42,307 nt of DNA from Burkholderiales bacterium. GTDB lineage: Bacteria; Pseudomonadota; Gammaproteobacteria; Burkholderiales; Ga0077523. The position numbers and the translations under genes are program-made. The notes under the pieces are model-generated. The model made no database searches, was not told the origin of the DNA, and saw nothing but the letters and a program-made list of their open reading frames with translations. This document shows, in pieces, positions 1 through 42,307 of this stretch. Position 1 is the first letter of the stretch, and every line of letters begins with the position of its first letter. The stretch covers positions 1 to 42,307 of the forward strand of contig JALHMS010000036.1 in NCBI GenBank assembly GCA_022843925.1. Direction: 5' to 3'.

Positions 1-2681
1 GGATCGTCCCACGACAGCGGCAGGTGCACGATGCGCGTCGGCACCTCCATGTCGTCGATGGACGGCAGTTCGGCCTCGCCCGCGACGAGCAGATCCACGA
101 GGCGTTCCACCGGCAGGCGGCGATCGTCGTAGTGCACCTGCAGCGAGCGGATGCCCGGCGTGAGATCGATGATGCCCGTGAGCTTCTGCCGTGCGAGCCA
201 GTCGGCCGCGGCGTGCACGCGGAAGCGCAGCTCGAGGTCCAGTTCGAGCGGCCCGTACTCCACGAGCAGATAGCGATCGCCCGCACGGCGGTAGACGACC
301 TCTGGCCGCGTCGCCGTGGCGGAAAGGCGATGGAGGATGGGCGACGGATCGACGGCCCTCGGCCGCGCGAGCCTTGGCTTCGCAGGCATCGAGAACGTGT
401 CGAGCGCATCCTGCGCGCTGGCATCCATCGCCCTCGCCCACGCGTGATCGACGCGGACGAAGCGCACGCGATCGCCCGGCCGCAATTGCCCCAGCTTCCA
501 CAGCTCGCAGTCGGCGATGACGGCCGGACACACGAACCCGCCGAGGCTGGGCCCGTCGGGCCCGAGGATCACCGGCATGTCGCCGGTGAAATCGATCGCG
601 CCGATCGCGTAGGCGTTGTCGTGGATGTTCGAAGGATGCAGGCCCGCCTCGCCGCCATCGGTCCGCGCCCACTGCGGCTTCGGGCCGATGAGGCGCACGC
701 CCGTTCGCGACGAGTTGTAGTGCACCTCCCACGCCGTCGAGAAGAACGTCGCGATGTCGTGCGGCGTGAAGAAGTCCGGCGCGCCGTGCGGCCCGTACAG
801 CACCGCGATCTCCCAGTCGTGCGTGTAGCGCGGGACGAGCGCCTTCGGGAGCGGTCTCGGGTTCACCTGGGCAGGCGACGCGAGATGCAGCACGTCGCCC
901 GACCGCAGGGTGCGGCCGGCGTGGCCACCGAACCGACCGAGCGTGAAAGTGGACTTCGAGCCGAGATGGTCGGGCACGTCGAACCCGCCGCCCACGGCGA
1001 GATAGGTGCGCAGGCCCGCACCCTGGACGGGGCCCAGCTTCAGGATGCTGCCGGCGGCCACGGGCACGGCCTCCCAGAACGGCACGGGCGCGCCGTCGAG
1101 CGATGCCGCCATGGCCGCACCCGCGAGGGCGATGTGCGTGTCGGTCTGGAAACGGAGCGTCGGGCCGGTGGCAGTGCACTCCACCGCAGCCGCGCCTTCG
1201 GCGTTGCCCAGCACGCGATTCGCGAGCCGCAGCGCGAGTGGGTCCATCGGCCCCGACGGCGGGACGCCGACGTTCCAGTACCCGACGCGACCGGGCCAGT
1301 CCTGCACCGTGGTCTGCACGCCGGGGTCCACCACGTCGATCGTCGCCGGCCGATAGTGGAAGGCGCCGAGCATGCGGGTCGTCTGACGCCCCTCGGTGAA
1401 GACGCGGTCGGCCGCGATCTGGCGCAGATACACGAGGTTGGTCTCGATGCCCGCGATGCGCGTGGCTGCCAGCGCGGATCGCAGCGCCTGCAACGCCTTG
1501 TCGCGCGTCGGCGCCGTGACGATGAGCTTCGCGATCATCGGGTCGTAGAAGGGCGGCACTTCCACACCCCGCTGGACCCACGTCTCCACGCGCGCCGAGG
1601 CCGGGAACACCACTTCGGTCAGCGGGCCGCTCGACGGCTGGAAATCCTTCGCGGGATCCTCCGCGTAGAGCCGCACCTGGATCGATGCGCCCTCGGGCTT
1701 CGCCTCGAACCCCGCGAGGTCGAGTTCCCCAGCGGCCTGCCGCACCATCCACTCGACGAGATCGATGCCCGTCACCTGTTCGGTGACACCGTGCTCCACC
1801 TGCAGCCGCGTGTTCACTTCCAGGAAGTAGAACTCGCCGGTGGCGTCGTCCAGCACGAACTCGACGGTGCCTGCCGACTCGTAGCCGACCGCCTCGCCGA
1901 GACGCACGGCCGTGTCGAGCAGGCGCTGCCGCGTGCCCGCCGAGATGCGCGGCGCCGGTGTCTCCTCGATGACCTTCTGGTGGCGGCGCTGCACGGAGCA
2001 GTCGCGCTCGCCCAACGCGACGACGTGTCCGCGGCCATCGCCGAAGATCTGCACCTCGACGTGGCGTGCCTGCTCCACGTACTTCTCGAGGAAGAGACCG
2101 GCGTCCTTGAAGTTCGCACGTGCAAGCCGCCCGACCGACGCGAAGGCCTCGGCGAGCGCATCCTCGCTCCAGACGAGCCGCATGCCGATGCCGCCACCAC
2201 CGCCGGTGCTCTTCAGCATCACGGGGTAGCCGATGCGCAGCGCCTCTGCACGGGCGTGGCCCACGTCGGTCAGCAGCCCCGATCCCGGCAGCAGCGGCAC
2301 ACCACGGCCGGCCGCGATGTCGCGGGCGGTGTGCTTCAGCGCGAAGGCGCGCATCTGCGCAGGCTTCGGCCCGATGAACGCGATGCCGGCATCGGCACAC
2401 GCCTGCGCGAAGTCGGCGTTCTCGGAGAGGAATCCGTAGCCGGGATGGATCGCCTGCGCGCCGGCGAGCCGCGCCACCTCGAGGATCCGTTCCGCACGCA
2501 GATAGCTCTCCCCCGCCGGCCCCGGCCCGATGCCATGGGCCTCGTCAGCCTCGGTCACGTGCAGCGAGGGCGCATCGGCCTCGGAGTACACGGCGACCGA
2601 GCGCACCCCCATGCGGCGCAGGGTGCGGATCACGCGGCAGGCGATGGCGCCGCGGTTGGCGATGAGGACAGTGGTGAACAC
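1..2681 (-). CDS. Biotin-dependent guanidine (urea-type) carboxylase, C-terminus cut by the window edge
   Basis: ATP- and biotin-dependent carboxylase, probably making carboxyguanidine from guanidine; older annotation would say urea carboxylase. About 893 codons are visible. A biotin-carboxylase domain covers roughly residues 1-440: it opens FTTVLIANRG, has the glycine-rich ATP-grasp loop KSTGGGGGIG near 155 and the catalytic stretch FLEVNTRLQVEHG. A KipA/AHS2 domain follows at about 450-750 (VQTTVQDWPGRVGYW) and a KipI/AHS1 domain begins near 794. The biotinyl domain and stop lie beyond base 1; family members run to about 1200 residues. I chose the GTG at 2681 because it puts the start where relatives begin (MFxxVLIANRG), although no clear ribosome site precedes it. 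Riboswitch, ABC importer and DUF1989 genes upstream favour guanidine over urea as substrate, by inference. Confidence 0.9.
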   Translation of the reverse strand, partial: MFTTVLIANRGAIACRVIRTLRRMGVRSVAVYSEADAPSLHVTEADEAHGIGPGPAGESYLRAERILEVARLAGAQAIHPGYGFLSENADFAQACADAGIAFIGPKPAQMRAFALKHTARDIAAGRGVPLLPGSGLLTDVGHARAEALRIGYPVMLKSTGGGGGIGMRLVWSEDALAEAFASVGRLARANFKDAGLFLEKYVEQARHVEVQIFGDGRGHVVALGERDCSVQRRHQKVIEETPAPRISAGTRQRLLDTAVRLGEAVGYESAGTVEFVLDDATGEFYFLEVNTRLQVEHGVTEQVTGIDLVEWMVRQAAGELDLAGFEAKPEGASIQVRLYAEDPAKDFQPSSGPLTEVVFPASARVETWVQRGVEVPPFYDPMIAKLIVTAPTRDKALQALRSALAATRIAGIETNLVYLRQIAADRVFTEGRQTTRMLGAFHYRPATIDVVDPGVQTTVQDWPGRVGYWNVGVPPSGPMDPLALRLANRVLGNAEGAAAVECTATGPTLRFQTDTHIALAGAAMAASLDGAPVPFWEAVPVAAGSILKLGPVQGAGLRTYLAVGGGFDVPDHLGSKSTFTLGRFGGHAGRTLRSGDVLHLASPAQVNPRPLPKALVPRYTHDWEIAVLYGPHGAPDFFTPHDIATFFSTAWEVHYNSSRTGVRLIGPKPQWARTDGGEAGLHPSNIHDNAYAIGAIDFTGDMPVILGPDGPSLGGFVCPAVIADCELWKLGQLRPGDRVRFVRVDHAWARAMDASAQDALDTFSMPAKPRLARPRAVDPSPILHRLSATATRPEVVYRRAGDRYLLVEYGPLELDLELRFRVHAAADWLARQKLTGIIDLTPGIRSLQVHYDDRRLPVERLVDLLVAGEAELPSIDDMEVPTRIVHLPLSWDD

Positions 2682-3091
2682 GGAGCGGGTGAGTGGGTTG
2701 GGGGCTGGGAGCTAAGGGCAAAGGATCCTGGGGCTTCCACCGCTTTCGCGGGCATGGCCCGCTCCTACAGTTCGTGGTGCTTCACCGATCCCGACCAATT
2801 CAAGTTGAGCGTGTAGGAGCGGGCCATGCCCGCGAAAGCGGTGGCACGCAGGTATCCGTTGCACGCCATCGTGGACGCGATCACCCGAACCATGGCGCCG
2901 CGGGATACGAAGGCAAAAGCGGTGGCGCACCACGGGGGGATAAACAAGGGGCCCTCCCCTTGTTCGTACTCCATGCGGGCCAACCCGCCGCGGGCCGACA
3001 GGCCCGAGAGGCGGGCCATGCCCGCGAAAGCGACGGCGCACCGGAGGACGTCGCATGCCATCAATCTCCGTCGCCCGCGCCATCGCCCCCA
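2682..3091. repeat. REP-like inverted repeats and a hairpin inside the guanidine operon
   Basis: This 410-base gap between the DUF1989 gene and the carboxylase gene has no convincing gene. It holds two copies of one 32-bp element, at 2737-2768 and 2813-2844, which are perfect reverse complements of each other. Each is itself palindromic around GCGGGCCATGCCCGC. A third, shorter copy lies at 3010-3042. Between them, 2943-2964 forms a hairpin with 9-bp arms (AACAAGGGG/CCCCTTGTT) and a 4-base loop. Such paired REP elements (BIMEs) commonly stabilise upstream mRNA or attenuate downstream transcription. Confidence 0.8.
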
Positions 3092-3745
3092 TCACACCCC
3101 ATCCCACACCAGCAACCGGATCTGCGTCGGGTTGTACGCGTTGCACGGGTTGTTCAACTGCGGGCAGTTCGAGATGAGACAGACCACGTCCATCTCCGCG
3201 CGCATCTCCACGTACTTGCCCGGGGCCGAGATGCCGTCCGCGAAACGGAGATCTCCCGCCGGCGTCACGGGGACGTTCATGAAGAAGTTGATGTTGTGCG
3301 TGATGTCGCGCTTGCCGAGTGCGTGTCGGTGATCGTGGGCGATGGCCGACAGGAAGTTGTCGCGGCAGGCGTGCATGGGGCGCTTGTCGAGCGAGTAGCG
3401 CACGGTGTTGCTCTCCTGCGCGCAGGCGCCGCCCAGGGTGTCGTGCCGCCCGCACGTGTCGGCCACGATCGTGAGGAGCGCGCGCCCTTCCGTAGAGATC
3501 AGCTTCGTGCCGACGCCGAGGTAGAGGTTGGCCTGCCGCTGGATCGTGTCGACCGCGCTGTAGCGTTCCTCGGGATCGGCGGCGTTGTAGAACAGCGTGT
3601 CGACCGCCTGGTTGCCCTCGGTGTCGAGGATGCGGAAGACCTGGCCCTTGCGGATCGTCTTCATCCACGGCTCGCCCGCGGGGCAGATCTCGTCGATAAC
3701 GGCATCCGCCGGATCGAGCAGGCTCTCGGTCAGTGACTGCGTCAT
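3092..3745 (-). CDS. DUF1989 protein, carboxyguanidine deiminase subunit (urea carboxylase-associated protein 2 type)
   Basis: 217 residues of the DUF1989 family, long annotated as urea carboxylase-associated proteins. Members in this context have been shown to be subunits of carboxyguanidine deiminase (CgdA/CgdB), which turns carboxyguanidine into allophanate and ammonia. The motif CGRHDTLGG (Cys98, His101) and HNINFFMN (His150) carry the likely metal ligands. The ATG at 3745 follows GGAGGAAGG. The gene starts 45 bases after its paralogue ends. This subunit keeps the CGxHD cysteine that the paralogue lacks, so I infer it supplies the complete metal site. I am not certain which of the two published subunit names applies, so I give no symbol. 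Confidence 0.88.
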
Positions 3746-3790
3746 GTTGCCTTCCTCCGTGATGACGTAGCGTGCGCGGGTGCGGGGCGC

Positions 3791-4531
3791 CTACGCCGCG
3801 AAGTACCGCTCGGTGTTCTCGAACGCGCGCCGGTTCTCGCCGCGGAAGTTGCGACAGAGATCGTCGACCGGCGCGAGGCCGCAACGCCAGGCGGTGAGCG
3901 CGATGGGGGACGGCGCCCACGTGGTCCGCGGATCGAGCGGATGCATCGCCGCCGAGACGATCACCAGCGCGTGCATGTCGAAGCGGAGGTCGACGAACTG
4001 ACCCGGGGCGCGATGGGCTGCGTCGAAATGCAGACCGCCGTCGTCGTCGGCCACGAGCTTCGTGAACCAGTTCACGTTGGCGTGCAGATCGCGCCGGCCA
4101 AGACCCCAGCGGCCGAGCTCCTTCAGGAAGCCCTCACGGCCGCTGCGCTGCATGTCGTTCCGATGCTCCTGGAAGCGCCGCACACCGAAGCGCTCGAGCA
4201 ACTGGTCGTCGTGGCTCACGCCAGCCACCGTGTCGTGCCAGCCCGCGGTGTCCTCGACGATGGAGGCGATCGCGCGCCCCATGTCCGTCATCAGCACGCG
4301 GCCCTTCGACAGGTAGGCGGTGTGCTGCGATTTGAGGGTGTCGGGCATGTTGTAGCGCTCCGACTTCTCCTCGAAGTTGAAGATGAGCATGGCGAGATTG
4401 CCCGTGCCGAGCGTGTCGGTGATGCGCAGCCCGACGCCGCGCCGCACGACCCCCGACCAGTGGCATCCGCCGGGGATCGTCTCCTCCCAGAGCACCGGCC
4501 CCGGGGGCGTGCCCATCGTGTTCGTCGTCAT
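3791..4531 (-). CDS. DUF1989 protein, second carboxyguanidine deiminase subunit (urea carboxylase-associated protein 1 type)
   Basis: 246 residues and paralogous to the next gene in the operon. The equivalent of CGxHD reads AGWHDTVAG here, so Ala96 replaces the cysteine while His99 and His150 (HANVNWFTK) remain. In a heteromeric carboxyguanidine deiminase this would leave one complete and one altered metal site; that reading is inference. A longer frame opens with GTG at 4549, but ATG 4531 is preferred because GGAGG sits directly before it and would otherwise be coding. It lies 57 bases after the ABC ATPase gene, in the same operon. Confidence 0.87.
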   Translation of the reverse strand: MTTNTMGTPPGPVLWEETIPGGCHWSGVVRRGVGLRITDTLGTGNLAMLIFNFEEKSERYNMPDTLKSQHTAYLSKGRVLMTDMGRAIASIVEDTAGWHDTVAGVSHDDQLLERFGVRRFQEHRNDMQRSGREGFLKELGRWGLGRRDLHANVNWFTKLVADDDGGLHFDAAHRAPGQFVDLRFDMHALVIVSAAMHPLDPRTTWAPSPIALTAWRCGLAPVDDLCRNFRGENRRAFENTERYFAA

Positions 4532-4588
4532 CCTGCCTCCGTGTGTCACGCGCGGCTCTCGGGCCGCGACGGTGATGGTTCGAAGCGC

Positions 4589-5431
4589 CTAGTCCGCTGC
4601 GCTCCGCGACATCTGCGCCAGCAGATCCGTGTCGGTCCTGATGCCCGAAGTCTCGCGGATGCGGTGGAGGATCTCGCGCTTCATGTCGAGGAACTCGCGG
4701 CTGTGCTTCATCTCCTGGTGCCGCTCGGCGGGCAGCGGCACGTCGTAGATCGTGTCGATGCGCCCCGGCCGCGGCGCCATCAGCACGACGCGACTGCCGA
4801 GGTACAGCGCCTCCTCGACGTCGTGGGTGACGAAGACGATCGTGGCCTTCTCGAGCTTCGCGACGTGCAGGATGAGGTCGTGCATCACCTCGCGCGTCTG
4901 CGCATCGAGCGCGCCGAACGGTTCATCCATCAGCAGGATCTCCGGCCGCGGCATCAGCGCGCGCGCGATGGCCACGCGCTGCTGCATGCCGCCGGAGAGC
5001 TGGCTGGGGAACGCGTTGGCCATCGCGGGCAGGCCCATGAGGTGCAACAGCGCATCGGCACGGCCGGCGGCCCGCTCGACGTCGGCGGAGGTGAGGTCCT
5101 GCCGGTTCACCGCGAGCCGGCGCGAGAACTTGATGTTGTCCATCACCGAGAGCCACGGATACAGGCTGTAGTGCTGGAAGACCATGGCACGGTCGGCGCC
5201 CGGCCCGGCCACCGCCTTGCCGGCCGCGACCAGCTCGCCGCTCGTGTGGTATTCGAGCCCGCCGATGATCCGGAGCAGCGTCGACTTGCCGCATCCCGAC
5301 GCGCCGACCAGCGTGACGAACTCGTTGTCCTGCACGTCGAGGCTGATGTCCTCCAGGGCAACCACGCGCTGGCGGCCCTCGAAGATCTTGCCGAGGCCTC
5401 GGATGGAGATGCGCGGAGCAGGCGCCGTCAT
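4589..5431 (-). CDS. ABC importer ATPase, NitT/TauT type, probably for guanidine
   Basis: 280-residue cytoplasmic ATPase that would power guanidine import. It carries Walker A GASGCGKST (43-51), the Q-loop glutamine at 86, signature LSGGM (145-149), Walker B ILLMDE (165-170) and the switch histidine at 203 (VTHD). Size and sequence fit the SsuB/TauB/NrtD branch, often annotated as urea carboxylase-related ABC transporter. Its ATG overlaps the permease stop by four bases (ATGA, 5428-5431), which suggests translational coupling. Confidence 0.93.
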   Translation of the reverse strand: MTAPAPRISIRGLGKIFEGRQRVVALEDISLDVQDNEFVTLVGASGCGKSTLLRIIGGLEYHTSGELVAAGKAVAGPGADRAMVFQHYSLYPWLSVMDNIKFSRRLAVNRQDLTSADVERAAGRADALLHLMGLPAMANAFPSQLSGGMQQRVAIARALMPRPEILLMDEPFGALDAQTREVMHDLILHVAKLEKATIVFVTHDVEEALYLGSRVVLMAPRPGRIDTIYDVPLPAERHQEMKHSREFLDMKREILHRIRETSGIRTDTDLLAQMSRSAAD

Positions 5432-6240
5432 TTGAGATGCATCCAGGGGAACGCCTTCCGGTGCCACAGGCGGAAGAGCTGATCGGTGATCAGCCCGACG
5501 AGACCGATGATGATGATGCCGGCGAAGATCTTGTCGGTCTGGAGGAAGCGCTGCGCCTTCAGGATCGCGTAGCCGAGGCCCGAGTTCGCGGCCACGAGTT
5601 CCGCGACGACGAGATACGTCCAGGCCCAGCCCATCGTCACGCGCATCGTATCGAGCAGCGCGGGCTTGGCGGACGGCAGCAGCACGAGCCGGATGATCTC
5701 CGACCGGTTGGCGCCCATCGTCTGCGCCGCCTCGATCTGCGTGAGCGGCACGCGGCGGACGTCCTCGGCGACCATCAGCACCATCTGGAAGAAGGTGCCG
5801 ATGAAGATGATGCCGATCTTGGAGCCCTCGTCGATGCCGATCCAGAGCATCACCAGCGGAATGAACGCGACTGCGGGCATGTACCGGATGAAGTCGGTAA
5901 GCGGCTCGAGCACCGCCTGCACCGGACGGAACGTGCCGATCAGGAGGCCGAGCGGCAACGCGATCACCGCGGACAGCGCCCAGCCCGCCGTGACGCGGTA
6001 GATGCTGATCGCCATGTCGGCCGAGAGATGGTCCTCGACGACCCAGGTGGCGACGCGATCCCAGACGGCGCTGGGCGAGGGCATGAACACCTTCTCGATG
6101 CCGCCGAAGGTCGCAATGCCCCACCACGCAGCGAGCGGCAGCACGAGGCCGGCAACCGCCAGCAGCCAGTAGTGCTGGCGGGACAGCGGTCCGCGGATGG
6201 ACCAGAAACCGGGGCGGGCGGTACGAAGACTTGCGGACAT
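5428..6240 (-). CDS. ABC importer permease, NitT/TauT type
   Basis: 270-residue inner-membrane permease of the BPD_transp_1 family, with about six hydrophobic segments starting at residues 25-45 (YWLLAVAGLVLPLAAWWG). The cytoplasmic EAA loop reads EAAQTMGANRSEIIRLVLLP and is the coupling site for the ATPase. It starts 12 bases after the binding-protein gene and overlaps the ATPase gene by four bases. The three-component set lies in the operon led by a guanidine-I riboswitch, so guanidine is the inferred substrate. Confidence 0.93.
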   Translation of the reverse strand: MSASLRTARPGFWSIRGPLSRQHYWLLAVAGLVLPLAAWWGIATFGGIEKVFMPSPSAVWDRVATWVVEDHLSADMAISIYRVTAGWALSAVIALPLGLLIGTFRPVQAVLEPLTDFIRYMPAVAFIPLVMLWIGIDEGSKIGIIFIGTFFQMVLMVAEDVRRVPLTQIEAAQTMGANRSEIIRLVLLPSAKPALLDTMRVTMGWAWTYLVVAELVAANSGLGYAILKAQRFLQTDKIFAGIIIIGLVGLITDQLFRLWHRKAFPWMHLK

Positions 6241-6252
6241 GGGCGGGGCTCC

Positions 6253-7278
6253 CTACTTCTTCGCCACTTCCTTGACGAGGGAGGCGTCGAGCGCCTTCGC
6301 GAAATCGGGCTTGCCCTCGACGAGCTTGTAGGCGTCGAGGAACTTCACGATCGCAGGGGCGGCGCCGATGAGCGTCCTGGTGGTCGAGGCGTCCGTCCCG
6401 AAGGCTTCGAGGTTCTCCTTCTCGCCGAAGAAGCGCGTGCCCGGCAGGAAGACCTTGTACTCCTCGGGCGTGAGGCCGACGATCTTCGCCATGATCTTCA
6501 CGGCTTCGTCGGGATCCTCGCGGATGAACCTCTCGACGTCGTACCAGGCCTTGACCATGCCGATGAAGTCCTTGCGGTGCGCGGCGAGGGACTTCTCCTG
6601 GGCGACCAGCAGGTCGGGCACGAGTCCGGGAATATCCTTCGACGAGAAGAGCGACCGGCCCTTGCCCGACAACTCGATCTTGTTGACCCACGGGTTCCAC
6701 ACGGTGGCGGCATCCACGCGCCCGCTGAGGAACGCTGCTGCAGCGTCGCCCGCCGAGAGGTTCACGATCTTCACGTCCTTCGCGCTCAGCTTGTTCCGGG
6801 TGAGGGCGGTCACGAGCAGGAAGTGGGACACGCTGAACTCCTCCAGCGCCACGGTCTTGCCCTTCAGGTCGGCGAAGCGCTTCACCTTCGGGCCGGCCAT
6901 CACGGCGTCGTTGCCGGCGGAGTTATCGTTGACGAGAACGACCTTGAGCGGGATGCCCTTGGCAAGCGGCGCCATGGTGTCGGACCAGGTCTGGCAGTTG
7001 GCATCGACCTGCCCGGACGAGAGGGCGGAAATGGAATCGCTGTAGTTGGCGAACCAGACGAGCCTGACGGCGGCGCCGTGCTTCTTGAAGTAGCCCTGCT
7101 GTTCGGCGATCGCCCAGGCGACCCAGCCCGGCCAGTCGCTGTAGCCCACCTTGATCTCGGCCCGGGCGGGCAGGGTCGTCATGGCCAGCGAGCTGACGGC
7201 CGCAGCAGCGATCAGCGGGCGGAAGTGAACGCGTAGAAGCCTGTGAAGGCGGCTGCGGGCAAGCTCGAACATGGACAT
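6253..7278 (-). CDS. Periplasmic substrate-binding protein of the guanidine ABC importer
   Basis: 341-residue binding protein of the SsuA/TauA/NitT (NMT1-like) family and first gene of the operon. A signal peptide with hydrophobic core LIAAAAVSSLAM ends at LPARA near residue 40, and the mature part opens EIKVGYSDWPGWVAWAIAE, as in this family. The ATG at 7278 is preceded by GGGAG (7285-7289) with a six-base spacer. The guanidine-I riboswitch immediately upstream suggests the ligand is guanidine, although relatives bind taurine, nitrate, cyanate or sulfonates; the ligand is inferred from context. Confidence 0.92.
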   Translation of the reverse strand: MSMFELARSRLHRLLRVHFRPLIAAAAVSSLAMTTLPARAEIKVGYSDWPGWVAWAIAEQQGYFKKHGAAVRLVWFANYSDSISALSSGQVDANCQTWSDTMAPLAKGIPLKVVLVNDNSAGNDAVMAGPKVKRFADLKGKTVALEEFSVSHFLLVTALTRNKLSAKDVKIVNLSAGDAAAAFLSGRVDAATVWNPWVNKIELSGKGRSLFSSKDIPGLVPDLLVAQEKSLAAHRKDFIGMVKAWYDVERFIREDPDEAVKIMAKIVGLTPEEYKVFLPGTRFFGEKENLEAFGTDASTTRTLIGAAPAIVKFLDAYKLVEGKPDFAKALDASLVKEVAKK

Positions 7279-7300
7279 CGCATGCTCCCGGTTGGACGTG

Positions 7301-7310
7301 ACGGCGGGAC
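7301..7310 (-). promoter_or_regulatory. Possible riboswitch expression platform: anti-aptamer strand
   Basis: In the leader RNA the ten bases GUCCCGCCGU encoded here are perfectly complementary to ACGGCGGGAC of the riboswitch's conserved 3' strand (encoded at 7349-7358). Pairing would destroy the aptamer, and ligand binding would prevent it. No U-tract follows, so a classic intrinsic terminator is not evident; translational or Rho-dependent control is possible. This is inference from complementarity. Confidence 0.5.
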
Positions 7311-7332
7311 GACGAATGAAAGGACCACACTC

Positions 7333-7433
7333 GTTCTCCCGGGCTTTTGTCCCGCCGTGGAGCCCCGCGATGCACCCGCGGGACCGTCGGCTCTCGGACC
7401 AGCAGCGCCTCCGCGCCCGGAACCCTAGCCGAC
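7333..7433 (-). ncRNA. Guanidine-I riboswitch (ykkC subtype 1)
   Basis: Reading the minus strand, the conserved blocks of the ykkC/guanidine-I aptamer occur in order: CTAGGGTTCCG, then GGTCCGAGAG, then ACGGCGGGACAAAAGCCCG followed by GGAGA. Outer helix P1 pairs bases 7427-7433 with 7386-7392 (GTCGGCT/AGCCGAC), and a second stem contains CCCGCG/CGCGGG. The aptamer ends about 55 bases before the importer start codon. Known members sense free guanidinium and switch on efflux or degradation genes, which matches the operon. The 3' conserved strand could also pair with a downstream segment at 7301-7310. Confidence 0.95.
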
Positions 7434-7473
7434 ACCAGAGCGAAGTCGATCCGCTCCTTTCGTGGCTCTACTT

Positions 7474-7489
7474 GGCAATCGGCATGCCA
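7474..7489 (-). promoter_or_regulatory. Sigma-54-type (-24/-12) promoter of the guanidine operon
   Basis: Minus-strand TGGCATGCCGATTGCC keeps the GG-N10-GC spacing of RpoN promoters and matches TGGCACG-N4-TTGC at nearly every key base. It would start transcription near 7463, about 30 bases before the riboswitch begins. Nitrogen control of a guanidine-scavenging operon would make sense. Confidence 0.65.
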
Positions 7490-7570
7490 TCGGAAAACGG
7501 TGCGCATCGCGACGAAACTCTCCGGAAAGCACCGCCCCGCGCACCATCCGGGGGCGGCCCGAACGGCTGC

Positions 7571-7585
7571 GCACCTCGTCCGTGC
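7571..7585. promoter_or_regulatory. Possible NtrC-like enhancer site
   Basis: GCACC-TCGTC-CGTGC resembles the NtrC dyad GCACY-N5-RGTGC with one mismatch. Its centre lies about 115 bases upstream of the predicted sigma-54 transcription start, a usual enhancer distance. A single weak site in GC-rich DNA can arise by chance. Confidence 0.35.
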
Positions 7586-7661
7586 CCGACCGTCCGGCAG
7601 CGACAGGGCGAGCAGACCGCGCGACAATCGCAGCACCTTCCCGTCCGGACGGAGCGCCGCC

Positions 7662-8966
7662 ATGAAACCCGCCGCAGCCATCACGCTGGCCCTCCTCCTG
7701 GCCACCTCTGCAGGCCACGGCGTCGCGTGGGCCGCCGACGCGACGCGTCTCGAGGCGCTCGAGAGCGCGTGGCGAAGCGGTGTCCTCACGAAGGACGAAT
7801 ACGAAGCGAAGAGGCGCGCCCTCCTCGCGGCCACACCGAAGCCCGCGGCAGCGAAGCCGTCGGCAGCCGCGACCGGAAAGCCGGCGTACCAGCGCATGCG
7901 CGTCGTGCGCGTGATGGACGCCGAGGGCTGGGGCGAACCCGTCGAGGTGTTCCGCTTCCTGGTCCCCAGCGACTGGAAGAGCGAGGGCGGCGTCCGCTGG
8001 ATCTCGAACCCCGGCTGCCCGTCGAACATCATCCAGCTCCGATTCCGAGCGACGGCCCCGGACGGCATCACGGGCGTCGAGTTCCTGCCGTCGTACACGT
8101 GGGCGGCGGCGGAGGATCCGCAGATGCAGCAGATCCTGCAGCAGAACGCGCAGGCGCAGACCGGCTGCCAGCCCGGTCCCGCCGTGGGCGCTGTGGATTT
8201 CCTCCGCGGGATGGTCGTCCCGCAGATCCGGCCCGGCGCGCGGATCGTCGCCGCCGAGCCGATGCAGTCGGCCACCCAGACGCTGCGACGCAGCTTCGCG
8301 CCGATCAATCAGCAGTACGCCGCAGCGGGCATCGAAGCGCAGCGCACCGGCGACGTCGGCCGCGTCAGGCTCGCCCTCGACGTGGGTGGCCGACCAGCGG
8401 AGGAATGGATCACGGCATCGGTCGTCGCCAACATCTCGGTGGGGCTGAACAGCGCGGCGATGCTGCAGGGCGACTACAACGCGAAGTCGCGCAACTTCCA
8501 ACTGACGGGGCAGGACATCCAGGCGATGCGCGCGCCGAAGGGAGAACTGGACGCCCGGGCACCGCTCTTCGCCCAGATCCTCGCGTCGGTTCAGATCAAT
8601 CCGCAGTACGTCGGTGCCGTGTCGCGGTTCTATCAGGCGATCGGCCAGGTGCAGAACCGCGAGAACGCGAACCGATCGCGGATGTGGCGGGAAGCGCAGC
8701 AATCCATCGAACAATCACGTCAGGAGGTCGCCGCCTACCAGCGCCAGAGCCAGGATCGCATCCGGGAGCAGTTCGGCCAGGCGCTCCGCGGCGTGGAGAC
8801 GTACACCGACCCGCGGACGAACGAGCGGGTGGAGCTGTCGGCGGGCTGGAAGAACGCGTGGACCAACGGCAAGGGGGAATACGTCGTTAGCGACTCGCCA
8901 CTGTTCGACCCCGCAGTGGCACTGCAGGAGGACTGGCGAGCGATGCGGCGGGGCGGGGAACGGTAG
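7662..8966 (+). CDS. Secreted protein of unknown function
   Basis: 434 residues. A signal peptide (hydrophobic core AAAITLALLLATSA, cleavage after VAWA near residue 24) indicates export. The mature N-terminus, RLEALESAWRSGVLTKDEYEAKR, resembles the short SHOCT motif often found at protein ends, followed by an Ala/Lys/Pro linker. The rest has no signature I recognise; residues 300-370 are rich in Gln, Arg and Glu and may be coiled. The ATG at 7662 was chosen over longer in-frame starts because it begins the signal peptide and follows GGAG. The gene stands alone, divergent from the guanidine operon, and ends before a repeat array. Confidence 0.75.
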   Translation: MKPAAAITLALLLATSAGHGVAWAADATRLEALESAWRSGVLTKDEYEAKRRALLAATPKPAAAKPSAAATGKPAYQRMRVVRVMDAEGWGEPVEVFRFLVPSDWKSEGGVRWISNPGCPSNIIQLRFRATAPDGITGVEFLPSYTWAAAEDPQMQQILQQNAQAQTGCQPGPAVGAVDFLRGMVVPQIRPGARIVAAEPMQSATQTLRRSFAPINQQYAAAGIEAQRTGDVGRVRLALDVGGRPAEEWITASVVANISVGLNSAAMLQGDYNAKSRNFQLTGQDIQAMRAPKGELDARAPLFAQILASVQINPQYVGAVSRFYQAIGQVQNRENANRSRMWREAQQSIEQSRQEVAAYQRQSQDRIREQFGQALRGVETYTDPRTNERVELSAGWKNAWTNGKGEYVVSDSPLFDPAVALQEDWRAMRRGGER

Positions 8967-8984
8967 GACGGCGTAACGACCTCG

Positions 8985-9255
8985 GCGTGGCGGGAGTCAC
9001 TGTTGTCCCCAAGCCGACGCCGCGTCGAGCGATGCTCGACCCACGAAGGGCCCTCGCGACTGGAGTCTTCGACGCTGAGAACAACCCCCGTGGGTCGAGC
9101 TTCGCTCGACGCCCGCGTTCCTGGATTCGCCGAGGTTCCCAAGCCATCGCCGCGTCGAGCGGAGCTCGACCCACGAAGGAGCCTCGCCACTGGATTCCTC
9201 GGCGATGGAAACAACCCCCGCGGGTCGGGCTTCGCCCGACCCGTGCGTTCCCGGA
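8985..9255. repeat. Two-unit tandem array of the 130-bp palindromic repeat (inverted relative of the 32.4-33.5 kb array)
   Basis: Two units of about 130 bp start with CGTCGAGC at 9023 and 9153. Each contains an inverted pair: GTCGAGC...GCTCGAC followed by CCACGAAGG, then CCCGTGGGTCGAGC...GCTCGACGC (the last copy reads GGGTCGGGC...GCCCGACCC, preserving pairing by compensating changes). The stretch TTCCTGGATTCGCCGAGG at 9119-9136 is the reverse complement of a stretch in the 32.4-33.5 kb array, so the family is the same and the orientation opposite. It fills the gap between two convergent genes. Confidence 0.85.
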
Positions 9256-9264
9256 CCCGGAGGA

Positions 9265-10920
9265 TCAGCGCACCCGGCGGCGGCGCGCCAGGGTCGCCAC
9301 ACCGAACAGTCCGATCCCCATCAGTGCGTAGGTCGACGGTTCGGGTACCGGGGTGATCTCGAAGAGGGCGGTGCGATGCGAACCGGTCAGCGACGGAACG
9401 TCGTCGATCGATTCGTTGGCGACAGCCAGGAAAATCCGCCCCGCATTCTCGAACACCAGGATGCCCTCGGGTCGGACTTCCGTGCCCGCCTCGCCGACGA
9501 TCATCTGCAGGAAGCTCGAGTTCACCGGATCGGTGATGTCGAACACGGCCACGGCGCTGCGGGTGGTGCGCTCGAGGCCGACGAAGGCGAGGGTCCGGCC
9601 GGCCACCGTGTACAGCGCGATGCCCTCCGGCTCGACGCCCTTGTCGTCGCTGCGGCCGTCCGCATACAGGCCGAGCGCGTGGGCCTCGCGGTCCAGCACG
9701 TCGCCGCTATCGAAGACGAGGGCGCCGCTCTCATCGCGGATCGACATCGAACGCCCGCCGATGCCGATGATCTCGGTGAAGCCACTCGGCCCGGCACCGA
9801 GCCCGTCGGCGCCGATGAGGGAGACGTTCAACCGGCCGAGATTGGCTTCCAGCTTGAGCGCTGCGGCATCCGGGAACACGGTCGGGTCGAGGACCACCGC
9901 AGAGCTGGAGAGACGCCGCATATCGGCATCGTCCGTGAAGGCATCGCCTTCGTTCGCCATTGCGTAGTAGGTCTTGCCGTTGGCGGTGAAAGCGGCGATG
10001 CCGTCGGGCTGGTAGAGCGACTTCACCGGGACATTGCGGAAGGCGACGCCGCCGTCACGATCGGAGGGGTCCATCGTGACGCCGGGCGCGTTGAAGTCCT
10101 TGGTGCCAAGGCCGACGATGCCCGTGAAGGTGAGCGTCTGCAGGTCGAGGGTCGCGATGGCGTTGGCCTCCTGCAGCACGACCTGGGCGGTCTTGCCGTC
10201 CGGGGCGATCGCGATGTACTCGGGCTCGAGCGCCACCGAGGCGCTGGTGCCCGCCTGGATGCGCACGCCGGCGGCACGCAGGGATGCTTCCTGGCCGTCG
10301 AACGATTCGAAGCCGACGGTGGTGACCGCGGAGCTGCCCGGTGCCGCCGCGTTGTACGCGATGACGCCGACGCTTCCCACCGGGTTCACCGTCACGCCCG
10401 ACGCCACGAAGCGCTCCCCCTCGTTCGCCACGAGGAGCCGGCCGTCATTGGTCCAGGTGATCATGTCCGGGACGTTGCCGACGGTCACGCTGCCCAGGCT
10501 CGCGGCGCCGACGGACGCGGCCGACAGGAAGGTTGTGGTGTCGAAGAAGTGGACGGTGCCAGCACCTTCGCGAGTGGTGAGGTTGTTGAAAGCGACGGCG
10601 GCGATGCCGTTGCGGATCGCCATGCTGTTGGGGCTGCCGAGAACGGTCGATGTCTCGAACGACTTCAGCAGGTTGCCGTCGAGGTCGAGCACGTCGAGGC
10701 CGTTGCCGCCGAGCACCCACAGGTTCGCCGTGGCGGCATCGAAGGCGACGATCTCGGCCGACCGGCCGTTGCCCGTCGGCACGGTGCCGCCGGCGGTGAA
10801 GTGGTTGAACGACCACAGCTTCGACACGCTCTCGATGGGGCCGGCGGCGTGGCCGGTGGCGCTGGCGATGGAAAACGCGGTGCCGATCAGGGCAGCCAGA
10901 ATGCGGGGGCGGAAGTTCAT
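9265..10920 (-). CDS. PEP-CTERM surface protein with choice-of-anchor I beta-propeller domain
   Basis: 551 residues. A signal peptide (RILAALIGTAFSIASATGHA) is followed by a long propeller-like domain of the choice-of-anchor I type. Its repeats resemble phytase-like and alkaline-phosphatase-associated propellers, for example DGRLLVANEGE, SDDKGVEPEGIALY and GRTLAFVGLERT. The C-terminus is a complete PEP-CTERM sorting tag: VPEPSTYALM, a hydrophobic helix, then RRRRVR. Such proteins are cleaved and anchored by an exosortase, which is not in this window. The ATG at 10920 follows GGAGACC. Ligand or enzymatic activity cannot be told from the sequence. Confidence 0.88.
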   Translation of the reverse strand: MNFRPRILAALIGTAFSIASATGHAAGPIESVSKLWSFNHFTAGGTVPTGNGRSAEIVAFDAATANLWVLGGNGLDVLDLDGNLLKSFETSTVLGSPNSMAIRNGIAAVAFNNLTTREGAGTVHFFDTTTFLSAASVGAASLGSVTVGNVPDMITWTNDGRLLVANEGERFVASGVTVNPVGSVGVIAYNAAAPGSSAVTTVGFESFDGQEASLRAAGVRIQAGTSASVALEPEYIAIAPDGKTAQVVLQEANAIATLDLQTLTFTGIVGLGTKDFNAPGVTMDPSDRDGGVAFRNVPVKSLYQPDGIAAFTANGKTYYAMANEGDAFTDDADMRRLSSSAVVLDPTVFPDAAALKLEANLGRLNVSLIGADGLGAGPSGFTEIIGIGGRSMSIRDESGALVFDSGDVLDREAHALGLYADGRSDDKGVEPEGIALYTVAGRTLAFVGLERTTRSAVAVFDITDPVNSSFLQMIVGEAGTEVRPEGILVFENAGRIFLAVANESIDDVPSLTGSHRTALFEITPVPEPSTYALMGIGLFGVATLARRRRVR

Positions 10921-11176
10921 GGTAGGTCTCCGGTCGTATGCCGTTTTGTCTCGGGATGGCGACGCTAACAAGCACGGATGACACGGCGCCGTCACCGGAT
11001 GTGATCCGATCGGAGGATCTCCTCGCAGCGCCACGGTCGCACGGTCTCGACCCGGGTGGACGGAACGAAGCGTCCCATCCGGCGGTCCCAGTGCGGCTCG
11101 ATGGGCCGTGCTGCGGACGTTGTCCGGGCGCGCACGACCCACTATCCTCGCCCCGACCACCCGTGAAGAGTTCCCC

Positions 11177-11557
11177 ATGCCCGCTTCGTCCGCCCGCCGT
11201 TCTGTCCTCGCCTGCATTCTCGCCATCGCAGCCCTCCCAGCCCTCGGCGCCGAGGAGCCGCCCGCAGAACGCGCCTCGCTCGGCGTCGTCACCCGCGATC
11301 CCATGGATTTCGAGCGCGAAATGTGGCGCCTGGAGGGCGGCACGTGGATCGTCAAGGTGAAGCCCGACGGGGCCGCGCGCCGTGCGGGCGTCGGTCCCGA
11401 TGACGTCATCGCCGCGATCGACGACGCGGCCATCGCCAACAGCGCGGCCCTCGTCGCGGCACTCGGCGCCCGCAAGCCCGGCGACAAGGTCCGCCTGCGC
11501 ATCATCCGGAATGGCCGCCCCGTCGAGATGGACGCCACGCTCGGCGCGGCCCGCTGA
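11177..11557 (+). CDS. Small exported PDZ-domain protein
   Basis: 126 residues: a signal peptide (VLACILAIAALPALGA) and one PDZ domain at about 30-120. The PDZ core reads IVKVKPDGAARRAGVGPDDVIAAIDDAAI, close to the second PDZ of DegP/HtrA proteases, but no protease domain is present. The ATG at 11177 follows GAAGAG; an upstream in-frame ATG at 11108 lacks a signal peptide and was rejected. It probably acts as a periplasmic adaptor or peptide-binding module. Its partner is unknown. Confidence 0.8.
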   Translation: MPASSARRSVLACILAIAALPALGAEEPPAERASLGVVTRDPMDFEREMWRLEGGTWIVKVKPDGAARRAGVGPDDVIAAIDDAAIANSAALVAALGARKPGDKVRLRIIRNGRPVEMDATLGAAR

Positions 11558-11593
11558 TCGCCCCGTCTTCGATCGCCGATGCCCGGAGGCTCC

Positions 11594-12457
11594 ATGGCCC
11601 GCTGGTCCGCCCGTCGTGAACGTTTCCGTGGCCTCCTCGCCGGCGACGCATGCGTGTACCCCGGCTCGGTCTTCGACCCCGTGTCTGCGCGGATCGCCGA
11701 GGATCTCGGCTTCGAGGTCGGCATGTTCGCGGGGTCGATCGCGTCGCTCACCGTGCTGGGGGCACCGGACATCATCGTGCTCACCCTCACCGAATTCGCG
11801 GAGCAGGCGCACCGCATCTGCCGCGCCGGCGAACTGCCCCTGATGGTCGACGCCGACCACGGCTACGGCAACGCGATGAACGTGATGCGGACGGTCGAGG
11901 CGCTGGAAGCCGCCGGCGTCGCAGGGCTCTCCATCGAGGACACCGACCTGCCCCAGCCCTTCGGCGCCGGGGGCAAGGCGCGGCTGCTGTCGGTGGAGGA
12001 AGGCATCGGCAAGATGCGCGCGGCGCTCGAAGGCCGCCGCGATCCGAAGCTGGTGATTGCCGGCCGCACGAGCGCGCCGTCCATCACCGGGATGGCCGAC
12101 ACCATCGCCCGCGCGAAGGCCTATGCCGAGGCGGGCGTCGACGCGATCTTCGTCGTCGGCATCAAGCAGCGCGCGGACCTCGAAGCACTGGCGGCCGAGG
12201 TGAAGCTCCCGCTCATCCTGGGCGGCGCAGGGAAGGGGCTCTTCGACAGGCCGTGGCTCGCCTCGCAGGGCGTACGAATCTGTCTGCAGGGGCACCAGCC
12301 TTTCATGGCCGCGGTGCAGGCGGTGCACGACACGTTGAAGGCGCTGCGCGAAGGCGCGACCCCCGAGTCGCTGGAAGGCGTCGCAGACGACGAACTGATG
12401 CAGCGCGTGTCGCGCGGCGCCGACTACGCGCGCCGGATGAAGGACTGGCTCGGGTAG
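11594..12457 (+). CDS. Isocitrate lyase/PEP mutase family enzyme, probable oxaloacetate decarboxylase
   Basis: 287 residues forming a TIM barrel of the PEP mutase/isocitrate lyase superfamily. The order of motifs SVFDPVSARIAEDLGFE, DADHGYGNAMNVMRT (metal-binding Asp region), SIEDTDLPQPFG, AGRTSA and QGHQPFMAA follows the Pseudomonas oxaloacetate decarboxylase PA4872, including the GH histidine that family uses. It would cleave oxaloacetate to pyruvate and CO2 in the cytoplasm. ATG 11594 is chosen because GGAGG (11585-11589) precedes it; ATG 11579 would make that site coding. It lies 36 bases after the PDZ gene and ends 16 bases before a convergent gene. Confidence 0.85.
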   Translation: MARWSARRERFRGLLAGDACVYPGSVFDPVSARIAEDLGFEVGMFAGSIASLTVLGAPDIIVLTLTEFAEQAHRICRAGELPLMVDADHGYGNAMNVMRTVEALEAAGVAGLSIEDTDLPQPFGAGGKARLLSVEEGIGKMRAALEGRRDPKLVIAGRTSAPSITGMADTIARAKAYAEAGVDAIFVVGIKQRADLEALAAEVKLPLILGGAGKGLFDRPWLASQGVRICLQGHQPFMAAVQAVHDTLKALREGATPESLEGVADDELMQRVSRGADYARRMKDWLG

Positions 12458-12473
12458 CGGGCGGGGCGCGGCA

Positions 12474-13322
12474 TCACCCCAGGCGGGGAAATATCCAGGG
12501 GCCGCCCGCTTCGGCATCGGCATCGCGCAACGCGGCCTGCCCGGCGGGAGAGACCAGCCAGTCCGCGACACGCCGCGCCAGCGCCCGGGTGACCGCCCCT
12601 GCCGGATGGGCCGGTCCAGGTTCGACGATCACGTAGGCGCGCCGCATGTCGGGGTCCCCGGTGAACAGCACCGCCATTCCCTCCCCGCGCAGCTTGCCGA
12701 ACGCGACGGGAATGTGTCCCACCACCACGTACGCACGCTGCACCGACGCCAGTGCGAGCACCTCATGCGGGTCGGTGGTCTCGTCGGTCATCACCCAACG
12801 GGGCGACGGTCTCGCAACGCCGCCTTTCCTCCACAGTCGCTGCACGATGGCATGGCTGCCAGGATCACGGAACGCGAGGAACGGGGCATGCTGCCGTGCG
12901 ATCCGGGCGAGCGCGTCCACCGCGCTGCCGGCCCCGGCGACCTCCGCCGGATCCTCGACCGGCCCGACGACCACATGCTCGTTGAACGCCCACACACGGA
13001 GTGGCGCGCCCAGCCCCTCGGCTTCGAGTGCGAACGTCTCGTCGCCACCGTGCACGATCAGCAGGTCGGCGGTACCGCGACGGAACTCCGGGACGACCAC
13101 TTCCTTGGGCGCGGCCGACGCCGGCTCGACGCGAACACCGGTCGCGCGCTCGATGCGCGGCACCAGCCGGTCCCATACACCGCACATCCGGATGCCTCCG
13201 ACAACAGCGACGCGGAGCAGAGGGTCGGCATCGGCGCGGGCCGGGAGCGGCAACATGGCCGTCGCTGCGAGCGCGAGCAGCAGCCGACGACGATGACGGC
13301 GGCCCGCCTCGTGGCCGCTCAC
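12474..13322 (-). CDS. TupA-like periplasmic oxyanion-binding protein (tungstate/molybdate type)
   Basis: 282 residues with a basic N-terminus and hydrophobic core LLLALAATAMLPLPARA, so periplasmic. The body follows the TupA/PBP-like pattern: RGTADLLIVHGGDETFALEAEG, FNEHVVVGPVEDPA, APFLAFRDPGSHAIVQRLW, VLFTGDPDMRRAYVIV and DWLVSPAGQAAL. TupA proteins bind tungstate for a TupBC ABC importer, but no permease or ATPase adjoins this gene. The GTG start at 13322 overlaps the receptor stop by four bases (GTGA). Pairing with a TonB receptor suggests it takes a ligand handed over from the outer membrane. Ligand identity is inferred only from family. Confidence 0.8.
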   Translation of the reverse strand: MSGHEAGRRHRRRLLLALAATAMLPLPARADADPLLRVAVVGGIRMCGVWDRLVPRIERATGVRVEPASAAPKEVVVPEFRRGTADLLIVHGGDETFALEAEGLGAPLRVWAFNEHVVVGPVEDPAEVAGAGSAVDALARIARQHAPFLAFRDPGSHAIVQRLWRKGGVARPSPRWVMTDETTDPHEVLALASVQRAYVVVGHIPVAFGKLRGEGMAVLFTGDPDMRRAYVIVEPGPAHPAGAVTRALARRVADWLVSPAGQAALRDADAEAGGPWIFPRLG

Positions 13323-15337
13323 AGATCCACCCTCAGTTCGACGCCCCAGATCGCACCAGGATCGCGATAGCCGAGCTGGGTCTCGTATCGGGCATTGCCC
13401 ACGTTGCGGCCGTATACGGAGACGCGGGCCAGCGTCGGACCCACGTGGAAGTTCCGGCCGACATTGGCGTCGACGCGCACGTAGTCGCCGATCGGATGGA
13501 AGCGGTTGTCGAGGGACCTCCAGTTCGACAGGAACTCGTCGGCGCGGGTCGCTGCGATATTCGCCTCCCAGAGGCCGCGGACGTGGCGGATCGACGCGTT
13601 GAAGAGATTGCGTGGTGAGGTGCGACCGTAGTCCTCGCTCGTCGTGTCGCCCCCGACGACGGTCCATGCGAACCGATAGTGCGTGACGACATCCTCCGAC
13701 CCGAGCACACCATTCACGACCGCCTCGAATCCGTGCCGGTCCACATCGGTCTGGCTCCAGAGCGACGTGACGACACCGGCGCGCGTTCGCACATCGCGCG
13801 CCGGAAACTTCGCATTGCGGATGCGGGTGCGGAACACCGTGAACGCCGGCTGCAGCGCGCGCGATCCCGTGAACGCGACGCCGGCCTCGAACTTCTCCTG
13901 TGCCTCGGGATCCAGTACGCGATTGTCGACGGCCGGGACGCTCTCCACACCGCCTTGTCGCGCCACGTAGGCCCGAGCTGTCACCTTCCACGACGGCGCA
14001 GGCGTCCACGCGGCGCCGATCGAACCGAAACGGTTGGCCGGAAGATCGCGATCGCGGATCGCGGGCTTCTGCAGCAGTTGCTGGTCGGCGAAGTAGTGGT
14101 CGACGCCGCGGACGATGTGCTGGTCATCGATGCGGACCGCACCGTCGACGACGAGCTGCCGGTCCAGGAAGCCCTGCTCCAGCGTCGCAAAGGCACCGCG
14201 CACGTACTCCTCGCGCGGATAGCCTTCGTAGTAGCTCTGGCCCGTGGGCGTGTCCCAGTGCATCGCCTGGGCGCCGAAGCGGACGAGCGTGTCGCCGAAG
14301 CGGGCGGTGTGCTTCACGTCCAAGTTGGTCAGAGCCTCCTCGTTGGGAAAGATGTTCGGTTCCACCGGCAGCACGCTCGCCGCGACGAGCGTGGCACGCA
14401 CCCGGTAAGACGACAGCACGGCCAGGGTGCTGTGGACATCGTTCCACTGCGCGCTGAAGTTGCCCGCGAGCATCGTCGTATCGATCGGCGCGAACGACCA
14501 TCGCTGCGGAGCGAGCGTGCTGCGGCGCGGATCGGCCGCCTGGAACTGCTGCATCGTCGTGTCGCGAAACGCCGAGAACTCCGCCCGCAGGCCGGCGCCG
14601 GAGAAACCGGTCCGGACCATCCAGGCTTCGGACTCGCGCGCCATGTGTTCGTCGGGCCGGCCGTCGGTCGACTGGCGGGATGCGAGGGCGGACACGTAGG
14701 CATTCTCGCCGGCGATGCCGGTGAACACGCTGGCTCCGCGGCCCTCGAAGCGCTCGGCACGCGCGGCAATCGATGCCTCGGTACCGCGGGGCCGGCGCGT
14801 GCGGATGACGATGAAGCCATCGTTGGGTGCCCCCGACGGTCGCCCGAAGTCGACCATCGGACCGAGCGTCAGCGCCGTGCTGTCACGCACGATGTCGACC
14901 TGCTCGATGGCGGTCACCGGCAGCGTCTGAAGGATCCGCGCAGCCGATTCGGAAGGCATGTACACGCCATCGATCACGTATCCGAAGTGCAGGTCCCCAC
15001 GGATCCGGACCGAGTACGGCACCTTGCGCCCCTGGTAGAGCGAAAGCACGCCGGCCGCGTGATTCAGCAGATCGAAGACGTCCGTCGGCCGCAGCGCATC
15101 GATCTCGCGCGCGGTGAAGGTCTGGACCGCAAGCCGACTGCTGGGTGGCGTCCGGTAGGCGTTCAGAGGGCTGTCGGGCTGGAGATCCGGGTAGATCTCC
15201 GAGATCTCCGGCAACCGTCGGGCACGGACCCTGACCTCCGGCGCGACGATCCCGTCGGCGACGCACGCGTCCGCCAGCAGCAACGCGGACGTCAGCAGAA
15301 TCCCGAGACACGGCGCGCGGCCTGCGCGTGCCGTCAC
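13319..15337 (-). CDS. TonB-dependent outer-membrane receptor
   Basis: 672 residues. A signal peptide (LGILLTSALLLADACVADG) precedes a TonB-box-like segment (PEVRVRA), a plug domain (VFDLLNHAAGVLSLYQG, VRIRGDLHFGYVIDG, IEQVDIVRDSTALTLG) and a beta-barrel ending GYRDPGAIWGVELRVDL with a terminal hydrophobic pattern. It imports a scarce ligand across the outer membrane using TonB energy. The GTG at 15337 overlaps the upstream PEP-CTERM stop by four bases; a longer frame to 15616 has no signal peptide there and was rejected. The ligand is unknown; the co-translated TupA-like protein hints at an oxyanion or a small metal complex. Confidence 0.88.
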   Translation of the reverse strand: MTARAGRAPCLGILLTSALLLADACVADGIVAPEVRVRARRLPEISEIYPDLQPDSPLNAYRTPPSSRLAVQTFTAREIDALRPTDVFDLLNHAAGVLSLYQGRKVPYSVRIRGDLHFGYVIDGVYMPSESAARILQTLPVTAIEQVDIVRDSTALTLGPMVDFGRPSGAPNDGFIVIRTRRPRGTEASIAARAERFEGRGASVFTGIAGENAYVSALASRQSTDGRPDEHMARESEAWMVRTGFSGAGLRAEFSAFRDTTMQQFQAADPRRSTLAPQRWSFAPIDTTMLAGNFSAQWNDVHSTLAVLSSYRVRATLVAASVLPVEPNIFPNEEALTNLDVKHTARFGDTLVRFGAQAMHWDTPTGQSYYEGYPREEYVRGAFATLEQGFLDRQLVVDGAVRIDDQHIVRGVDHYFADQQLLQKPAIRDRDLPANRFGSIGAAWTPAPSWKVTARAYVARQGGVESVPAVDNRVLDPEAQEKFEAGVAFTGSRALQPAFTVFRTRIRNAKFPARDVRTRAGVVTSLWSQTDVDRHGFEAVVNGVLGSEDVVTHYRFAWTVVGGDTTSEDYGRTSPRNLFNASIRHVRGLWEANIAATRADEFLSNWRSLDNRFHPIGDYVRVDANVGRNFHVGPTLARVSVYGRNVGNARYETQLGYRDPGAIWGVELRVDL

Positions 15338-16176
15338 CCCCGGCTGGTGGCGGACCGCCGACGGCGCCCTACCGCACCCACCAGCAGCAGGCCTCCGGTC
15401 AGCAACGCCCAGGTCGAGGGCTCGGGGATCGGCGGCGCGAGGTCGTACGTCAGGCGTAGGTTCGGCTTGAGCCAGTCGTCGACATCCGCATCGCTGCTCA
15501 CGAAGCGCTTCACGGACTGCGTCGCCGACTCGTTGCCGACGAGGATCCAACCGAAGTTGGTGTCCGGGGCGTCCAGCCATCCCTGCACGCTCGCCACCAT
15601 GCCGGGGCCGGTCCACGTGTAGACCGATGCCGGATTGCCGGCCACGCTCAGCGCACCCACGGACGCGCTCGCGACCACTGCAGGGTCGAACGTGCCCCCC
15701 TGACTGGACCAGAGGGCGCCGGCGTTCCCGCCGCCGGGGAAACTGCGATACAGCCAGGTCGCATCACCGGCCTGCGCCGCAACGCCCTGGCCGGGGGACG
15801 CAGCGGCATTGGACGTTCCGGTCGTCCACGCCTCCGTCAACTCGAACAGGGAGAAGGTGCGCACCGTCGCGTTGGGCGCCTGGTCGACGAAGAGCGTGAG
15901 CGCGGCACTCGTGATGGTGGCGTCGTCGGGAATGGCCCCGAGGTCGAACTGCAGCAGCGACCGCCGTGGGCTCCCGCCGCCGGTGTTGCCCGCAAACAGG
16001 GCCTCGCCGACGCCGCTCGCATTGCCGGTGAATCCGACGCCGTAGATCACCGCATCCTGCGACGGCAGCAGCGAGACCTGCAGCGCCCATGCGCCCGGCG
16101 CGGCCAGCAGCAGCCACGCCGCGCCCACCCATGCACCTCCGATCCGACCCGTTCGCGCTCTTTCGTTCGTATGCAT
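15334..16176 (-). CDS. DNRLRE-domain PEP-CTERM surface protein, first gene of the TonB operon
   Basis: 280 residues: signal peptide (GAAWLLLAAPGAWA), a DNRLRE-type beta-sandwich (RRSLLQFDLGAIPDDATITSA and VQGWLDAPDTNFGWILVGNE) and a PEP-CTERM tag (PIPEPSTWALLTGGLLLVG, then GRRRRS). The ATG at 16176 follows AGGAG with a seven-base spacer. It is the first cistron of a GTGA-overlapped trio with the receptor and the TupA-like protein, so a surface-located capture or attachment role is plausible but unproven. It is paralogous to the protein encoded at 24746-25540, which shares the GWLDAPxTNFGWILVGNE segment. Confidence 0.87.
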   Translation of the reverse strand: MHTNERARTGRIGGAWVGAAWLLLAAPGAWALQVSLLPSQDAVIYGVGFTGNASGVGEALFAGNTGGGSPRRSLLQFDLGAIPDDATITSAALTLFVDQAPNATVRTFSLFELTEAWTTGTSNAAASPGQGVAAQAGDATWLYRSFPGGGNAGALWSSQGGTFDPAVVASASVGALSVAGNPASVYTWTGPGMVASVQGWLDAPDTNFGWILVGNESATQSVKRFVSSDADVDDWLKPNLRLTYDLAPPIPEPSTWALLTGGLLLVGAVGRRRRSATSRG

Positions 16177-16801
16177 CTCGAGGCTCCTGTGTGTTCCGGG
16201 CGGATCGCCGCACGCGCGGTCGAGCCCACCTCTTTTGATATTCGAATGGATATAACGATAGTCGCCGTAACGATCGACGAATCGACCCCACGGCGCCGAC
16301 CCCCATGCATTGCAGGCATCGGCTCTCGCTACGTTTGCAAAGATACATCGAGACCAAACCGAGCGACAAGCACCGATGGATGGCTTCCGCGACCCATGAC
16401 GCCGGCGGGGTCGGGCGGCGCCGCGAGCGGGCGCGCTCGAAGCCGATCGCCTCGACGTCGTGCCGGCGTGTGCAATCGCATTCTCGATGGAACCTGCCAA
16501 GCCGCCGGATTCCCGGTGCCTCGCCCCTTGGATCGAACGTGGCACGCGTTGGTACCTCGCTTGCCTCCGCAACGAGAGACGGCAACGCGCGCAGGCCGAT
16601 TCGACCACCCCGAGGAGATCGCGGCCACCGCCCTCTTCCTCGCGTCCGATGCCGCAAACTTCTTCCGCGGTCAGGTACCCGGGCCGAGCGGCGGCGCCCC
16701 TATGGGTCGAGGCGCTGTCCCAGGGCGCAGCACACGCCGGGCGCTCCACAGCACGGCCACGGACGGGAGCACGGCTACAATCGGTCGCTGGAGGACGTCC
16801 G
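16177..16801. other. Long intergenic region with no intact gene
   Basis: This 625-base gap separates the divergent TonB operon and Bug gene. It includes an AT-rich patch at 16235-16260, unusual for this DNA, which may hold the TonB-operon promoter. A TACAAT sequence at 16776-16781 precedes the Bug gene start by about 20 bases. A short-chain dehydrogenase fragment lies at 16591-16701. Nothing else is recognisable. Confidence 0.6.
16591..16701 (+). pseudogene. Remnant of a short-chain dehydrogenase/reductase C-terminus
   Basis: One plus-strand frame reads GRFDHPEEIAATALFLASD, AANFFRGQV and then PGPSGG, matching the conserved C-terminal segment of classical SDR enzymes (GRxxxPEEIAxxxLFLASDxAxxxxGQxxxxDGG). 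No Rossmann motif or YxxxK active site is present upstream in any frame. It is therefore a decayed fragment, left by deletion or transfer. Confidence 0.6.
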
Positions 16802-17818
16802 ATGACAACAACAACGCAACGCCGCACCGCGCGCGCCTTCACCGGTGCGAGATCCGGCGTCTACGGCTGGCTCCTGACGATCGCGGCCGCCCTGATGGTC
16901 GTGCCGGCCTGGGCCGCCGAGACCGGCGAGTATCCGAACCGCCCCCTCCGCCTCGTCGTGCCCTTCGCCCCCGGGAGCGCCACCGACACGATGGCGCGAC
17001 TGCTGGCCCACGAGCTGTCGCAACGGCTCGGTCAGACGGTCGTGGTGGACGATCGCCCCGGCGCGTTCGGCCAGATCGCCGCGGTGCACGTGGCCCGGAG
17101 CGCGCCCGACGGGTACACGGTGTTCATGACCACGAACACGACGCACTCGGCGAATCCGCACCTCTACAAGACGCTCGCGTACGACCCGGTGAAGGACTTC
17201 GATCCGGTGGTCCGCAGCGCCACGCTGCCGTTCGTCGTGATCTGCGCCACGGCGCTCCCCGTGAAGACGATGCGCGAGCTCGTCGACCTCGGACGCTCGC
17301 GGCCCGACGGGCTCACGTTCGCGTCGGCCAGCAGTTCGTCGCTCGTGGCCGCGGAGACCATCGCGCGGCTCGGCAAGGTCAAGCTCGTGAGCGTGCTGTA
17401 CAAGGCGAGTCCGCATGCCATCGGCGACGTCGCATCGGGCCGTGTGGACATGATGGTGGCGGACGTCGCGACGGCGATGCCGCAGATTGCCGCCGGCCGC
17501 GTGCGACTGCTCGGCGTCGCCACCGAGAAGCGCATCGCCTCGCTGCCCGACACGCCACCGGTTTCCGACACGCTGAAGGGCTTCGAGGTCGGTTCGTGGA
17601 ACGGTCTTCTCGTCCCCGCCGGTACGCCGAAGCCCGTCGTCACGCGCCTCGCCCGGGAGGTGATCGCCATCCTGACGCGCCCCGACATGGCGGCGCGTCT
17701 CGCCGCCCTCGGCTTCGAGGTGGATCCGCTGGGCCCCGAGCCCTTCGCGGCCTACCTGCGCAGTCAGCTCGACACCTGGGGCCGGCTCATCCGCGACGCC
17801 GGCATCCAACCTCAATAG
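16802..17818 (+). CDS. Bug/TctC-family tripartite tricarboxylate transporter binding protein
   Basis: 338 residues. A signal peptide (LLTIAAALMVVPAWA) precedes a Bug-family fold: PNRPLRLVVPFAPGSATDTMAR, the usual VVDDRPGA (most relatives have VENRPGA), DGYTVFM and the C-terminal MAARLAALGFEV. These periplasmic proteins bind carboxylates, amides or aromatic acids and are greatly expanded in Burkholderiales, often without TctAB permeases, as here. GGAGG lies seven bases before the ATG. It starts an operon with a CoA-transferase and an acyl-CoA dehydrogenase, so the ligand may be a carboxylic acid degraded by them. Confidence 0.92.
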   Translation: MTTTTQRRTARAFTGARSGVYGWLLTIAAALMVVPAWAAETGEYPNRPLRLVVPFAPGSATDTMARLLAHELSQRLGQTVVVDDRPGAFGQIAAVHVARSAPDGYTVFMTTNTTHSANPHLYKTLAYDPVKDFDPVVRSATLPFVVICATALPVKTMRELVDLGRSRPDGLTFASASSSSLVAAETIARLGKVKLVSVLYKASPHAIGDVASGRVDMMVADVATAMPQIAAGRVRLLGVATEKRIASLPDTPPVSDTLKGFEVGSWNGLLVPAGTPKPVVTRLAREVIAILTRPDMAARLAALGFEVDPLGPEPFAAYLRSQLDTWGRLIRDAGIQPQ

Positions 17819-17830
17819 GAAACTCGACCC

Positions 17831-19030
17831 ATGGCCGGTCCGCTGTCCGGAGTGAAGATCCTCGACCTCACCACCGTGGTGATGGGTCCGTTCGCCACGC
17901 AGATCCTCGCGGAGCTGGGCGCGGAGGTGATCAAGGTGGAATCCCGCGAGGGCGACAACATGCGCCACGTGGGGCCGATGAAATCCCCCGGGATGGGCCA
18001 CCTCTTCCTGCATCTCAATCGCGGCAAGCGCGACATCGTGCTCGACCTGAAACAGCCCGAAGGCCGCGAGGCCGTGCTACGGCTCGCCGCGCGCACCGAC
18101 GTGCTCGTCTACAACGTGCGACCCGCGGCGATGGCACGCCTGGGGCTGTCGTACGAGGACGTCCGCGCGGTCAACCCGCGGATCGTCTACGTGGGTGCCT
18201 ACGGCTACGCCGAGAAAGGTCCCGGCGCAGGCCGCGCCGCCTACGACGATCTCATCCAGGGGATCACGGGCCTGCCGTGGCTCGCATCGCGCGACGGGAC
18301 CGCACCGCCGCGCTACGCGCCGGTGAACCTCGCGGATCGCGTCACCGGCCTGCACGCCGTCTACGCCATCACGGCGGCGCTCTTCCATCGCGAGCGCACC
18401 GGCGAAGGCCAGTCGGTCGAGGTCCCGATGTTCGAGAGCGTCGCGCAGTTCGTGCTCGGTGACCATCTCGCGGGGATGTCGTACGAGCCCCCGATCGGCG
18501 GCACCGGTTACGCGCGCCTGGCGGAACGGCGCCCCTACGCCACGAAAGACGGCTGGATCTGCGCGCTCGTCTACAACGACCGCCAGTGGGATCGCTTCCT
18601 CCGCGCGGTGGATCGCGCCGACCTGCTGGAGGACGCCCGCTTCACGTCGCACGGCATGCGCGCCGCGCACATCGCGGAGGTATACGAGTTCCTGGCCGGC
18701 CTCATCGCGACGCGCACCACCGCCGAGTGGATGGCCCTGCTGTCGTCGATCGACGTTCCCGTCGCTCCGATGAACAAGGTGGCCGACCTGCTCGACGACG
18801 AGCATCTCGCCGCCACCGGCTTCTTCGAACCGGAGGCGCATCCGACGGAAGGACCGCTGCTCGCGCCGCGCACGCCCACGGGATGGTCCGCGTCACCGCC
18901 TGGTCCGCGGACGCCGGCGCCACTGCTGGGTCAGCATTCCGCCGAGGTGCTGCGCGAGGTCGGGTACTCCGACGACGAGATCGCCGCGATGGTGGCGAAG
19001 GATGTGACCCGCACCGGATCGGCCGGCTGA
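17831..19030 (+). CDS. CaiB/BaiF family III CoA-transferase
   Basis: 399 residues of the family III CoA-transferases, which move CoA from a donor thioester to a carboxylic acid through an aspartyl intermediate. Diagnostic segments are LSGVKILDLTTVVMGPFATQ, LAELGAEVIKVE, LNRGKRDIVLDLK, and YDDLIQGITGL with the likely catalytic Asp near 139. It starts 12 bases after the Bug gene (TAGGAAA as ribosome site), and its stop shares one base with the next start. It would activate the acid bound by the Bug protein for oxidation by the dehydrogenase; the actual acid is unknown. Confidence 0.92.
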   Translation: MAGPLSGVKILDLTTVVMGPFATQILAELGAEVIKVESREGDNMRHVGPMKSPGMGHLFLHLNRGKRDIVLDLKQPEGREAVLRLAARTDVLVYNVRPAAMARLGLSYEDVRAVNPRIVYVGAYGYAEKGPGAGRAAYDDLIQGITGLPWLASRDGTAPPRYAPVNLADRVTGLHAVYAITAALFHRERTGEGQSVEVPMFESVAQFVLGDHLAGMSYEPPIGGTGYARLAERRPYATKDGWICALVYNDRQWDRFLRAVDRADLLEDARFTSHGMRAAHIAEVYEFLAGLIATRTTAEWMALLSSIDVPVAPMNKVADLLDDEHLAATGFFEPEAHPTEGPLLAPRTPTGWSASPPGPRTPAPLLGQHSAEVLREVGYSDDEIAAMVAKDVTRTGSAG

Positions 19031-20196
19031 TGGACTTCGGCTTCACGCCCGAGCAACGCGCCATCCGGGATGCCGTGACGGCGCTGTGCGCACCGTTCGA
19101 TGCCGCGTACTGGCTGGCGCGCGATCGCGACGGCGGCTTTCCCCACGACTTCCACGCCGCCGTGGCGCGCGACGGATGGCTGGGGATCGCGATGCCGCAG
19201 AAGTATGGCGGCGCCGGCCTCGGCATCGTCGAGGCCTCGATCCTCACGCAGGCGATCAGCGCGTCCGGTGCCGGCTTCTCGGGTGCGTCGGCGATCCACA
19301 TGAACATCTTCGGCCTGAACCCCGTCGTGGTGTTCGGCACCGACGAGCAGAAGGCGCGCTGGCTGCCGCCGCTCATCCGCGGGGAAGAGAAAGCGTGCTT
19401 CGCGGTCACGGAACCCGACGCCGGGCTCGACACCACCCGCCTGAAGACCTCCGCACGCCGCGAGGGCGACCGGTACGTGCTGGACGGCCGCAAGATCTGG
19501 ATCTCCACCGCGCAGGTGGCCGACCGCATGCTGATCCTCGCGCGCACCACGCCCCGCGAGGCGTGTCGGAAACCCACCGACGGACTGTCGCTCTTCTACA
19601 CGCGCCTCGACCGCACGCACGTCGAAGTCCGCGAGATCCCGAAGATGGGCCGCAAGGCGGTCGATTCGAACATGCTGTTCATCGAGTCACTGCCTGTGCC
19701 GGAAGCGGACCGCATCGGCGAGGAAGGACGCGGCTTCGAGTACCTGCTGCACGGCCTGAATCCGGAACGCATCCTGATCGCCGCCGAAGCGGTGGGCCTC
19801 GGCCGCGCGGCACTCGCACGCGCCGTGGCGTACGCGGGCGAGCGCATCGTGTTCGACCGCCCGATCGGCCGGAACCAGTCGATCCAGCATCCGCTGGCGC
19901 GCTGCTGGATGGCGCTGGAAGCCGCGGACCTCATGGTGTTCAAGGCGGCCTCGAAGTACGACGCCGGAGAACCGTGCGGACCGGAGGCCAATGCGGCGAA
20001 ATACCTCGCCGCCGAGGCGTGCTTCCAGACGTGCGAACAGGCGATGCTCACGCTGGGCGGCATGGGCTACGCGCAGGAGTTCCACATCGAACGCTATCTG
20101 CGCGAGGCGATGATCCCGCGGCTCGCGCCGGTGAGCCCGCAGCTCGTGCTGTGCTACATCGCGGAGAAGGTGCTGGGGCTGCCGAAATCGTATTGA
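19030..20196 (+). CDS. Acyl-CoA dehydrogenase
   Basis: 388 residues, the usual length. An N-terminal helical domain (MDFGFTPEQRAIRDAV) is followed by the flavin-binding stretch ACFAVTEPDAGLDTT and IWISTAQVAD, and by the C-terminal domain with FDRPIGRNQSIQHPLA and LTLGGMGYAQEFHIERYLRE. The FAD enzyme forms the alpha-beta double bond of an acyl-CoA and passes electrons to ETF. The start overlaps the CoA-transferase stop by one base (TGATG). Chain specificity cannot be assigned. The gene ends just before a repeat array facing a convergent regulator. Confidence 0.92.
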   Translation: MDFGFTPEQRAIRDAVTALCAPFDAAYWLARDRDGGFPHDFHAAVARDGWLGIAMPQKYGGAGLGIVEASILTQAISASGAGFSGASAIHMNIFGLNPVVVFGTDEQKARWLPPLIRGEEKACFAVTEPDAGLDTTRLKTSARREGDRYVLDGRKIWISTAQVADRMLILARTTPREACRKPTDGLSLFYTRLDRTHVEVREIPKMGRKAVDSNMLFIESLPVPEADRIGEEGRGFEYLLHGLNPERILIAAEAVGLGRAALARAVAYAGERIVFDRPIGRNQSIQHPLARCWMALEAADLMVFKAASKYDAGEPCGPEANAAKYLAAEACFQTCEQAMLTLGGMGYAQEFHIERYLREAMIPRLAPVSPQLVLCYIAEKVLGLPKSY

Positions 20197-20257
20197 AGGG
20201 GCGCTTCGGTCGGGGACGGTGGGTGCGCCACGCAAACCAAACGCGGGCAATGCCGCT

Positions 20258-20590
20258 GCTGGAGGGGCCCATGGCCCCGAAAGCGGTGAGCGCACGGAAA
20301 CGCGTCAACCGGAACGACCGCTTTCGCGGCCATGGGCCGCTCCTACGACAGCGTGACCTTTTCCCATCCCCTGCCCCCCGTAGGAGGGGCCCATGGCCCC
20401 GAAAGCGGTGGATGCTGCAGAAGCGCGTCACCCGGAACGATCGCTTTCGCGGCCATGGGCCGCTCCTACAACAGCGTGACCTTTTCCCGTCCACCGCCCC
20501 CGTAGGAGGGGCCCATGGCCCCGAAAGCAGTGAGCGCACGGAAACGCGTCAACCGGAATCGACGCTCTCGGGGCCATGGGCCCCGCCTAC
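20258..20590. repeat. Three-unit BIME-like array, 122-bp period
   Basis: Three units of about 122 bp each pair a forward element (GGAGGGGCCCATGGCCCCGA, starting at 20261, 20383 and 20505) with an inverted one (CGCTTTCGCGGCCATGGGCC type, near 20318, 20440 and 20563). Every element is itself a palindrome around CCATGG. The family matches the elements at 2737-3042, but the arms differ by compensating substitutions. The last element contains the MarR-like gene's stop codon (20587-20589). The array occupies the gap between convergent genes. Confidence 0.88.
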
Positions 20591-21090
20591 AAGGGAGCGA
20601 ACGCCTCCGCGAACGCCGCCGCCGACCGGTCGATCAGGCGTTCGAAACTCTCCGTGAGATGCGCCGACATGCGGATGAGGCGCGAACGGCCGTCTGCCGG
20701 GTTGTCGACCTCCTCGAGGTATCCCTCGTCGATCGCACGCTTCACGTACTTCATCGCCGTCTGCACGCCGACGCCCTTCACGTAGCCGTAGGCATCGGTC
20801 TTGGGCACGGCCTCGCCGCCGCGGAGCCACAGTTCGGTGAAGAGCCTGGAGAAATAGACGTCCGAGAGGCCGGTGGCATGGAAGGTCTCCACCCAGGCGG
20901 TGTCCAGCTCGCGCAACGCGAGCAGGAACCGCGTCCGCTGTTCGCGCACCGCAACGGCCCGACGACGGGGTCTGGCCGCACCGGGATCGGTCGCCGGGGC
21001 GGCGGTGGTCCGGCGCGCGCGACTTGCGACGCGGGTTGGATTCGCCCGGGATGTCAACGTCTTGTACCCTGCGAAGGCGTCGCGGAACAC
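20587..21090 (-). CDS. MarR-like winged-helix transcriptional regulator
   Basis: 167 residues. From about residue 48 the pattern fits a MarR-type winged helix: a helical start (AVREQRTRFLLALRELD), a recognition region (GVGVQTAMKYVKRAIDEGYLEEV), a wing with the PADGRSRLIRM signature (compare DxRDxRxxxVxLT), and a final dimerisation helix. The first 45 residues are basic and poorly conserved, and the GTG at 21090 has no good ribosome site, so the true start may be internal. It is divergent from the desaturase operon, which it probably controls. Its stop codon lies inside a REP element. Confidence 0.72.
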   Translation of the reverse strand: MFRDAFAGYKTLTSRANPTRVASRARRTTAAPATDPGAARPRRRAVAVREQRTRFLLALRELDTAWVETFHATGLSDVYFSRLFTELWLRGGEAVPKTDAYGYVKGVGVQTAMKYVKRAIDEGYLEEVDNPADGRSRLIRMSAHLTESFERLIDRSAAAFAEAFAPL

Positions 21091-21114
21091 GACGGAACGG
21101 AATCTGCTTCCATT

Positions 21115-21126
21115 TTTACAGGTAAA
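21115..21126. promoter_or_regulatory. Candidate operator between the MarR-like gene and the desaturase operon
   Basis: TTTACAGGTAAA is an inverted repeat with 5-bp arms and a 2-base centre. It lies in an AT-rich patch 25 bases upstream of the regulator start and 65 bases upstream of the desaturase start. Its position suits an autoregulated divergent operator; function is inferred. Confidence 0.4.
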
Positions 21127-21191
21127 TTCGACGTGGACGCGCCGACCATACCCCCGGGCGTGCGTCGCTGCAACCGATCCGGAGACCCACG

Positions 21192-22223
21192 ATGTCCGAT
21201 GCCACCACCGACCTGCCCCCCGGCGGACTCATGCGGGAGCGCGCCGGCACCATCCCCAACACCATCGCCATCGGCTACGCGACCATCGGCCATGTCGCCG
21301 CCCTGGGGCTGCTGGCGCAAGGGACGTGGCCCGCGGTGGTCGCCGGCGCCCTCCTCTCGGCCCACACGATGGTGATCGCGGCCTATCTGATCCACGAGGC
21401 TGCGCACTTCACGCTGTTCCGGGAGCCGGTCCACAACCGGCGCATCGGCGAGGTGATGGCCTGGATCTGCGGCGCCGCCTACGTCTCGTTCGAGCGCATC
21501 CGCCACATGCACCTGCGCCACCATCGGGACCGCGCGGACGTCACAGTGTTCGACTACAAGGCACTGCTGAAGCGCCATCCGTTGCTCCGCGGCACGGTGG
21601 TCGCGCTGGAGTGGATGCATGTGCCGGCGGTCGAGCTGATCATGCATGCGCAGCTTCTGGTGCGGCCCTTCGTGCGCCCCGGCGAGCGGGACCGACGCAC
21701 CCGCGTGATCGTGATGCTCGTCTCCCGGATCGCCCTGTTCGCGGCCCTCTTCAACGCTTCGCCCTGGGCGCTCGTCGGCTACGCGGCCTCGTACTGGCTG
21801 CTGCTCACCGTCCTGAATTGCTTCGACGCCTTCCACCACACGTTCCCGCAGTACTTCACGCACGACGAGCATTTCAAGGTGCCGATGGAGGGTCGCGATC
21901 GCGCCTTCGAGCAGGCGAACACCTACTCGAACGTGATCTCGGCACGCAGGCCGTGGCTCAACCTGCTCACGCTCAACTTCGGTTACCACAACGCCCATCA
22001 CGAACGTGCGGCCGTGCCGTGGTATCGCCTGCCAGCGCTGCATCACGAGTTGTACGGCGCCGAACCCCAGGCCCTGCTGCCGCTGACGGATCTTCTGAAG
22101 ACGTTCCATCGGAACCGCCTGCGGCGCGTGCTGGACGACGACTACGGCGCCGTGGGCACGGGGCCCGGTCGGGCGGACCGCTTCGTCGGCGCGCACGGCG
22201 TTTCGTTCCTGACCGTCGTCTGA
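21192..22223 (+). CDS. Membrane fatty-acid desaturase family protein
   Basis: 343 residues with several membrane segments and the three histidine boxes of di-iron membrane oxygenases: HEAAH (68-72), HLRHH (107-111) and HNAHH (266-270). These bind two irons and use O2 to desaturate or hydroxylate a hydrophobic substrate. The ATG follows GGAG. It is first in an operon with an EamA transporter, a tiny ORF, a cysteine hydrolase and a lactonase, which is not a lipid-synthesis context. The substrate could therefore be something other than a membrane fatty acid; the family also includes hydroxylases. Confidence 0.87.
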   Translation: MSDATTDLPPGGLMRERAGTIPNTIAIGYATIGHVAALGLLAQGTWPAVVAGALLSAHTMVIAAYLIHEAAHFTLFREPVHNRRIGEVMAWICGAAYVSFERIRHMHLRHHRDRADVTVFDYKALLKRHPLLRGTVVALEWMHVPAVELIMHAQLLVRPFVRPGERDRRTRVIVMLVSRIALFAALFNASPWALVGYAASYWLLLTVLNCFDAFHHTFPQYFTHDEHFKVPMEGRDRAFEQANTYSNVISARRPWLNLLTLNFGYHNAHHERAAVPWYRLPALHHELYGAEPQALLPLTDLLKTFHRNRLRRVLDDDYGAVGTGPGRADRFVGAHGVSFLTVV

Positions 22224-22237
22224 CCCGTGACCACCCG

Positions 22238-23140
22238 ATGACACTGGCGCTCCCCCGTGAAGTCGCGACCGACCGGGCCGCGGTCGCCGCGCTGCTCGCG
22301 AGCGGGCTGCTCTGGGGGCTCACCTGGATAGCGTTCAAGCACTTCGCCTCGCTGGGTCTCGCCGGTGTCACGTTCACCGCTGCGACCTACGGCCTCGTCG
22401 GCGCCGCGATGCTGCCGTTCGTATGGCGCCAGCGCCGCATCTGGCGGCACCAGACGGGCCTGCTCGCGGCGATCGGGCTCCTGGGCGGCACGGCGATCGC
22501 CAGCTTCGTCGCGGCGATCACCTATGGCGAGGTGATGCGCATGATGCTGCTCTTCTATCTCGCGCCCGTGTGGAGTGTGCTGGGCGGGCGGATCGTGCTC
22601 GGCGAGTCGATCACCCGGCCGCGGGCCATCGCCGTGGGCATCTCGATCTCCGGCGCGGCGATGCTGCTCGGCGGTCCGCGCATGCTCGCCGCGCCACCGG
22701 GATGGCAGGACGTGCTCGCGATCGCGTCCGGCGTGTTCTACGCCGGCCAGAACATCGCCTCGCGCCTCGCGACCGACGTCCCCGTGGGCACGAAGTCCGC
22801 AGCGATCTTCGCGGGCTGCGGTGCGATCAGTGCCGTGCTGCTACCCGTCGCGGGGACCGCCTTTCCGACGGTCACCACCACGCTGCTGCTGCAGCTCGCC
22901 GCCTTCGCGGTGATCTGGATGGGGGCGGCCAACTGGGCGACGATGTACGGCGTGACGCACCTCGAGGCCGGTCGTGCCGGGGTCCTGCTCGTCTTCGAAC
23001 TCGTCGCCGCCGTCGTGTCGGCCCTGCTGATAGGCGGCGAGAACCTCGACCCCTGGGGCTGGGCGGGCTGCGGCTGCATCGCCGGCGCCGCCCTGCTCGA
23101 AGCACGCACCTCTTCCCCCAGCGGAGCCAAGCGTCGATGA
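22238..23140 (+). CDS. EamA/DMT-family transporter
   Basis: 300 residues and about ten hydrophobic helices arranged as two EamA repeats. The first is recognisable at LLWGLTWIAFKHFASLGLAG and the second at DVLAIASGVFYAGQNIASR. Members export amino acids, metabolites or xenobiotics, and some import. It starts 14 bases after the desaturase stop and ends in an ATGA overlap with a 36-codon ORF. The substrate is unknown; export of an intermediate made by the neighbouring enzymes is a reasonable guess. Confidence 0.87.
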   Translation: MTLALPREVATDRAAVAALLASGLLWGLTWIAFKHFASLGLAGVTFTAATYGLVGAAMLPFVWRQRRIWRHQTGLLAAIGLLGGTAIASFVAAITYGEVMRMMLLFYLAPVWSVLGGRIVLGESITRPRAIAVGISISGAAMLLGGPRMLAAPPGWQDVLAIASGVFYAGQNIASRLATDVPVGTKSAAIFAGCGAISAVLLPVAGTAFPTVTTTLLLQLAAFAVIWMGAANWATMYGVTHLEAGRAGVLLVFELVAAVVSALLIGGENLDPWGWAGCGCIAGAALLEARTSSPSGAKRR

Positions 23141-23247
23141 AAGAGACCCGCACGAACCGGCTCGCGCGGCACGAGTACCGGCGCCCCATGCAATCCGACG
23201 AGTCCGTGGACTTCCTGCCCTTAGGCGCAGGGGAGCAACTCCGATGA
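23137..23247 (+). CDS. Possible 36-residue protein bridging two genes
   Basis: A 36-codon ORF, opening MKETRTNRLARHEYRR and ending GAGEQLR, exactly fills the space between the transporter and the cysteine hydrolase. Its ATG overlaps the upstream stop by four bases (ATGA, 23137-23140), and its TGA overlaps the downstream ATG in the same way (23244-23247). GGAG lies nine bases upstream of its start. It is basic at the N-terminus and has no signal peptide or membrane segment. I do not recognise it. It may be a leader for coupled translation rather than a stable protein. Confidence 0.5.
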   Translation: MKETRTNRLARHEYRRPMQSDESVDFLPLGAGEQLR

Positions 23248-23888
23248 TTCCCTTCGACTGGCAATCCACCGCGCTCTTGGTGATCGACATGCAGCGCGAC
23301 TTCCTCGACCCGCAGGGCTACGCGGCGATGGCCGGGCTCGACGTGTCGTTGCTGCGCGCGGCGATCCCCGGTGTGGCGCGCGTTCTCGCGGCCGCGCGCG
23401 AAGCCGGCCTGCTCATCGTCCACACGCGCGAGGCGAACGCGCCGGATCTCTCGGACGTCCCGCCCGCCTTCATGGAAGCCACCCGCCGCACGGGCGCGCC
23501 CGTGGGCAGTGCAGGCCCGCTCGGCCGGCTGCTGATCCGCGGCGAGTTCGGTGCGGGCATCGTCGACGAACTGGCGCCGCGCGGCACCGAGATCGTGATC
23601 GACAAGCCCGGCTTCAGCGCCTTCGAGGGCACGGCGCTCGGTGCGATGCTCACCATGCGCGGCATCCGCTCGCTCATCCTCTGCGGCATCACCACCGAGG
23701 TCTGCGTCAGCTCGACGCTGCGGACGGCCATCGACCGCGGCTTCCGCTGCGTGACGCTGCGTGATGCGTGCGCGTCGGCGGATGTCTCTTTGCACGACGC
23801 CGCGATGCGGATGATCCAGGTGGAGGGCGGCGTTTTCGGCCTGGTACGCACCGTCGACGACGCTGTGGCATGGCTTGCGGAGGTTTGA
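23244..23888 (+). CDS. Isochorismatase-family cysteine hydrolase, biuret amidohydrolase-like
   Basis: 214 residues. The catalytic triad of cysteine amidohydrolases is visible: Asp15 (LVIDMQRDF), Lys121 (VIDKPGFSAFEGT) and Cys154 (GITTEVCVSST), with the expected cis-peptide region. Segments HTREANAPDLSDVP and MRMIQVEGGVFG resemble biuret hydrolase (biuret to allophanate and ammonia) as I remember it, more than isochorismatase or nicotinamidase. GGGGAG precedes the ATG. It overlaps the small ORF by four bases and is followed one base later by the lactonase gene. An amide or ureide substrate is likely; biuret itself is unproven. Confidence 0.82.
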   Translation: MIPFDWQSTALLVIDMQRDFLDPQGYAAMAGLDVSLLRAAIPGVARVLAAAREAGLLIVHTREANAPDLSDVPPAFMEATRRTGAPVGSAGPLGRLLIRGEFGAGIVDELAPRGTEIVIDKPGFSAFEGTALGAMLTMRGIRSLILCGITTEVCVSSTLRTAIDRGFRCVTLRDACASADVSLHDAAMRMIQVEGGVFGLVRTVDDAVAWLAEV

Positions 23889-23889
23889 G

Positions 23890-24672
23890 ATGAAAGGCAT
23901 CCGACTCACTGCGCTGCTCACCGGCACGCACCGCTACGAGAAGACCCTGTCGACGCGCCATCGCGGCGCGGGCGTGATCGTGCAGGCGCCCATCCTCGCG
24001 TATCTGATCGAGACGCCGAACGGCCGCATCCTGTACGACGTGGGCTGCGACTACGCGAAGATCGCCGATCCGCAGAAGCGCGCGCAATACTACGCGCCCG
24101 AGGCCTTCGCGTTCGGCGCCCCCGACATGGATCCGTCACAGCGCCTGCCCGCGCACTTCACGCGGCTGGGTCTCACCGCCGCCGACGTCGACGTGGTGTT
24201 CCTCGGCCATCTGCATTTCGACCACGCGGGTGGGCTGTGCGACGTGGCAGGCTGCGAGATCCACGTCCAGGCCGACGAACTGGCCTCGGCGCGGGCGCAG
24301 GAGGACATGGGCTACTTTCCCGACGACTTCACCGGCGCGTACCGCTTCAAGGAGATGCGCGGGGAGTACGACGTGGCCCCCGGCGTGCGCGCGATCGCGA
24401 CACCGGGCCATACGGCCGGCCACATGTCGATGTGGATCGAACCGACGCACGGCTCCCCCATCCTGCTCTGCGGCGACGCCGCCGACCTCACCGAGAACCT
24501 CGACTACGAAGTAGCGCCGGGCCTGTGCTGGCACGACCGCGAAGACCTCGCCCTCGCCAGCATCCGCAAGCTGAAGGCGCTGGCCACCGAGACCGGCGCG
24601 CAGCTCTGGCCGAACCATGATCTCGCCTTCTGGGGCGGGACGATGGCGGCGCGGGAGTGGCACGGAGCGTGA
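23890..24672 (+). CDS. Metallo-beta-lactamase fold hydrolase, N-acyl homoserine lactonase family
   Basis: 260 residues with the AHL-lactonase arrangement: HLHFDH (107-112), TPGHTAGH (His174), CGDAAD (Asp196) and PNHD (His243), giving a complete di-zinc site. Family members open acyl-homoserine lactones, but many relatives in catabolic operons act on other lactones or cyclic amides. As last gene after a cysteine hydrolase (one-base gap), it could open a cyclic amide whose product the hydrolase then cuts. Quorum quenching is the alternative reading. Confidence 0.85.
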   Translation: MKGIRLTALLTGTHRYEKTLSTRHRGAGVIVQAPILAYLIETPNGRILYDVGCDYAKIADPQKRAQYYAPEAFAFGAPDMDPSQRLPAHFTRLGLTAADVDVVFLGHLHFDHAGGLCDVAGCEIHVQADELASARAQEDMGYFPDDFTGAYRFKEMRGEYDVAPGVRAIATPGHTAGHMSMWIEPTHGSPILLCGDAADLTENLDYEVAPGLCWHDREDLALASIRKLKALATETGAQLWPNHDLAFWGGTMAAREWHGA

Positions 24673-24702
24673 GCCATCTCAGGCACCTCACGGCGATGCA
24701 TC

Positions 24703-24728
24703 GGCACCGACTCGATCGAGCCGGTGCC
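24703..24728. terminator. Possible bidirectional hairpin terminator
   Basis: Arms GGCACCG (24703-24709) and CGGTGCC (24722-24728) enclose a loop containing the palindrome CTCGATCGAG. It sits in the 73-base gap between the convergent lactonase and PEP-CTERM genes. There is no strong U-tract on either strand. Confidence 0.5.
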
Positions 24729-24745
24729 TTGCCCACCGGCCTGGA

Positions 24746-25540
24746 TCAGCCGCGCTTGGAACGCTGCCGCGCGATCGAGAGCAGCGCCAGCCCTGCGAAC
24801 ATCATCGCGTAGGTCGACGGTTCCGGGATCGGCACGATCTCCAGCTGGAGCGTCGGCCGCAGGGACGCGACGGAGATCTCGCTCGCGCCGAACCGCTTGG
24901 CGCTGCGCGAGACCGCCTCGTTGCCGACGAGGATCCAGCCGAAGTTCGTCTCCGGGGCATCCAGCCATCCCTGCACGTCGTTCACGAGGGAGGGACCAGC
25001 GGACCCCGCGACACTGCTCCAGGTGTAGCTGGCGGGATCGCCGACGGTGGTCGTGGCGCTCGGCGTCGCGGCGAACCATCCGCCGGGCGCCAGCACACCA
25101 TCTCCGTCGCGCCACTGACGCGTGTCGTCACCGAAGAAGCGATGCGACCACGTCGCATCGCCCGGAAGGGCCGGGACTCCGCCGCCGTTCGTGCTGGCGT
25201 TCGAGCCACCGGTGCCCCAATCGTCCAGCAGGCGGTGGAGCGTCATGGCATGTTCACCACCCGCCGTGCGGTCCACGAAGATCGAAAAACTGGCGGAGAC
25301 GACGCGGGATCCTGCCGGAATGTCGGCGAAATCGAAAACGAAGAGTGCACGCCGCGGCAGACCGCTGGCGGTCGTGCCCGCGAAAGCGGCCTGGCCGGCG
25401 CTGCTGGCGGTATCGTCGCTGTCCGCGAAGATCGTGGTGTCGCGAAGCGGTGTGAGAGAAACGACCTCGGCGCCGGCGGCACCGACCTGGAGGGCGACCA
25501 CGGCAGCGATCGCTGCGAATCGATGGCAGAAGTTCTTCAT
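24746..25540 (-). CDS. DNRLRE-domain PEP-CTERM surface protein
   Basis: 264 residues: signal peptide (RFAAIAAVVALQVGAAGA), a DNRLRE-type domain (RDTTIFADSDD, RRALFVFDFADIPAGSRVVSA, VQGWLDAPETNFGWILVGNE) and a PEP-CTERM tag (PIPEPSTYAMMFAGLALLS, then ARQRSKRG). It is a paralogue of the protein at 15334-16176. Its tag is almost identical to that of the next gene upstream, suggesting recent duplication or conversion of the sorting signal. I prefer the ATG at 25540 because it directly starts the signal peptide; ATGs at 25546 and 25567 are possible. An intrinsic terminator lies only about 30 bases upstream. Confidence 0.85.
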   Translation of the reverse strand: MKNFCHRFAAIAAVVALQVGAAGAEVVSLTPLRDTTIFADSDDTASSAGQAAFAGTTASGLPRRALFVFDFADIPAGSRVVSASFSIFVDRTAGGEHAMTLHRLLDDWGTGGSNASTNGGGVPALPGDATWSHRFFGDDTRQWRDGDGVLAPGGWFAATPSATTTVGDPASYTWSSVAGSAGPSLVNDVQGWLDAPETNFGWILVGNEAVSRSAKRFGASEISVASLRPTLQLEIVPIPEPSTYAMMFAGLALLSIARQRSKRG

Positions 25541-25570
25541 GGGCATCGCTCGGTGGAGTTCATTCAACGG

Positions 25571-25597
25571 AAAAAGGCGCAGACCGGGGTCCGCGCC
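25571..25597 (-). terminator. Intrinsic (Rho-independent) terminator
   Basis: On the minus strand, GGCGCGGACC and GGTCTGCGCC pair around two C residues, with one G-U pair, and TTTTT follows directly. This is a textbook terminator placed 26 bases after the stop of the 215-residue PEP-CTERM gene and about 30 bases before the next PEP-CTERM start codon. Confidence 0.82.
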
Positions 25598-25622
25598 TCG
25601 ATCACTTCAAGTGCCGCGAAAC

Positions 25623-26270
25623 TCAGCCGCGCTTGGAACGCTGTCGCGCCAGCGTCAGCAGCGCGAGACCGGCGAAGACCATCGCGTAGGTCGTCGGCTC
25701 GGGCACCGGCGCCGTGTAGGCAAGATCATCCATGACCGCGTAGGGCGCGGTGACCATCAGCCAGCCGATGTCGGCCTGCGCCCGGCGGATGCCGTAGAAG
25801 GCGCCTTCGTTGAATCCGTCGGCCGCCGTCATGATCGTCACGCTGTGACCCTCGAGCGGATTGCCGTCCACGTCGAGCGCCAGCAGCTGCATCGGGTTGC
25901 CGTCCGGCGTGCGGAGGTAGTTGAAGAAGCCACCGACGGCATCCACGGTCTTGCCGTTGAACGAGATCAGCAGCCCGCCGATGGGCGCGTTGTTGGCGGC
26001 GAACGTCTTGCCGAGGCTCCACGCGCCGTTCTCGCCCAGCGCCCAGAAACCGTTGTCGCCGATCGTGAGGCTGGCGGGAGGAAAACCGATGCCACGGATG
26101 GTCACATCGGCGTTCACGGCGACCGCTTCCGGGCCGCCGAACACGGTCTCGAAGTCTTCCGCGATGAGGCTGGCACCGAGGTCCATCGGGTCCATGACGA
26201 GTGCGGCGTTGGCGGCCGGGATGGCGAGCGCCAGGACGGCGGCCGCGAGGAGGTTGCTATGGGTCTTCAT
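25623..26270 (-). CDS. PEP-CTERM surface protein
   Basis: 215 residues: signal peptide (LLAAAVLALAIPAANA), a compact beta-rich domain rich in Gly and Asn (DFETVFGGPEAVAV, ISFNGKTVDAVGGFFNYLRT, ADIGWLMVTAPYAVMDDLAY), and a PEP-CTERM tag (PVPEPTTYAMVFAGLALLT, then ARQRSKRG). The domain resembles short choice-of-anchor/PEP-CTERM proteins with a concanavalin-like sandwich, but I cannot name it. AGGAG precedes the ATG by eight bases. It starts 40 bases after PhoX and is probably co-transcribed with it, ending at the intrinsic terminator. Confidence 0.87.
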   Translation of the reverse strand: MKTHSNLLAAAVLALAIPAANAALVMDPMDLGASLIAEDFETVFGGPEAVAVNADVTIRGIGFPPASLTIGDNGFWALGENGAWSLGKTFAANNAPIGGLLISFNGKTVDAVGGFFNYLRTPDGNPMQLLALDVDGNPLEGHSVTIMTAADGFNEGAFYGIRRAQADIGWLMVTAPYAVMDDLAYTAPVPEPTTYAMVFAGLALLTLARQRSKRG

Positions 26271-26310
26271 TGGAAAGGTCTCCTGAATGGTATGGAATCG
26301 GGGACGGGGC

Positions 26311-28587
26311 TCAGCTACCGATGATGCCGCCGTCTTCCTTCGTGATCACGATCACGGAGGAACGGGGGCGACCGGCGGCACCGTTCGGCACCGGCTCACC
26401 GGCGCTGTTGGTGGGGAACTGGTTGCCGGGCCAGGAGCTGAACTGCTTCGGGTTGGTCGCGAGCGCGTCGTCGCCGGGGTGCTGGATGCCACAGAACATC
26501 GTGCGGCCATCGGGCGAGGTGATCACGCCGGTCACTTCGCAGTTGGGCGGGCTGGTGAGGAAGCGACGAACTTCCTTCGTGTTCGGGTCTGCGCACAGCA
26601 TCGTGTTGGAGCCGATGTTCCGCCAGTCGCCGAGGGCATCACCCGCCTGGTCGGTCTGGATCCAGAGGCGGCCGAAGTTGTCGAACCACAGACCGTCCGG
26701 CGCGCCGAAGTCGGCACCGTTGATGTCGCCCTTGTAACCGTCCGCACCGGCCGGGTTGTACGAAGCCCCCAGCGTCTTCGTCGTGAGCTTGTCGCCGCAC
26801 TGCACGAACAGGTCCCATTCGAAGCCCATCGCCTTGACCGTGTTGCCGTCCTCGCGCCAGCGGATGATGTGGCCGTAGTCGTTGTCGGGGCGCGGGTTGG
26901 CTGCGTCCACCGGCGGGTTCGCGCCGCCGGCATTGGTGGTGCCGTTGGGGTTGTTCGACGACGCCGGGTTGTTGCCGCGGCGGGAGTTGTTCGTCAGCGC
27001 GCAGTACACCTCCAGCGGACGGCCGGGGCCGTAGCTGTAGCCGTCGGCGGGGCGACCACCGAACGAGTAGGTGCGCAGCGCGGTCCACTCGGGTCTGTCC
27101 ATCATCGTCGCACCGACGGCGTCGGCGGCCTCGCGGGTCTTGATGAGGATGATCGCCTGCACTTCGGCATCGGTGGGAGCCGCGAACTGCGGGTGGTCGC
27201 GCAGGGCCATGCCGTTGACGCCGATCGTTCCCGGCTTGAGGGCGATCCACTCACCCCGGAACGTCCCCGCCTTGCTGCCGACCGTGCTGGTGAACTTGGC
27301 GACGTACAGCGTGCCCTCGTCCAGCAGGTTCATGTTGGCGGCACGGTTGCGCGGATTGAAGGGCTTCGCGCACACGAACTTGTAGATGTACTCGTTCCGC
27401 TCGTCGTCGCCCTGGTAGAAGCCGACGCTGTTGTCCGGGCCCACGGCAACCTGCGCGCTCTCGTGCTTGAAGCGGCCCATGGCCGTGCGCTTGACCGGCA
27501 CGCTCCTCGGGTTGAAGGGATCGATCTCCACCACCCAGCCCTGCGTGTTGGGCTCGAGCGGGTTGGTATCGGCGTTGAAGCGCGGATCCACCGTGTGCCA
27601 CGCATAGCCGAAGCCGGTGCGGCTGATGCCGTAGCGCGTCTGGCCGGCCAGGATCTCGGCCTTCTGGTCCGCAAATTCGGGTGCGATCGCGGCACCGCTG
27701 GTGGGTGCGGCGAAGTAGCCGTTCCAGTTCTCCTCGCAGGTGAGGTAGGTGCCCCAGGGCGTGAAGCCGTGGGCGCAGTTGTTCATCGTGCCGAAGGCCT
27801 CGAAGCCGTTGTTCACACCGTCTTCCACGGAACCCGTGGGCAGGATGCGGAACTTCTTGGACTTCAGAAGCGCGTGGCCGGCGGCCGGGCCGGAGATGCG
27901 CATCGGCGTGTTGGCAGTGATACGACGGCCGAAGGGCGTCATCCGGTGCACGCCCCACTTGCCACCCGTCTTGCGGACCTCGGCGATCGTCACGCCGTGC
28001 GCGGCCTGCGACTTCCGGACCTTCTGGATCGTGACGACGGCGCTCGCGACACCGGTGGCCGCATTCAGCCCGTCGGTGTGGAGGAGTGCTTCGTGCGTGT
28101 ACTCGTTGTTCACGCAGAGCAGGCCACGCTCGTTCGAGGGCCGCCCAGCGCCCGCCGTCGGGAACGGGAAGAAATGCATACCGTCGGTGTGCATGCCGAA
28201 CTGGTTTTCCTGGGCAGCGGCATCCTGCGATGCATCCTCGGCCCACGCGGGACCGGCCGGCGTGACCGGGTCACCCCAGGCCATCAGCAACTCGACCTTG
28301 TACCCGGCCGGCACCTTCACCATGTCCGCCACCGGGGCGAGGCTGGGGGGGATGCTTTCGAAACCGATGCCGCCAAAACCAGCGGCGGGCGGCAGGGGCG
28401 CCGCCTCGACGGTGTCGACGAGGCCGGCGATGGACACGCCACCGAGCGCCGCGAGGGCTGTGCCGCCCACGCCGGACTTGATGAAGGTGCGGCGCGACTC
28501 GTCCACGCGATCGATCACGTCGCGGATGGATTCGTTGGCGGAGGGGTTGAGCGTCACGTCGTTACTGGGATGCGTCTTGCCTTTCAT
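26311..28587 (-). CDS. phoX: PhoX-family alkaline phosphatase, Tat-exported
   Basis: 758 residues of the PhoX (DUF839) family, calcium- and iron-dependent phosphatases that release phosphate from organic esters in the periplasm or outside. A twin-arginine signal (SRRTFIKSG, 31-39) lies about 30 residues in, as usual for PhoX. Family segments include GLLCVNNEYTHEALL, GTYLTCEENWNGYF, GRFKHESAQVAVGPDN, YQGDDERNEYIYKFV and APDGLWFDNFGRLWIQTD. The ATG at 28587 follows AGGAG with a nine-base spacer. It heads an operon with a PEP-CTERM protein. Pho regulation is likely from family knowledge; only a weak Pho-box-like site is visible upstream. Confidence 0.92.
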   Translation of the reverse strand: MKGKTHPSNDVTLNPSANESIRDVIDRVDESRRTFIKSGVGGTALAALGGVSIAGLVDTVEAAPLPPAAGFGGIGFESIPPSLAPVADMVKVPAGYKVELLMAWGDPVTPAGPAWAEDASQDAAAQENQFGMHTDGMHFFPFPTAGAGRPSNERGLLCVNNEYTHEALLHTDGLNAATGVASAVVTIQKVRKSQAAHGVTIAEVRKTGGKWGVHRMTPFGRRITANTPMRISGPAAGHALLKSKKFRILPTGSVEDGVNNGFEAFGTMNNCAHGFTPWGTYLTCEENWNGYFAAPTSGAAIAPEFADQKAEILAGQTRYGISRTGFGYAWHTVDPRFNADTNPLEPNTQGWVVEIDPFNPRSVPVKRTAMGRFKHESAQVAVGPDNSVGFYQGDDERNEYIYKFVCAKPFNPRNRAANMNLLDEGTLYVAKFTSTVGSKAGTFRGEWIALKPGTIGVNGMALRDHPQFAAPTDAEVQAIILIKTREAADAVGATMMDRPEWTALRTYSFGGRPADGYSYGPGRPLEVYCALTNNSRRGNNPASSNNPNGTTNAGGANPPVDAANPRPDNDYGHIIRWREDGNTVKAMGFEWDLFVQCGDKLTTKTLGASYNPAGADGYKGDINGADFGAPDGLWFDNFGRLWIQTDQAGDALGDWRNIGSNTMLCADPNTKEVRRFLTSPPNCEVTGVITSPDGRTMFCGIQHPGDDALATNPKQFSSWPGNQFPTNSAGEPVPNGAAGRPRSSVIVITKEDGGIIGS

Positions 28588-28902
28588 GTGTGCTGTCTCC
28601 TGTGGGTCGTTGGGCCTCGGAGCACTCGGCACTGCTACCGATCTCCTTTGCCACGGAGTGTCATTTCGCCGTGTTGCATGGCAGATCCCGCCGGCATCGG
28701 GGGTACCGGGCAGAACGGACCATGACATGTCATGAAACAGTCGCCTCTCCCCCCGCTCGAAACCAGACCGTGACCTCTGCCACGGCCGGTTCCCAGCAAT
28801 CCGCACCTTCAGTTCCCGCGCCGCGAGCCGTTCCAGTGCCGGCGCCCTCCATCCCCGGGCGCGGAATTCGGGCATCTCCGCCCCTGGCAGCCGGAGGCAC
28901 GC
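28588..28902. other. Divergent promoter region between phoX and the H-NOX gene
   Basis: This 315-base gap holds both promoters. No clear -10/-35 pair stands out. The one notable element is a perfect 14-bp palindrome at 28731-28744. The rest shows nothing recognisable. Confidence 0.55.
28731..28744. promoter_or_regulatory. Perfect 14-bp palindrome, candidate operator
   Basis: CATGACATGTCATG is identical on both strands and lies 144 bases from phoX and 159 bases from the H-NOX start. Reading on, TGTCATGAAACAGTC partly resembles a Pho box (TGTCAT-N4-TGTCA), with several mismatches. A dimeric regulator or PhoB could bind; unproven. Confidence 0.4.
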
Positions 28903-29436
28903 ATGAAGGGCATCGTATTCACGGAGTTTCTCGACATGGTCGAGACCACGATCTCGGCCGACGCGGTCGACGACGTCATCGAGGCGGCCCGCATCCCCTC
29001 GGGCGGCGCCTACACGGCCGTCGGCACGTACGACCACAAGGAGATGGTGTCGCTGGTGGGCGCGCTGTCGGAGTACTCCGGCCAACCCATGCCGGATCTC
29101 CTGCACCAGTTCGGGCGGCACCTCTTCGGTCGCTTCGTTGCGCTGTATCCCGTCTTCTTCGAAGGCGTGGAAGATGCGCTCGAGTTCCTCGCGCGGGTCG
29201 AAGGCGTGATCCACGAGGAAGTGCTGAAGCTCTACCCCGATGCAGAGCTACCGCGGTTCGAGGCGCGGTGGACGGGTCCCGGCGCCCTGACCCTGGTCTA
29301 CCGCTCTCCGCGCCACATGGGTGATTTGGCCCATGGGCTGATCGAGGGGTGTGTGGCCCACTTCGGTGATCCCGTGAGCATCCGCAGGCAGCGCCTCCCG
29401 GACGGCGCCGAGGAATTCCTGCTGGCGAGGCGATGA
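28903..29436 (+). CDS. H-NOX (heme NO-binding) sensor protein
   Basis: 177 residues, the typical stand-alone H-NOX size. It opens MKGIVFTEFLDMVE and has the proximal heme ligand His104 (EGVIHEEVLKLYPD) and the heme-propionate motif YRSPR (Tyr133, Ser135, Arg137). Such proteins bind NO at a protoheme in the cytoplasm and inhibit a partner kinase or cyclase. No distal-pocket tyrosine is obvious, so NO rather than O2 is the likely ligand. Its stop overlaps the kinase start (ATGA, 29433-29436), identifying that kinase as the partner. Confidence 0.93.
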   Translation: MKGIVFTEFLDMVETTISADAVDDVIEAARIPSGGAYTAVGTYDHKEMVSLVGALSEYSGQPMPDLLHQFGRHLFGRFVALYPVFFEGVEDALEFLARVEGVIHEEVLKLYPDAELPRFEARWTGPGALTLVYRSPRHMGDLAHGLIEGCVAHFGDPVSIRRQRLPDGAEEFLLARR

Positions 29437-30815
29437 CCGACCAGACCATCGACGACCGGCTCGAACGGCTGCAGCGTCGCGTCGAGCGGGAGCGCACGGC
29501 CCGGAAGCAGGCCGAACAGATGCTCGAGGCCATCAGCCTCGAGCTTCTGTACGCCAACGAATCGCTCCAGAGCACGGCCTCCGACCTCGAAGCCCAGGTG
29601 GCGGCCCGCACGCGGGATCTCCACGACGCGCTGGCGCGCGCGGAAGGCGCGACGAAGGCCAAGAGCGAGTTCCTGGCCGTCATGAGCCACGAGATCCGCA
29701 CGCCCCTGAACGGCGTCCTCGGCATGGCCGAACTGCTCGCCGGCAGCGGGCTCGACGACGCCCAGCGCCATTGGGTGGACACCATCCGGGACAGTGGTCG
29801 CAGCCTCCTCGCGATCATCAACGACATCCTCGACTTCTCGAAGATCGAGGCCGGGCGGATGGAGCTGGAGACCCACGATTTCGACGTGCGCGCCGAGCTC
29901 GTGCAGATCGAGAGCCTCTTCCGCCCCCTCGCCGTGGCCAAGTCGCTGGCGCTCGCCGTCGAGGGCAGCGTCTCGGTGCGACCCTGGGTGCGCGGCGACA
30001 GCGTCCGCCTGCGGCAGATCGTGTCGAACCTCCTCTCCAACGCGATCAAGTTCACCGAGGAAGGCGAGGTCACGCTGCGGTGGGACTGTCATCAGGACGG
30101 CGACGCCCTGGCGCTCCAGGTGCGGATCACGGACACGGGGATGGGCATCCCCGCGGACCGCATGCAGCACCTCTTCCAGCCCTTCTCGCAGGCCGAGAGT
30201 TCGACGACCCGTCGGTTCGGCGGGACCGGACTGGGCCTCGCGATCTGCGCCCGGCTGGCCGAGGCGATGGGGGGCGTGATCGAGGCCACGTCGAGCCCGG
30301 GGACCGGGACCTCGATGAGTCTGATGCTGCGCCTGCCGGCAGGCGAACCGCCGCAGGCGGCCACGATCCCCGAGGTGCCGGCACCGCCGGCGATGGTGGT
30401 GGGCAATCTCCGGATCCTGCTCGTGGAAGACAATCGCGTGAACCAGACGCTCGCGCTTGCGATGCTGCGGCGCCTCGGCGTCGCGGCGGACCTCGTCGAG
30501 ACCGGACGCGAAGCCGTGGCGGCCGTGACGGGAGGCCGCTACGACCTCGTGTTCATGGACATGCAGATGCCCGAGATGGACGGTATCGAGGCCACCCGGG
30601 TGATCCGGGATCACCCCGAGGCCCATCAACCGGTGATCGTCGCCCTGACCGCCAATGCGTTTGCGAGCGACCGCGCCCGCTGCATCGAGGCGGGCATGGA
30701 CGGGTTCGTGAGCAAGCCGTATCGCCTGGAGGATCTTCGGATGGCGCTCGAGCTGGCAGCCGGCGGGGAGCGTCCGGTACTGCCGATGCCGATGCAGCCC
30801 GAGTTCCTGATGTAA
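29433..30815 (+). CDS. Hybrid histidine kinase with receiver domain, H-NOX partner
   Basis: 460 residues and no membrane segment. An N-terminal coiled coil (about 8-75) leads to HisKA with phospho-acceptor His86 (SHEIRTPLNG). The ATPase domain has an N-box near Asn203 and G-boxes DTGMGIP (234-240) and GGTGLGLAI. The receiver domain (about 326-445) has phospho-acceptor Asp376 (VFMDMQMPEMDG) and a conserved lysine in SKPY. It lacks its own sensor domain, as expected of an H-NOX-controlled (HnoK-like) kinase. No histidine phosphotransfer protein or output regulator adjoins, so downstream signalling is not visible here. Confidence 0.93.
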   Translation: MTDQTIDDRLERLQRRVERERTARKQAEQMLEAISLELLYANESLQSTASDLEAQVAARTRDLHDALARAEGATKAKSEFLAVMSHEIRTPLNGVLGMAELLAGSGLDDAQRHWVDTIRDSGRSLLAIINDILDFSKIEAGRMELETHDFDVRAELVQIESLFRPLAVAKSLALAVEGSVSVRPWVRGDSVRLRQIVSNLLSNAIKFTEEGEVTLRWDCHQDGDALALQVRITDTGMGIPADRMQHLFQPFSQAESSTTRRFGGTGLGLAICARLAEAMGGVIEATSSPGTGTSMSLMLRLPAGEPPQAATIPEVPAPPAMVVGNLRILLVEDNRVNQTLALAMLRRLGVAADLVETGREAVAAVTGGRYDLVFMDMQMPEMDGIEATRVIRDHPEAHQPVIVALTANAFASDRARCIEAGMDGFVSKPYRLEDLRMALELAAGGERPVLPMPMQPEFLM

Positions 30816-30915
30816 CGCAGTCGTCCGGGGACAGGCGGTATCCTCGACGCCCGGAACGCCAATTGCTCCGCACGGGGCTTCCCCGCGACCCTTCCACATC
30901 AGGCTCCCTAGATCC

Positions 30916-32337
30916 ATGAGAATCCACCCCGTCGTTCTGTGCGGCGGCTCCGGCACGCGCCTCTGGCCCCTGTCGCGCAGCGCCTACCCCAAGCAGTTCC
31001 TCCGGCTCGCCGGCGAGCACTCGATGCTCCAGGAGACCATCGGCCGGACCAGCGGTCTCGCCGAGATCGCCGCCCCCACGATCATCTGCAACGAGGATCA
31101 CCGGTTCCTGGTGGCGGAGCAGCTGCGCGCCATCGGCGTGAAGCCCCGTGCGCTCCTGCTGGAACCCATGGGCCGCAACACGGCACCCGCCGTCGCCGCC
31201 GCGGCGCTGTCGCTGACCCGCGACGATCCCGACGCCCTGATGCTCGTGCTCGCCTCCGACCACGTCATCCGCGACCGGGCGTCGTTTCATCGCGCGATCC
31301 GGCTGGCCGCCGCGGCCGCGGACACCGGGCTCCTCACCACCTTCGGCATCGTCCCGGACGCCCCCGAGACCGGCTACGGCTACATCCAGCGCGGTGCGAG
31401 CGTGCCGCGGCTCGAGAGCACCTTCGCCATCGGCAAGTTCGTCGAGAAGCCCGACCGCCCCGACGCCGAGCGGATGCTGGCGAGCGGGGACTTCTACTGG
31501 AACAGCGGCATGTTCATGCTGAAGGCGTCAGTGTTCCTGGAGGAACTGCAGGCGCACAAGCCCGAGGTGCTGGCCGCTGTGCGGAAGGCGCTGGAAGCGA
31601 GCCGCGAGGACCTCGACTTCTGCCGCCTCGACAAGGCCGCCTTCGCGGAGTCGCCCTCGATCTCGATCGACTACGCGGTGATGGAGAAGACCACCCGCGG
31701 CGCCGTGATCCCGGCCCAGATGGGCTGGAGCGACGTGGGCTCGTGGGACGCGCTCTGGGAGATCCAGGAGAAGTCGTCCGACGGGAACGTCACGGAAGGC
31801 GACGTGATGACCGAGCGCGTCCGGAACACCTACATCAAGGCCGAGACGCGCATGGTCGCAGCGCTCGGCGTGGAAGACCTCGTGATCGTCGAGACGGCCG
31901 ACGCCGTGCTCGTCGCGCGCCGCGACGCCGCCCAGGACGTGAAGCTGCTGGTGGATCGCCTGAAGGCCGATGGCCGGACGGAGCACATGCTGCATCGCCG
32001 GGTCTACCGGCCGTGGGGCTCGTACGAAGGCATCGACGCGGGCGGGCGCTACCAGGTCAAGCGGCTCACCGTGAACCCCGGGCAGCAGCTCTCGCTCCAG
32101 TTGCATCATCACCGCGCGGAGCACTGGATCGTCGTCAGTGGCACGGCGAAGGTCGTGCGGGGCGAGGAGGAGATCCTGCTGACGGAGAACCAGTCGACGT
32201 ACATCCCGCTGGGCGTGAAACACCGCCTCGAGAACCCCGGGATCGTGCCGCTCCAACTGATCGAAGTGCAGTCGGGAAGCTATCTCGGCGAAGACGACAT
32301 CGTGCGGTTCGCCGACGTGTACAACCGGGTGGGGTAG
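30916..32337 (+). CDS. manC: Mannose-1-phosphate guanylyltransferase / mannose-6-phosphate isomerase
   Basis: 473 residues, the length of bifunctional ManC/AlgA/CpsB enzymes that supply GDP-mannose for polysaccharides. The guanylyltransferase domain (1-340) shows LCGGSGTRLWPLSRSAYPKQ, EPMGRNTAPAVAAAAL and GKFVEKPD. The C-terminal type II isomerase cupin (from about 365) shows RPWGSYEGIDAG, LSLQLHHHRAEHWIVVSGTA and IPLGVKHRLENPG. It follows the kinase by 100 bases on the same strand and could share its transcript, but a separate promoter is equally possible. The gene ends just before the 131-bp repeat array. Confidence 0.95.
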   Translation: MRIHPVVLCGGSGTRLWPLSRSAYPKQFLRLAGEHSMLQETIGRTSGLAEIAAPTIICNEDHRFLVAEQLRAIGVKPRALLLEPMGRNTAPAVAAAALSLTRDDPDALMLVLASDHVIRDRASFHRAIRLAAAAADTGLLTTFGIVPDAPETGYGYIQRGASVPRLESTFAIGKFVEKPDRPDAERMLASGDFYWNSGMFMLKASVFLEELQAHKPEVLAAVRKALEASREDLDFCRLDKAAFAESPSISIDYAVMEKTTRGAVIPAQMGWSDVGSWDALWEIQEKSSDGNVTEGDVMTERVRNTYIKAETRMVAALGVEDLVIVETADAVLVARRDAAQDVKLLVDRLKADGRTEHMLHRRVYRPWGSYEGIDAGGRYQVKRLTVNPGQQLSLQLHHHRAEHWIVVSGTAKVVRGEEEILLTENQSTYIPLGVKHRLENPGIVPLQLIEVQSGSYLGEDDIVRFADVYNRVG

Positions 32338-32400
32338 GAAGGCGAAAGTCGCGTCGCTGTTCGAGGCGGCGCGGGGTTGCGCCTGGTGAATCGGGCCGCA

Positions 32401-33495
32401 GCTCGACGCTGCGTTGGCTTGGGCACCTCTGCGAATCCAGGAACAGAGGCGTCGAGCGGAGCTCGACCCACGGGCGATGTGCACAGCGTCGAGGCGTCCG
32501 GTTGAGAGGGCCCTTCGTGGGTCGAGCGACGGCTCGACGCTGCGCCGGCTTGGGCTCCTCGGCGAATCCAGGAACAGAGGCGTCGAGCGGAGCTCGACCC
32601 ACGGGCGATGTGCCCAGCGTCGAGGCGTCCGGTTGAGAGGGTCCTTCGTGGGTCGAGCGACAGCGCGACGCTGCGTTGGCTTGGGCACCTCGGCGAATCC
32701 AGGAATGCGGGCGTCGAGCGGAGCTCCACCCACGGGGGATGTGCCCACCGTCGAGGCGTCCGGTTGAGAGGGTCCTTCGTGGGTCGAGCGACAGCGCGAC
32801 GCTGCGTTGGCTTGGGCACCTCGGCGAATCCAGGAACAGAGGCGTCGAGCGGAGCTCGACCCACGGGCGATGTGCCCAGCGTCGAGGCGTCCGGTTGAGA
32901 GGGTCCTTCGTGGGTCGAGCGACAGAGCGACGCTGCGTTGGCTTGGGCACCTCTGCGAATCCAGGAACAGAGGCGTCGAGCGGAGCTCGACCCACGGGCG
33001 ATGTGCCCAGCGTCGAGGCGTCCGGTTGAGAGGGTCCTTCGTGGGTCGAGCGACAGAGCGACGCACCGTTGGCTTGGGCTCCTCGGCGAATCCAGGAACG
33101 CGGGCGTCGAGCGGAGCTCGACCCACGGGGATGTGCACAGCGTCGAGGCGTCCGGTTGAGAGGGCCCTTCGTGCGTCGAGCGACGGCTCGACGCAGCGCC
33201 GGCTTGGGCTCCTCGGCGAATCCAGGAATGCGGGCGTCGAGCGGAGCTCGACCCACGGGGGATGTGCCCAACGTCGAGGCGTCCGGTTGAGAGGGCCCGT
33301 CGTGGGTCGAGCGACGGCTCGACGCTGCGCCGGCTTGGGCTCCTCGGCGAATCCAGGAACAGAGGCGTCGAGCGGAGCTCGACCCACGGGCGATGTGCAC
33401 AGCGTCGAGGCGTCCGGTTGAGAGGGCCCTTCGTGGGTCGAGCGACGGCTCGACGCTGCGCCGGCTTGGGCTCCCCGGCGAATCCTGGAGACGCG
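32401..33495. repeat. Tandem array of a 131-bp palindromic repeat, eight units plus a partial
   Basis: Units begin at 32401, 32532, 32663, 32794, 32925, 33056, 33186, 33317 and 33448 (partial). All are 131 bp except the sixth, 130 bp, which lost one base before ATGTGC. Each unit carries GTCGAGCGGAGCTCGAC (7-bp arms) and, in inverted sense, GTCGAGCGACGGCTCGAC. In units 3-6 the second stem is weakened (GCGCGAC or GAGCGAC). Constant spacers include GGCGAATCCAGGAA and GGCGTCCGGTTGAGAGGG. The array fills the space between convergent manC and the parvulin gene. It has no ribosome sites or coding bias; long frames through it are artefacts. Confidence 0.95.
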
Positions 33496-33530
33496 GACCG
33501 CGGGCCCGCGTCTCCAGGACGCATCTCCGA

Positions 33531-34427
33531 TCACTTCAAGGTGGACTGGAGCTTTGCGACCTCGGCGTCGCTGACGCTCACCGGGGTGCGGTTGGTGAGC
33601 AGCGTGAGATAGGCCTGCTCGGTCTCCTGGGCACGGCGCAATCGCAGGGCGGCGACGAGTTGATCGCGGACTTCGGTCAGGGGTCGGACACCCTTCTCGC
33701 GGACGTCATCCAGCCGGACGATGTGCCAGCCCTGCGCCGTCTTGACCGGCGTCGCGCTGATGTCACCCTTCTTCAGGGCCTGCACGGGCTCGCGCAGTTC
33801 CGGGATGAGGCTCTGCTCCGCCACCCATCCCATGTCGCCGCCCTTCGCGGCGCTCTCTGCGTGTTCGGAACCGGTCTTGGCCAGCGCGGCGAAGTCCGCG
33901 CCCTTCTTCCTGGCCTTGTCCAACAGGTCGGTCATCTTCGCCTGGGCCTTGGCAAATGCGGCCTTGTCGGATTCGGGTGGCGCGAGGACGAAGATCTGGG
34001 AGAGCCGGTATTGGCGGGGCACGGTGAAGGCGCCCGGACTCTGCTCGTAGGCGGTGCGCACGTCCGTCTCCGTGGGATAGCTCTCCGGGGGTTTCGCGAC
34101 GCTGTTGATGTAGCTGGACACGAGGACCTGGTCGCGGGCCCGCTCCATCTGGGCCGTCACTTCGGGACGCTTGTCCCAGCCCTTGCCGCGGGCCTCGGCG
34201 GCGAGGGCCTTGCGCAGGAGTTCGGCCCGCACGATGCGGGACAACTCCGCGGGGTTGGCAGCGAGCTGGGCCTTCGCCTCGGGGGTGATCCCGTCGACGA
34301 CCGCCTTCAACTCGTCGGCCCGCAACTCGACGTCGCCCATCTTCCCGACCACACCCGGTGGCAGCTTCTCCTGCGCAACCGCCGTCACGGCCACCAGCAG
34401 CCCCAGCACAAAAAGCAACGACTTCAT
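33531..34427 (-). CDS. PpiC/parvulin-type peptidyl-prolyl isomerase, periplasmic
   Basis: 298 residues: signal peptide (LLFVLGLLVAVTAVAQ), a SurA/PrsA-like helical chaperone region (30-130) and a parvulin domain from about 135. The domain shows RQYRLSQIFVLAPPE, GADFAALAKTGSE, KGGDMGWVAEQSLIPELREP and TAQGWHIVRLDDVRE. It would catalyse proline isomerisation and chaperone exported proteins. GGAGG lies eight bases before the ATG at 34427; an upstream ATG at 34466 was rejected. It stands alone, between the repeat array and a divergent regulator. Confidence 0.92.
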   Translation of the reverse strand: MKSLLFVLGLLVAVTAVAQEKLPPGVVGKMGDVELRADELKAVVDGITPEAKAQLAANPAELSRIVRAELLRKALAAEARGKGWDKRPEVTAQMERARDQVLVSSYINSVAKPPESYPTETDVRTAYEQSPGAFTVPRQYRLSQIFVLAPPESDKAAFAKAQAKMTDLLDKARKKGADFAALAKTGSEHAESAAKGGDMGWVAEQSLIPELREPVQALKKGDISATPVKTAQGWHIVRLDDVREKGVRPLTEVRDQLVAALRLRRAQETEQAYLTLLTNRTPVSVSDAEVAKLQSTLK

Positions 34428-34778
34428 CGACGAATCCTCCAGAGGAACGGGCGTGATGGTGCGCACCGAATGTTACAGAAATCGGAAATGCCTCCCGCCA
34501 GACGGCATATGGCGGAAAAACATGCGCCAGCCGGATGCGGGTTCGCGGCCGACTGTCGGGGACTCCCGGGACGCCGGGGCGACAAAGACCGGCACGGATC
34601 CGATGCCTTCACGCAACGGGCGCCAGCGAGCAGCACGGTCCGTTCCACGCCGGCGGAGGGGTGTGAATAGTTCATAGAGGCGGACGCAACGGCTCCCTAC
34701 CCTGACGGCATACGGGTCGATCCCCGGCCCGCCCGGACACCGCCACCGCCACGTGTCCGCGGGACCAGGAGAATACCG
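34428..34778. other. Divergent intergenic region before the STAND/BTAD regulator
   Basis: This 351-base gap carries the promoters of the parvulin gene and the large regulator. A small inverted repeat, CCGCCA (34495-34500) and TGGCGG (34510-34515), is the only structure I see. No clear sigma-70 or sigma-54 promoter is recognisable. Confidence 0.5.
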
Positions 34779-37700
34779 ATGAACGCCGCGCCACCGACCC
34801 GCTCCTCCAAGTTCACGCCACCCGCCGGCGGCATCCCGATGCCCCGTCCGGCGCTTCACGCACGCCTCCGTGCAGCCCGGAATTGCCCGCTGGTGTGGTT
34901 GGCCGCCCCGCCCGGATCCGGCAAGACGACGCTGCTCGCGAACATGCCCGCGAAAGCGTCCTGCCCGAGGATCTGGTGTCGCCTCGACGCGGACGACGCC
35001 GCGGTCCCGGCGTTCGTCGATGCCCTGTCCGAAGCCGTGGCGGCAGCGCTGGGCCGGCGCCGCGCGAGCCCCGGCGCGGGAACCAGCCTGCGCCAGGCGT
35101 TGCGCGCCGCATTGTGCGATATCCCCGCGGGGGCTTCCGTCGTCATCGACGACCTCGACGCATCGACGCTCGCCGCCATGGAGACCGTGCTTCCGATCAT
35201 CGTCGACGAGGTGCCGGCGGGCGCCACGGTCTTCGTGGCCACGCACCTGCCGCCGCCGCAGACGCTGGCCCGTCACGGCGCCAACCGCCGCATGGCCGTC
35301 ATCCCGCCCGAGGCTCTCCGGCTCGGCGTCGACGAGACCGCCGCCCTGCTCCGGATGGTGGCGCCCGACGCCGCCTGGGATGCGACGGTCGTCCACGATG
35401 CGGCGCAGGGCTGGCTGGCCGGGACGCTGCTCATCGCCGCCGGCGCGCCCGGCCGCGGGGCGGCGCTGCAGACGCCCGCCATCGCCGACTACTTCGCCCG
35501 TCACGTGTTCGGCAGCCTCGACCTCGAGACGCGCCAGGTCCTGCTGCACGTCGCGGCGCTGTCCGAGGTCAGCGGCACGGAGGCCGCCGCCCTGTCCCAG
35601 ATGCCCCACGCAGGGCCTCTGCTCGGCCGGCTCGCGGAGGAACATCGCTTCGTGACCCGGTGCGACGACGGACGCTTCGCCATGCACCCGATGTTCCGCA
35701 CCTTCCTCGTCCGCGAGCGCGACGGCACGTTGCCGGCTGCACGACTCCGGGCGCTGCTCGACCAGAGCGGACGCATCGCGGAGGCCGCCGGCGGGATCGA
35801 TCTCGCAGCGGACCTCTACGCGGCCGCATCGTCATGGCACGCGTTGCTGCGGGTACTGCGCCGCGCCGTGCCCCGGCTGCTCGAGACCGATCAACACGCG
35901 CGGGTCGCGCAGTGGCTCGACGCAATCCCCGAGGGCGTGGGCCGCGAGGACGCCTGGGTGGTGCTCTGGCGCGGGGTGATCGCGCGCTCGAACGACCGCG
36001 CGGCGGCACTCGGGCGATTCGAGATCGCGTGGCAGGCATTCAACCGCCAGTGCGACGTCACGGGCCTCGCCGCCACCCTCGATGCGGCTTTCGCTGCGCT
36101 GCGCGACCACGGGACCACGACCGGCGTCGGTGCCGTCTGGCGCGAACGGCTCGAAGCCTTCGCCGAAGGCACCGCCGACCAGCTCCCGCCCAGGGCGGAG
36201 GCGCACCTCGTCGCGTGCGGGCAGTCCCTCATGGAGAGCGGGCTCGATCACCCGTTGCTCGCGCGCTGGGCGCGCCGGGTCACCGCGGCCGTCCGGGCCA
36301 TCGATGACCCCGGCCTCGCCGGCCGGCTCGTCGCGTTCGGCGCTGCGTACCACTTCTGGCGCGGCGCGGTGGTGCGGTCCGCGGCGCTGCTCGAATCGCA
36401 CGATCTGCCGTGCGCCGACGACGATCGCCGGCTCGGCGCCGTGCTGATCGACGGCCTGCTGGGCGGCGGACGGACCGACGGCGCCTGTCCGGATCCCAGC
36501 CTGGTGGTGCGCAGCGGCCTGTCGGCGCTGCTGGATTTCGTCCGGCCGGGATCACCCGCCGCGGGCGCGAGTCCCCGTGCCCGTGTGCACGCCCTCGTCT
36601 GCCGCGCCCGGCTGCCGGAGGCGGTCGACCAGCAGGAGATGCAGATCGATCGCCTGCGCGAAGCCGGCCTGCGCCTGCCGCTCGCCATGGCGCTCCTCGA
36701 TGCCGGCGCCCTCTCCGCGATGAACGGGCAGCCGGCCCGGGCGTGGCCTCATCTCGACGAGGCCTGTGCACTCGCCGAGGCGATGGACAGCGATCTGCTG
36801 CGCTGGAACGCGGGGCTGTGGCGCGCCCGGTGCGCCGATGCCGCCGGCAGCCCGGCCGCGCCGGAACTGGCGGCCGCGGCGGTCCGCGTGGGCGCGCGGC
36901 ACGGCTACCAGGGATGCCATCCCTGGTGGGATGCCGCCATGATGACGCGCGTGATGCGACACGCGCTGGAGCAAGGCTGCGAGACCGGCTACGTCACACG
37001 CCTCATCCGCGCGCGCGGTCTCGTGCCGGACTCCCCGGAACCGGAGGGCTGGCCCTGGCCCGTGCGGGTGCACACGCTGGGCCGGTTCGGCATCTCCATC
37101 GACGGGAGCCCGCTCGTGTTCCACGGTCGGGCGCAGCGGCGTCCGATGGACCTCCTCAAGGTCGTGATCGCGTTCGGAGGCCGGGACATCGGCCTCGGTG
37201 CGATCATCGAAGCGCTCTGGCCGGACGCCGAGGGAGATGCGGGCCGCAAGTCGTTCGACGTCGCGCTGCTCCGCCTGCGGCGGCTGCTCGGGCGGGACGA
37301 CGCGCTGCTTCTCGGGGAGGGCAAGGTCTCGCTGAACGACAAGGTGTGCTGGGTGGACGTCTGGTCGCTGGAGCGGCTCCTCGGCAATCTCCCCGACTGC
37401 AACCGGCCCCACGCCGCGCTGCACTGCGCGCAACGACTGCTGGCCCGCTATCGGGGGCCGTTCCTGAATCTCGAGGAGACGCAGTCCTGGATGCTGCGGC
37501 TTCGCGAGAGGGTCGCGGGGCGCACGGCGCGCGCTGCGCTCCTGCTGGGCCAGAAGCTGGAAGGCGCAGGCCTGTGGGTCGACGCCTCGACGCTCTACCA
37601 GGGCATGCTCGACGTCTCCCCCCTGCACGAGGAGCTGGTGCGCCGACTGATGCACTGCCACGCACAGCTCGGTGACCGCGCGGAAGCGCGCGCCGTCTTC

Positions 37701-37913
37701 GAGCGCTTCCGCCGGCTGCTGGCGTCGCTGCTCGGACAGCAGCCGGCGGGCGACATCCTTTCGAAGTACCTCGATCTCCATGAACCCCAATGCCGACCAC
37801 CGGAAACGACAAGGGGACACCGGAGTGTCCCCTTGGTCGTGCGACCCGCTGACGCGCCGGCGCTATCGAGCGCGCAGTCGCCGGCGGCGCGTGACGCCGA
37901 AAAGCGTGGCTAG
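34779..37913 (+). CDS. Large MalT-like STAND ATPase regulator with C-terminal BTAD (SARP-type) domain
   Basis: 1044 residues. The N-terminus is a STAND NTPase with Walker A APPGSGKTT (43-51) and Walker B SVVIDDLD (120-127), followed by an alpha-helical, TPR-like middle (about 270-740). From about 757 a winged-helix-like SARP segment appears (VHTLGRFGISIDG, ALWPDAEGDAGRKSFDVALLR). A BTAD domain follows at about 860-1000, with RYRGPFL and a C-terminal TPR-like stretch. Such proteins are signal-activated transcription regulators; target and signal are unknown. AGGAG precedes the ATG. The last 45 residues look unstructured, cover a strong hairpin (37806-37840) and overlap the convergent gene by 51 bases, so the natural end may be debated. 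Confidence 0.87.
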   Translation: MNAAPPTRSSKFTPPAGGIPMPRPALHARLRAARNCPLVWLAAPPGSGKTTLLANMPAKASCPRIWCRLDADDAAVPAFVDALSEAVAAALGRRRASPGAGTSLRQALRAALCDIPAGASVVIDDLDASTLAAMETVLPIIVDEVPAGATVFVATHLPPPQTLARHGANRRMAVIPPEALRLGVDETAALLRMVAPDAAWDATVVHDAAQGWLAGTLLIAAGAPGRGAALQTPAIADYFARHVFGSLDLETRQVLLHVAALSEVSGTEAAALSQMPHAGPLLGRLAEEHRFVTRCDDGRFAMHPMFRTFLVRERDGTLPAARLRALLDQSGRIAEAAGGIDLAADLYAAASSWHALLRVLRRAVPRLLETDQHARVAQWLDAIPEGVGREDAWVVLWRGVIARSNDRAAALGRFEIAWQAFNRQCDVTGLAATLDAAFAALRDHGTTTGVGAVWRERLEAFAEGTADQLPPRAEAHLVACGQSLMESGLDHPLLARWARRVTAAVRAIDDPGLAGRLVAFGAAYHFWRGAVVRSAALLESHDLPCADDDRRLGAVLIDGLLGGGRTDGACPDPSLVVRSGLSALLDFVRPGSPAAGASPRARVHALVCRARLPEAVDQQEMQIDRLREAGLRLPLAMALLDAGALSAMNGQPARAWPHLDEACALAEAMDSDLLRWNAGLWRARCADAAGSPAAPELAAAAVRVGARHGYQGCHPWWDAAMMTRVMRHALEQGCETGYVTRLIRARGLVPDSPEPEGWPWPVRVHTLGRFGISIDGSPLVFHGRAQRRPMDLLKVVIAFGGRDIGLGAIIEALWPDAEGDAGRKSFDVALLRLRRLLGRDDALLLGEGKVSLNDKVCWVDVWSLERLLGNLPDCNRPHAALHCAQRLLARYRGPFLNLEETQSWMLRLRERVAGRTARAALLLGQKLEGAGLWVDASTLYQGMLDVSPLHEELVRRLMHCHAQLGDRAEARAVFERFRRLLASLLGQQPAGDILSKYLDLHEPQCRPPETTRGHRSVPLVVRPADAPALSSAQSPAARDAEKRG
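37806..37840. terminator. Strong hairpin, likely bidirectional terminator, inside the regulator's 3' end
   Basis: ACGACAAGGGGACAC pairs with GTGTCCCCTTGGTCGT around a CGGA loop: 15 base pairs with a single bulged base. It lies 73 bases before the regulator's stop codon and 22 bases beyond the stop of the convergent PEP-CTERM gene. T-tracts are short on both sides, so efficiency is uncertain. Confidence 0.65.
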
Positions 37914-38786
37914 ACCCAGGCCCAGCATCGCGTAGCTCCCGGGTTCGGGGATCGGCGCCTGCAGGCCACCGGGGAGCGGATTGCCGAATTCGTCGACCGG
38001 GCGGCCATCGAAGTCGAACGGGTCGTAGGCCCCGACGAGCGCCTGACCGCCGTAGCCGTACATGTCGCCACCGCCGCCGCCCACGTACTCGCCGATGCCG
38101 CCCAGCGTGTACGTCAGGAGACGTTCCTCACCCGAGGCGAGGATGCCGAGGTGCAGCGTCTTCGCATAGGGTTCGTAGTAGTACTCGGCATCGGAACCGC
38201 TGACGCTGAAATCGTCGGCGGCGCCGCGGCGCGAGAGCCCATGGTCGAACGTGCGCACGAGATTGCCTCCGCCATCGACAGTGCCCGAGCTGTAGACATC
38301 GAGATCGACACCCCAGAGTTCGGTATCGCCCCAGGTGATCTCGCCGGAGAGCCCTGCGTAGCCGTTGTAGGCGGTGCTTTCGAACTCGCTCTGGACGGCC
38401 ACGCGTCCGCGGCCGATGAAGAAGCTGAAGGTGATACCGGTGATGGCAGCGGCGGTGTCGTTGCGCACCAGCGCGGAGTAGACGATCTTGCTCTCCGTGC
38501 CGACGCCGGCCTCCGCGGCCCCGGCCAGCACACGAATGTTCGTGGAGCCCGTGGGGAGGTCGCCGCTGTAGAACGTATCGTTGCCGAAGCGGCCGCCTGT
38601 GTACGCAGAGCCGTAGATGGAGAGGTTGCCGGAGGCGGTGGAGGCGGTCTGATCCGAGACGGTCACACCGTTCACGGAGATGGTGCCGACCATCGATTCG
38701 TTCGCGACCGTGAGGGCCGCGGCGTGGCCTGACAGCGTGAGCGCGGCGAGCGCGACGGCCAGCGCGATGGGCTTGGGTTGCAGCAT
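37863..38786 (-). CDS. PEP-CTERM surface protein
   Basis: 307 residues: signal peptide (IALAVALAALTLSGHAAA), a beta-rich domain of unknown family (SIYGSAYTGGRFGNDTFYSG, ITFSFFIGRGRVAVQSEFES, GGIGEYVGGGGGDMYGYGG), and a PEP-CTERM tag (PIPEPGSYAMLGLGLATLF, then RRRRLRAR). Gly- and Tyr-rich loops near 255-270 suggest a structural, surface-exposed protein. AGGAG lies upstream of the ATG. A sigma-54-like promoter is visible 57 bases upstream of the start. Its last 51 bases overlap the end of the convergent STAND/BTAD gene. Confidence 0.87.
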   Translation of the reverse strand: MLQPKPIALAVALAALTLSGHAAALTVANESMVGTISVNGVTVSDQTASTASGNLSIYGSAYTGGRFGNDTFYSGDLPTGSTNIRVLAGAAEAGVGTESKIVYSALVRNDTAAAITGITFSFFIGRGRVAVQSEFESTAYNGYAGLSGEITWGDTELWGVDLDVYSSGTVDGGGNLVRTFDHGLSRRGAADDFSVSGSDAEYYYEPYAKTLHLGILASGEERLLTYTLGGIGEYVGGGGGDMYGYGGQALVGAYDPFDFDGRPVDEFGNPLPGGLQAPIPEPGSYAMLGLGLATLFGVTRRRRLRAR

Positions 38787-38853
38787 GGGGTCTCCTGGAT
38801 GTTGTCGAGAATCTTGACGTTCAGTCAGATTTTCACCGACATTCCCCGCACTC

Positions 38854-38869
38854 AGCAAGACGAAATCCA
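38854..38869 (-). promoter_or_regulatory. Possible sigma-54 promoter of a PEP-CTERM gene
   Basis: Minus-strand TGGATTTCGTCTTGCT keeps GG-N10-GC spacing and the TTGCT of the -12 element; the -24 element lacks the CAC. Predicted transcription would begin near 38843, giving a leader of about 57 bases. In other PEP-CTERM bacteria a sigma-54 activator (PrsR) controls such genes, which makes this weak match more interesting. Confidence 0.4.
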
Positions 38870-38880
38870 CCGAAGGCCCG

Positions 38881-40095
38881 ATGAAACGCTTCCTGTTCGC
38901 CTGGGAACTGGGCGGTGGCCTCGGCCACACCGTCCCGCTCTCGCAGCTCTCCCGCCCGCTCCTCGATGCAGGCCATGAAGTCCACGTCGCACTGCGGGAC
39001 CTCTCGACCAGTCACGCGGCCTTCGGCGATCTCGCCGGGCATCCACGACTCCGGCTGTGGCAGGCGCCCATCTGGACGGCCAACCTGCGTGGCCTGCCCG
39101 AGACCGCCACCTATGCGGAGTTGCTGTTCCGCGCGGGGTTCCTGGACGACCGCAGGTTGATGGGTCTGGTGAGAGGCTGGCGGGCGCTCATGGAATTCGT
39201 GCGGCCGGACCTGCTTCTCGTCGACCATGCGCCGACCGCGCTGCTCGCGAGCCGTGGCCTCGGGATCCGCCGGGCCGCCATCGGAACGGGCTTCTTCCTG
39301 CCCCCGGCCCTCGCACCCATCCCCGCCTTCCGCGAATGGGAGGCCGTCGACCCGGCCCGCGTGCGCCAGTCGGAGGACCGCGCGGTCGCCACCGCAAATC
39401 TCGTCCTCGCCGCGCTGGGCGAGGCACCGATCGGCCGGTTGCATCAGCTCGTCGAGACCGACGAAGACTTCCTCCTCACCTGGCCGGAGCTGGACCACTA
39501 TCGCCATCGCCCGCCCGCACCCGGCGCGCGCTACTGGGGTCCGCTGCCCACAGCCGACCAGGGCGTCGCGCCCGACTGGCCGGCGGGCAACGCGCCGCGG
39601 ATCTTCGCGTACCTCAAGTCCGACTACGCCGCGATCGAATCCGCACTGGACGCGCTGAAAGCCGCGCCGCTGCGCACGGTCGCCTACGTCCCCGGGCTTC
39701 CGAAGGCGCTCGGGCAGCGCTTCACGTCACCCCACCTCGCGTTCGCCCCCGGGCCGGTCGACATGCGTGCGGTGTGCACCCAGGCGGATGCCGTCGTGTG
39801 CAATGCCGGCTCGGGCACTGTGTGCACCGTCCTCCGCGCAGGCATCCCCGTCGCCCTGCTACCGATGCACGCGGAGCAGTTGCTCTTCTCGCGCCGCGTC
39901 GCGGAGACGGGCGCCGGCATCCTCGTGACGGAGACCGACGCGCGCCAGAAGCTCACGAAGCACGTGTTGCGGCTGGTGCGGGAAACCGGATGGCGCGAGA
40001 GTGCCCGGGCCGTGGCGGAGAACCATGCTGCCGATGCCGCGCGCGATGTCGCGGCGGACGTCGCGGCCCGCTGTATCGAACTGGCTGGCGGTTGA
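38881..40095 (+). CDS. GT1-like glycosyltransferase
   Basis: 404 residues with a GT-B fold of the UDP-glycosyltransferase/MGT type. The N-terminal acceptor domain opens WELGGGLGHTVPLSQLSRPL, as in macrolide-type transferases. The C-terminal nucleotide-sugar site reads ADAVVCNAGSGTVCTVLRAG followed by IPVALLPMHAEQLLFSRRV, with Asn-Ala replacing the usual His-Gly. It would glycosylate a lipid, polyketide or other small acceptor in the cytoplasm; acceptor and donor are unknown. It is divergent from a PEP-CTERM gene, and its stop abuts the stop of the convergent hydrolase without any gap. Confidence 0.83.
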   Translation: MKRFLFAWELGGGLGHTVPLSQLSRPLLDAGHEVHVALRDLSTSHAAFGDLAGHPRLRLWQAPIWTANLRGLPETATYAELLFRAGFLDDRRLMGLVRGWRALMEFVRPDLLLVDHAPTALLASRGLGIRRAAIGTGFFLPPALAPIPAFREWEAVDPARVRQSEDRAVATANLVLAALGEAPIGRLHQLVETDEDFLLTWPELDHYRHRPPAPGARYWGPLPTADQGVAPDWPAGNAPRIFAYLKSDYAAIESALDALKAAPLRTVAYVPGLPKALGQRFTSPHLAFAPGPVDMRAVCTQADAVVCNAGSGTVCTVLRAGIPVALLPMHAEQLLFSRRVAETGAGILVTETDARQKLTKHVLRLVRETGWRESARAVAENHAADAARDVAADVAARCIELAGG

Positions 40096-40941
40096 TCAGT
40101 CGCCGGTGACCAATCCATCGAGATGGCGCACGAACCGGTCGCGCATCTCGGGCCGTCGCAGCGCTTCGATATGCCCCGCGCCCGGGGCAACCCAGAGTGA
40201 TTTCGGCGCGAGTGCGGCATCGAAGAGGCGGGAGGCGTGGTGCACGGGCACGATGGTGTCGCGGTCGCCGTGGATCAGCACGAGCGGTACGGGCGCGATG
40301 CGCGCCACCGCGTCGGCCGGCCGGGCACCGTCGTCCACGAGCCAGCCGAGCGGCCCCGCGAACCAGCGCGTGACCCACCACAGCCGCAGCTTCTCCCGTG
40401 CGATGTCGCGGAACCCGCTGAAGGCGCTGTCGGTCACGACCCCGGCGAAGCGCCCGCGATGCGACGGATCGCCCGCATGGACGAGTGCCAGCGCGCCCCC
40501 CAGACTCTGCCCGAACAGCACCACGGGCAGTCCGCCGAAGTTCGCCGGGTCGGCCGCGTAGGCCGTGGCCGCGTCGACATCGCGCAGCACGCCGTCGAGC
40601 GATGGCCTGCCCTCCGAACGGCCGTAGCCGCGATAGTCGGGAACGACCACGTGATAGCCGCGCGCCGGCAACCAGAGCACCGAGGCCACGTGCGTGCTGA
40701 TGTTCTCGGCGTTCCCGTGCAGGAAGACGACCACGCCGCGGGCTTCGCCCTGGGCCGGGAGCACCCACCCGTGGAGCCGGACGCCATCGCTCGCCGTGAG
40801 CGCGATGTCGCGGAACGCGACGCCCGCGTCCGACGGCGAGTGGACGTGTTCGCGCATCGGCTGGAAGAAGAGCCCGGTGCACCCCGCGAGGCAGACGACG
40901 AGCGCGGCGGCGACCAACCGGGACGAGAGACGGCGCACCAT
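40096..40941 (-). CDS. Alpha/beta-hydrolase lipoprotein
   Basis: 281 residues. The lipobox LAGC (Cys21) marks a lipoprotein. The fold is a serine hydrolase of the BEM46/YfhR-like type: oxyanion segment VVVFLHGNAENIS, nucleophile elbow GQSLGGA, acid region LVLIHGDRDTIVP and histidine in GAGHIEAL. It may be an esterase or peptidase at the cell envelope; the substrate is unknown. It begins 10 bases after the DUF4105 gene and is probably co-transcribed. The ATG at 40941 starts the lipoprotein signal; a longer frame to 40983 overlaps the neighbouring gene and was rejected. Confidence 0.87.
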   Translation of the reverse strand: MVRRLSSRLVAAALVVCLAGCTGLFFQPMREHVHSPSDAGVAFRDIALTASDGVRLHGWVLPAQGEARGVVVFLHGNAENISTHVASVLWLPARGYHVVVPDYRGYGRSEGRPSLDGVLRDVDAATAYAADPANFGGLPVVLFGQSLGGALALVHAGDPSHRGRFAGVVTDSAFSGFRDIAREKLRLWWVTRWFAGPLGWLVDDGARPADAVARIAPVPLVLIHGDRDTIVPVHHASRLFDAALAPKSLWVAPGAGHIEALRRPEMRDRFVRHLDGLVTGD

Positions 40942-40951
40942 CGGCTGCGGA

Positions 40952-42307
40952 TCAGAAGTAGAGGTGGACGAAGGCTGCCACACGATTCTCGCGCACGCCG
41001 AAGTCCACGCGACGGCGGGCCTCCAACGCGACCGCCACGCGCCTCGTCAGCGTGAGCCGCTGCTCCACGCCGACATCCGAGAAGACGCCCGTGGCACCGA
41101 GGACGCGCTGACCGACCATCGCGTACGGATGCACCCGCCAGTCCGGCGTCACGTCGACATAGGCACCGACGCGCGCGGCGGGACCGACGGCGTGACCGCG
41201 ATCGAGATGTCCGGAGGCGCGCAGGTCACCCTCGGCGAACGCGTACATCAGCCATCCGCGGGTGGTCTCGAAGGCAAGACCTGCCCCCATCTTCGCGTAC
41301 GCGATGGGCAGACGTTGCCCATGCGGCCCGACCGTGGTGCGCTCGATGCCGGCGCCGCCCCGCCACGACCAGGCGGGCAGGAGAGGATCGCGCGGGGTGA
41401 GCGACACCACCTCGGCGAGCGTGAAGCGCTCGAAGGCGGTCTGCCCCGTGTCGTTGTCGCGGCGCAGCCCGAGTCCGAGGAAATCGATCTGGCCGCCGCG
41501 CAGGAAGCCGGGTTCCGGATCCATGAGGTCGTGATACGCGAAGCGAAGACGCAATTCCTGGAATCCACGGCCGGCCGTCGTGCCGCCGCCCAGCGAGAGT
41601 CGCAGCGATCCGTGGCCCTCGTCCGGGCGCACGGCGGGCCGGGGAGGCTCGGGCGCCGGCGGGCCGTCCACCTTCGCCCGCGCTGCGAGCAGTTCGCGCA
41701 GCCGCAGGTTGAGACCGGTGCCCGCCGCGTCGCCCCGCAGCCGCCGGTAGTCCAGCAGTTCGTAGCCCAGCTCCAGCGCGTCGGCCCGCGCGGCCTCCTC
41801 GGGCAATCGGGTGACGGCCTCCGCGACGGGGATGACGCCACGCGCGAGGCCGTCGGCCACGGCGACCACCGAGGGCGGCGTGACCCGCAGACGATGCCGC
41901 AGCACCGTGCCGCGCGCCGGTCGCCAGGCCACCGAGCGGACCAGGCCTCCGGTCTGCATCACGGTCTTCACGGTGTCGGCGGGAATCGCATAGAGGGGAA
42001 AGGCGGACGTCAGCCGAAGGCCCGGACGCGCCACTTCGAGCATCGCAAGCAGGTGATAGGCGCAGTTCTCGTCGAGGAAGAAGTAGTCGAACTCGACGGG
42101 GCCCATCTCCCACACGTGGGCGAGCAGGCGGTCGATCTCGGCCGCATCCAGGGTCAGCTCGTACTCCCAGACGTCGCGGTTCTCGATGTCGCTGTACTCG
42201 GCCACCTTCGCGTAGTACGGCATCATCGCGAAGGTGCCGACGTACCCCCCCATCAGGCCGCGCGCAGCGTAGAGCAGTGCATTGGATCCGTCGGTGCGCG
42301 CCGCGAA
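40952..42307 (-). CDS. DUF4105 envelope protein, N-terminus cut by the window edge
   Basis: 451 residues are visible; the start lies beyond base 42307. The frame enters with ARTDGSNALLYAARGLMGG, then YVGTFAMMPYYAKVAEYSDI and ENRDVWEYELTL, the DUF4105 signature of membrane or periplasmic proteins. FDYFFLDENCAYHLLAMLE carries the conserved asparagine and cysteine. The C-terminal half (from about 235) looks like an outer-membrane beta-barrel with alternating strands, ending ENRVAAFVHLYF with the terminal Phe typical of barrel proteins. Function is not established in the family; a papain-like cysteine peptidase role has been suggested. It precedes the lipoprotein hydrolase by 10 bases. Confidence 0.85.
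   Translation of the reverse strand, partial: FAARTDGSNALLYAARGLMGGYVGTFAMMPYYAKVAEYSDIENRDVWEYELTLDAAEIDRLLAHVWEMGPVEFDYFFLDENCAYHLLAMLEVARPGLRLTSAFPLYAIPADTVKTVMQTGGLVRSVAWRPARGTVLRHRLRVTPPSVVAVADGLARGVIPVAEAVTRLPEEAARADALELGYELLDYRRLRGDAAGTGLNLRLRELLAARAKVDGPPAPEPPRPAVRPDEGHGSLRLSLGGGTTAGRGFQELRLRFAYHDLMDPEPGFLRGGQIDFLGLGLRRDNDTGQTAFERFTLAEVVSLTPRDPLLPAWSWRGGAGIERTTVGPHGQRLPIAYAKMGAGLAFETTRGWLMYAFAEGDLRASGHLDRGHAVGPAARVGAYVDVTPDWRVHPYAMVGQRVLGATGVFSDVGVEQRLTLTRRVAVALEARRRVDFGVRENRVAAFVHLYF

Follow-up and report, generated by a model that had tools for sequence, protein, structure and literature searches.

A probable molybdenum-responsive uptake cassette with a TupA-derived binding protein and a TonB receptor in a Burkholderiales bacterium

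The DNA analysed here, a 42,307-nt stretch (the window) of contig JALHMS010000036.1 from Burkholderiales bacterium assembly GCA_022843925.1, carries three consecutive minus-strand genes. The first gene of the operon, P0001 (15334-16176, 280 aa), encodes a DNRLRE-domain protein with a PEP-CTERM sorting tail. It is followed by P0002 (13319-15337, 672 aa), which encodes a divergent TonB-dependent receptor, and by P0003 (12474-13322, 282 aa), which encodes a periplasmic binding protein derived from TupA but belonging to a subfamily of its own. The first-pass annotation described the three as sharing GTGA junctions, and both stop/start overlaps can be read from the minus strand of the window (15334-15337 for P0001/P0002 and 13319-13322 for P0002/P0003). 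Gene overlaps of 4 bases are an ordinary operon sign, and the junctions are therefore not unusual by themselves. By eye, AGGAG precedes the start of P0001 and GAGGGTGG that of P0003, whereas nothing evident lies upstream of the GTG start of P0002. The trio is flanked by a PEP-mutase-family lyase gene (11579-12457, plus strand) and a TctC/CoA-transferase cluster, in agreement with the earlier remark that TupB and TupC are absent from its side.

A stretch comprising the trio and the upstream box described below (12454-16589) is unaligned in the sister species G006. At its edge, an SDR oxidoreductase gene survives as a C-terminal fragment (16590-16710, plus strand, the end being approximate and set by eye). 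The corresponding site of the sister species has different content and an intact SDR gene, which argues that the trio and its box form a cassette. Base composition does not set this cassette apart, the GC content of 1-kb windows between 9000 and 19999 being 0.667-0.714 throughout.

The DNRLRE domain of P0001 was recognized by NF033679 (68 bits, cut-off 34), a signal peptide was recognized by eye only, and the PEP-CTERM motif is found at the C-terminus, as the first-pass annotation had it. The same motif ends five ORFs of the window, so that a PEP-CTERM gene near the trio is less striking than it would be elsewhere. In addition, a paralogue of P0001 (42%) stands alone elsewhere in the window. 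Taken together, these observations suggest that its position in the operon may be incidental.

Assignment of P0002 as a TonB receptor is supported by its Plug domain (39 bits, cut-off 23.9). A C-terminal barrel is suggested by long strands and by the AlphaFold2 model, whose best PDB matches are TonB receptors, BtuB first, at a pLDDT of just 62.9 and with other TonB receptors in the input alignment; no Pfam barrel family matched. Outside its own genome, P0002 has matches that are partial and weak, in 7 of 398 genomes of the order and 9 of 397 genomes of the phylum (samples of 399 and 398 with the own genome included), and plasmids gave nothing at E<=1e-5. Of the 16 neighbourhoods of these weak matches, 15 were fetched, and phmmer found no relative of P0003 in them at E<=1.

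P0003 had been called TupA-like, which holds for its homology and fold and fails for its pocket. It matches the solved TupA 3lr1 with a phmmer E of 4.8e-16, and its AlphaFold2 model (pLDDT 90.4) has a periplasmic-binding-protein fold with TupA structures as top Foldseek matches; homology and fold are thus shared with TupA of the TupABC tungstate transporter (PDB 3lr1, 3muq, and 5my5). Profile scores are low: 23.6 bits for SBP_bac_11, below its cut-off of 25, and 15.3 bits for the NCBIfam TupA equivalog model, whose cut-off is 400. The TupA ligand residues are given in the consulted part of PMC5517513 as the TTTS motif, Arg118, and Asp170. With equivalences drawn from sequence alignment only, T9-S12 (TTTS) of TupA correspond to V40 V41 G42 G43 of P0003, R118 to F151, D170 to G202, and T124 to S156, while H59 is retained as H91. 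The three ligand positions carry other residues throughout the P0003 family. His91, aligned with TupA His59, is invariant, as is Arg152, which adjoins the Arg118 position, and position 156 (Thr124 in TupA) is almost always Ser. The first-pass annotation had named, as evidence against its reading, ligand residues that differ from TupA together with a failure to bind any oxyanion; the first of these is what the alignment shows. Judged by sequence, P0003 is a member of a subfamily separate from TupA, with VVGG, APKE, and FRDPGS as marker motifs.

Among the 399 order genomes, P0003 has three close relatives (48-60% identity, 235-311 bits), the next match falling to 117 bits. A single-sequence scan of genome contigs gave no matches, and family loci were recovered from genome contigs with a four-row alignment search. 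The resulting family comprises 20 loci (the window, locus L096, and 18 from the alignment search), with Azotobacter vinelandii, Derxia, Rhodocyclus, Thiocystis, Methylophilus, Methyloversatilis, and Comamonas among the carriers. About half of them belong to Comamonas/Delftia/Acidovorax kin, and the 20 loci are therefore not independent. Plasmid matches to P0003 amount to 62 records, at about 28-33% identity among the 30 matches listed, and PHROGs gave no match. A candidate phylum-level relative (G750) was rejected, being by eye an ordinary TupA with adjoining transporter genes.

Neighbours within 5 kb were compared with those of 23 control loci of other TupA homologues, with Pfam checks on representatives. 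A TonB receptor is present at 18 of the 20 family loci and at none of the 23 controls, where a ModB-type permease (17/23) and an ABC ATPase (20/23) are found. The window locus lacks the TupB and TupC of TupABC and has a TonB receptor in their place. Family loci are also richer in FecCD (12/20 vs. 3/23), Peripla_BP_2 (13/20 vs. 1/23), and DUF2478 (10/20 vs. 0/23); among the open-licence PMC papers listed for DUF2478 and molybdate, none contained DUF2478. Genes related to molybdenum mark both families and therefore do not single out that of P0003: ModE or molbindin was found at 7 of 20 family loci (fetched flanks) and 5 of 23 controls (at least 50 bits, shorter flanks), and ModE within 5 kb at 2/20 and 2/23. 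Co-occurrence does not name a ligand.

The receptors of the family loci fall into six groups at 30% identity, with the window receptor alone in its group, and are thus not one orthologous set. PEP-CTERM proteins were detected by a tail profile at just three of the 20 family loci (0/23 controls), and homology of P0001 to those of the other two was not established by comparison; homology to the Methyloversatilis protein is not supported (BLASTP E 0.082). A P0002-type receptor with a DNRLRE PEP-CTERM protein was found at no other family locus. The first-pass annotation had suggested searching genomes for the three families in conserved order; the pairing of receptor and binding protein recurs across the family, and the full trio is not a conserved unit. 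The absence of the exact trio elsewhere, together with the abundance of PEP-CTERM ORFs in the window, might suggest that unrelated envelope genes came to lie together by chance, but this is very improbable given the receptor count and the fact that the trio and its box are enclosed by the boundaries of the segment that the sister species lacks. It is also unlikely that P0003 has a signalling or accessory role in the periplasm (e.g., as a sensor) instead of being a transport binding protein. Its altered pocket would fit such a role, as would the lack of a permease, by the profiles used, beside the family gene in the window, Methylophilus, and Methyloversatilis loci; however, 12 of the 20 loci have a FecCD permease no more than 5 kb away, though usually with a Peripla_BP_2 protein of its own.

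Upstream of the operon, 57 bp before the P0001 ATG, lies a candidate palindromic ModE-type box (16234-16257, minus strand) with 3 mismatches in 16 positions to CGYTATAT-N8-ATATARCG, which we take to be the consensus. It is the one window site at <=3 mismatches (0.02 expected), though it was noticed before it was scored. The whole genome has seven such sites against two for the reversed pattern, chance expectation at 3 mismatches being two (reversed control) to about three per genome; two of the others are located upstream of modA, at 26 bp, and of a molybdoenzyme/xdhC operon, at 135 bp. Of the 19 family operon leads that could be tested, 6 carry a box (0.07 expected) and 13 have none at <=3 mismatches, most Comamonadaceae among them; of the control TupA leads, 2 of 23 have one. 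The genome encodes a ModE-like protein, matched over its HTH part only, and the single TOBE match in the genome is ModC. Neither the window nor four further stretches of this genome contain a Moco riboswitch at gathering score. The consulted part of PMC5343134 does not describe a ModE regulon.

Considering these data, the trio is probably a horizontally acquired, Mo-responsive cassette for Mo or W uptake across the outer membrane, with the importer encoded elsewhere. A ModE-type regulator would shut it off at plentiful Mo. When Mo is scarce, P0002 would draw a Mo (or W) species through the outer membrane, and P0003 would pick it up in the periplasm and hand it to an inner-membrane importer. 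In this genome the importer could be modABC or a FecCD permease on contig C45, and in relatives the FecCD-type ABC transporter or the permease of ModB type that is encoded nearby. P0001 would be a co-transcribed surface protein that may aid capture at the cell surface. The receptor at 18 of 20 loci, the Mo genes at several of them, and the boxes before some operons support the surface-to-periplasm route for Mo/W put forward in the first-pass annotation. An importer at a distance, also proposed there, fits with the modABC genes, which lie on a different contig behind a box of their own, and with the FecCD permeases of the genome (one strong match and a second just at the cut-off).

TonB receptors and FecCD-type importers are known mostly for complexes, and the oxyanion motif of TupA is lost in P0003; a Mo complex is therefore somewhat more likely as ligand than free molybdate. 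The alternative that only free molybdate or tungstate is bound, with a pocket that accommodates the same oxyanion in a different way and a receptor that boosts uptake at very low concentration, is possible though rather doubtful. It accords with the boxes, the Mo-gene neighbours, and the conserved His91, Arg152, and Ser156, but the TTTS, Arg118, and Asp170 positions are replaced family-wide and free molybdate is small enough to pass through porins. Another metal or siderophore-type complex (iron, cobalamin, vanadium, or a lanthanide chelate), the Mo link then being positional, appears improbable. TonB receptors and FecCD/Peripla_BP_2 transporters serve mostly iron complexes and cobalamin, BtuB gives the best fold matches to the P0002 model, and the carriers Methylophilus and Methyloversatilis are methylotrophs; on the other hand, fold matches of a receptor do not give its specificity, and this reading is opposed by the mod region of A. 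vinelandii, by the ModE/molbindin neighbours, and by the boxes before operons and before the genome's own modABC.

In A. vinelandii, the family gene comes after genes for ModA- and ModB-like proteins and sits beside an ABC ATPase, molbindin, ModE, and another set of ModA, ModB, and ATPase genes; no TonB receptor was found in the fetched flanks of this locus (strain CA). In the portion of PMC4465626 consulted, Avin_50730-50650 are assigned to Mo acquisition, the Mo cluster of strain DJ lacks a TonB receptor of the kind found in the mod region of Azotobacter chroococcum, and that receptor, Achr_39300, is described as "potentially for molybdate." Compared by that description, the A. chroococcum cluster likewise has a TonB receptor among Mo-acquisition genes, and the same portion mentions neither a subfamily of binding proteins nor a box or a link to PEP-CTERM proteins. 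In Rhodocyclus, the family gene sits between FecCD-type ABC genes and exbB-exbD-nifB. The MolBCA system, presumably from H. influenzae and FecCD kin, is comparable in that P0003 relatives adjoin Peripla_BP_2, FecCD, and ATPase genes, a likeness at family level that does not imply orthology; genes of this type are not adjacent in the window. MolBCA is a molybdate importer in the part of PMC4031551 consulted. In Pseudomonas aeruginosa, ModA secreted by the H2-T6SS acts with the outer-membrane protein IcmP (PMC11734730, part of the introduction), which is also molybdate acquisition involving the outer membrane, by a binding protein and a route that differ from those of the trio.

Mo limits nitrogen fixation and nitrate use. 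The ModABC, TupABC, and WtpABC importers act at the inner membrane (PMC5517513, consulted part), and the cassette, if correctly interpreted, would put a name to the outer-membrane step of Mo uptake. A broader reading, plausible though tentative, is that of an unnamed and scattered TonB route for complexed Mo, either in a molybdophore or bound to minerals or organic matter, made of a TupA-derived protein re-tooled for a chelate, interchangeable receptors, and a FecCD-type importer, in some PEP-CTERM-bearing bacteria with a Mo-regulated surface protein that would capture Mo extracellularly. Such a route would supply the missing genes for Mo-chelate uptake in diazotrophs and others. The VVGG/APKE/FRDPGS subfamily would then be a searchable marker protein, Mo-chelate uptake could be probed by deleting the genes in A. 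vinelandii or Methyloversatilis, and shared boxes would offer a candidate role for a PEP-CTERM surface protein. In Methylophilus, perfect boxes are found before the genes for the binding protein and TonB receptor and upstream of a PEP-CTERM gene, at a distance of 71 bp.

The trio comprises three minus-strand genes that overlap by GTGA at each of the two junctions, as the first-pass annotation had it and as re-reading of the sequence bore out. By profile search, P0001 (16176-15334) has a DNRLRE domain and a PEP-CTERM motif and P0002 (15337-13319) a TonB plug; by sequence comparison, P0003 (13322-12474) is a homologue of solved TupA proteins. Stop/start overlaps of the 4-base type are common within operons, and the oddity therefore lies in the gene combination. 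A convergent PEP-mutase-family lyase gene (11579-12457, plus strand) flanks the trio on one side and a TctC/CoA-transferase cluster on the other. The whole window has five PEP-CTERM ORFs, all on the minus strand: P0001, a paralogue 42% identical to it (24746-25567) with an adjoining PEP-CTERM protein (25623-26270), a Choice-of-anchor I family protein (9265-11817), and one more ORF that ends in a PEP-CTERM tail (37863-38930). A Guanidine-I riboswitch (Rfam RF00442, 85.7 bits) was found at 7334-7439 (minus strand).

Judged by its residues, P0003 is an offshoot of TupA and not a TupA. It had been called TupA-like, which holds for homology and fold but not for the ligand pocket. In an alignment with 19 TupA homologues out of 18 order-level relatives, P0003 has VVGG at the TTTS position, where 13 homologues have STTS, four TTTS, one TTTT, and locus L039 a differing sequence. 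In addition, AFRDPGSH replaces the S-R-(G/A)-D-S-G-T stretch of the other homologues, and GHIP stands against DR(G/A)T in those reaching that far, except L039 (DSST). The D. alaskensis TupA pocket residues listed in PMC5517513 were mapped by phmmer alignment: Thr9-Ser12 correspond to V40-G43, Arg118 to F151 (F or L across the family, adjoining an invariant R152), Thr124 to S156, and Asp170 to G202. By that list, P0003 lacks equivalents of TTTS, Arg118 and Asp170, and shares with this TupA the fold and His59 (as H91). The AF2 model is confident (pLDDT 90.4), with TupA structures as its best structural matches.

Some match to P0003 at E≤1e-8 was present in 118 of 399 order genomes, own genome counted. 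Three relatives stood out (48-60% identity, 235-311 bits) from the next match (≤117 bits), and the next four (L099-L102) retain STTS and RGDSGTH. A profile built from an alignment of four subfamily proteins retrieved 18 loci from GTDB genomes, including two of the three order-level relatives (L113 and L119 being the same records as L097 and L098); adding the window and L096 gives a family of 20 loci. Their alignment shows 47-61% identity to P0003, with V41, G42, G43, K73, H91, R152, G155 and G202 invariant. Among 398 phylum genomes the subfamily reached E≤1e-30 only in G000 and G102, plus one TupA at threshold, and it is therefore rare. No P0003 match at E≤0.001 was found in any of the 11 other searched genomes of the window's genus.

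The subfamily is set apart from other TupA homologues by its receptor, FecCD set and DUF2478. Home-made profiles, with nearly all seed genes Pfam-checked, were run on the family and on 23 control loci of other TupA homologues; a flank was shorter than 5 kb on some side in six controls and in L105 and L112. A TonB receptor lay within 5 kb in 18 of 20 family loci, about half of which are Comamonas, Delftia and Acidovorax kin and thus not independent cases, versus 0 of 23 controls. Corresponding counts were 12/20 versus 3/23 for FecCD, 13/20 versus 1/23 for Peripla_BP_2, 10/20 versus 0/23 for DUF2478, 2/20 versus 17/23 for a ModB-type permease, 14/20 versus 20/23 for an ABC ATPase and 2/20 versus 2/23 for ModE. 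Two family loci have no receptor. In A. vinelandii the binding-protein (SBP) gene is surrounded by mod-type genes; in L112 the contig starts only 2.9 kb upstream. ModE or molbindin occurred over the full fetched flanks in seven of 20 family loci (L103, L107-L111, L119) and, at ≥50 bits on shorter flanks, in five of 23 controls. Mo neighbours are thus shared by the two families, which a Mo/W role for both would lead one to expect.

In Comamonadaceae the genes usually run TonB receptor (TBDR)-SBP-DUF2478-Peripla_BP_2-FecCD-ATPase. DUF2478 sits between the SBP and the Peripla_BP_2/FecCD importer genes (9809-10354 in L097, and in other family loci), making this domain of unknown function a candidate for a Mo-related role. 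The Rhodocyclus locus has ModE, two TBDRs, an Oxidored_molyb protein, a FecCD system, SBP, exbB, exbD and nifB. In L096 (5408-7864) the receptor gene stops early, with a TnpB-like gene after it, and looks interrupted. Family receptors form six groups at 30% identity over 250 residues, and no other family-locus receptor matched P0002 by BLASTP at E≤1e-3. As a unit, the trio is not conserved across the family loci: a tail profile found PEP-CTERM ORFs in only three of 20 family loci (Methylophilus, Methyloversatilis and the window) and no control. The first two, beside SBP and TBDR, encode PEP-CTERM proteins 67% identical to each other; comparison of P0001 with the Methyloversatilis protein did not support relatedness.

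A box upstream of P0001 was spotted by eye first and scored afterwards against the consensus CGYTATAT-N8-ATATARCG, which we take to be the ModE-type palindrome. It is the only window match with ≤3 mismatches (16234-16257, minus strand; expected 0.02), 57 bp before the P0001 ATG. The 5.57-Mb own genome has seven palindromic sites versus two for the reversed pattern and about three in Markov sequence. Apart from the window's own, one lies 26 bp before modA of a modABC operon, and another precedes by 135 bp an operon that encodes a [2Fe-2S]/molybdopterin oxidoreductase and includes xdhC. The best has one mismatch (L132 5623-7207, from contig C7) and precedes by 37 bp the longest ORF of an alginate-export-family outer-membrane barrel gene, a possible Mo-regulated porin. 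The three remaining sites (C2, C4, C45) showed no Mo link in gene calls. The nearest ModE relative in this genome matches the HTH part only (39% over query residues 19-100). Sites with ≤3 mismatches lead six of 19 testable family operons (expected 0.07), 13 being without, versus two of 23 TupA controls (expected 0.08); two 2-mismatch sites before the L096 receptor are outside this count. Methylophilus has perfect sites before SBP-TBDR and, 71 bp off, before the PEP-CTERM gene, and Methyloversatilis has 2-mismatch sites before both, the latter at 234 bp. These predicted sites give the strongest support for PEP-CTERM surface proteins as possible members of the Mo response.

The trio had been proposed as a surface-to-periplasm capture route for a tungstate/molybdate-like oxyanion or small complex. 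TonB receptors and FecCD-type partners are mostly known to handle complexes. For this reason, and because the oxyanion motif is lost, we lean towards a complexed Mo species, with free molybdate a somewhat less likely ligand. Expression would follow Mo-dependent derepression, with P0001 placed at the cell surface; the ligand would undergo TonB-driven passage through P0002 in the outer membrane, be captured by P0003 in the periplasm, and pass from there to an importer, either modABC or contig C45's FecCD permease. On L133 (5185-10257, from C45) a FecCD permease, PEP-CTERM protein and TonB receptor adjoin, a second PEP-CTERM/TonB pair; Rfam gave no match in that stretch.

A. vinelandii CA6 is impaired in molybdate uptake and tolerates tungstate (PMC3675510), and a 42,096-bp deletion took many of its Mo-acquisition genes (PMC8406325). 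PMC4465626 reports that the TonB receptor of the A. chroococcum mod region, described as potentially for molybdate, is missing in A. vinelandii DJ, whose cluster is Avin_50730-50650; the P0003 orthologue probably lies within this cluster. ModE1/ModE2 control is described in PMC9542535. In the accessible parts of open-licence PMC literature, no description was found of the P0003 family or of a PEP-CTERM-molybdenum link.

Of four relatives fetched for flank comparison, only the sister species G006 aligned on both sides. Its counterparts of window 9138-12453 and 16590-23219 lie close together, separated by 850 bp. Together with the first bases of the match, this gap codes for an intact 248-aa SDR, of which the window retains just the C-terminal end, from 16590 onward; trio and box therefore replace most of the SDR gene. 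They form a cassette whose simplest origin is gain in the window's lineage; loss in the sister would be a less simple account, given an SDR that is whole in G006 and broken in the window. The flanking lyase was found at E≤1e-60 in five of 12 genus genomes, own included. Elsewhere, window regions at about 32436-33471 and 20252-20595 each match one sister-species stretch repeatedly, the former at steps of about 131 bp.
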